This document shows, one piece after another, positions 1-35,198 of a DNA stretch of 35,198 bases. The notes under the pieces are model-generated. The model was not told where the DNA came from. It made no database searches and was given only the letters and a program-made list of their open reading frames with translations. The stretch's first letter is position 1. Each line of letters starts with the position of its first letter. This DNA comes from Propionivibrio sp. (lineage in GTDB: Bacteria; Pseudomonadota; Gammaproteobacteria; Burkholderiales; Rhodocyclaceae), in assembly GCF_016790145.1 (NCBI RefSeq), contig NZ_JAEUOI010000020.1, forward strand, positions 1 to 35,198. Direction: 5' to 3'. The translations under genes were made by a program, and so were the position numbers.

Positions 1-2
1 TC

Positions 3-251
3 TACAACGCCATTTCGGTACTCATCGAAAAGGAATGCAAACTGCTCGCCGTGCCGCTGGTGCACCTGACGCACGAGGGTTTCGGTCGTGCGCTGATCAC
101 CGTCGGCAAGCTGGTCGCCGTCGACCGTACGCTGCGCGACGTGCATCGCTTCGGTTTTGCCAGCCTGTCCAAGATGAAGGACGAGGCCGACAAGATTCTC
201 GGCGTTGCCATCGAGCGCATCGGCCAGCATCCGACGGTTGCCGGTCTATAA
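3..251 (+). CDS. NifX-associated nitrogen fixation protein, DUF269 family (3' part only)
   Basis: The reading frame is open from the left edge of the window to a TAA, so only the last 82 residues are present. They contain the pattern GRALITVGKLVAVDRTLRDV followed by HRFGF, which I recognise as the C-terminal part of the DUF269 family. Genes of this family normally lie just after nifX in nifENX operons. The family is thought to help FeMo-cofactor assembly or its handling, but no biochemical role is firmly established. The next nif genes follow at 15 bp or less, so this is the upstream part of the same transcription unit. nifE, nifN and nifX are expected just outside the window, which is inference. 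Confidence 0.85.
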   Translation, partial: YNAISVLIEKECKLLAVPLVHLTHEGFGRALITVGKLVAVDRTLRDVHRFGFASLSKMKDEADKILGVAIERIGQHPTVAGL

Positions 252-266
252 CTGCCGGGAGTCGGC

Positions 267-500
267 ATGAGCAACGATGAGTTGAGCAGCGAACAACTGG
301 CGGCCCTCGACAAGGAGGTGAAGAAATTGAAACGCATCTCTTCCGAATGGGCTGCACAAATGCATGATCTCGTTGAAGACCGCCTGCCGGCGGCTTATCG
401 GGAGATTCCTGCGCTTTCCCAATCCACATTTGACGCCTGCAAGGCCTGGGCGGACGCCAGCGCCCGCCTGGCTGCTGCACAGAAAGGACACGCTGCATGA
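267..500 (+). CDS. DUF683 / CCE_0567-type nif-associated small protein
   Basis: This 77-residue acidic, almost entirely helical protein contains the run [20 protein letters not shown] and then a short Pro-containing turn and a second helix. That two-helix hairpin is typical of the DUF683 (Rop-like) proteins encoded between the NifX-associated gene and the nif ferredoxin. The ATG at 267 sits after a GGGAG at about 255. The end overlaps the start of the ferredoxin gene by 4 bp (ATGA), which points to translational coupling. The family is found almost only in diazotrophs. Its molecular role is unknown, and a part in FeMo-cofactor assembly is inferred from context. Confidence 0.85.
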
Positions 501-769
501 TTACCGGACGCACCAAGGGCGGTACCGAATGGATACCTGAGTTTGTAACCGACCTCGATCAGGCCAAGTGCATCGGCTGCGGTCGCTGCTACAAGGTCTG
601 CCCGCGCAACGTGCTCGATCTGGTCGAGCGCGAACTCGATGCCGACGACGATGACAACGATGACGACAACATGATGGTGATGTCGCTGGCCAACCCGGCC
701 GACTGCATCGGTTGTGGTGCCTGCGGCCGTGTCTGCCCGAAGGACTGCTACACCTACGCAGCGGCCTGA
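497..769 (+). CDS. fdxB: Nif-specific ferredoxin III, 2[4Fe-4S]
   Basis: This 90-residue ferredoxin has two Cys-rich motifs: C25-x2-C28-x2-C31-x3-C35 and C70-x2-C73-x2-C76-x3-C80, with an extra Cys at 84. Between them lies a strongly acidic loop (about residues 47-58, mostly Asp). The pattern and length match the nif-specific ferredoxin III family. Members carry electrons for nitrogenase or for cofactor assembly in the cytoplasm. The start overlaps the previous gene by ATGA, and the stop overlaps the next ATG in TGATG, so all three genes are probably co-translated. The acidic linker is longer than in ordinary bacterial 2[4Fe-4S] ferredoxins but is normal for this subfamily. Confidence 0.9.
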
Positions 770-1113
770 TGTCAACACCCGTCGCGGAGCTTGCGCTCGG
801 CGAGGCGGTCTGCGCCGCCTTGCGTGCGCAGGTCGAAAAACTCGGTCTGTCGATCGGCGATGAGCCGGTGTGGGCTGAAGCCCGCTTCGAGGAGAAGACC
901 GACCCTTTCTCGCAGGAAACCAGCCGCATCGGCACCTGGCGCGGCAAGCGGCGCTACGGCACGGTGACGCTGTTTCCCGATGGTCGCGTTTTTGCCGAAT
1001 ACCAGGTGCTGCTCGCGCACCCAGTAGAGGCTGACCGCTACGTGGAGTCAGTGCAAGTCTGGGGGCGGCCGGAGAGGCTGCGCGGCGATGCGACGATTGT
1101 AGAGCAGGTATGA
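769..1113 (+). CDS. Uncharacterised nif-cluster protein (114 aa)
   Basis: The ATG at 769 overlaps the fdxB stop codon (TGATG). An earlier in-frame GTG at 712 lies inside fdxB and is less likely. The product is soluble, with no signal peptide and no Cys metal-binding motif. The N-terminal 30 residues look helical. The rest is predicted mostly beta, with the stretches FEEKTDPFSQETSRIGTWRG and YGTVTLFPDGRVFAEYQVLL. I have seen similar unnamed proteins next to nif ferredoxins in betaproteobacteria but cannot give a family name. Its place as last gene of the unit suggests a nitrogen-fixation accessory role. It is not NifQ, because the Cys motif of NifQ is absent. Confidence 0.75.
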   Translation: MSTPVAELALGEAVCAALRAQVEKLGLSIGDEPVWAEARFEEKTDPFSQETSRIGTWRGKRRYGTVTLFPDGRVFAEYQVLLAHPVEADRYVESVQVWGRPERLRGDATIVEQV

Positions 1114-1144
1114 ATTGCTTTGCGCTTCGTTCCGAGCCGGTGTT

Positions 1145-1222
1145 AAACCCCCCCAGCCCCCCTTCTCAGGTGGGAGTCCGCGGTTTGCTCCTCCCCTGAG
1201 AAGGGGAGGCCGGGAGGGGTTT
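1145..1222. repeat. Long inverted repeat (C-rich/G-rich palindromic element)
   Basis: A left arm at 1145-1170, ending in CCCCTTCTCAGG-like sequence, pairs with a right arm at 1195-1222 beginning CCTGAGAAGGGGAGG, across a 24-nt loop. The arms are nearly complementary over about 26 bp. It sits directly downstream of the first nif unit and upstream of the NifA site. It may work as a transcription stop between the two units, but there is no T-tract. It looks like a dispersed REP-type element of this kind of genome. Confidence 0.7.
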
Positions 1223-1255
1223 GCACTTTGCAAGATTTCACCCTGCCAGCCTGAT

Positions 1256-1271
1256 TGTCGCAAAAACGACA
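1256..1271 (+). promoter_or_regulatory. NifA upstream activator sequence (TGT-N10-ACA)
   Basis: TGT at 1256-1258 and ACA at 1269-1271 are separated by exactly 10 nt (CGCAAAAACG). This is a perfect match to the NifA enhancer consensus. It ends 55 bp upstream of the -24 element of the sigma-54 promoter that follows, a usual distance for NifA acting through DNA looping. Confidence 0.8.
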
Positions 1272-1326
1272 AAGCGCTGCACTTCAATAAGTGAATGATT
1301 ACAGTTGCTTAGGTAATTTTCACGGG

Positions 1327-1342
1327 TGGCACAAGGATTGCA
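1327..1342 (+). promoter_or_regulatory. Sigma-54 (RpoN) -24/-12 promoter of the iscA-nifU-nifS unit
   Basis: TGGCACA at 1327-1333, four bases, then TTGCA at 1338-1342 match the sigma-54 consensus TGGCAC-N5-TTGCA. The invariant GG (1328-1329) and GC (1340-1341) are 10 nt apart, as required. Transcription should start about 12 nt downstream, near 1353, giving a short leader before the ATG at 1375. Together with the NifA site this predicts expression only under nitrogen-fixing conditions. Confidence 0.88.
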
Positions 1343-1374
1343 ATAAAGCACTTGTCCACACAGGGAGATTCGAC

Positions 1375-1698
1375 ATGATCAATATGACCCCCGCTGCCGT
1401 GAAAGCCGTCCAACGCTTTATTCGCGGTTCCGAAACGCCGGTTGCCGGCCTGCGCCTGGTGATCTCGGGCGGAGGCTGCTCCGGCCTGCAATACGGTATG
1501 AAGCTCGAAGCCGAAAAGGCCGAGGATGACTGGGAACTGGACGTCGAGGGACTCAAGCTGCTGGTTGACCCGATGACCTTTCCGATGATCGACAACGTCA
1601 CCGTCGACTTCATCGACACGCTGACCCATACCGGCTTCAAGTTCGACAATCCGAACGCCAGTGCGCAGTGCTCCTGCGGCTCTTCATTCAAACTATAA
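1375..1698 (+). CDS. iscA: A-type Fe-S carrier of the nif system (IscA/HesB family)
   Basis: This 107-residue protein has the three conserved cysteines of A-type carriers: C35 in GGGCSGLQYG, and C99 and C101 in CSCGSSF near the C-terminus. These ligate iron or an Fe-S cluster that is passed to apo-proteins. I chose the ATG at 1375 because it has a GGGAG at about 1362-1366 and gives the normal family length. An earlier in-frame start at 1291 would lie upstream of the predicted sigma-54 transcription start. It is the first gene of the NifA/sigma-54 unit and is followed after 12 bp by nifU, so it is probably the nif-specific IscA homologue (often called nifIscA) rather than the housekeeping one. 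Confidence 0.9.
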   Translation: MINMTPAAVKAVQRFIRGSETPVAGLRLVISGGGCSGLQYGMKLEAEKAEDDWELDVEGLKLLVDPMTFPMIDNVTVDFIDTLTHTGFKFDNPNASAQCSCGSSFKL

Positions 1699-1710
1699 GG
1701 AGCAGTGAGC

Positions 1711-2607
1711 ATGTGGGAATACTCTGACAAGGTTCGCGAACATTTCTTCAACCCGCGCAACTCCGGCCCGCTCGAAGAAGCCAACGGCATCGGCGATGTC
1801 GGCTCTATCCAGTGCGGCGACGCATTGCGCCTGATGCTCAGGGTCGAGCCGGAAACCGAGATCATCCAGGACGCGCATTTCCAGACCTTCGGCTGTGGCT
1901 CGGCGATCGCCTCGTCGTCGGCACTGACTGAAATCGTCAAGGGCATGACGCTCGACGAAGCGCTCAAGGTTTCCAATCAGAATATCGCCGACTATCTCGA
2001 CGGCCTGCCGCCGGAAAAGATGCACTGCTCGGTGATGGGCCGCGAAGCCCTGCAGGCGGCCATCGCCAATTATCGCGGCGAGGTGTGGAGTGACGATCAC
2101 GAGGAAGGGGCGCTGATCTGCAAATGCTTCGCCGTCGATGCGGTGATGATCGAGGACGTGGTCAAGGCCAACAACCTGAACACTGTCCAGGAAGTGACCT
2201 TCTATACCAAGGCCGGCGGTGGCTGCGCCGCCTGCCACGAAGGCATCGAGGAAATCCTGGCCAAAGTCATGTCCGAACGCGCCGGCCCCGGTGAAGTTTC
2301 GCCACCCCCCGCCTGTCCGGCAACGCCGGAAGCCCCGCGACCGCCTTCGGCCAAGCTGACGCTGGTGCAGAAAATCAAGAAGATCGAGGAAGTGCTCGAT
2401 GCCGTGCGCCCCATGCTGCAGCGCGACCACGGCGATGTCGAACTGGCCGATGTGCAGGGCAAGAAGATCTACGTACACCTGAAAGGCGCCTGCTCGGGTT
2501 GCATGATGGAAGCCGCCACGCTTGGCGGTATCCAGCAGAAGATGATCGAAACACTCGGCGAACTGGTGCAGGTCCTGCCTTCGTCGCACATGCCGGTCGA
2601 AGCGTAA
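1711..2607 (+). CDS. nifU: Nitrogenase Fe-S cluster scaffold NifU
   Basis: This is a full-length, three-domain NifU of 298 residues. The N-terminal IscU-like domain (1-125) carries the scaffold cysteines C35, C62 and C106. The central domain (about 130-180) carries C137, C139, C172 and C175, which hold a permanent [2Fe-2S] cluster. A Pro-rich linker (about 192-212) leads to the C-terminal NifU-like domain with C261 and C264 (CSGC). All are at the positions known from Azotobacter vinelandii NifU. The protein assembles [2Fe-2S] and [4Fe-4S] clusters using sulfur from NifS and delivers them to nitrogenase. AGGAG at 1698-1702 supports the ATG at 1711. An in-frame GTG two codons earlier is less likely. 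Confidence 0.97.
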
Positions 2608-2631
2608 CCAGGAGTCAAAATTATTCCGCGC

Positions 2632-2698
2632 CGTCATTCCGGGCTTGACCCGGAATCCAGTAGTAGATTTCTGGATTCCCGCGTCCGCAGGAACGACG
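2632..2698. repeat. GTCATTCC-type inverted repeat between nifU and nifS
   Basis: The left arm CGTCATTCCGGGCTTGACCC continues into GGAATCCAG (2632-2660). The right arm, CTGGATTCCC through GGAACGACG (2671-2698), is roughly its reverse complement. The ATTCC...GGAAT core resembles the dispersed palindromes common in beta- and gammaproteobacteria (dRS3-like). It lies inside the nifU-nifS operon, so it may influence mRNA processing. Related units occur at 21151 and 21306 in this window. Confidence 0.75.
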
Positions 2699-2756
2699 AT
2701 TCAAATGGGTGCTAACCGAACACGCAATTGCTCCAAACTCGCATAGGAAAAATGCC

Positions 2757-3980
2757 ATGGATTCCTCGATCTATCTCGACAACAACGCCACCACACGGGT
2801 CGATCCGGCGGTGGTGGAAGCAATGCTTCCCTTCTTCACCGAGCACTTCGGCAATGCCTCGTCGATTCATGCCTTCGGCAGCGAAGTGGGCAAGGCGCTG
2901 AAGAAGGCGCGCAGCCAGGTGCAGGAACTTCTCGGCGCCGAGCATGACTCGGAAATAATTTTCACCTCCTGTGGCACCGAATCCGATTCCACGGCCATCC
3001 TCTCGGCGCTCAAGGCGCAGCCTGACTGCAATACGGTGATCACCACCGTGGTCGAGCATCCGGCGATCCTCAACCAGTGCGAATGGCTGGAGAAGGAGGG
3101 CTACATTGTGCACAAGCTGAAGGTGGACAAGAAGGGGCGCCTCGACCTTGACGAGTACCGCTCGCTACTGCACGAGCGGGTGGCCCTGGTGACGGCGATG
3201 TGGGCCAACAACGAAACCGGAACCATTTTTCCGGTCATTGAAATGGCTGAAATGGCTGCCGCCAAAGGCATCATGTTCCATACCGACGCAGTGCAGGCCG
3301 TAGGCAAGATTCCGATCAACCTGAAAAGCAGCAAGATCGACATGCTCTCGCTTTCCGGGCACAAGCTGCATGCGCCCAAAGGCATCGGCGTCCTTTATCT
3401 GCGCCGCGGCTGCCGCTTCCGCCCGCTTTTGCGCGGGGGTCACCAGGAACGCGGGCGCCGCGCCGGTACCGAAAATTCCGCTTCCATCGTCGGTCTCGGC
3501 AAAGCCTGCGAGCTCGCCATGCAACACATGGAAGAGGAAAACACCACGGTCAAGCGTCTGCGCGACAAGCTGGAAATCGGCCTGCTGAGCCAGATCAGTC
3601 ACTGCTTCCCGACCGGCGATGTCAGCAACCGTCTGCCCAACACCAGCAATATCGCTTTTGAATATATCGAGGGTGAAGCCATCCTGTTGTTGATGAACAA
3701 AATGGGGATCGCCGGCAGTTCGGGATCGGCCTGTACCTCCGGCTCGCTGGAACCCTCGCACGTGATGCGCGCGATGGGCATTCCCTACACGGCGGCGCAC
3801 GGCACCATCCGCTTCTCGCTGTCGCGCTACAACACGGAAGCAGAAGTCGATCGCGTCATCGCCACAGCCCCGCCGATCATCGCCCAGTTGCGCAAACTGT
3901 CGCCCTACTGGAGCGATAACCAGGGCCTCGGTGGCCCGGCAGCCAAACCTGGAGCCGCTTTCACCCCGACCTACGCCTGA
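2757..3980 (+). CDS. nifS: Cysteine desulfurase NifS
   Basis: This is a 407-residue PLP-dependent cysteine desulfurase. It opens with the typical YLDNNATTRVDPAVVEAM. The Schiff-base lysine is K203 in SLSGHKLHAPKG. The catalytic cysteine is C326 in SGSACTSGSLEPSHVM, one position from C325 of Azotobacter NifS. The enzyme takes sulfur from L-cysteine as a persulfide and gives it to NifU. The start is the ATG at 2757 with AGGA at about 2743. An upstream in-frame start at 2709 would add 16 unusual residues and is rejected. A repeat element separates it from nifU by 149 bp, but no new sigma-54 site is visible, so it is probably read from the same promoter. Confidence 0.96.
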   Translation: MDSSIYLDNNATTRVDPAVVEAMLPFFTEHFGNASSIHAFGSEVGKALKKARSQVQELLGAEHDSEIIFTSCGTESDSTAILSALKAQPDCNTVITTVVEHPAILNQCEWLEKEGYIVHKLKVDKKGRLDLDEYRSLLHERVALVTAMWANNETGTIFPVIEMAEMAAAKGIMFHTDAVQAVGKIPINLKSSKIDMLSLSGHKLHAPKGIGVLYLRRGCRFRPLLRGGHQERGRRAGTENSASIVGLGKACELAMQHMEEENTTVKRLRDKLEIGLLSQISHCFPTGDVSNRLPNTSNIAFEYIEGEAILLLMNKMGIAGSSGSACTSGSLEPSHVMRAMGIPYTAAHGTIRFSLSRYNTEAEVDRVIATAPPIIAQLRKLSPYWSDNQGLGGPAAKPGAAFTPTYA

Positions 3981-4459
3981 GATACCGCGCTCACCAAATC
4001 CTAGTAACATCGTTACGCTTGAGCCCAAAACCGGCGCAGAGGGGTTTGCTCTTGGCATGCAAGCCAATGAGGTTGTGCTCCAGTTTATGCAAGGGGTATC
4101 AAGACAAGAGCGGATCATGGCGAAGTGTTCTACCCCTTTGGCTGATGCCCAGCTTATCCCCTTGCCATCTTCACTAACCCTCCGAAGTAGGAGCTGCTGG
4201 AGTTGTGACTGATCTTAGTCAGGCGCGCAATGCGCTTGACGATCAGTTCGTCCTTCTGATTCAAGGTTAGCTTCGAGTGGTCAGGAACTAAATCCAGTAC
4301 ATAACTGAACAGCCATGAAAAAGGATACTTTTCTCACAAGAATGCTTCAGTGCTAAAAAATAAGCGTTATCAGGAGCTTGGCTTCAATATGATGGCTTTT
4401 GATGCGGGATAAAGCCATTTTTAAAATGGTTCTAGAGTTGTTTCCAGGCCTTTCAGTCC
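3981..4459. other. Gene-free, AT-richer stretch between nifS and the giant-gene operon
   Basis: I find no convincing gene here on either strand. Open stretches at about 3981-4212 (plus) and up to 4118 (minus) match nothing I recognise and run out of frame into nifS. From about 4240 the base composition is clearly richer in A/T than both neighbours. A small hairpin, GCCATTTTTAAAATGGT, lies near 4411-4428. It could be decayed mobile or gene DNA marking the boundary between the nif cluster and the next block. Confidence 0.5.
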
Positions 4460-4488
4460 TTGTGTTTTCCCGATCGCCTCTCTATATT
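4460..4488 (+). promoter_or_regulatory. Candidate sigma-70 promoter of the four-gene operon
   Basis: TTGTGT (4460-4465) and TATATT (4483-4488) are separated by 17 bp. The -10 matches five of six consensus bases and the -35 matches three. It lies 56 bp upstream of the ATG at 4545, which has its own AAGGAGAG site. No sigma-54 or NifA site is seen nearby, so the operon is probably not under nif control. Confidence 0.45.
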
Positions 4489-4544
4489 AAAAACCGTTGC
4501 GGTGTTCGTTACACTGCCAGCATCGTTCCCACAAGGAGAGCCCC

Positions 4545-7500
4545 ATGGCTGTCGACAATGCTTTTTTGCGGGTGCATGCCTGGTTCGATCAGGCGATCAA
4601 CGAAGCCCTGAAGGATGTGGCGGACGCGGACCAGAAGGCGGCGCTGAAGAAAATCCTGTGGAGCCTGACTGACCCGACCAATCCGGCCGTGGCTCCGCCG
4701 CCGGCCGACCCGGCGCAGTTCGCCAAGGCCAGCGTGTCGGGCAAGAGCCTGTCGGTTGGCGCCATCGTGGTCGGCGAAGTGATTGCCGGCATCGAGCCGC
4801 TCAAGAAGGCCATAGACGCCATCGACGACCTGGACCCGGAAGGAGCCAAGGAGGCCATCAAGACGCTGGTCAACCAGGTCAAGACCGCCGTCCAGAGTGC
4901 CGGCATGTACACCAGTTCCTTCGGACTGGGCAAGCTGCTACTGACCCTGTCCAGTGACATCAAGCCGCCCGATCCGCCGCAGCCCGCCAAACCCGTCGCC
5001 GAAAAACTGGCCGCCGCCCTGGGTGCGGCCGCACCTGATTCGATGAAGGCCTCGTCGGCCATGGGCGTGCAGACCGTCGTGCTCGGCGGCGTGCTCGACA
5101 AGGCCTTCGGCGGTGAGGAGGCAATCAAGAAGTGGGCTAGCTTCAGCGCCGCGACCATTGCCCAGACGCTGCCCCCGCCGCTCCCGCCGCCCGCCGTGAT
5201 TTCGGCCTTCCCCGGCCACGGCATCCAGATCAAGAATACGGATCTGGCCAAAGGCATCGTCGTCGGCCTCTCGGGCGAGATCAGCAAGGAAAAGATCGAC
5301 GGCACGCGCAAGATCGCCCTTTCCCTGAAGGCTGCTGGCGACGTGCAAATCCGCTGGGATGGTACCTCGCCGCCCGTCTCCGAGGCGGCCGGGGGAACGC
5401 CCCTGGGCATCACCCTTGATGTCGCCGTAAAAACCATCGGCAGCAACGGCGCGATCTCGCTTCCCGACCCCGCCAAGAACCCCACGGTGCGCTTGCAGAT
5501 CGACGAACTGGGCGGCGGCATCAGCCTGGCCAAGCCGGCCGGCGGCAGCGACCTGGCGCCTTCCGTCAATCTGCGCGCCAAGGGCGGCAAGATCATCGTC
5601 AAGATCGACGACGCCCTGCTGTCGCAGGTGATGGGCAAGGAGATTTCGGTCGAGTTCGATATCGAGGCGCTGGCCGACGCCGCTGGTGGCTTCCGCCTCA
5701 AGGACGGCACCGACCTGCGCGTCAATCTGCCGATCAAGAGCCTGCCGACCGGACCCTTCAAGCTGCAGACGATCACCTTTGGCATCGCGCCAAAAAATGG
5801 TTTCGCGATCATCGAAACCGAGCTGTCGCTTTCCGCCAGCCTGGATCTCGGCCCGTTCAAGGGATCGGTCGAACGCATCGGCGCCATCCTGTCCATCAAC
5901 GTCGCCGACGGCAAGCCGACGCTCAAGTTCAAGCCGCCCACTGGCCTCGGGCTTTCGCTCGATGTCGGCCCGGTCAAGGGCGGCGGATTCCTTTCCTTTG
6001 ACCCGGTAGCCGGCGAATACGCGGGCGCCCTCGAACTCAAGATCGCCTCGATCGGCATCAAGGCGCTCGGCCTGCTCAACACCAAGCGCCCGCCGGGCAA
6101 CAACTGGTCGCTGCTGCTGCTGATCTTCGGCAACTTCCCGCCCATCCAGCTTTCCTGGGGCTTCACGCTGACCGGCATCGGCGGCCTGATCGGCGTCCAG
6201 CACACCGCCGACACCAACGCCATGGCCCAGCAGCTCGGCTCCGGCGGGCTCGATGCGGTACTCTTCCCCAAGGATGTGGCGAGCAATGCGCCGCAGATAT
6301 TCCAGACGCTCAAGGGCCTGTTCCCGTTCAAGCCCGGCGGCTTCATCATCGGGCCGATGCTGGAAGTCGGCTGGGGCACGCCCAACCTGGTATTCATACG
6401 TGTCGGCGTGTTGATCGAAGCCAGCCAGATCGCCATTCTCGGCCAACTGATCATCCAGATTCCGCCGCTGGTCGACAAGCAACTGGCCATCCTGCGCCTG
6501 CAGATCGACTTTGTCGGCGTCATCATCTTCGACCCGTTCAAGATCGCCTTCGACGGCAAGCTGCGCGATTCCCGCGTCGCCTTCATCACCCTCACCGGCC
6601 AGTTCGCCTTCCGTGCCGCCTTTGGCGACAAGCCGACCTTCCTGATCTCCGCCGGCGGATTCCATCCGCGCTTCGTCGACATTCCGCCCGACATCCCGAT
6701 GCCTTTCGACCGCATCGGCGCGGGCTTCTCGATCGGCATCATCGGCGTCAGCGTCAAGGCCTATTTCGCGGTCACCGCCGCCACCGTGCAGGCCGGTTGC
6801 GAGGTCAAGGCCTGGGGCGACATCGGCGTCGCCAGCTTTGACGCCGGCTGGGGCTTCGATGCCATCTGCTACCTGCAGCCCAAGTTCTATTTCGAACTCG
6901 ACTTCCGCGCGTGGATCAATGCCATGGCCTTCGGCATCGAATTCGGCGTGCGCCTCGAAGGCCTGCTCAAGGGCCCGGGGCGCTGGCGTATCCGCGGCTT
7001 GGCCGAAGTGGATCTCGGCTTCTTCGGCAGTGTCTCGGTTGATTTCGACGAATCCTTCGGCGACGATATCGACACGCCGCTGGTCACCGAAAGCGCTTGG
7101 CTGCTGCTGCAAGCCGAAGCCAGCAAACTGGATAACTGGAGTGTCCAGTTGCCGGCAGGCGGCGAGAGTTTCGTCAGCCTGACCAAGCGTGCAGGCGATA
7201 AAGACCCGGTGGCTCACCCGATCGCTTCACTCACCTTCACGCAACGCAAGGTGCCGCTCACCACCAAACTCGACAAGGTCGGCGACGCCAAAATCACCGG
7301 ACCGAACACCCTGGATATCGCCGACGTGATCTTCCACGGCAGCGCAGCGGGAGCGGCCACCACGATCAAGAAGGAGAACTTTGCCGCCGCCCAGTTCTTC
7401 AACCTCTCACAGGACGACAAACTCGGCAAGCCCTCTTTCGAAGCCATGGCCGCTGGCCGTGACTTCGGCTTCGACACGTTTATCGACTGTCCGTATATCG

Positions 7501-7868
7501 ACTGCCCGGTCGAATGGGAAACCCGGGATCTCGATCCGAAACCGGGCAATCTCGGCCTGCTTGGAACCAGCTTGGTGTCCAGCCACCTTTTCGCAATGGC
7601 CGATGGTCAGGGGCACTGGATGGCGGATACCGGCGCCGTTGGCCGCAGCGGCCTGCGCGCGCTGGAGGCCATGCTCCCGGCAGACAGCGCGCCGCTCACT
7701 TTGCGCGATGCCATGCCGGCCGCCGTCACCGGCAAGACGGACCAGAAAGCCGCGGTCAATCAGCGCTTCGAAGGTTATTGGCAGGCCGAGCAGGCGCGCG
7801 CCAGCAGCGCCCCCAGTGTGCGATCCGCCGCCGAACGGCAGGCTGTCGAGTTGTTTGAACTAGGCTAG
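4545..7868 (+). CDS. DUF6603 domain-containing giant protein (1107 aa)
   Basis: The ATG at 4545 follows AAGGAGAG. The N-terminal 200 residues are helical and Ala/Lys-rich with no signal peptide. A proline linker (about 210-216, PPPLPPP) leads into a long beta-rich, Gly-rich part. From about residue 400 to 840 it shows features I recognise from DUF6603 proteins: PTGLGLSLDVGPVKGGGFLS (about 465-484), EVGWGTPNLVF (about 606), SAGGFHPRF (about 702) and GSVSVDFDESFGDD (about 827-840). DUF6603 has no known function. The strand-and-glycine pattern suggests a large beta-sheet structure, which is inference. The C-terminal 250 residues look like an extra globular region and include the odd repeat DCPYIDCP. 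The next gene follows after 11 bp. Confidence 0.85.
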   Translation: MAVDNAFLRVHAWFDQAINEALKDVADADQKAALKKILWSLTDPTNPAVAPPPADPAQFAKASVSGKSLSVGAIVVGEVIAGIEPLKKAIDAIDDLDPEGAKEAIKTLVNQVKTAVQSAGMYTSSFGLGKLLLTLSSDIKPPDPPQPAKPVAEKLAAALGAAAPDSMKASSAMGVQTVVLGGVLDKAFGGEEAIKKWASFSAATIAQTLPPPLPPPAVISAFPGHGIQIKNTDLAKGIVVGLSGEISKEKIDGTRKIALSLKAAGDVQIRWDGTSPPVSEAAGGTPLGITLDVAVKTIGSNGAISLPDPAKNPTVRLQIDELGGGISLAKPAGGSDLAPSVNLRAKGGKIIVKIDDALLSQVMGKEISVEFDIEALADAAGGFRLKDGTDLRVNLPIKSLPTGPFKLQTITFGIAPKNGFAIIETELSLSASLDLGPFKGSVERIGAILSINVADGKPTLKFKPPTGLGLSLDVGPVKGGGFLSFDPVAGEYAGALELKIASIGIKALGLLNTKRPPGNNWSLLLLIFGNFPPIQLSWGFTLTGIGGLIGVQHTADTNAMAQQLGSGGLDAVLFPKDVASNAPQIFQTLKGLFPFKPGGFIIGPMLEVGWGTPNLVFIRVGVLIEASQIAILGQLIIQIPPLVDKQLAILRLQIDFVGVIIFDPFKIAFDGKLRDSRVAFITLTGQFAFRAAFGDKPTFLISAGGFHPRFVDIPPDIPMPFDRIGAGFSIGIIGVSVKAYFAVTAATVQAGCEVKAWGDIGVASFDAGWGFDAICYLQPKFYFELDFRAWINAMAFGIEFGVRLEGLLKGPGRWRIRGLAEVDLGFFGSVSVDFDESFGDDIDTPLVTESAWLLLQAEASKLDNWSVQLPAGGESFVSLTKRAGDKDPVAHPIASLTFTQRKVPLTTKLDKVGDAKITGPNTLDIADVIFHGSAAGAATTIKKENFAAAQFFNLSQDDKLGKPSFEAMAAGRDFGFDTFIDCPYIDCPVEWETRDLDPKPGNLGLLGTSLVSSHLFAMADGQGHWMADTGAVGRSGLRALEAMLPADSAPLTLRDAMPAAVTGKTDQKAAVNQRFEGYWQAEQARASSAPSVRSAAERQAVELFELG

Positions 7869-7879
7869 GAGAAAACGCC

Positions 7880-10800
7880 ATGGCCAATCTCAGTTACGAT
7901 TTTCTCCCCTGGGCCCGGCGCGGCCTGGCCCGAGCCCACCAACACGCGCAGCTCGACCTGGCCGGCACCTCGGCCCTGCCGGCCGTGGATATCGGCCTGC
8001 ATCTCCTGGGCAAGGGCGACGGCGCCGACCAGATCGTGGATTCCGACCCCGTCAAGCTCAAGGTCAGCGGACCCGGCGACATCATCGGAATCGACCCGCG
8101 CATCGTCGTGCGTACCGAGCCGCGCTCGAACAATCACAACTTCGAGCCGAACTACCTGGCCGCCATCGAGTTCGATCCGCCGGATTTCCCCTGGATGTTC
8201 ACGCCGGCCAAGGCGGATGCCAACAACCGCCTGATGCCCTGGCTGGCGCTGGTCGTTTTCGATGCTTCCACGGTCGGCGAACCGCAGGTACGCCCCGGCC
8301 GCCTGCTGCCCTCCGTGATCCTGCCGCTCGGCACACCGCTGCCAGCGCTTAGCCAGGCGTGGATGTGGGCGCACGCGCAGGTGGTACGTGACAAACCCGA
8401 GGCGCAGAACCCGATCGACATGCTCAAGACGGCCCCGTCGCGCAATCTGTCGCGCATCGTCTGCCCGCAACGGCTGGCGGCCAACACGAGCTATTTCGCC
8501 TGCCTGGTTCCGGTTTTCAAGCCAGGCCGCGACAGCGGGCTGGGCCGCCCGCTGGCGGCCGATGCCCGGCTGGAGCCAGCCTGGGAAGGCGTTGCCGCAA
8601 GCTTCGATCTTGAATTGCCGGTCTATTATCACTGGCACTTCAGTACCGGTCCGGCCGGCGATTTTGAAACACTGGCGCGGCGGCTGAAAACCCCCAAGGA
8701 CTACGCGCTGGAGAACCCGGCGGTCGCCGCCAGCCTGGCCCACCTCGGCCGCCTGCCGACCGAAGTCGATGCCGACCATGTCCTGCAGCCGCACAGTGCC
8801 CGCGGTCAGGGCAAGGGTTTCCTGACCAGCAACTACCTCGCCCAGTACGAAGGCGCACTCATCTCGCTGACGATCGCCGACAACGACTCGCCCGACCCCG
8901 GCCAGGTCGCGGAAATTGCAAACGACCTCGCGACCATCCTCAACGCCGGCGACGAGCGGGCCACCATCATCGCGTCCGAGGACGCCGAGGTAGATCTGCC
9001 CGACGCGCAGCCCAGGTACGTCCCCGTCGTCGGACCGCCCATCTACGGCGCGTGGCACGCTGCCACGCACAAGGTGGTACCGACCCAGCGCGACCATTGG
9101 CTGAACGGCCTTAACTGCAGCGTTCCGCGGCGCATGGGCGCCAGCGTCGGCACGCGGGTGGTGCAAACCAATCAGGAAATCTTCATGCAGGCAGCCTGGA
9201 AGCAGGCCGGCGATATCATCAAGGCCGAGCGCCTGTTCAGCCTCGCCCACCTGTCGCGCAAATCGCTGGCACGGATGGTCACTCGGCTGCAGCACCTGCC
9301 CGAAGCACGGCGGCTGGCGATGCTCGCCCCGGCGGCATCGCGCATACGCATCAGTCAGGAACAGACGGTCTATGGCTATGCCCAGGCGACCAGCCTGCCG
9401 CAAGGCTTTCACGATGGCGCCATGCGCCGTTCGATGAGCCCCGCCCGCGCGCTGCTGCGCAAGAACGGCGGCGCGGCCGGCGTTCGCCAGCTTGAACACC
9501 TTTCCAACGGCTTCAGCAAGACCGAATCGGTCGCTGCCCTGGCCCAGCCAGCCCGCTTCCGCTTCGATGGGCTGAGCGGACTCAACGCGCTTGATGGCTT
9601 GCAACTGCCGGAGGCGCCCGATGCCCGCGTTAGTATTCCCGGCTTTGCCGACGGCTTGCGCGTTGCCGACGCCCGGGTGCTTCTCGCCAGCGGACGGGAA
9701 CTGCAAGCCCGGTTAAAGGGCTCCGGCTGGCGGACGTCCACGCTTGGCGAAAGGCTCAAGGCCGGGGTGCTGCTCGACAGCCATTACCAGCGTCTGGATG
9801 TACTCAGCGAACAGCTGGCAGTCAGCGGCGCCACCGCCGTGCCCAGCCGCAGCGAGATGGCGACGGCGCTGCTGGCCACCAAAGCCAGCCGTCCCGAGGG
9901 CGTACAGATCAACGTTCAGCCCGATGCCAACGGCGGGTTCGCTCTCGCTGCGCAGGGGCTCAGGGTCGACGCGCGCGGCGGGCAGCTACTGCCGCATTCT
10001 GCCGACCGCCTGCGCGGCAAAGCGATGGCTGGCGCAGTCGGTGCCGTCAATGTCACGGCTATCCGCCGTTACGGCAATGCGGCGCTGTTCAATTCCTTGC
10101 CGGTCAACACGCTGCCGGTCGGTGGCGCCCAGGAGAAGCCGGTGCACATCGTAGCCGAGGCCGGCGGAAATTTCACTGCGCCGGCGGCTGTCGGCCCGGC
10201 GATCGCCGGTCAGGGCAGCATCACCGTCGCCCCGCCCGTGAGCGACAAGGCGGTTCTCGACCGCTTCGGCAAAGCCTGGCTGGACAAGATCGAACGCGAC
10301 CAGACACCCGCGCCGCCCAAAGGCTTCAGCCTGGCGGTGGTGCCCTTCGACCACGTCAAGACGGCAGCCCAGGCAGTAGTCGCCATCGACCCGGCCGTGC
10401 TGGTAACCCGCCGCGTGGAAAGCATGCTCCAGCTCGGCAGCAACGATTTTGTCAGCAAGGGCGCGCCGGCCGGCTTCATCGGCCCGGTGCTGAAGAACCT
10501 GGAACGCTTCATCATCCCGCGCACTTACGACCGGGTGATGGCCTACCCCAAGCTTGACGAGCCGCTCTACCGGCGTCTGGTGGATATGGACAAGTCGGCC
10601 TTCATGCCCGGCGTCGAGGAGATTCCCAACGACACCATCCTGCTCGTCAAGACCAACCCGAAGTTCATCGAGAGCTTCCTCGTCGGCAGCAACCACGAAA
10701 TGGGGCGTGAGTTGCTGTGGCGCGGTTTTCCGACCGATTGCCGGGGAACCCCGTTCCAGAAGTTCTGGGCCTATTTCGACCGTAACCGGATCGATATCGA

Positions 10801-11503
10801 TCCTATCCACCAGTGGAACCGCTCTGCCCGCCTCGGGCTGGCTGGCGGCCACGGCGGCACGGCGCGATTGGCGCTGCTCATCCGCGGCCAGTTGCTGCGC
10901 CGTTACCCGAACACCAATGTCTACGCGGTGAAGAAGCTGGCCAATCCACGCAGCTTCGACAAGGACCTGGCCGCCGCAATGGCCGAACCCGCCACCAATA
11001 CCGTCGTTCATCCGGACGGTGGCGGCGTCATCGGCGACGACATCGTCTTTTTCCTCTTCCCGCTCGCCGACACCGAAGCCAAGAATTACTGGTGGGTGCT
11101 TGAGGAACCCATGACCGAACCGCGTTTCGGCTTCGACGATGAAGAGCAGCAGCGCGAAGTGCCGCGCATGCGCAGGCGTGGCGGTCTCCTGCAGAAGCCG
11201 ATGGAAGTTGGCAGGGGCGCGCCGGTGGGGTCCACTTTCCTGGCGCGGGTCAACGCGCAACGGCTACTGAACGGCGAGCAAGCTCTTCCAGCCACCCCTG
11301 CAGGCAACACCTGGCTCGATGTGGATTGGTCCGAGGTCGGCACGCCGGTAGGCGGCTCCGTCACCCTGGCCCAGTTGGCCCAGGTTGACCTGATCGACAA
11401 CACCCTGCAGGTCAGTTCGGCGACCAGCCATGCCGGGCAGATCGCCCGCGCCCTGCTGCAGCGGCCGTTCCGGGGCTACTTCGATGGCGAGCGACTGTCA
11501 TGA
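7880..11503 (+). CDS. Giant uncharacterised protein, second gene of the DUF6603 operon (1207 aa)
   Basis: The ATG at 7880 follows AGGAG at 7867-7871, immediately after the stop of the DUF6603 gene. There is no signal peptide or membrane segment. Three blocks look conserved. The first is NYLAAIEFDPPDFPWMF with RLMPWLALVVF (about 91-127). The second is NHEMGRELLWRGFPTD (938-953), followed by a Trp/Phe-rich stretch. The third is LLIRGQLLRRYPNTNVYA (999-1016). I have seen closely similar strings in large unnamed proteins of actinobacteria and myxobacteria but know no function. The middle third (about 480-800) is Ala/Gly/Arg-rich and less distinctive. No enzyme motif is evident. The position suggests it works with the DUF6603 protein, perhaps as a structural partner, which is inference. 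Confidence 0.8.
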   Translation: MANLSYDFLPWARRGLARAHQHAQLDLAGTSALPAVDIGLHLLGKGDGADQIVDSDPVKLKVSGPGDIIGIDPRIVVRTEPRSNNHNFEPNYLAAIEFDPPDFPWMFTPAKADANNRLMPWLALVVFDASTVGEPQVRPGRLLPSVILPLGTPLPALSQAWMWAHAQVVRDKPEAQNPIDMLKTAPSRNLSRIVCPQRLAANTSYFACLVPVFKPGRDSGLGRPLAADARLEPAWEGVAASFDLELPVYYHWHFSTGPAGDFETLARRLKTPKDYALENPAVAASLAHLGRLPTEVDADHVLQPHSARGQGKGFLTSNYLAQYEGALISLTIADNDSPDPGQVAEIANDLATILNAGDERATIIASEDAEVDLPDAQPRYVPVVGPPIYGAWHAATHKVVPTQRDHWLNGLNCSVPRRMGASVGTRVVQTNQEIFMQAAWKQAGDIIKAERLFSLAHLSRKSLARMVTRLQHLPEARRLAMLAPAASRIRISQEQTVYGYAQATSLPQGFHDGAMRRSMSPARALLRKNGGAAGVRQLEHLSNGFSKTESVAALAQPARFRFDGLSGLNALDGLQLPEAPDARVSIPGFADGLRVADARVLLASGRELQARLKGSGWRTSTLGERLKAGVLLDSHYQRLDVLSEQLAVSGATAVPSRSEMATALLATKASRPEGVQINVQPDANGGFALAAQGLRVDARGGQLLPHSADRLRGKAMAGAVGAVNVTAIRRYGNAALFNSLPVNTLPVGGAQEKPVHIVAEAGGNFTAPAAVGPAIAGQGSITVAPPVSDKAVLDRFGKAWLDKIERDQTPAPPKGFSLAVVPFDHVKTAAQAVVAIDPAVLVTRRVESMLQLGSNDFVSKGAPAGFIGPVLKNLERFIIPRTYDRVMAYPKLDEPLYRRLVDMDKSAFMPGVEEIPNDTILLVKTNPKFIESFLVGSNHEMGRELLWRGFPTDCRGTPFQKFWAYFDRNRIDIDPIHQWNRSARLGLAGGHGGTARLALLIRGQLLRRYPNTNVYAVKKLANPRSFDKDLAAAMAEPATNTVVHPDGGGVIGDDIVFFLFPLADTEAKNYWWVLEEPMTEPRFGFDDEEQQREVPRMRRRGGLLQKPMEVGRGAPVGSTFLARVNAQRLLNGEQALPATPAGNTWLDVDWSEVGTPVGGSVTLAQLAQVDLIDNTLQVSSATSHAGQIARALLQRPFRGYFDGERLS

Positions 11504-11556
11504 ACTCCTGCTGAGCCACTGCCCCTTCCTGAAATCCCAACGCACAGAGGCCGACC

Positions 11557-14500
11557 ATGCCGCGTCCCGAATCATTCCAGGCTATCCAGTCCCTGCGCGC
11601 CGAGCGTCAGGCGATCGATGCTCAACTGGCGCAGGCCACCTATGCCGCTGACCAGGCCAAGCGCCGCCGCGATGCGCTGAACGCCGCCGGCGCTGGCGCA
11701 CAAGCGCTGGCCGAAGCCCAGCAGTCAATGGATCAGGCGGTGCAGCGCTACCACGGCCTGCGCGCCGACCGTTCCGGGTTGCTGGCGGCGCTGGCCGAGC
11801 AGTCCGCCGCAACGGCTGCTGACCAGGCCAAGGCGATCGAACTCTTCAACAGCCTGGAAGGCGACTTGCCGATCAGCCTGTTCCCGGTGCGCCTGGAAAC
11901 CCGCTATGACACCAATCCGCTTGTCCTGCAGATTCGCGTCTATCCCGATGCCTGCAACGTCCAGCGTCACGCCGCCGGACTGACGGAGAGCGAGCAGGCC
12001 GCGGGTCGCGCCTACTGGCAGGCCGGCTGGGATGCCCGGCCGCCGCGTATCGAGGACGAAGCCGACCCGGCCTTCGAAAGCGACGAGCAGTTCCGCATGC
12101 GCCAGCAGCGCCCCGAAGCCCTGTGGGCCGAGCTGGTGCGTGCCCTGCGCGCGCCGCGCGCGGCTTACGTGGTGCGCTCCCTGCGCCCGGACAATGCCAG
12201 TCTACTCGAACGGCCCGGCGTTCCCGCCGATCCGCCCGCCTTCCCGGAAGGCGTGGAACTGGCGTCACGCCTCTCGTCGCAGCCGGTGGCCGTCATGCTT
12301 CCCGACCGTTTCTGCGCCATCGGCTATGCCCGTGGCGGACAGACGGTGTTCCGCAAATTCGGCAGCGTGGTGCCCGACGTGCTGCCCATGTCGCCGGTCA
12401 TCGGCCCCGGCGATCCGCCGCCGCCGGAGGACGCCGAACCGCCCTTTGCCGGCGAGGCTGCCTGGCTCGCCGACTATGCCAAGGCCGAAAAGCAGGGCAT
12501 GGCGATCACCATCCGTGGCGCCGACGTGCTGGTCAATGGTTACAACTTGAACGAGGGTGTCGAAAGGCTGCTGGTCATCGGCATCGACTGGACGCTGAGC
12601 CCGCAGGACGCCGCCGCCGGCATTGGGGCCCTCTTTGAAACACACACGACTTCCGGCGGCATGGCTTTCCTGCCTGTCGGCACGCCGACCAACAACGTGG
12701 CGGCCGAAAGCTCCGGGCATTCCCCGGCCTTCGACCGCGACGGCCAGCGCTCGGCCGCGCCGGCCACCGCCCCGGCGCCCGGCACGCGGGCCATCGAGGC
12801 CCTGCGCACGGCCTTCGGCATTGCCCCCGCCGATCTATCCGGCGAGACCCTGGCCAACGCCCATCTCGACGAGCCTGCCCTGGCCGGTCACATGGCCAAC
12901 GCACTGTACCTCGGCCTGGCCGGCGACTATCTGGACAAGTACTGGAGTCCGGCGCAGGGGGAGCAAGCGGGCGATGACGCCCTCGACGACCTGCGCCAGC
13001 ACGTCGTGCGCTTCGTGCGCCCGGCCGGGCCGCTGCAACCCGTGCGCATCGACCGCCAGCCCTACGCCATCCTGCCCGTACTGGCCGCTGGCAGCTATCA
13101 GTCCGCGTCGGCGTTTGAAAACGGCCTGGCCGGCATTCTCAACCTGCTGCGCCCGAGCTGGACGGAAGCCATCGGCGGCGTCAAGCGCTTTGACGGCTCG
13201 CCGGCCACCACCAACCTTCTCCTGCGCCAAGGACCGTGGGCGCAAACAGCCAGCTATCGTGAAGTCAGCCCCGCGCAGGACTCCGACGTAATAAAGGCCG
13301 TTGGCAAGTTCCAGTCCGATCTGCGCGCCAGTGCCGGCAGCGTCTTTCTCAAGGCGCTGGCGATTCTGCACGGTGAGTCATCAGCCACCGTCGCCAAACT
13401 GAACGCGCTGGCCATCCACACCCTCGCCGTAAAGCCGGACACCAATACCCTGCCGCGCGCCATGGCCTGGGTTCAAGCCGATGCGGAAATCAAGAGCCGT
13501 GAAGCGGCGGCGGACTCGTTTCTGCCCAAGGACGCCAACTACATCGAGCAACTGGCTGCCGCCGTCAAACCCGGAAACAATATCAAGGACGGAAAGGCCG
13601 AACTGCGCAAGGCGCCTTCGCTGCTGGCTGGCCTGCTGGCCTATTCCGTCGACCTCGAAGCCGACCGCGCCAGCGTCGGGCTGGTCAATGCGGTGGTTCC
13701 GGGCCAGGACCCCAAACAGCCCAGGCGCTCCTTCCGTGCGCCGCTCAGCATTGGTATCGAGAACCCGGTCGAGGACGAACAATCCTTCACCCTGACCCAC
13801 GCCGGCGAGCTGAGCCGCGTTCGCCTGCCCGGCATTACCGGCAAGGAAAGCGTCACCACCTTTGCGCTCGGCCAGGCGGCACGGGCCGCGGCCAGCCCGG
13901 ATGTGGCGCTGCCCCAGTGGCACGAGGTCGGCAAGGCGAAACTCCATGAACAGTGGCGTTACCGCACGACTCGCCACGCGCGCGACCTGGCCACTGTAGT
14001 GACCAGCCTTGGCAAGCTCGCCAACCGTAGCGTCGGCGAACTCAACTGGTCCTTGCGCACCACGCTCGACCTGTTCGACTGGCGGCTCGACGCTTGGTAC
14101 ACCTCGCTGGCCACGCGCCGGCTGGCGGAACTGCGCACTACCACCGACGAGAACGGCGAACCCGCCATTCGCACCGGCCTGCACGTCGGTGCCTGGGGCT
14201 ATGTCGAAGGTTTGAAGCCTGATCACGCCGGCCACAGCGAAAGCGCCGGCCACATGCTGATGCCGTCGATGCGCCATGCCGCCGCGGCCGCCATTCTGCG
14301 TAGCGCCTTCCAGTCCAACGACGCGGCGGCCAAGGCCGCCTTCGATCTCGACCTCTCCTCGCAACGGGTGCGCGCCGGCAAGGCGATTTTCGAAGGACTG
14401 GCCCAAGGCCAGACGCTGGCCGCGCTGCTCGGCTACCGCTTCGAGCGCGGTCTGCATGACGCCCTGCTTGGCCAGTACATCCTCGATTTCCGCGTGGTAT

Positions 14501-16593
14501 TCCCGCTGCGCCCGGTCAATGTGGACGCCCAGGGCAAAGCCAGCGACCAGCCGAAGGAAGTCGTCGCCGCGCGCGACGTGGTCGATGGCGTCAAGCTGCT
14601 TGAACAGTCACCAGAACAGATATCGCTGCAAGTTCCGAAGCTGGCCCTTCTCGGCGCTGATCATGAGCATCGGAAGAAGATCACCTCTTTGCTCACCGAC
14701 ATCGACCGGCTATGGGACGCCGTGGCCGATCTGTCCGTCGCCGAAGCCGTCTACCAGATCGCCCAGGGCAACGTCGAACGCGCCGCGGCCGCACTCTCGG
14801 TGCTCGACAAGCAGACCACCCCGGTCGAGCCGCAGATGCCGAACAGCCCGCGCGACGGTCTGACCTACACCCAGCGCGTGGTGCTCATGCTCAATGACGC
14901 TGCGCCGCCCGCCGGCTGGACGGAAGACGCCGTTGCGCTGGCCGAACCGCGGGTGAACGCCTGGCTGGCTCAGTTGATCGGCGACCCCCGGAATTTCACG
15001 CTGCGCGCCCGTATCTTCCAGGGCGACGTGCTGGAAAACGATCCGCTGGAAGTCACCCCGGCCGATCTGGGTCTCTCGCCGCTGGCGCTGCTCATGGCAC
15101 TGGAGTCGCCTGGGGCCGGGCGCACCGATGTACGTACCGGCGCGGCCGACAAGCTCACGCCTCCGGATCCGAGCAAACCGGTGGTCGCTGAAATGAGCCG
15201 CTTGCGCCTGCGCCTCGCCGAGGTATTCAGCACCATGGCCAGGCAACGGGTTGGTGACAGTGCTTTTGTGCACATCGAAGAAACGCCGGCCAGCGGCAAA
15301 GGCAATGGTCTGCTGCACCTGGAATGCCTTCTGGCTCTGGCCCGTCGGCTGGTCACCCAGTCCCGGCCGGCGTTGCGCAGCGACCTGGCGGTCATCGAAC
15401 CCAAGTTCGACCGGCAGAATATCGAGGGCGACTACCCTGGCGCCGATGCCGCCGATCTCGACACCCGCGCCATCGCCGCCGCAAGCGCCTTCGGCAAGCT
15501 GGCACAGGCTTTTCTAGACCTGCTCCCCGCCGACGACGTCACCCCGCTCGACGTCGATGCGACTGAGGCCGCCCTCGCCACCTTGCGCCCCTTCGCCGTT
15601 CTCGGTGCCGAAAGCGAAGATCACCGCACCTTTGCCGATGCAGCAGCTGCCATGGCCGCACTGCGCCGCCGCGCCAGTGCCGCGCGTGGCGACATGGCGG
15701 CCCGTGGCCAAGCCCTGCAGGCCCAGCGCAACGCAGCATCGGCGCCTGGAGCGAAGCCGGCCACCGTCGTCCAGTCCGCCATCGACACCCTGAAAACGGT
15801 CTTCGGCCGTGACTTCCCGGTCGTTCCGACGTTCTCCCTCGGCGACCGCGCCGCGTCGGTGCAGAGCTGCCTCGCAAATCAGAAGACGCTCACCGCCGGA
15901 CGCCCATCGGTCGTTGCCGGCTGGCTGCCCAAGATGGCCAAGGTGCGCGGCGGTGCCGAAAGACTTCAATCGCTCCTGCTGGCCCGCGAGATGCTCGCCG
16001 GCACGTACGCCGACGACTGCTTTGCTGTGGTTCAGTCGCCAGCCAACAGCGAAGCCGTCTGGGCAGCGCTGCCCGAAGCCTGGCCGGACGCCCCGCTCGG
16101 CGATGTGGCGAAGACCGACATCCTGGCCGGCAGTCGCCGCCGTCCTGATCTGGCCGTGGCCCTGCACGCACCGGCGCCGCTGCCTGAGACGATCAAGGAT
16201 GACACTGCCCTCGCCGGGCTGGTTTGCGACGACTGGGCGGAAACCGTGCCCACGCACACCAGCACCGCCGCCGTCGCTTTCCATTACGACGCCCCCAACG
16301 CAAGGCCGCCGCAGGCTATTCTGCTGGCCATTCCGCCACGTCCGCAAATGGCCCACTGGACGTTTGCCGAGGTCCTGGCCACGGTGGAGGAAAGCATTGC
16401 GCTGGCCAAATTGCGCGCAGTGACCCCCAACCAGCTGGCGGGCCCGGTCAGCCTGGCGCTGCCGCTGAATATCATTCCCGACGTCAAGTCAGCGCTGGTG
16501 CCTGGACTAAGCATTTCGGCCATGTCCAAATCTGCTTATGCCGTGGCCAGCATCGGCAGCAACAGCAAGAAGATGGCCATCGGACAGGTTTAG
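11557..16593 (+). CDS. Giant uncharacterised protein, third gene of the operon (1678 aa)
   Basis: This is the largest gene in the window. The first 100 residues form a probable coiled coil: Ala/Gln/Arg-rich, without Pro and almost without aromatics. Then comes LFPVRLETRY (108-117) with RVYPD (127-131), a pair that recurs in my memory in unnamed giant proteins of actinobacteria and myxobacteria. RQPYAILPV lies at about 500-508. Other segments are long and mixed alpha/beta. No signal peptide, TM segment or catalytic motif is seen. The ATG at 11557 has only a weak GAGG upstream. The gap to the previous gene is 53 bp. Its N-terminal coiled coil suggests assembly into a complex, which is inference. 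Confidence 0.8.
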   Translation: MPRPESFQAIQSLRAERQAIDAQLAQATYAADQAKRRRDALNAAGAGAQALAEAQQSMDQAVQRYHGLRADRSGLLAALAEQSAATAADQAKAIELFNSLEGDLPISLFPVRLETRYDTNPLVLQIRVYPDACNVQRHAAGLTESEQAAGRAYWQAGWDARPPRIEDEADPAFESDEQFRMRQQRPEALWAELVRALRAPRAAYVVRSLRPDNASLLERPGVPADPPAFPEGVELASRLSSQPVAVMLPDRFCAIGYARGGQTVFRKFGSVVPDVLPMSPVIGPGDPPPPEDAEPPFAGEAAWLADYAKAEKQGMAITIRGADVLVNGYNLNEGVERLLVIGIDWTLSPQDAAAGIGALFETHTTSGGMAFLPVGTPTNNVAAESSGHSPAFDRDGQRSAAPATAPAPGTRAIEALRTAFGIAPADLSGETLANAHLDEPALAGHMANALYLGLAGDYLDKYWSPAQGEQAGDDALDDLRQHVVRFVRPAGPLQPVRIDRQPYAILPVLAAGSYQSASAFENGLAGILNLLRPSWTEAIGGVKRFDGSPATTNLLLRQGPWAQTASYREVSPAQDSDVIKAVGKFQSDLRASAGSVFLKALAILHGESSATVAKLNALAIHTLAVKPDTNTLPRAMAWVQADAEIKSREAAADSFLPKDANYIEQLAAAVKPGNNIKDGKAELRKAPSLLAGLLAYSVDLEADRASVGLVNAVVPGQDPKQPRRSFRAPLSIGIENPVEDEQSFTLTHAGELSRVRLPGITGKESVTTFALGQAARAAASPDVALPQWHEVGKAKLHEQWRYRTTRHARDLATVVTSLGKLANRSVGELNWSLRTTLDLFDWRLDAWYTSLATRRLAELRTTTDENGEPAIRTGLHVGAWGYVEGLKPDHAGHSESAGHMLMPSMRHAAAAAILRSAFQSNDAAAKAAFDLDLSSQRVRAGKAIFEGLAQGQTLAALLGYRFERGLHDALLGQYILDFRVVFPLRPVNVDAQGKASDQPKEVVAARDVVDGVKLLEQSPEQISLQVPKLALLGADHEHRKKITSLLTDIDRLWDAVADLSVAEAVYQIAQGNVERAAAALSVLDKQTTPVEPQMPNSPRDGLTYTQRVVLMLNDAAPPAGWTEDAVALAEPRVNAWLAQLIGDPRNFTLRARIFQGDVLENDPLEVTPADLGLSPLALLMALESPGAGRTDVRTGAADKLTPPDPSKPVVAEMSRLRLRLAEVFSTMARQRVGDSAFVHIEETPASGKGNGLLHLECLLALARRLVTQSRPALRSDLAVIEPKFDRQNIEGDYPGADAADLDTRAIAAASAFGKLAQAFLDLLPADDVTPLDVDATEAALATLRPFAVLGAESEDHRTFADAAAAMAALRRRASAARGDMAARGQALQAQRNAASAPGAKPATVVQSAIDTLKTVFGRDFPVVPTFSLGDRAASVQSCLANQKTLTAGRPSVVAGWLPKMAKVRGGAERLQSLLLAREMLAGTYADDCFAVVQSPANSEAVWAALPEAWPDAPLGDVAKTDILAGSRRRPDLAVALHAPAPLPETIKDDTALAGLVCDDWAETVPTHTSTAAVAFHYDAPNARPPQAILLAIPPRPQMAHWTFAEVLATVEESIALAKLRAVTPNQLAGPVSLALPLNIIPDVKSALVPGLSISAMSKSAYAVASIGSNSKKMAIGQV

Positions 16594-16627
16594 TCGTCAA
16601 TCAAGGAGAAATGCTTGAAGAACCTTC

Positions 16628-16715
16628 ACCACCAAGTCGCCAAGTTCACCAAGGTGCACCAAGTTAACTTCAAGTTTTTCTTGGTGATTCTTTGTGAACT
16701 TGGTGACTTGGTGGT
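16628..16715. repeat. Large imperfect inverted repeat inside the operon (ACCAAG-rich)
   Basis: Arm 16628-16663, beginning ACCACCAAGTCGCCAAGTTC, pairs with arm 16680-16715, ending GAACTTGGTGACTTGGTGGT. About 31 of 36 positions match, across a 16-nt loop. It is followed by a T-rich stretch (CGCTTTTTCTC, about 16718-16727). Each arm is itself made of short ACCAAG-type repeats. It fills most of the 169-bp gap between the third and fourth giant genes and could act as an attenuator or partial terminator. Confidence 0.75.
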
Positions 16716-16762
16716 TCGCTTTTTCTCATTGATCGCCAGCCAGGAAAGCTGAGGAGCCCACC

Positions 16763-18718
16763 ATGCTGCAACTCAAGAAACAGTTTGCCGAAAGGGTCGC
16801 GATCGCTGACCTTCTTGGATATGTCCAGTTTGAAATGCCTACGTACTTCCGGCTGGAGGTCGACCCGATCGGTGAAACCTACGACGAAGGCCTGTCCGCC
16901 AGGATTGCCGACCCGCTTTGGATGCTCGCCCGCCAGTGGCAGTTTGGCGAGTTCGACGGCGAAGATGCAGGTTGGCCGGTGCAGGCCAGTTATTCCATTG
17001 GCGGCACGCCGGTCATCGGCTATGGCCCAGGGCTCAAGCCCGATGCGGCCGCCTTTCGCCCTTTCGCCGCCGGCGACGCGCCGCTGGAAGCGATGGTCGA
17101 GGCGGAACCGCTGCTGGCCGAAGGTTTCCATCCGCGCGCCAACGCGGAGGCCGGGCAGATGCTGGTGCGCCTGGCCAGCGGCGCGGGCCGTGGCGACATT
17201 GCCGATGCGGCCCGGGCAGCCTATCCCGGCTACAAGGACAAGGAAACAATGCCGGACGACCCGCTGAGCGATCCGGCAGGCGCCCTCTGGCACCTGCTTC
17301 TCGCCGACCGCTGCATCGACGCCCAAGCCCTGGCCACGGATCTGCGCAAGAACACCGATGCGAATGGCGCCCTGCTCGCCCTGCCGCCAGCGCTCACCGA
17401 TCGGGGGCTGGCCATGGATGCCGCGCCGGTGCTGGCCAACTGGCTGGCCTGGATGGCTGATTACATCTTCGAGCCCGAAACCAAGTCCGCCTGGCTGCCC
17501 CGCCGGCAGGAATACGCTTTCGAAGTAGCCGTCGGCGCCAATGGACAAAGCCAGATCCTGGACTCGGATGAATACATCGACGGCCACATCGACTGGCACG
17601 ATTTCGACCTCAAGGTCGGCCTGCCGGAAGGCGCGCTGCCCAACTCCGCTGGCGAGGCGCTGGACGATATCAAGCCGCGCCAATCCGTTCCGGCCCAGAT
17701 CCAGTATGCCGGCATGCCCGCCAGCCGCTTCTGGGAATTCGAGGACGGCCAGGTCAATTTTGCCCGCCTGCAGGCCGGCCCGCTCGATCTGGTACGCATG
17801 ATGGTTGCGGAATATGCGCTGGTGCATGGCAACGACTGGTTCCTTGTGCCGGCTCGGGTCAAGGCCGGCGGTCTGTACCGGGTAATGGACTTCGCCGTGA
17901 CCGATACCTTCGGTCGGCAAACCATCGTCAATCCGATCACGGCCGATCGTGGTCTGAACTGGCGGCTGCAGGGGCTGACGTCGCCCAATGGCCCGGCAGA
18001 TGCCCAGTGGCTGTTCGTCCCGCCGCCGCTTTCCGACACGCTGGAAGGCGATCCGCTGGAAGAGGTGGTTCTGGTGCGCGACGAAATGGCCAATCTGGCC
18101 TGGGCCATCGAAAAGCGCGTGCAGGGCGTCAGCGGTGAACCGCTTGACCGTGCCCTGGAAGACCAGCGCTACAGCATCCGCCAGCAACCCACCGTGACTG
18201 GCACCGACGCCACGCAGTTCTACCGCCTGATGACGCCAGTTCCGAGCCACTGGCTGCCACTGATCCCGGTGCGCAAATCGGCGGCCGATCTCTCGGTATC
18301 GCTGTTGCTACAACGCGCCGGAATGGAACGCTTCTATCGCGTCGACGATGCGGCCATGGCGGCCATCGACGGCTATGCAGAATTCATCGAACGCCTGCGT
18401 GAGTCGCCGGACTTCGTCGAGGTCGTTCCCTTCGACCCGGAACTACCGGTCGACGAACAGGATGTACAGGTCTTCATCTTCCATCCGCGTGGTCGACTGC
18501 TCAGGGCATCGCCCCAGGGTAGCATCAGCCTGGATTCTTTGCTCATCGAAGAAGCCGAAGTGCCGCGCGCCGGTGCCGTTGTCGAGCGCCGCTTCAACTA
18601 TGCACGCACGGCGGATGGCCGGGCCTGGTTATGGGTCGGCAGGAAAAAACGCGTGGGTCGCGGTGAAGCCTCAAGTGGCTTGCGCTTCGACTGTGCAGTG
18701 CAGTCAGAGCAGTACTAA
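16763..18718 (+). CDS. Uncharacterised protein, fourth gene of the DUF6603 operon (651 aa)
   Basis: The ATG at 16763 follows GAGGAG at about 16751. The N-terminus carries FRLEVDP (29-35) and PLWMLARQWQFGEFDG (51-66), a Trp-rich signature I have met in unnamed proteins of other phyla. No signal peptide, TM segment or enzyme motif is seen. The fold appears mixed alpha/beta, and there are many Trp residues (several in the first 200 positions). The last 120 residues are acidic and then basic. It lies on the same strand as the three preceding giant genes, separated from them by the inverted repeat at 16628-16715. I cannot assign a function. Membership of the same system is inferred from direction, size and shared novelty. 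Confidence 0.8.
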   Translation: MLQLKKQFAERVAIADLLGYVQFEMPTYFRLEVDPIGETYDEGLSARIADPLWMLARQWQFGEFDGEDAGWPVQASYSIGGTPVIGYGPGLKPDAAAFRPFAAGDAPLEAMVEAEPLLAEGFHPRANAEAGQMLVRLASGAGRGDIADAARAAYPGYKDKETMPDDPLSDPAGALWHLLLADRCIDAQALATDLRKNTDANGALLALPPALTDRGLAMDAAPVLANWLAWMADYIFEPETKSAWLPRRQEYAFEVAVGANGQSQILDSDEYIDGHIDWHDFDLKVGLPEGALPNSAGEALDDIKPRQSVPAQIQYAGMPASRFWEFEDGQVNFARLQAGPLDLVRMMVAEYALVHGNDWFLVPARVKAGGLYRVMDFAVTDTFGRQTIVNPITADRGLNWRLQGLTSPNGPADAQWLFVPPPLSDTLEGDPLEEVVLVRDEMANLAWAIEKRVQGVSGEPLDRALEDQRYSIRQQPTVTGTDATQFYRLMTPVPSHWLPLIPVRKSAADLSVSLLLQRAGMERFYRVDDAAMAAIDGYAEFIERLRESPDFVEVVPFDPELPVDEQDVQVFIFHPRGRLLRASPQGSISLDSLLIEEAEVPRAGAVVERRFNYARTADGRAWLWVGRKKRVGRGEASSGLRFDCAVQSEQY

Positions 18719-18801
18719 CACCACGAACAAATTGACGCCCGCCGCGAATGGGCGCAAAAATAATCAGAAGATCGTGGGGCAGTCATTCGATTAGAATGTC
18801 A

Positions 18802-18829
18802 TTGACTTGCAGAGCTAAAGTGGTATGCC
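18802..18829 (+). promoter_or_regulatory. Candidate promoter of the DUF2092 gene pair
   Basis: TTGACT (18802-18807) is followed after 16 bp by TATGCC (18824-18829). A TGG just before it gives an extended -10 character. The match is good at -35 and weak at -10. It lies about 70 bp upstream of the GTG start at 18900. Confidence 0.35.
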
Positions 18830-18899
18830 TACTTTGGCTCAACGCGAATGCTCATGCATCGTTCCCCCGAAACCTTGCTTTTTCACCCAGGAGATTAAC

Positions 18900-19679
18900 G
18901 TGACCTACAAGAAAATCGCTTCAGCCCTAATGGCCCTGTCGCTCGCGGCACCCGGCCTTCATGCCCAGACGGCACAAACCGCACCGGCGAGCACTGCCCA
19001 GTCGGTGGCGAATGCGGTCAATCCCGACTCGATCCAGGCGCTCAAGGACATGGGCGCCCATCTGCAGACCCTGGTGCGTTTTAGTGTGGCGACCGAACTT
19101 ACCGGCGAGCGCGTTCTGGCCGATGGCCAGAAGCTGCAGCATTCGGCGTCGGCAGACCTCGACGTCCATCGACCGAACAGGCTGCGTGCCCGCATGTTCA
19201 GCGCCCGTGCCGAACGCGAAATCTTCTACGACGGCAAGCTGGCCACGATCTTTATCCCGGCGCAAAAGGCCTACTCCACCGTCGAGTTCACCGGCAACCT
19301 CGGCGAACTGGTCAGCAAGCTGGAACAACGCTACGGCGTTGAAATACCCTTGTCCGACCTGTTCCTCTGGGGTACCCCGGCGGCGCCGCTCGACAAGATC
19401 GATTCGGCGATGAATGCCGGGCAGGATTTCATCGGCAAAGACCTCTGTGACCATTACGCCTTCCGCCAGGGCGACGTCGACTGGCAGATCTGGATCACCA
19501 CCGGCAGCAAGCCGCTGCCACGCAAGCTGGTGATCACCAATCGCACCGACGACGCACGCCCGCAATCGGTCTCGTTGATCGACTGGAACCTGAAGCCAAG
19601 CTTCAAGGACACCGTTTTCAAATTCACGCCGCCCAAGGGCGCGAGCGCAGTCGAACTTCGTTCGCTGGAAAAAAAGTAA
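18900..19679 (+). CDS. Secreted DUF2092 family protein
   Basis: I chose the GTG at 18900 because AGGAGA ends 5 bp before it and the product then begins with a clean Sec signal peptide: MTYKKIASALMALSLAAPGL, with cleavage likely after HAQ near residue 23. An earlier in-frame ATG at 18825 gives a Cys/Pro-rich leader that is not credible. The 259-residue protein has the DUF2092 pattern (LQTLVRFSV near the N-terminus, LRARMFSARAEREIFYDGK, GKDLCDHYAFRQGDVDWQIW). These beta-rich periplasmic proteins resemble LolA-like lipid-binding folds. The exact role is unknown. It pairs with the secreted Gly/Asn-rich protein 12 bp downstream. Confidence 0.85.
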   Translation: MTYKKIASALMALSLAAPGLHAQTAQTAPASTAQSVANAVNPDSIQALKDMGAHLQTLVRFSVATELTGERVLADGQKLQHSASADLDVHRPNRLRARMFSARAEREIFYDGKLATIFIPAQKAYSTVEFTGNLGELVSKLEQRYGVEIPLSDLFLWGTPAAPLDKIDSAMNAGQDFIGKDLCDHYAFRQGDVDWQIWITTGSKPLPRKLVITNRTDDARPQSVSLIDWNLKPSFKDTVFKFTPPKGASAVELRSLEKK

Positions 19680-19691
19680 AGGAGCGCCAAA

Positions 19692-20204
19692 ATGAAAAAA
19701 TCATTCAGCAAACTGATCCTCTCCCCCCTGACGGTTCTCGTTCTGGCCAGCTTCGCCATGGCGCCGGTCGCTGAGGCGCGCGGTGGCGGTGGTGGCGGAG
19801 CGCGGGCCGGTGGTGGGGGTGCGCACGCAGGTGGCGGCGGCAACCGGCAGGTCAACAACAGCAACCGCGACGTGCGCGCCAACAATGTGCGCAGTACCAG
19901 CGTGAACAACGTCAACAACCGGAACACCAACATCAACGCCAACAAGAACGTCAATGTCAATGTCAATAACAATCGTGGCGGTTGCTGTGGCGGCGGCTGG
20001 GACAATGACTACCATCCGGTCGCAACGGCGGCCGCGGTCACGGCCGCGGCTGTCGTCACCTCCGCCGTCGTCGGTTCGATGGTGCGTACCGTTCCCGCCG
20101 GCTGTGTCCCGGTCAATTACGGCGGCATGATCTACCAGCAGTGCGGCAGTACCTGGTATCAGCCGCAGGGCTCGCAGTACGTGGTGATCAACCCGCCGTA
20201 CTGA
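19692..20204 (+). CDS. Secreted Gly/Asn-rich protein paired with DUF2092
   Basis: This 170-residue protein has a signal peptide ending in AEA (about residue 29). A Gly/Ala-rich stretch (30-50) follows, then an Asn/Val/Arg-rich low-complexity region (51-95). A CCGGG turn and a hydrophobic Ala/Val segment (about 110-128) come next. The conserved-looking C-terminus is CVPVNYGGMIYQQCGSTWYQ followed by a YVVINPP tail. This C-terminal module with two Cys and aromatic residues occurs in small proteins next to DUF2092 genes, and its function is unknown. AAGGAG at 19679-19684 supports the ATG. A hairpin terminator follows the stop, so the two genes form a bicistronic unit. Confidence 0.8.
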   Translation: MKKSFSKLILSPLTVLVLASFAMAPVAEARGGGGGGARAGGGGAHAGGGGNRQVNNSNRDVRANNVRSTSVNNVNNRNTNINANKNVNVNVNNNRGGCCGGGWDNDYHPVATAAAVTAAAVVTSAVVGSMVRTVPAGCVPVNYGGMIYQQCGSTWYQPQGSQYVVINPPY

Positions 20205-20213
20205 GTGCTTTCG

Positions 20214-20240
20214 GGGGAGGCCGAGCGTTGAGGCCTCCCC
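20214..20240 (+). terminator. Intrinsic terminator-like hairpin after the DUF2092 pair
   Basis: GGGGAGGCC (20214-20222) and GGCCTCCCC (20232-20240) form a perfect 9-bp stem with a 9-nt loop, starting 10 bp after the stop codon. The T-rich stretch (CTTCTTTT) comes about 12 bp later, so termination may be moderate. Confidence 0.65.
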
Positions 20241-20484
20241 GGATCAATCGACTTCTTTTGACACGCCGCCCGCACTTATCGACTGAATCAAAGGGCTGAA
20301 TCCGGACAGAATTGAACACCGGGTGTTGATCGCACTGTCACCCCCAAGTTTTAACCCGCCAAAGGCCGGCCGGTGTGAGATGATCACGGCCTTGACCTGA
20401 TCGTAGGCCAGCACGCAACGCGCCGGGGTTGGCGCATCGGCTTTGGAGCCAGAATGGCAGGGTCTTGAATTGAGCAACGTGGTG

Positions 20485-21087
20485 ATGAGCAGAGCCTCGC
20501 TGAGAACGGCTGAACTGCCGGTCTATCACGGCATTGCGCTTGCCGATGTGCGGCTGGTCGATTCGGAAGCGCTCGCCGACGAAGCTTTCGATACGCTGAT
20601 GAATGCCGGTGAAATCGGGTTCGATACCGAGTCGAAGCCGACATTCCTGAAAGGCGAGACGTCGACCGGCCCGCATCTTGTCCAGTTGGCGAGCGAATCC
20701 CGCGTCTATCTGTTCCAGATTTCCCGACAGCACGGCAGCAAGGCGTTGAAAACCATTCTGGAGTCGCCCCTGGTACTGAAAGTTGGTTTTGGCCTCGGCA
20801 ATGACCGAAGTGCCTTGCAGTCCCGGTTGGATATCGAGATCAACAAGCTGCTCGACATGGGCGAGGTTCTGCGCGGGCCGGGGCATCGCGGCACCGTTGG
20901 CGCCAAGGTGGCGGTGGCGCATTTCTTTGCCCAGAAGTTTCAGAAGTCCAAAAAAACCAGCACCAGCAACTGGGCAGCACCGAATCTGAGCGAGCGGCAG
21001 ATACTTTACGCGGCCAACGATGCCCATGTCGCGCTGCGGATTTACAGGGCATGGGTTAAAACGGGTTCTGTCGAACTTACGGAGTAG
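20485..21087 (+). CDS. 3'-5' exonuclease, RNase D-like (DEDDy)
   Basis: This compact 3'-5' exonuclease domain has 200 residues from the ATG at 20485. A TTG at 20443 would add 14 residues. The metal-binding acids are present: Exo I D47 and E49 in GFDTES, Exo II D107 in GFGLGNDRSAL, and Exo III Y175 and D179 in YAANDAHVALRIY. The Tyr at Exo III makes it DEDDy, as in RNase D, Rrp6 and WRN. The HRDC domain of RNase D is missing, so it is an exonuclease-only protein of the kind often found alone in bacteria. The substrate is unknown and could be RNA or DNA ends. A weak ribosome site leaves the exact start uncertain. Confidence 0.85.
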   Translation: MSRASLRTAELPVYHGIALADVRLVDSEALADEAFDTLMNAGEIGFDTESKPTFLKGETSTGPHLVQLASESRVYLFQISRQHGSKALKTILESPLVLKVGFGLGNDRSALQSRLDIEINKLLDMGEVLRGPGHRGTVGAKVAVAHFFAQKFQKSKKTSTSNWAAPNLSERQILYAANDAHVALRIYRAWVKTGSVELTE

Positions 21088-21150
21088 TGCCTGTTTGACC
21101 GTACTCATTACGCATTTGCTGATCAGGGAGCCGCTGAACACGTGTCAAAC

Positions 21151-21178
21151 CGTCATTCCGGCGCAAGCCGGATTCAGG
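21151..21178. repeat. GTCATTCC-type palindromic unit, copy A
   Basis: CGTCATTCCGGCGCAAGCCG continues into GATTCAGG (21151-21178). It contains the CCGGC...GCCGG hairpin and is closely related to the unit at 21306 and to the left arm of the element at 2632. Confidence 0.65.
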
Positions 21179-21305
21179 AAATGTCAAGTCACTGGACACC
21201 GGCTTCCGCCCCGAAGGAAATACTCCTGGGGTGCGCCGGTGCGACGGCGTATTCGGCGTTTCCTTGGCCATCCGGTCAAACTCGTGGCGTGAGGCCAGTC
21301 TTCGC
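21179..21305. other. Repeat mosaic between two palindromic units
   Basis: No credible gene is present. The stretch from about 21208 begins GAAGGAAAT and ends near 21273 with TTTCCTTGG, so it carries short inverted ends. This looks like a small non-coding insertion within a larger GTCATTCC-type element. The whole 21088-21523 gap holds only repeats and, at its right end, the promoter of the next operon. Confidence 0.45.
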
Positions 21306-21374
21306 CGTCATTCCGGCGAAAGCCGGAATCCAGAAAGCACGGCTGGAGAACGCCTGGATCCCGGTGTATGCCCC
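21306..21374. repeat. GTCATTCC-type palindromic unit, copy B
   Basis: CGTCATTCCGGCGAAAGCCG continues into GAATCCAG (21306-21333). A degenerate partner arm, CCTGGATCCCGGTGTATGCC, follows at 21353-21372. It is the same family as copy A and the nifU-nifS element. Confidence 0.65.
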
Positions 21375-21523
21375 ATAGGCGAAAGAGCCCATGGCTCAAG
21401 CGCCCATTGGCCACGGACGCGAAAGAGTGCCTGTGCATGACAATCTTGCGGGTCGGCTGAGCTTCATCGCCGATGATTTCGCATTTTGTGCTCGCCAGCC
21501 GAAAAATATAATTTGCGCAGGCT

Positions 21524-21549
21524 GGAATAATTGCGTCCCTTTTCCCGTT
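21524..21549 (+). promoter_or_regulatory. Candidate ECF-sigma promoter (GGAATAA-N16-GTT)
   Basis: GGAATAA (21524-21530) and GTT (21547-21549) are 16 bp apart. This resembles the GGAACTT-N16-17-GTC layout of RpoE-like promoters. It lies 41 bp upstream of an operon that itself encodes an ECF sigma factor, so autoregulation is the natural reading. This is inference from layout, not a proven site. Confidence 0.45.
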
Positions 21550-21589
21550 AATTCACTTGTAGTACCCCTTAACATCAACGGAGACCCTC

Positions 21590-21961
21590 ATGAAAATACA
21601 TAAATTCCTGCTTGCCCTGCTCGTAGCCGGCGCAAGCTATCAAGCCCTCGCCGCCGACCCGGCCATGGTGTCAAATGGCGTGCTCACCGGCAGCAACGGC
21701 ATGTCCCTGTATATCTTCGACAAGGATGCCGCCGGCAGCGGCAAAAGCGTCTGCAATGACGGGTGTGCTGCCAACTGGCCGCCGCTGCTGGCGATGAGTG
21801 GCGATACCGCGAGCGGCGATTACTCTATCATCACGCGCGATGACGGAAAAAAACAATGGGCCTTCAGGGGCAAGCCACTCTACTACTGGGCCAAGGACCA
21901 GAAGCCGGGCGACAAGACGGGTGATGGTTTCAATAACGTCTGGCGCCTCGCCAAGCCCTAA
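21590..21961 (+). CDS. Secreted COG4315-type repeat protein (PF03640-like)
   Basis: This 123-residue protein has a signal peptide (MKIHKFLLALLVAGASYQAL, cleaved after ALA near residue 22). Two related units follow: GVLTGSNGMSLYIFDKD with CNDGCAANWPPL, and FRGKPLYYWAKDQKPGDKTG. The LYxFxxD and CxxxCxxxWPP patterns are those of the secreted repeat family of unknown function that is common next to ECF sigma genes. Two Cys may form a disulfide or bind a metal. GGAG at about 21580 supports the start. It lies 8 bp upstream of the sigma gene, so it is probably the target protein of that regulon. A role in periplasmic redox or oxidant stress is often guessed but unproven. Confidence 0.85.
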   Translation: MKIHKFLLALLVAGASYQALAADPAMVSNGVLTGSNGMSLYIFDKDAAGSGKSVCNDGCAANWPPLLAMSGDTASGDYSIITRDDGKKQWAFRGKPLYYWAKDQKPGDKTGDGFNNVWRLAKP

Positions 21962-21969
21962 GTCGCCGC

Positions 21970-22470
21970 GTGGACAGCCGCACGATCCTGGCCGAGATCC
22001 CTCGCCTGCGCCGGTATGCGCGGGCGTTGCTCGGCGATCGTGCGGCGGCTGACGATCTGGTGCAGGACACACTCGAACGGGCCTGGTTCAGGTTTCACCA
22101 GTGGCGTGCCGGCAGCGACCTGCGCGCCTGGCTGTTCGGCATCATGCACAACCTGCGCGTCGATCAACTGCGCCGGCCCGTGCTGTCAACGGATTCCATC
22201 GATGCGGATGATTTCGAGTTGTCGACGCGGCCCACGCAGACCGACGAGCGCGAGGTTCGAGATCTCGAATCGGCTCTGCGCCTGCTTCCCGATGAACAGC
22301 GCGAAGTGTTACTGCTGGTTGCGCTGGAAGAAATGAGCTACGCGGATATTGCTGCGGCGCAGGGCATCCCCATCGGTACTGTCATGTCCCGCCTGTCGCG
22401 CGGGCGGGAAGGGTTGCGCAAGATCATGGATGGCCAGCTACCCGCCACCAGGCTGAAGCTCGTGCGATGA
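21970..22470 (+). CDS. ECF RNA polymerase sigma factor
   Basis: This 166-residue group IV sigma factor has only regions 2 and 4. Region 2 is seen as ADDLVQDTLERAWFRFHQW followed by LRAWLFGIMHNLRVDQLR. Region 4 is LPDEQREVLLLVALEEMSYA with the helix-turn-helix IPIGTVMSRLSRGREGLRK. The start is a GTG at 21970, 8 bp after the previous stop. Its own ribosome site is weak, so translation may be coupled. The gene overlaps the anti-sigma gene by 4 bp (ATGA). It should direct RNA polymerase to RpoE-like promoters, probably including the one at 21524. The exact ECF subgroup cannot be set by eye. Confidence 0.93.
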   Translation: MDSRTILAEIPRLRRYARALLGDRAAADDLVQDTLERAWFRFHQWRAGSDLRAWLFGIMHNLRVDQLRRPVLSTDSIDADDFELSTRPTQTDEREVRDLESALRLLPDEQREVLLLVALEEMSYADIAAAQGIPIGTVMSRLSRGREGLRKIMDGQLPATRLKLVR

Positions 22471-23273
22471 GCAAATTACCAGTCACCGAATCCGATCTGC
22501 ACGCCTATGTCGACGCGGCGTTGCCCGAGGCGCGGCGTGCAGAAGTTGAAAGCCATCTCGCCACCCAGCCGGATGCGGCGGAACGGGTGCGCGACTATCA
22601 GGCGCAGGCTCAGGCGCTCAGGGTCTTGTTCAACCCGGTGCTTGACGAGCCGCTGCCGGAACATTTGCGCGCGCTGTCATCGCCGCCGCGCGTGGCAGCG
22701 GTCGAACGCCCACACCGCTCACTCCTGGCCCGCTGGTCGCTGCAGCGTATTGCTGCCGGTTTCCTGGTCGCGCTGGTCGGCGGCGCGGCCGGCTGGCTGG
22801 CGCACAGCCAGTACCAATCGGCGCAGGGCGTGGCCAGAATTTCAACATTCGCACGGCAGGCGGCAGTGGCGCACGCGGTGTTCAGCCCCGATGTGCGTCG
22901 CCCGGTCGAAGTCAGTGCCGAAAATGAAGAGCAGCTCGTCGCCTGGCTCTCCAAACGCATGGGTACGCCGGTACGCCCGCCCAGGCTCGGCACCCTCGGT
23001 TACGAACTGATCGGTGGCCGCCTGTTGCCCGGAAACATCGGCCCCGTAGCCCAGTTCATGTATCACGATGCCAGCGGGCAACGGCTGACGCTCTACGTGT
23101 CCACCGAAAACGTCGGCAACCAGGAAACCGCCTTCCGCTTCGCCCAGGAAGGCAAGGTCAATGTCTTTTACTGGATCGACGGCAAGTTCGGTTACGCGCT
23201 GTCGGCGAGTATCGACAAAGTCGAACTGGCGCGCGTTGCGACAGCGGTTTATGAACAGATCGAAGGCAAGTGA
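22467..23273 (+). CDS. Membrane-anchored anti-sigma factor
   Basis: The gene overlaps the sigma gene by ATGA. The 268-residue protein has an N-terminal cytoplasmic part with the pattern ESDLHAYVDAALPEARRAEV (8-27), typical of anti-sigma domains. One TM helix (about 94-112, IAAGFLVALVGGAAGWLAH) leads to a 155-residue periplasmic domain. The zinc-binding His-x3-Cys-x2-Cys motif of ZAS anti-sigmas is absent. The periplasmic domain probably senses the signal, and the cytoplasmic end holds the ECF sigma. Release by proteolysis is the usual mechanism but is not shown here. The full product is intact. Confidence 0.88.
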   Translation: MSKLPVTESDLHAYVDAALPEARRAEVESHLATQPDAAERVRDYQAQAQALRVLFNPVLDEPLPEHLRALSSPPRVAAVERPHRSLLARWSLQRIAAGFLVALVGGAAGWLAHSQYQSAQGVARISTFARQAAVAHAVFSPDVRRPVEVSAENEEQLVAWLSKRMGTPVRPPRLGTLGYELIGGRLLPGNIGPVAQFMYHDASGQRLTLYVSTENVGNQETAFRFAQEGKVNVFYWIDGKFGYALSASIDKVELARVATAVYEQIEGK

Positions 23274-23447
23274 CTCGATAGCCAGAACAGAAACCCTGCG
23301 CAGAGGGGACTGGAAGATTGAGGTTGGCTGCATTGATACAGGCAGCAATTACGCCGATGCTTCAGGCTCCGGAGTAGTCGCCGAGCGAAGTGTGTCTGAC
23401 ACGAGTCGTGCATATGCGTCACCCCCATCCAATTAGCGGAGCCTTAC

Positions 23448-23855
23448 ATGACCAAGTCCACCACGACCTATTGGAATACCCTGAGTCCGGACAATCGGGA
23501 GCGCTGGATATCCATTAAGGGAATGGAAGGAATAACCGAAGAACTGACACTGAGCGTTGATGACGTAACCGGTGAATACACAAGATTGACCCGCTTCCTT
23601 CCCGGGGCCAATACAACAGCATTCGGCGGCAAAACTCATCCCTACCCGGAAGAGGTATTCATCGTCAGTGGTCGCCTCTACGACCAGGCGTTTGACCTGT
23701 GGCTTGACGCCGGACATTACGCCAGTCGGCCCCCCGGAGAAGTTCACGGCCCGTTCAAGACCGACGTCGGGTGTGTTGTGTTGGAAGTGTCGTTCCCCAA
23801 TCGCATCGGTGACAGCAATGCTGCCCATTCCATCATTCCACCCGACGTTGCGTGA
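23448..23855 (+). CDS. Cupin-domain protein, ChrR-like
   Basis: This 135-residue single cupin domain starts at ATG 23448 with GGAG about 10 bp upstream. Motif 1 is seen as GGKTHPYPEEVFIVSGRLYD, with a His and two Glu as likely metal ligands. Motif 2 is PPGEVHGPF. The layout resembles the cupin part of ChrR anti-sigma proteins and of cupins annotated as ChrR-like. It lacks the N-terminal zinc domain that binds sigma factors. It lies 174 bp downstream of the anti-sigma gene, and that gap holds only short palindromes. It may belong to the same stress response, but this is inference. It could also be an unrelated small dioxygenase-like cupin. Confidence 0.8.
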   Translation: MTKSTTTYWNTLSPDNRERWISIKGMEGITEELTLSVDDVTGEYTRLTRFLPGANTTAFGGKTHPYPEEVFIVSGRLYDQAFDLWLDAGHYASRPPGEVHGPFKTDVGCVVLEVSFPNRIGDSNAAHSIIPPDVA

Positions 23856-23949
23856 TGAAGCCACGCGCCGCCGGTGAATCAAAGCGTGATGCCGCTGACC
23901 ATCGGATCGGAGTATTGTTTGCCACTGTGCAAGCTGATATTCTTCACGA

Positions 23950-24138
23950 ATGAAAATCAGTGACATTCTGCGTATGCTTCAAGCGGATGGCTGGTTTCTG
24001 GTAGCGACACGAGGCAGCCATCGGCAATACAAACATCCGCAGAAGCCCGGTCGGGTTACGGTACCGTGTAAGCCAAGCGACGATGTTGCTCCAGGGACAT
24101 TGAACAGCATCATGAAGCAGTCCGGGTTGAAGAAATGA
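23950..24138 (+). CDS. hicA: HicA-type mRNA interferase toxin
   Basis: This 62-residue protein is a typical HicA, a small double-stranded-RNA-binding fold with the catalytic histidine at position 24 in ATRGSHRQYKHP. The end carries the usual VPCKPSDDVAPGTLNSIMKQ. HicA toxins cleave mRNA and tmRNA to stop growth when not blocked by HicB. The gene starts at an ATG with no clear ribosome site. It is followed after 7 bp by hicB, in the usual toxin-first order. The nearest upstream gene is the cupin, 94 bp away, so the pair probably has its own promoter in that gap. Confidence 0.92.
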   Translation: MKISDILRMLQADGWFLVATRGSHRQYKHPQKPGRVTVPCKPSDDVAPGTLNSIMKQSGLKK

Positions 24139-24145
24139 GGTCGCT

Positions 24146-24358
24146 ATGCGTTACGCCGTCGTAATTGAAAAAGCTGGATCAAATTACTCTGCTTATGTCC
24201 CTGACTTGCCGGGATGCATCGCCACAGGTACCAGCATCCGGCAGGTCGAGGCTGAAATTCGTGAAGCCATCGTGTTTCATATCGATGGATTGCGAGAAGA
24301 CGGAAGCCTTGTCCCCTTGCCGTCCAGTCAAGTTGAGTACATCGAAATCGCGGCATAA
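24146..24358 (+). CDS. hicB: HicB-type antitoxin, short form
   Basis: This 70-residue protein has the HicB N-terminal half: MRYAVVIEKAGSNYSAYVPD, PGCIATGTS, and EAEIREAIVFHIDGLREDG. This partial RNase H-like fold binds HicA. The C-terminal DNA-binding helix-turn-helix or ribbon-helix-helix of longer HicB proteins is missing. GAGG, which overlaps the end of hicA, is the likely ribosome site. Either this form regulates without its own DNA-binding domain or the operon is controlled differently. Short HicB forms are known, so this is not clearly a truncation. Confidence 0.92.
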   Translation: MRYAVVIEKAGSNYSAYVPDLPGCIATGTSIRQVEAEIREAIVFHIDGLREDGSLVPLPSSQVEYIEIAA

Positions 24359-24439
24359 CCCGGTGGTCATCACGGACTCCGCGTCTGCCGAACTCGGCCG
24401 GTGACGTTCACCTTGGGCGCCACAATACGAGCCTCACCC

Positions 24440-24997
24440 ATGAATGTTCTCAACATACATGAACGCAAATTGGACGTGCCGACTGAACGGGTTGGCGCGC
24501 TCATTGATTCCTTGTCCTCGCGCGAGGATGTACTGTGGCCAAAGCAGGCATGGCCTCGCATGGAATTCGACCGTATCCTGAGTGTCGGGGCCGTCGGTGG
24601 CCACGGCCCGGTTAGATACTTCGTCGAGGCCTATACACCCGGCCGAAGTATCAGGTTCCGTTTCACCGGGCCGCGAGGCTTCAATGGCTATCACGGGTAC
24701 GAAGTGCTCAACCACTCTGCGCAAAGCTGCATCTTGCGGCACACGCTGGAAATGACCACCCAAGGCCCGGCCATCATTTCCTGGCCGCTTGTTTTCCGCC
24801 CCTTGCACGACGCTTTGCTTGAAGATTCACTTGCATTGGCGCAAGCCTCGCTTGGCGAGTCCCCGAATGTCCGGAAGTGGTCATTGTGGGTCAAGGTTCT
24901 CCGCTGGTTCGTTTCCAAAGGCAGTTCGCACCCTCAGGTTACGCCCGACACTGCGCCCCAAGGAACGCTGCGCGATGAAGCTGCGCAGCGTTCCTGA
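24440..24997 (+). CDS. SRPBCC/polyketide cyclase-like ligand-binding protein
   Basis: The ATG at 24440 gives 185 residues. An earlier in-frame start at 24401 adds an odd Arg/Pro leader and is rejected. The middle looks like a START/SRPBCC helix-grip fold: a beta-rich stretch with GPVRYFVEAYTPGRSIRFRF and GFNGYHGYEVL, then a long C-terminal helix (RPLHDALLEDSLALAQASLG). This fold binds hydrophobic ligands, and no substrate can be named. The last codons lie within a strong hairpin. Nothing ties the gene to the hicAB pair beyond proximity. Confidence 0.7.
   Translation: MNVLNIHERKLDVPTERVGALIDSLSSREDVLWPKQAWPRMEFDRILSVGAVGGHGPVRYFVEAYTPGRSIRFRFTGPRGFNGYHGYEVLNHSAQSCILRHTLEMTTQGPAIISWPLVFRPLHDALLEDSLALAQASLGESPNVRKWSLWVKVLRWFVSKGSSHPQVTPDTAPQGTLRDEAAQRS
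24962..24994 (+). terminator. Perfect 12-bp hairpin at the 3' end of the SRPBCC gene
   Basis: GGAACGCTGCGC (24962-24973) and GCGCAGCGTTCC (24983-24994) form a perfect stem with loop GATGAAGCT, ending just before the stop codon. No T-run follows, so it may stall or protect the transcript rather than terminate it. A weaker hairpin with a similar GATGAAGC centre overlaps the cupin stop codon at 23850-23866. Confidence 0.5.
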
Positions 24998-25018
24998 GCT
25001 TGAACGTAGTCAACAAGA

Positions 25019-25501
25019 ATGAGCCGCGCCACGCCACTTCGAGATGCTATCAAAGCCTCGTTCTATCCGTTCGCTCTGGAACGTGGTTTTGTTCGTGGGA
25101 AGGCTTCATCGCTGTTTGTTCCGTTTCGCCGCACGAATGGAAACATGCTTCAGGTCTTTGAAATTCAGTGGGACAAATCCCATCGCCCTCGCTTCGTAGT
25201 GAATTTTGGCGAGGCCCCTTCCGACGGCTGCGAATATTTCGGCAAAAAAATTGGTGCAGAGTTTCTGGAGCCGCAGCATTGCCCTGTTAAAGGCAGGCTG
25301 CAACGCTGGCGCGGCGGTTCAATACGTACCTGGTTCCAGATTAGCAAACCCTGGGCGGAGACTCTTTACACTCTGAAGCGGTCCTATACCCCGGAGGAAG
25401 TCGCGGCACAGCTCATTGCCGGCTTCGCCGAGCTTGAATGCTGGTGGGAAACAAAACACGAAGGCCCGCATGTCTATGTTTGGCGCAGCCCTGTTGGCTG
25501 A
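25019..25501 (+). CDS. Uncharacterised 160-aa protein
   Basis: I do not recognise this protein. It has 160 residues and no signal peptide or TM segment. The N-terminal half reads LRDAIKASFYPFALERGFVR and then VFEIQWDKSHRPRFVVNFGE, a layout seen in small DUF4304-like proteins (helix, then beta strands). The C-terminus is Trp-rich (RTWFQISKPWAETL, ECWWETKHEG). The start at ATG 25019 has no strong ribosome site. It lies 21 bp after the SRPBCC gene, so co-transcription is possible. The next gene runs the opposite way. Confidence 0.65.
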   Translation: MSRATPLRDAIKASFYPFALERGFVRGKASSLFVPFRRTNGNMLQVFEIQWDKSHRPRFVVNFGEAPSDGCEYFGKKIGAEFLEPQHCPVKGRLQRWRGGSIRTWFQISKPWAETLYTLKRSYTPEEVAAQLIAGFAELECWWETKHEGPHVYVWRSPVG

Positions 25502-25590
25502 CAAGTCCTTCAATCGGTCGACAGGATGCTACGCCTTTTGGTGCCCCACGCTGCGCTCCATGCCCTGAAACATTATTACTGTATTGCCGG

Positions 25591-26040
25591 CTATTCCAGC
25601 CTGAGTGTTTTCGCCAGGCGGTCGTAGAGTACGACGTTGACCGTTGCGGCGAGATTCATGCAGCCCACGGTGGGGATATACACGACATCGGTACACCAGG
25701 CACGAACCGATTTGTCGAGCGTTCCGTCTTCCGGGCCGAAAATGTAAAACGCTCGCTCGGGATGGGTGTATTCGGGTAGCGGCCTGGCGCCCTTGACCAG
25801 CTCAATGGCCACCGGCGTGCAGCCGAGCGGGATGACCTGCTTCAGGTCTTCAATGCCGATCAGCGGAATTTTCTGGTGAACTTTCTTGGTGTCGGTGACG
25901 AACTCTTTGGCACGATCATAACGAACACCGGTATAGAAAACCGTATTGACGCCATAGCAGCCGGCGGCACGCAGCACCGAACCGACGTTTTCAGGCGTCT
26001 TGGGGTTGAAAAGTCCGATACAGCAGAAACCTTTGCTCAT
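25591..26040 (-). CDS. TrmH/SpoU-family RNA 2'-O-methyltransferase
   Basis: This 149-residue SPOUT methyltransferase contains the three family motifs. NPKTPENVGSVLRAAGCYG lies near the N-terminus, with N12, N18 and R23. AFYIFGPEDGTLDKSV is motif 2. IPTVGCMNLAATVNVVLYDR is motif 3. These form the trefoil knot that binds S-adenosylmethionine. Such enzymes methylate ribose in tRNA or rRNA, but the exact nucleotide cannot be told from sequence. It is a single-domain form without the N-terminal substrate-binding domain of RlmB. The gene is convergent with the unknown protein at 25019 and divergent from the Old Yellow Enzyme gene. Confidence 0.92.
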   Translation of the reverse strand: MSKGFCCIGLFNPKTPENVGSVLRAAGCYGVNTVFYTGVRYDRAKEFVTDTKKVHQKIPLIGIEDLKQVIPLGCTPVAIELVKGARPLPEYTHPERAFYIFGPEDGTLDKSVRAWCTDVVYIPTVGCMNLAATVNVVLYDRLAKTLRLE

Positions 26041-26208
26041 GGCGGGGTGTGCTCTGGTAGCCAGGCGCCATTGTACGGCTTAAGTCGCTGCGGCTCCGCT
26101 CATGCCGGCACGGGCTCGTCGCTCAGTGGCGCTGCTCATTTGCCTTGATTCTCAAGCCCGCCATTTGCGTTACTATGTCGTTCGCCAAATCTCAGGAGAT
26201 CAAAGTCT

Positions 26209-27279
26209 ATGACCACGCTATTCAACCCGCTCAAAGTCGGGGCGCTGACGGTGCCGAATCGCATTTTCATGGCGCCGCTGACCCGATGCCGGGCCGGCGT
26301 CGAACACGATCCGAATGCCATGATGGCCGAATACTACGCCCAGCGCGCCAGTGCCGGTCTGATCATTGCAGAGGCGACCATGGCGATGGCAGGCAACTCG
26401 TCGTTCTGGATGGAGCCCGGAATCTACTCACCCGCCCAGGTCGCGGGCTGGAAGCTGACCACCGATGCCGTGCATGCGGCCGGTGGCCGGATCTTCCTGC
26501 AGATCTGGCATGGCGGGCGTGCCTGTCATCCGCTGCTCAACGCCGGCGCACAGCCGGTAGCGCCGAGCCCGATAGCCATTAGCGGTGACGAGGTTCGTAC
26601 TCCCGAGGGCAAGAAGCCTTATGTCGTCCCGCATGAGTTGCGCGATGAAGAACTGCCGGGCATTGTCAATGGCTTCAAAAAAGCGGCAGAGAATGCACAG
26701 GCGGCGGGTTTCGACGGTGTTGAAGTGCATGGCGCCAACGGCTATCTGCTCGATGAGTTTTTGCGCGACGGGGCAAACAAGCGGGTTGGCCCTTACGGGG
26801 GCTCTTTAGAAAACCGCGCGCGGCTGATGTTTGAAGTGATCGAAGCCGTCAGTGGCGTGTGGGGCAGCGATCGGGTCGGACTGCGTATTTCGCCGCTCAA
26901 CAGTTACAACAGCATGATCGACAGCGACCCGATCGGTTTATCCACCTGGCTTGCCGAACGGCTCAACGCGTTCGATCTGGCCTATCTTCATGTCATGCGT
27001 GGTGATTTCTTCCAGCAGCAAAGCGGTGATGTCATGACGCCTGTCCGCGCACATTACCGGGGGGTGCTGATTGGCAATATGGGCTACACCGGCGACGAGG
27101 CCGCCAGCGCCGTTGCCGAAGGGAAAGTTGACGCCGTTACCTTCGGTACCGGTTTCCTGGCCAATCCCGACCTGCCGGCCCGCATCAAGGTCGGCGCGCC
27201 GCTGAACACGCCCAATCCTGACACGTTCTATACCCCTGGGCCTGAAGGCTATACGGATTATCCGGTCTTCAGCGCTTGA
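26209..27279 (+). CDS. Old Yellow Enzyme family alkene reductase (NemA-like)
   Basis: This 356-residue FMN-dependent TIM-barrel oxidoreductase shows T25 in APLTRCRAG (FMN tuning). HGANGYLLDEFLRDGANKR carries the substrate-binding pair H174 and N177 and the proton donor Y179. GPYGGSLENRARL is also present, as is the C-terminal FMN phosphate site in VTFGTGFLANPDLPARI. The length is normal for the family. These enzymes use NAD(P)H to reduce activated C=C bonds such as N-ethylmaleimide and nitro compounds, often in detoxification. GGAG at about 26193 supports the start. The stop overlaps an upstream alternative start of the thioredoxin-like gene. Confidence 0.93.
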   Translation: MTTLFNPLKVGALTVPNRIFMAPLTRCRAGVEHDPNAMMAEYYAQRASAGLIIAEATMAMAGNSSFWMEPGIYSPAQVAGWKLTTDAVHAAGGRIFLQIWHGGRACHPLLNAGAQPVAPSPIAISGDEVRTPEGKKPYVVPHELRDEELPGIVNGFKKAAENAQAAGFDGVEVHGANGYLLDEFLRDGANKRVGPYGGSLENRARLMFEVIEAVSGVWGSDRVGLRISPLNSYNSMIDSDPIGLSTWLAERLNAFDLAYLHVMRGDFFQQQSGDVMTPVRAHYRGVLIGNMGYTGDEAASAVAEGKVDAVTFGTGFLANPDLPARIKVGAPLNTPNPDTFYTPGPEGYTDYPVFSA

Positions 27280-27350
27280 TAACGGCCCGTGTCGTCCTTG
27301 TGATTTGGGCGAGACGGCGAGCATTTCATCGAGATATGTCAGGTCGCTTC

Positions 27351-27770
27351 ATGAGCTTACATCAACAAGCCGTCACGACAGGAGATGATCAGGCATCCGA
27401 AGAGTTTCTGGTGATCTGTCTGTGCGCCGAATGGTGCGGTACCTGCCGTGATTACAAGGCGGGTTTCAATGCGCTGGCGGCGCAGTTTCCGGGTACCCGG
27501 TTTCGCTGGCTGGATATTGAAGAGCATGCCGACGAAATGGGTGACCTGGACATCGAGAATTTTCCGACATTGTTCGTTCAGCGCCGGCAGTGGGTGCTTT
27601 TCTTCGGAACGATGCTGCCCTACCTGAACTATTTGTGCAGGATGATCGAAACCTTCCAGGAACAGACAGCGGAGGAAAGCCGGGACTATGTGCTGTCGAA
27701 TCCTGAGCGGCGTGGCTGGCAGGAGAATCAGGACCTCGCGCGTCTGGGAACGATCCAGGACGGGCATTGA
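27351..27770 (+). CDS. Thioredoxin-like protein
   Basis: From ATG 27351 (AGGT 8 bp upstream) the product has 139 residues. ATG 27336 or an upstream start at 27276 are alternatives. The redox motif is WCGTC (W28-C32), with the context LVICLCAEWCGTCRDYKAGF. The cis-proline loop is NFPTLFVQ. The sequence between, FRWLDIEEHADEMGDLDIEN, matches a thioredoxin fold. There is no signal peptide, so it acts in the cytoplasm. The motif differs from the usual WCGPC. The gene follows the Old Yellow Enzyme gene closely, so co-transcription is likely. A functional link is not shown. Confidence 0.87.
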   Translation: MSLHQQAVTTGDDQASEEFLVICLCAEWCGTCRDYKAGFNALAAQFPGTRFRWLDIEEHADEMGDLDIENFPTLFVQRRQWVLFFGTMLPYLNYLCRMIETFQEQTAEESRDYVLSNPERRGWQENQDLARLGTIQDGH

Positions 27771-27906
27771 CACCGGTCTGGAGCGCGCTGCGCAGAGGCC
27801 ACGGAATCAAGGCGAAATGCCAGGGGCAAGTTGATCCAGAACAGCAGCGATCCGGCGCAAACCGCTTCCCTGGCGTGCAGACAGGAGAAGATAAAGGCGC
27901 GCCTGG

Positions 27907-28683
27907 TCAGCGGCGTCTTTTGCGCCCCCCACGTCGCGCTTGCTCACGGCGGAGGATTTTCTGTGCCGTCCTTTCGAGCTCAACCGGGTGCGCCGCTTCG
28001 AGTGCGCGCAAGCGCTCGGTCAACTCCTTGAACGTTGGCGGAAAGCTTGCACCCTTGCAGGAAAAGACAATTTTGTTTTCGCCCTCATCCGCTTCGACGA
28101 CGAGTGTTTTACCGTAAAACGATTCGTCGATTCTGGCGATATGGCTGCTACAGGCGGGATCATCGGCACACAGGTTAACGACGAATATTCCCCCCGCGCG
28201 CAAGGCGGCATGGCAGTGATCGTAAAATGCCGAAGTGCATAGTTGCCCCGGTTGCCCGCCGCTATCAAATCCATCGAGCAGGAGGACATCGAAGGTTTCG
28301 ATTTTACGACGCATGAAATCTGCGCCATCGGCACAGACAATCCGGAAACGGCTACCGTCCTCCGGAACGGCGAACGCCTTTCGTAGCGCGATGACTTCGG
28401 GGGAGATTTCAATTGCGGTGAAGTCGCTGTCGGGTAGCTTGAGGCGACAGTACTTGGCCAGCGAGCCCCCACCAAGGCCGATCATGGCGATACGTTCAGG
28501 CCGTGGCTGAAAAAGCAGGAATCCCATCATGGTGCGCGTATAGTCGAGTACCAGCCGTGCCGGGTCGGCCTTGAGCATGCGGCTCTGGATGGTCGGAAAC
28601 CCGAAGTGGAGCGACAATTCTCCCTGATCTTCGTGTACCAGGGGAGTGTCTGTCACGTAATTGTCATGTAAATCTCTGATCAT
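27907..28683 (-). CDS. Spermidine synthase-fold (methyltransferase-like) protein
   Basis: This 258-residue protein has a class I AdoMet fold: IAMIGLGGGSLAKYCRLKLP (66-85, glycine-rich loop), an acidic residue at E92 in FTAIEIS, and RIVCADGADF and FDVLLLDGFDSGG (131-143). It resembles the spermidine/spermine synthase superfamily. True polyamine synthases have a DxSDP-type motif that is not clear here, so the activity may differ. The last 20 residues are rich in Arg and Lys. The gene is divergent from the giant PPi-PEPCK-like gene. I would call it a spermidine synthase-like protein and not name a substrate. Confidence 0.82.
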   Translation of the reverse strand: MIRDLHDNYVTDTPLVHEDQGELSLHFGFPTIQSRMLKADPARLVLDYTRTMMGFLLFQPRPERIAMIGLGGGSLAKYCRLKLPDSDFTAIEISPEVIALRKAFAVPEDGSRFRIVCADGADFMRRKIETFDVLLLDGFDSGGQPGQLCTSAFYDHCHAALRAGGIFVVNLCADDPACSSHIARIDESFYGKTLVVEADEGENKIVFSCKGASFPPTFKELTERLRALEAAHPVELERTAQKILRREQARRGGRKRRR

Positions 28684-28823
28684 GGGAACATTATCGCAGT
28701 TTGCATGCTCTAAGCCGACGTTGCCTTCCAGTTAATCCTGGCCGCTTCAAGTGTCAGTCAGTGTTTGCGAGGCGCCGGCTTGTTGTATTTGCGCCTATAT
28801 ACTGATTGTGTTCCGACCCCTTC

Positions 28824-31800
28824 ATGAGTACACATATGGATGCCATTGTCAACACCGCAGAAGCTCCTTCCGCCATTGCACCCGAAGACCTGAACGCCGC
28901 GATCAACCTGCGCCTCGCGCTGCTCGGTCTGCCGCTCGCCACCGGCGCCGATGGCGCGTCGTTGACCGGCCTGATGGCGCCAATTCTCGCACGCCAGCGG
29001 GAGCAGAGTCGCCGGCTTAGCGATCGGCTGTGCCCGACCGATACGCGGATTCAGAATTTTCTGAAGGAGTATCTGGCGGATGTTGGCCCCGCACCCCATC
29101 TGCCGGGCCGTACCCTGGTGCTCGATCAGCCCGGTCTGGCGCGCGGCCTGTCGCTGCCGGCCCACGGCGACTTTTTTAAGTCGCCCCTGCTCAGCAGCTA
29201 TCGTCTGCGCAACGGCGTGCTGCACAATCCGGCCAGTGATCGTCGCACCACGGCTGGAGTGTTTCACCTCGTTGAAGGCGGTTTGCCGATCCCCGACGAC
29301 AAGCTGGCCGTGCCGAAGGTGGCATTTTCCCGGCTGCTTGCCTTGGCGCTCACGCCGCCGGACGAATCGTTGCAGTTGCCATTTACTGCCTGTGAGAAGG
29401 TGCCGGCCAAGTGTTTCGTCTCACTGCTGCTGCGCCCCTTGGTGGTGCCTGCCGTTCCCGGCTTTACTACGGAAAAGCGCCTGGAAACCCGCTTCTTCGT
29501 TCCCGGGGCGCTGGTGGCCAATCTCGATTTCGTTGAAAGTATTTTTGGCAATGCCGGCGATCCTTACTTGCCGGAAAACGATGCCTCGCTCGATCCCGAT
29601 AGCTGGACAGGGCACACCGGTTGCGTGATTCTGGCGCCGCACCTGACGCATGTGCCCAAGCACCTGCTCGGTCTCCCGCACTGGGATGCCGCGACGCCGC
29701 TGCAACGCCGCGACGGCATGTGCTACAAGAGCGAAAGCGAGCTGTATAACGGGGGAAGCGCATTCAAGTTGTGCGCGCGAGATGCACGCGGGGTGATTGT
29801 GACAATCATCGCTGACAATTATTTCGGTTACTGCAAGAAGGAAGTGAAGACGCAGATCAGCTATTCGGCGAATCTCTTCGGCTCAGCCGAAGAAGAGCAT
29901 TCCGGCGGGGCGCTGGTTTTTCCGAGTTACAACGAAGGGCTGGAGTACACCGATCTGACGGCTGGCGATAGCTACTCGCTGCAGGAGGTGCTGGCGCGCG
30001 ATTCCGAGCGCTTTGCCCTTCAACCCGCAGGGCATGCGCTTGATCGCATGCACTCGCACATCGTTCTGGTGCCGGAGAAATCGACATTCAGTCTGCGTTC
30101 GCAAAACGTCTCATGGACGACGCCTGATGGCAAGACATCCTCGATCAGGCTGCAGGCGGGGAAAACCTACCTGGGACCCAATGGCTACCGGATGCATATG
30201 GAGCCATTGAGTGCCAATCCTCGTCTTTGGAACCTCGTCGGAACATCGGCAGAAGTGACGGTTTGCCACAAGCCGGCTACCGTTTCCGGTGGGGGCAAAT
30301 CGGAGATATCGAAGGCGATTTCGGATGCGATTCTCGTCGGTTATGTTTATGTGGCCGACCTTGATAAGGATATGGATGCGGTTGCCGCCATTCTTGCTCG
30401 CGATTTTTCCGATCGCTTCAGTGATCCCGAGAAGTGCGGTATCGATCATCGCCTTATCCTGAGCAGCGAACGCTCGATGGGAAGCGTCATCAAGCTGCTG
30501 ACACCGTCCAGCCGCGATTACAACGAGGATTACAACACCTGGCTGCGCGCCATACCGCAACACATCAAGGAGCTTGTCTTCGTGGTCAAGCGTTTCCATC
30601 GGGCGGAGTGGGGCGACGACTGGCGAAGCCACTATTCGGTCGATCTGATCAACGGTCGTCCGGGATATGCGCTGAAGCTGAGAGGCAGCACGCTGATTGT
30701 CAATACCCTACGTGTCGGTTTCGAGAAAGATGGCTCCTGGCGCGTGTTCGGTTTGCGCCATGACTTCCATCCGGCCATCAAGGTGCAGACCGAAGACGAC
30801 ATCACGGCCAGCGTGGTCGCTCCGGCCGGGCAGGTTGCCGGTGAGCCAGGGGCGTTTTCCCGGAAATTTGTGCAAAACTGCGAGCGTCGTCTGTTCCAGA
30901 GGCCGGATGACGCCGTGCACCGCGGCTATGATCGCCAGGCTGAAGCCGATATTGCGACGCCCGGTACCTTTATCTCCAACTTCGAGCCGCTTGAAGGTGC
31001 AGATGCGCGTGAACTGGTTGATGATTCCATTGGTTTCAGTGCCTATACTACCCCCATGCAGCAATTGATTCAGGCCGCTGCCGAGGCGCCCGAGGGTTCG
31101 TCGCCAAAGTATTTCGTTTCATCGGCACACTCGCGCCTGGTCGACGGCAAGCCGACGAAGAACCCTCGCTATCTCCAGTTGCGTCCCGATATCGCGCGCC
31201 CACAAGACAAAGTCACCGCAGACCTGGCAATGCGCCTGTTTCGCAGGCAGTCAAGCGCCGAGCCGCTGATTACACCGGTGCATGTGGTCGCTGCCGGGCG
31301 GCGCAACAATCCTCCGGACGATGGTATCCGGCCGCTTTGTCCGTACAACCCGCTGCACTACATGGAGTTACCCGAACTGTTCATGGAGTTCATCAGCTCG
31401 ATGACCGGAAAGTCACCGTCAACGACGGGTGCGGGTTCCGAAGGCGCGCTGACCAAGGGGCCGTTCAATGCGCTCCCGGCAATCATTGACCTGAATGCCG
31501 CCTTCGTCTCTTACGCACTCACCGGTTACGACGGCTGGGTTTCCTGTGCCGGCTACGTCGGGCCGAACGTACGCGTCGATCACGATGTCAGTCTGCTGGT
31601 ACCCGAGGTTTTTTCACGCATGAGCCCGAGCGAGCGCAGCGCGCAAAACCTGATCGCCATCGGCGCGCTCGAGCGCGTTGCCGATTTCGAGCACGGCGGC
31701 CAGCCCGTTCTCTCCAGCCGGCTCGGCTACCGGATGACGGCACGTTTTGCCAGCACTTTCTTTGGCCGGATATTTCTGCATCCACACGCGGTGTTTACCG

Positions 31801-32279
31801 ATGAAATGCTGCGCCCCGAGTTACAGGACATGGGCATTTTTGCCGATGGGGTGGCCAATATCGTCTCGACGCATCAGCGCGTTGCCGAAAGCTATTTCAC
31901 CGATGGCAGTATTTCGATGGCCTGCCCACCGTTAAGAGCCTTGCTTGAAATCATGGCGCATGGACGAACCGAACAAGGTCATGGGCTGGAATCGCCGGAG
32001 TTGCGTGAGATGTTCACGCGCGAAAGCGTGCTTGCCAGTGACTGGTACGCAGCCCGTCTGGATACCAAACAGCGCAGTGACGAGGCTCGCCTGAAGCGGG
32101 TTGTGGCTTCGCTTTACGAGTTTCTCGACAACCCAGACAATGCCGGGGTAGCGAATCGCCTTGGGCTTGCGGCGCGTCGCGAACAGGCCCAGGGTGAGCG
32201 GGTCCGTGTCGGTTCCGCGGAGTATCGTGCCGGTCTGGTTGGTACCATCGGCCTGCAAGCGCTCGGTGAGGCTGGTTGA
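28824..32279 (+). CDS. Probable PPi-type phosphoenolpyruvate carboxykinase (1151 aa)
   Basis: The reading frame gives 1151 residues from ATG 28824; ATG 28836 is an alternative. Length and sequence fit the pyrophosphate-dependent PEP carboxykinase family known from Entamoeba and Propionibacterium, which differs from GTP- and ATP-dependent enzymes. Visible signatures are CFVSLLLRPLVVP, NYFGYCKKEVKTQISYSANL (332-351, comparable to the Y-x-GE-x-KKG site of other PEPCKs), EEEHSGGALVFPSY and YNPLHYMELPELFMEF. The reaction is PEP + CO2 + phosphate to oxaloacetate + pyrophosphate, or the reverse. It is cytoplasmic. In a polyphosphate/PHA-type bacterium it would link pyrophosphate to carbon metabolism. 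The call is from recalled family patterns, not an alignment, and should be checked. Confidence 0.65.
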   Translation: MSTHMDAIVNTAEAPSAIAPEDLNAAINLRLALLGLPLATGADGASLTGLMAPILARQREQSRRLSDRLCPTDTRIQNFLKEYLADVGPAPHLPGRTLVLDQPGLARGLSLPAHGDFFKSPLLSSYRLRNGVLHNPASDRRTTAGVFHLVEGGLPIPDDKLAVPKVAFSRLLALALTPPDESLQLPFTACEKVPAKCFVSLLLRPLVVPAVPGFTTEKRLETRFFVPGALVANLDFVESIFGNAGDPYLPENDASLDPDSWTGHTGCVILAPHLTHVPKHLLGLPHWDAATPLQRRDGMCYKSESELYNGGSAFKLCARDARGVIVTIIADNYFGYCKKEVKTQISYSANLFGSAEEEHSGGALVFPSYNEGLEYTDLTAGDSYSLQEVLARDSERFALQPAGHALDRMHSHIVLVPEKSTFSLRSQNVSWTTPDGKTSSIRLQAGKTYLGPNGYRMHMEPLSANPRLWNLVGTSAEVTVCHKPATVSGGGKSEISKAISDAILVGYVYVADLDKDMDAVAAILARDFSDRFSDPEKCGIDHRLILSSERSMGSVIKLLTPSSRDYNEDYNTWLRAIPQHIKELVFVVKRFHRAEWGDDWRSHYSVDLINGRPGYALKLRGSTLIVNTLRVGFEKDGSWRVFGLRHDFHPAIKVQTEDDITASVVAPAGQVAGEPGAFSRKFVQNCERRLFQRPDDAVHRGYDRQAEADIATPGTFISNFEPLEGADARELVDDSIGFSAYTTPMQQLIQAAAEAPEGSSPKYFVSSAHSRLVDGKPTKNPRYLQLRPDIARPQDKVTADLAMRLFRRQSSAEPLITPVHVVAAGRRNNPPDDGIRPLCPYNPLHYMELPELFMEFISSMTGKSPSTTGAGSEGALTKGPFNALPAIIDLNAAFVSYALTGYDGWVSCAGYVGPNVRVDHDVSLLVPEVFSRMSPSERSAQNLIAIGALERVADFEHGGQPVLSSRLGYRMTARFASTFFGRIFLHPHAVFTDEMLRPELQDMGIFADGVANIVSTHQRVAESYFTDGSISMACPPLRALLEIMAHGRTEQGHGLESPELREMFTRESVLASDWYAARLDTKQRSDEARLKRVVASLYEFLDNPDNAGVANRLGLAARREQAQGERVRVGSAEYRAGLVGTIGLQALGEAG

Positions 32280-32350
32280 TCATTGAGTACTGAGTTTGGG
32301 CTGTCGGGAGGGGAGGAGTCCCGATTCAAAGCCTCTCAGGCAGGACGGCC

Positions 32351-32845
32351 ATGAGACTGTCTGTGCTGTTTTTTCAGTGCGCGCTGGTTATGGCCTTCTC
32401 TGCCTCGGCCGATGAAGTACCGTCAGCGCTGTCCACTTCATCCGGTCCCAAGCCGGGCGATTGCGTGATGTTCCGCGAAGGTGGTCTTGGCGTGGTATTC
32501 AAGACGCCGACGTACTGGTTGAAAGGTTCGATTGCCGATATTAGTCACGAGCGCCGGTTGGCGGGTCGTTGCCCGAAAATCGGCAAGCAGGTGTCGGCCT
32601 ATACGCGCGAGGACTGGGTGCGAATTGCGGCGGCTACGCCTTGTGTCGAGAATGATGCCGATGTGGGTGAAGTGGCTGTGCTGCGCATCCGTGTCGCCGT
32701 CGAGGAATGGGAAACGCCGTGGTCGAATCAGCATGGAACCGCCGGCTGGCTGTTTCGCGGCTACTTTCTCGACCAGGCACTGAAAAAGGGCGAGTTGATC
32801 GAAATGGACGCAACATGGCTGGAGCGTTGCGAGCCTCGTTCGTAA
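32351..32845 (+). CDS. Small periplasmic protein of unknown function
   Basis: This 164-residue protein begins with a signal peptide (MRLSVLFFQCALVMAFSASA, cleavage after ASA near 20). The mature part is about 144 residues. It contains GDCVMFREGGLGVVFKTPTY, CPKIGKQVSAYTREDW, C-terminal-half Trp residues and four Cys that could form two disulfides. I do not recognise the family. It follows the PPi-PEPCK-like gene by 71 bp in the same direction, with a GGAC-like weak ribosome site. The gap holds a CGGGA...TCCCG hairpin, so it may be separately transcribed. Confidence 0.75.
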   Translation: MRLSVLFFQCALVMAFSASADEVPSALSTSSGPKPGDCVMFREGGLGVVFKTPTYWLKGSIADISHERRLAGRCPKIGKQVSAYTREDWVRIAAATPCVENDADVGEVAVLRIRVAVEEWETPWSNQHGTAGWLFRGYFLDQALKKGELIEMDATWLERCEPRS

Positions 32846-32996
32846 ACACGTACTGTGCCGCCACGAAGCAGTTCCGGGCGAGGCAAGAGCTTAAGATCTT
32901 ACAGGGGTGCTATCCTGCAAAATCGCTTGCATGGTGGTCGAGACAAACAGCAAAAAACCCGCTGGCGACGGGCTAAGCCATCAATCATCTGCCCGA

Positions 32997-33452
32997 TTAT
33001 TTGTCGTCTTTGGCGCTCGTTGTGTCTGTCGAGGTCAGCGCAGCAGCTTGTTTCTCCATGGCCTCTTGCATTTGTGTCTGTATCTTCTGCATCAGCGCCC
33101 ACGGCCACATGGCAGACTGTAAAGGGTCGGCCGTGCTGTCGTTGTCGCCGGTTTCAGCGGGCGCCTTGGCAAACGGGAGTGCTGAAGCCATGACCTGATC
33201 AGGCTTGATGTTGCTGATTTGGCGGACGGCATTGAGGGTGGAGCATTGCATCTCAAGCGTCTTGATGGTCATCTGCAACATCGACAGGTTCATCTTGAGC
33301 CAGCTTTCGACTGTCTTGAGATCGACCAGCCGTTTTTCAAGTTCGTCAACGTCGAAAGTCGGGGTGACCATGCCCGGCAGCGAAAAGCCCATTTTTTCCC
33401 AGAGGTTTTGGGCGAAGTCCATCGGGTTGTTTGAAGCAGTGCTGTTCGCCAT
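32997..33452 (-). CDS. phaM: PhaM-type polyhydroxyalkanoate granule regulatory protein
   Basis: This 151-residue protein shows the PhaM family pattern: NPMDFAQNLWEKMGFSLPGM near the N-terminus, then DVDELEKRLVDLKTVESWLK followed by MNLSMLQMTIKTLEMQ, which is a helical coiled-coil segment. The C-terminal part holds SAMWPWALMQKIQTQMQEAM and a short Lys/Asp tail. PhaM proteins bind PHA granules, activate PHA synthase and tether granules to the nucleoid. The Lys/Pro/Ala-rich DNA-binding tail of the Ralstonia protein is much shorter here. The ribosome site GGAG lies 7 bp before the ATG on the minus strand. The 246-bp gap upstream should hold its promoter. Confidence 0.88.
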   Translation of the reverse strand: MANSTASNNPMDFAQNLWEKMGFSLPGMVTPTFDVDELEKRLVDLKTVESWLKMNLSMLQMTIKTLEMQCSTLNAVRQISNIKPDQVMASALPFAKAPAETGDNDSTADPLQSAMWPWALMQKIQTQMQEAMEKQAAALTSTDTTSAKDDK

Positions 33453-33602
33453 GTCGTAACTCCAGTCCTTGAAATGATTTCATCTTAACGTAAAACTTAA
33501 CTGCTGGATGTTTCTGACACCAAGAATGATGTCAGGTGAAGATCAATCATAACCCCATTTTCATTGGCCACGATGGTCAAATAACATGTTACCGAAAGTT
33601 AC

Positions 33603-33616
33603 ACCCTGATCAGGGT
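33603..33616. promoter_or_regulatory. Perfect 14-bp palindrome upstream of phaM
   Basis: ACCCTGATCAGGGT is a perfect palindrome about 150 bp upstream of the phaM start and about 80 bp downstream of the methyltransferase stop. A second imperfect palindrome, CTGACACCAAGAATGATGTCAG, lies near 33515. They could be an operator or just hairpins. The gap has no other content that I recognise. Confidence 0.35.
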
Positions 33617-33698
33617 GGACTTTCCTGTCTGAATACATCAGTGCCATCAGGAATTGTCGATCGTTGCCAGCAATCGCAGAAGGCTCCCGTTGACCCGG

Positions 33699-34502
33699 TC
33701 AGCGTCGGTAGCAGTAAAGCCGGGTTTGCCTCGCGTCATCAATCTCTACAACGCTGCTGGCTTCAACCCCTGGAACGGGGAAGTTGTTGCTGATGAACAG
33801 ACTCCCCGAGGGCATCTCAAGCTTGACCTTTTCCCATAGCGCGGGCATCGGAGCCGGGGAGAGAAAGGCGTAAACGAGATCGTACTCCGTGAGGCTGGTG
33901 CGCCAGATGTCTCCCCAGTGCCAAGAGCAGTTTGGCAGACCGGCAGTGCACAGGTAGCCGGCCAGCCAGGTGGCGGGGGCATTTTCGATCCCGGTGAATT
34001 GTGCCTCCGGTAGCGCCCTGGCGAGTGGGCGAAGTACACTGCCGATGCCTGCCCCGAGGTCGAGAAAGCGTTTGCCCGGACACTCTGACATGAGTTCTGC
34101 AAGCGCGGCTGCCGTATCCTTGCTGGATAGGTAAAGCGGTATCTGGTCTGTCAGTGCACCGCGATAAACAAGCAACAACAGGATAAAAGCCAGCAAAAAC
34201 CAGCCGGGGGCAATCGACAGCGCGGCAATAGCCCAGGCCAGAGGGGCGAACAGCATATGGATCAGCCGCCACCACCAGGGTTGGCGTGTGAGGCTGGCCA
34301 GCAGCAGGGCAATTGCACCGATGGCCAGCGCGGTTGCAGGCCACGGTAGGGTTTCATTGCGCAGGACGAAGTAGGGCCAGGCCAGTGACAGCACCGTGAA
34401 TGCTGCGGCGCACTGCAAGGTCAGTTGGCGCAAATGCGCACGGGTCTGCGGGATCGCTTGCTGATCGGCGCCAGTGCCGGATTCAGGGGGGAGGGCAGAC
34501 AA
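33699..34502 (-). CDS. Membrane-anchored class I SAM-dependent methyltransferase
   Basis: This 267-residue protein has four likely TM helices in its N-terminal half (about 28-47, 54-71, 78-95 and 99-113). A soluble methyltransferase domain follows: FLDLGAGIGSVLRPLA (147-162, glycine-rich AdoMet loop), FTGIENAPATWLA and WGDIWRTSLTEYDLVYAFLS. The C-terminus ends with the core strands of the fold. The substrate is unknown, and the membrane anchoring suggests a lipid, quinone or membrane protein target. The gene is divergent from the tRNA operon and separated from phaM by 246 bp. A role in PHA metabolism cannot be claimed from position alone. Confidence 0.87.
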   Translation of the reverse strand: MSALPPESGTGADQQAIPQTRAHLRQLTLQCAAAFTVLSLAWPYFVLRNETLPWPATALAIGAIALLLASLTRQPWWWRLIHMLFAPLAWAIAALSIAPGWFLLAFILLLLVYRGALTDQIPLYLSSKDTAAALAELMSECPGKRFLDLGAGIGSVLRPLARALPEAQFTGIENAPATWLAGYLCTAGLPNCSWHWGDIWRTSLTEYDLVYAFLSPAPMPALWEKVKLEMPSGSLFISNNFPVPGVEASSVVEIDDARQTRLYCYRR

Positions 34503-34610
34503 GATTCCTTGCTCCTAAGTTGGGCTTCCCATTGTATTCGCGTGCCATGCTGACGCGTTTGAAATCCAATCGGAAAAAGTATCAGATATGAAAATTGTCG
34601 GTACGATTTC

Positions 34611-34619
34611 TGCTATACT
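34611..34619 (+). promoter_or_regulatory. Extended -10 promoter of the tRNA-tuf operon
   Basis: TGCTATACT gives an extended -10 (TGN) with TATACT at 34614-34619, five of six consensus bases. It is about 70 bp upstream of the first tRNA. A -35 is not clear, though TTGTC lies at about 34595. The GC-rich start region after it is typical of stable RNA promoters. Confidence 0.5.
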
Positions 34620-34686
34620 ATGGCCCGATCCGAAAAAACTGTTTGACAATCCTTGCCTGGCGCGTCAAAATTTCCGGTTGCGAGTT

Positions 34687-34771
34687 GGAGGGATACCCAA
34701 GCGGTCAACGGGATCAGACTGTAAATCTGACGGCTCTGCCTTCGAAGGTTCGAATCCTTCTCCCTCCACCA
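34687..34771 (+). tRNA. tRNA-Tyr (anticodon GTA)
   Basis: The acceptor stem GGAGGGA (34687-34693) pairs with TCCCTCC (34761-34767), and ACCA is encoded. The anticodon GTA lies at 34721-34723 within ACTGTAAAT. The long variable arm of a class II tRNA is present, and GGTTCGAATCC is the T-arm. Confidence 0.96.
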
Positions 34772-34823
34772 AAAATGCCGCTGAATGTGGTTTTGACTGG
34801 TTGTGCTGCGGGTAAATGGATGC

Positions 34824-34894
34824 GCGGGTGTAGCTCAATGGTAGAGCTGAAGCCTTCCAAGCTTAAGACGAGGGTTCGATTCCCTTCACCCGCT
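34824..34894 (+). tRNA. tRNA-Gly (anticodon TCC)
   Basis: The acceptor stem GCGGGTG (34824-34830) pairs with CACCCGC (34887-34893). The anticodon TCC lies at 34856-34858 in the loop CTTCCAA. The T-arm is GGGTTCGATTCCC. The discriminator T is followed by CCG, so the terminal CCA is not encoded and must be added after processing. Confidence 0.95.
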
Positions 34895-34931
34895 CCGTGT
34901 CTGGAAATTTGATTTGTGTTGCAAGCAGGAT

Positions 34932-35006
<75 letters not shown>

Positions 35007-35058
35007 GGGTTTATGGTTCGAAGGTTTTTTCAACATCTAACGTTTAGAGGTACCGGCA

Positions 35059-35198
35059 ATGGCTAAGGCAAAATTTGAACGGACGAAGCCGCACGTAAAC
35101 GTCGGCACGATTGGTCACGTAGACCATGGCAAGACCACGCTGACGGCGGCGATCACGACGATCCTGTCGAAGAAATTTGGTGGTGAGGCCAAGGCCTA
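35059..35198 (+). CDS. tuf: Elongation factor Tu (5' part)
   Basis: The reading frame [19 protein letters not shown] continues into [14 protein letters not shown], the P-loop (GHVDHGKT) of EF-Tu, and runs off the right edge after 46 codons. EF-Tu delivers aminoacyl-tRNA to the ribosome. AGAGG at about 35046 supports the ATG at 35059. The three upstream tRNA genes mark this as the tufB-type copy, and a second tuf gene near the str operon is expected elsewhere in the genome. Confidence 0.97.

What the first reader, a model, noticed from the sequence alone, without database searches (positions are those of the whole stretch)
4545..18718. Four-gene operon of giant uncharacterised proteins around a DUF6603 protein
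Four same-strand genes (1107, 1207, 1678 and 651 aa) fill 14 kb with almost no gaps. Seen: no signal peptides, phage sheath or baseplate, nuclease, ATPase or transposase motifs; a coiled-coil start in the third; signature blocks in genes 2-4. Known: DUF6603 is a family of unknown function found in many bacteria. Inferred: the four products act together, perhaps as a large cytoplasmic or externally exported assembly. The recurring blocks (NHEMGRELLWRGFPTD, LFPVRLETRY, PLWMLARQWQFGEFDG) suggest an old and widespread system that lacks a description.
Basis: partly seen in the sequence, partly recalled or inferred. Interest (0 to 1): 0.72.

Follow-up and report, generated by a model that had tools for sequence, protein, structure and literature searches.

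The report
Giant scaffold operon with swappable enzymes
Four giant proteins of unknown kind are encoded side by side in the same order across many bacterial phyla and in salt-loving archaea, often next to a fifth gene for a protein- or phosphate-cutting enzyme that is swapped between lineages, which looks like an undescribed modular molecular machine.

Summary
The four genes are real: 1107, 1207, 1678 and 651 aa at 4545-18718. Gene 1 is DUF6603 (E 4e-108); genes 2-4 have no match over cut-off in Pfam, NCBIfam, PHROGs, PADLOC or by sequence in the PDB. In 79 loci from 12 named phyla, one of them archaeal, gene 1 adjoins gene 2 in 72/73 testable loci and gene 3 follows in 72/72; all four are present in 58/59.

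In 52 of 66 loci another same-strand gene ends at DUF6603; 37 are recognisable enzymes that differ by lineage (PhoD phosphatase, NAL1-type trypsin, subtilase, M64, PLD, kelch oxidase). On the gene-2 tree these labels need 17 changes. Two unrelated protease types share a C-terminal domain. 27 of 79 gene 2 proteins have transmembrane segments, mostly a hairpin with basic flanks. The window's own clade shows neither a recognised slot enzyme nor the hairpin.

Best reading: a four-protein chassis holding an exchangeable hydrolase, probably for biological conflict. Function is inferred. eCIS dependence, phage origin and NTPase-type conflict systems were tested and not supported.

The parts
4545..7868 (+). 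gene 1, DUF6603 protein, 1107 aa; predicted long run of antiparallel beta strands (about residues 219-838), amphipathic on average
   Evidence: AlphaFold2 model pLDDT 76, pTM 0.49; strand amphipathicity
7880..11503 (+). gene 2, 1207 aa; conserved N-terminal module about 1-530 and C-terminal module about 884-1200 (block NHEMGREL), variable middle where 27 of 79 gene 2 proteins examined carry transmembrane segments (absent here)
11557..16593 (+). gene 3, 1678 aa; coiled-coil-like start, LFPVRLETRY block, segment 951-1056 that resembles gene 4 residues 123-234
16763..18718 (+). gene 4, 651 aa; confident model (pLDDT 83, pTM 0.81) with no match in PDB at E<=0.001
10691..10738 (+). block NHEMGRELLWRGFPTD of gene 2
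   Evidence: conserved
11878..11907 (+). block LFPVRLETRY of gene 3
   Evidence: conserved
16913..16960 (+). block PLWMLARQWQFGEFDG of gene 4
   Evidence: conserved
3981..4544 (+). place where many relatives have the fifth gene ending; here no such gene was seen, the next gene upstream is a class V aminotransferase (2709-3980)

Best explanation
Genes 1-4 encode the conserved chassis of a large multi-protein assembly that holds one exchangeable hydrolase, in many lineages encoded by a fifth gene directly before DUF6603. SHOWN by sequence: conserved order of the four genes across phyla and in archaea; an enzyme slot filled by unrelated enzyme families, most with catalytic motifs; a common C-terminal domain joined to two unrelated protease types; transmembrane segments, mostly a hairpin, in 27 of 79 gene 2 proteins. 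INFERRED: the four proteins form one complex; the enzyme docks on it (by the shared tail in the trypsin and subtilase types); the hairpin tethers the complex to the cytoplasmic face of the producing cell's membrane in that branch; the enzyme is held off until a trigger and then cuts its target, as in effector-swapping conflict systems. The window's copy belongs to a clade without a recognised fifth gene, so there the enzyme is either encoded elsewhere or dispensed with.
For: Order: g1 by g2 72/73, g3 after g2 72/72, g4 after g3 63/65, all four present 58/59. In the three adjacency misses (L027, L080, L089) the ORFs do adjoin and only the profile ends fall short; in L061, the one without all four, gene 3 runs off the held DNA. 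Gene 3-4 fusion in L041, splits in L011. Swapping: of 66 loci with >=2.5 kb before gene 1: PhoD 15, NAL1-type 11 (five of them near-identical Nitrosomonas), subtilase 5, M64 3, PLD 2, kelch 1, four two-member families 8, unclassified abutting ORF 7, none or other 14 (Pfam basis, class models). 17 label changes on the gene-2 tree, 'none' counted as a state, with starred sister pairs of different payload such as M64/subtilase and subtilase/unknown family. Shared tail of 3 of 5 subtilases and the NAL1 types, E down to 1.6e-13. The tail occurs in 2 of 72,556 plasmids, both with DUF6603 within a few kb, and in 4 of 293 genomes of one order, the 3 strong ones all among the 18 cassette genomes (hypergeometric p 2e-4, or 3e-3 without the genome used as centre). 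Catalytic motifs. Hairpin-type gene 2: protease-type loci 14/19, PhoD loci 1/16, window clade 0/12. In a Nocardia plasmid a subtilase gene overlaps the end of gene 4 instead.
Against: No experiment. The window clade (8 rows, one starred clade) has no recognised slot enzyme; I gave all 8 the label 'none', though in two of them (L014, L022) an unclassified ORF, perhaps a shadow frame, ends near gene 1. 14 of 66 loci have none or other, and 15 more have abutting genes of unknown kind. Payload labels are clustered on the tree more than shuffled ones (26 changes v 37.2 with all groups, 0 of 200 as low), so much is inherited; for subtilase, M64 and NAL1 types no clustering was seen. PhoD relatives also occur on plasmids without the cassette. 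Two of five subtilases lack the simple catalytic patterns, and the strict histidine pattern was found in only 1 of 7 NAL1 types. The tail gene of G399 lies on another contig than its cassette. A lone gene 4 exists on one plasmid. Binding-type add-on domains in some lineages point outside the cell. Seven N-termini (3 of 49 gene 1, 4 of 47 slot proteins) pass a loose apolar threshold. No NTPase or sensor was recognised in the conserved part.
Confidence: 0.55

Rival explanations
1. A released toxin complex: chassis and enzyme leave the cell by lysis and act on other cells; gene 2's hairpin or gene 1's beta sheet inserts into the target membrane and the enzyme is delivered, in the manner of (not as a member of) the ABC toxin complexes.
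For: Signal peptides not seen in the window proteins and rare candidates elsewhere by a hydropathy scan. Binding modules fused to the cassette: PA14 and a sub-cut-off F5/8C match in a Caulobacter gene 4, lamin-tail domain in a haloarchaeal gene 4, FG-GAP in a Streptomyces gene 2, PG_binding_1 on a Streptomyces PhoD enzyme. The PhoD, M64, subtilase, PLD and oxidase classes are usually exported enzymes (recalled). An RHS-repeat gene lies beside one cassette.
Against: The hairpin is very hydrophobic, mostly uncharged at the turn and usually flanked by basic residues, as for an anchor in the producer's own membrane. Apart from slot genes, the most widespread flanking cluster (10 loci, not identified) has no fixed place, so no partner such as an immunity gene stands out; the flanks were not all annotated. 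No sequence or fold link to a toxin complex.
Confidence: 0.25
2. A lipid- or apolar-ligand-handling particle: DUF6603 forms an ApoB- or LptD-like amphipathic beta belt that carries apolar cargo, processed by the variable hydrolase.
For: The 6 Foldseek hits of the DUF6603 model at E<=0.001 are ApoB100 (2), LptD (2), an usher complex and an S-layer-associated barrel complex. Strands alternate apolar/polar more than shuffles, 3.01 v 1.47, 0 of 200 shuffles.
Against: TM-scores of those hits are 0.28 or less and the model's pTM is 0.49. Any beta sandwich shows alternation. The slot holds proteases (19 of 66) about as often as phosphatase or PLD types (17 of 66).
Confidence: 0.1
3. An accessory of extracellular contractile injection systems (eCIS).
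For: CIS_tube PF19266 in 16 of 34 cassette genomes (34 of the 79 loci were given) against 15 of 299 of the phylum sample, the window's own among them. Within the genus 2 of 3 genomes with gene 4 against 0 of 25 others (p 0.008). The window's genome has a sheath and tube gene on contig C5. In G403 the tube gene lies about 33 kb from gene 2.
Against: In a matched order 5 of 18 genomes with gene 2 against 40 of 275 others, p 0.17. 18 of 34 cassette genomes had no CIS_tube match. None of the other 8 DUF6603 genomes of the phylum sample is among its 15 CIS_tube genomes. No eCIS family in genes 1-4 or the window neighbours scanned.
Confidence: 0.03
4. A phage or prophage structural module.
For: One record named Bacteriophage sp. 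(MT835531, UNVERIFIED, faecal scaffold) carries the cassette.
Against: No confirmed relative in 2.9 million viral contigs (19 pattern matches, none confirmed), no PHROG, no viral fold match at E<=0.001 for gene 4. One of 50,697 phage records.
Confidence: 0.02

Closest known systems
Pfam PF20248 (DUF6603)
   Same: Gene 1 scores 362.5 bits over a cut-off of 27.
   Different: The family is only a name; its conserved partners (genes 2-4) and the enzyme slot are not part of the Pfam model. A search of the open-access library found no paper naming it.
MoxR-vWA/VMAP ternary and related NTP-dependent conflict systems (Kaur et al. 2020, PMC7159879; passages read)
   Same: Conserved multi-gene core with effector domains that keep displacing one another, and small effector-associated domains shared between components.
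   Different: No AAA+, STAND or GTPase match in genes 1-4; the core proteins here are giants with no profile match to those cores. Whether those systems occur in haloarchaea was not checked.
Nuclease-protease pairs acquired by unrelated antiviral systems (PMC12799240; abstract and passages read)
   Same: Trypsin-like proteases exchanged as modules between systems.
   Different: There the protease is fused to known defence enzymes and activates an MBL-type nuclease; here genes 1-4 hit no PADLOC model.
ABC (Tc) toxin complexes and polymorphic toxins (recalled; PMC3482391 seen in a search listing only)
   Same: Giant proteins without signal peptides plus a variable enzymatic part.
   Different: No Tc/RHS family match in genes 1-4; the enzyme is usually a separate gene at the start of the operon rather than a C-terminal swap.
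Extracellular contractile injection systems
   Same: Found in the same genomes more often than in an unmatched sample.
   Different: No sheath, tube or baseplate match in genes 1-4; the matched comparison is not significant.

Membership tests
DUF6603 (PF20248) | profile score above the gathering cut-off | tested here: met
   gene 1, 362.5 bits against 27
NTP-dependent conflict systems (VMAP and kin) | AAA+/STAND/GTPase core protein | tested here: not met
   no such Pfam match in genes 1-4; one rearranged relative, L104, has a P-loop-like protein by eye beside it
NTP-dependent conflict systems (VMAP and kin) | exchangeable effector enzymes | tested here: met
   17 payload changes on the gene-2 tree; not in the window's own clade
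Known anti-phage defence systems | match to a PADLOC model | tested here: not met
   0 matches for genes 1-4 at E<=1
Extracellular contractile injection system | sheath/tube/baseplate genes in the cluster | tested here: not met
   genes 1-4; window neighbours by Pfam (20 ORFs)
ABC toxin complex | homology to TcA/TcB/TcC or RHS proteins | tested here: not met
   no Pfam/NCBIfam match over cut-off in genes 2-4 and only DUF6603 in gene 1, no PDB sequence match to a toxin complex
ABC toxin complex | killing or translocation activity | not testable with these tools
   needs bench assay
Phage structural module | relatives in phage genomes | tested here: not met
   0 confirmed in viral contigs, 1 unverified record of 50,697
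Outer-membrane beta-barrel (for gene 1) | signal peptide and closed barrel | tested here: inconclusive
   no signal peptide by hydropathy; barrel-like Foldseek hits with low TM-scores

The most novel reading that the evidence does not exclude
A previously undescribed class of prokaryotic multi-protein machine shared by bacteria and haloarchaea: four giant proteins of new families form a carrier that is loaded with one interchangeable hydrolase (protease, phosphatase, phospholipase-type or oxidase) and works either tethered to the membrane or decorated with surface-binding modules, so that its target range evolves by swapping the loaded enzyme.
Probability: 0.45. Interest if true: 0.85.

Novelty: categorically new. 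Interest (0 to 1): 0.72.

Why it matters
Four protein families totalling about 4,600 residues travel together across 12 named phyla, one of them archaeal, with no family match for three of them, no solved relative by sequence, and no paper naming DUF6603 in the library searched. The swappable enzyme slot gives a handle: the enzymes have recognisable chemistry, so the system's role becomes testable by asking what the loaded hydrolase cuts and when. It also turns an anonymous Pfam family into the marker of a defined system, and gives annotators a four- to five-gene signature.

Tried and rejected
Rejected: phage origin; eCIS dependence. Undecided: a defence-island signal (63 flanking ORFs scanned with PADLOC gave scattered restriction-modification and Mads-type matches, at most 3 members per model among the 25 shown of 188 models; no control set, so no conclusion). 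Homology between genes 4 and 2, 2 and 3, 1 and 2: nothing; genes 3 and 4 share a segment (E 4e-5, probability 70%, not followed); genes 1 against 3 and 4 were not compared.

Led nowhere: PDB profile searches for genes 2-4, with the gene 1 hits being helical bundles on its N-terminal helices; promoter scan at chance level and terminators below it; paper searches for payload and related terms. Pfam on 20 ORFs of the window's neighbourhood found ordinary genes or nothing.

Rows dropped and limits: the genome scan kept the best 80 of 326 confirmed relatives, 79 distinct, so counts lean to near relatives. The tree used 56 gene-2 sequences, quick method, no bootstraps, and warned of uneven composition. 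A7 used 47 of the 57 upstream ORFs listed; one search used 34 of 79 loci; one search used 63 of the 85 flanking ORFs listed. The 79 gene 2 proteins are those of at least 850 aa and 500 bits among 84 loci (they include four plasmid or phage records), with one apolar window of at least 2.4 as the test; the two-segment pattern was read out for 18. Gene calls outside annotated records are plain longest ORFs; some in GC-rich loci look like shadow frames (L014 and L022 downstream ORFs). NAL1 membership rests on similarity clusters and my own profile; Pfam itself flagged Trypsin in 3, Trypsin_2 in 2 and Nal1_C in 2 of 47. Circularity: the class profiles were built from members they then re-found.
Full report
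WHAT IS THERE. Gene 1 is DUF6603 (PF20248, E 4.4e-108); genes 2-4 match nothing over a cut-off in Pfam or NCBIfam and nothing at E<=1 in PHROGs or PADLOC. The genome is a 4.05 Mb draft of 239 contigs, and the window is numbered as contig C117. A congener, G022, has a contig of 56,319 bases whose M64 and gene 2 ORFs have the lengths and, for M64, the score of those in NZ_FLQY01000290 of Candidatus Propionivibrio aalborgensis, also 56,319 bases, so the window's genus is probably Propionivibrio (inference). The cassette is 65.6% GC against 58% on both sides. Gene 4 was found in 3 of 59 genomes searched, the window's own among them, and the nearest gene 2 relatives are MAGs titled only as Gammaproteobacteria; horizontal acquisition is likely (inference).

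CONSERVED ORDER. Gene 4 alone finds 14 of 72,556 plasmid records, from Streptomyces, Nocardia, haloarchaea, Rhizobium, Paraburkholderia and Gemmatirosa. Gene 1 finds 14; 13 records are shared. The gene-4-only record, a Streptomyces anthocyanicus plasmid, shows a lone gene 4 relative near transposase genes; the gene-1-only record is a weak match (E 8e-6). A gene-2 profile scan of 84,980 species genomes gave 355 pattern matches, of which 326 were confirmed; the best 80 were kept, 79 distinct. In these, gene 1 lies within 400 bp before gene 2 in 72 of 73 testable loci, gene 3 follows in 72 of 72, gene 4 follows gene 3 in 63 of 65, and all four are present in 58 of 59 loci with ample flank. By ORF ends the three adjacency misses (L027, L080, L089) do adjoin, and in L061, the one without all four, gene 3 runs off the held DNA. 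Phyla by NCBI name: Pseudomonadota 32, Bacteroidota 12, Actinomycetota 8, Acidobacteriota 6, Chloroflexota 4, Cyanobacteriota 4, Methanobacteriota (haloarchaea) 3, Myxococcota 3, Nitrospirota 2, one each of Bacillota, Planctomycetota and Gemmatimonadota, and 2 unnamed. L041 fuses genes 3 and 4 in one 2168-aa ORF; Rhizobium (L011) splits genes 2 and 3. One congener has a second, rearranged copy: genes 3, 4, a 520-aa gene, then 1 and 2.

THE FIFTH SLOT. In 57 loci of the 84 examined a same-strand ORF of at least 150 aa ends shortly before the conserved part of gene 1, often overlapping its start. Pfam on 47 of these 57: PhoD in 14, DUF7800 in 11, subtilase in 5, M64 in 3, trypsin in 3, PLD in 2, kelch/galactose-oxidase in 1 (details). 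Clustering and class profiles give, for 66 of the 79 loci (those with gene 1 and at least 2.5 kb upstream): PhoD 15, NAL1-type 11 (five of them near-identical Nitrosomonas), subtilase 5, M64 3, PLD 2, kelch 1, four two-member families without a useful Pfam match 8, abutting but unclassified 7, none or other 14. On a 56-sequence gene-2 tree the labels need 17 changes, 'none' counted as a state. Well-supported sister pairs differ in payload: L046 M64 and L067 subtilase (99), L073 subtilase and L091 unknown family (100), L045 unknown family and L083 NAL1-type (99). The labels as a whole are still more clustered than shuffles (26 changes with all groups, shuffled mean 37.2, 0 of 200 as low), so payloads are both inherited and exchanged. 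Catalytic patterns: PhoD GDQ(I/V)YAD in 13 of 14 and GD(V/I)H in 14 of 14; the serine motif in 7 of 7 NAL1-type sequences but a strict histidine pattern in 1 of 7; HExxH in 3 of 3 M64; two HxK(x4)D motifs in each of 2 PLD; histidine and serine motifs in 3 of 5 subtilases.

A SHARED TAIL. Three of the five subtilases and the NAL1-type proteins share a C-terminal domain of about 115 residues, although the proteases are unrelated (alignment). It was found in 2 of 72,556 plasmid records, both with DUF6603 within a few kb. In 293 genomes of one actinobacterial order it was found in 4; the three strong matches are all in the 18 genomes with gene 2, in one of them on another contig (p 2e-4, or 3e-3 without the centre genome). 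I read it as a docking module (inference).

LOCALISATION. No signal peptide was seen in the four window proteins by hydropathy; across relatives 3 of 49 gene 1 and 4 of 47 slot proteins pass a loose N-terminal threshold. In 27 of 79 gene 2 proteins examined, the same place after the N-terminal module holds a strongly apolar segment. Of the 18 read out, most have a second one close by, basic residues before the first and little or no charge in the turn. A hairpin of this kind puts both modules on the cytosolic side by the positive-inside rule (inference). It is common with protease payloads (14 of 19), rare with PhoD (1 of 16) and absent from the window's clade (0 of 12); relatedness is not controlled for, and five of the protease loci are near-identical Nitrosomonas. 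Against a purely cytosolic role, other lineages add PA14, lamin-tail, FG-GAP or peptidoglycan-binding domains.

STRUCTURE. Gene 4 folds confidently (pLDDT 83, pTM 0.81) and has no PDB or viral match at E<=0.001. Gene 1 is a long series of antiparallel strands (pLDDT 76, pTM 0.49). Its strands alternate apolar and polar residues more than shuffles (3.01 v 1.47; 0 of 200), and its six Foldseek hits at E<=0.001 are ApoB100 and barrel proteins with low TM-scores. Gene 3 residues 951-1056 resemble gene 4 residues 123-234.

WHAT IT IS NOT. Not phage: no confirmed relative in viral contigs and one unverified record among phages. Not dependent on eCIS: an apparent link (16 of 34 v 15 of 299; within the genus 2 of 3 v 0 of 25) is not significant in a matched order (5 of 18 v 40 of 275, p 0.17). 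Not a known conflict system: no NTPase in the core and no PADLOC match.

WIDER FAMILY. Of 299 genomes drawn from the phylum, 9 have DUF6603 but only 3 match the gene 2 profile, two of them weakly. Of the 8 others, five carry a DUF6603 protein of more than 3,200 aa, in four of them followed by a roughly 700-aa protein with weak gene 2 similarity, and three a DUF6603 protein of about 1,510-1,560 aa, in L099 preceded by a metallo-beta-lactamase-like gene (match just under the Pfam cut-off). So the cassette is one branch of a larger DUF6603 world.

VERDICT. The window copy is a variant without a recognised enzyme in the slot. Function is inferred; nothing in print was found by searches for DUF6603 and PF20248 in the open-access library, which does not cover most subscription journals or bioRxiv.

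Noticed in passing
L012 (MT835531.1, 10100-40042): A record named Bacteriophage sp. from human faeces (UNVERIFIED) carries genes 1 (part)-4 in order; probably a bacterial scaffold misnamed as phage.
   Followed up: partly
L118:17047-18852 (Streptomyces anthocyanicus plasmid NZ_CP109276.1): A gene 4 relative standing alone, without DUF6603 on the record at the sensitivity used, with IS5 transposase genes a few kb upstream.
   Followed up: partly
L104:3-19924 (G022 contig C60): Second cassette in a congener in rearranged order (3, 4, 520-aa gene, 1, 2) after a protein with a P-loop-like GxxGxGKS stretch at its start (by eye, not profiled); the 520-aa protein has an H-G...C pattern that recalls caspase-like folds but no Pfam match.
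   Followed up: partly
L017:20382-22190: Alpha/beta-hydrolase-like N-terminus (by eye) plus caspase domain (PF00656) starting 21 bp after gene 4, in a locus with no upstream payload.
   Followed up: partly
L119:2433-6143 (Nocardia plasmid): Subtilase gene overlapping the end of gene 4 by 4 bp: payload at the other end of the operon.
   Followed up: partly
L092-L099: Other DUF6603 architectures: proteins of more than 3,200 aa followed by giants with weak or no relation to genes 2-4; in L094/L099 a 1,513-aa DUF6603 protein, in L099 preceded by a metallo-beta-lactamase-like gene.
   Followed up: partly
G000 contig C5 (L110, 7879 bp): The window's genome has contractile injection sheath and tube genes on a short contig.
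   Followed up: partly
L013:489-6677, L016, L019: Nearest relatives of the window cassette have divergent genes upstream; in L013 these are HlyD-type, M50+HlyD-like and GAF+HlyD proteins, with similar ORFs in L016 and L019. The window does not show them.
   Followed up: no
window 28806-32279: 1157-aa ORF with no Pfam match, not part of the cassette.
   Followed up: no
window 21590-23273: Lipoprotein_15 repeat gene, PhyR-type ECF sigma factor and a zinc-finger anti-sigma-like gene in a row.
   Followed up: no
window 34687-35006: tRNA-Tyr, tRNA-Gly, tRNA-Thr cluster at the contig end.
   Followed up: no
gene 3 residues 951-1056 and gene 4 residues 123-234: Profile comparison hints at a common helical segment (E 4e-5, probability 70%).
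   Followed up: no
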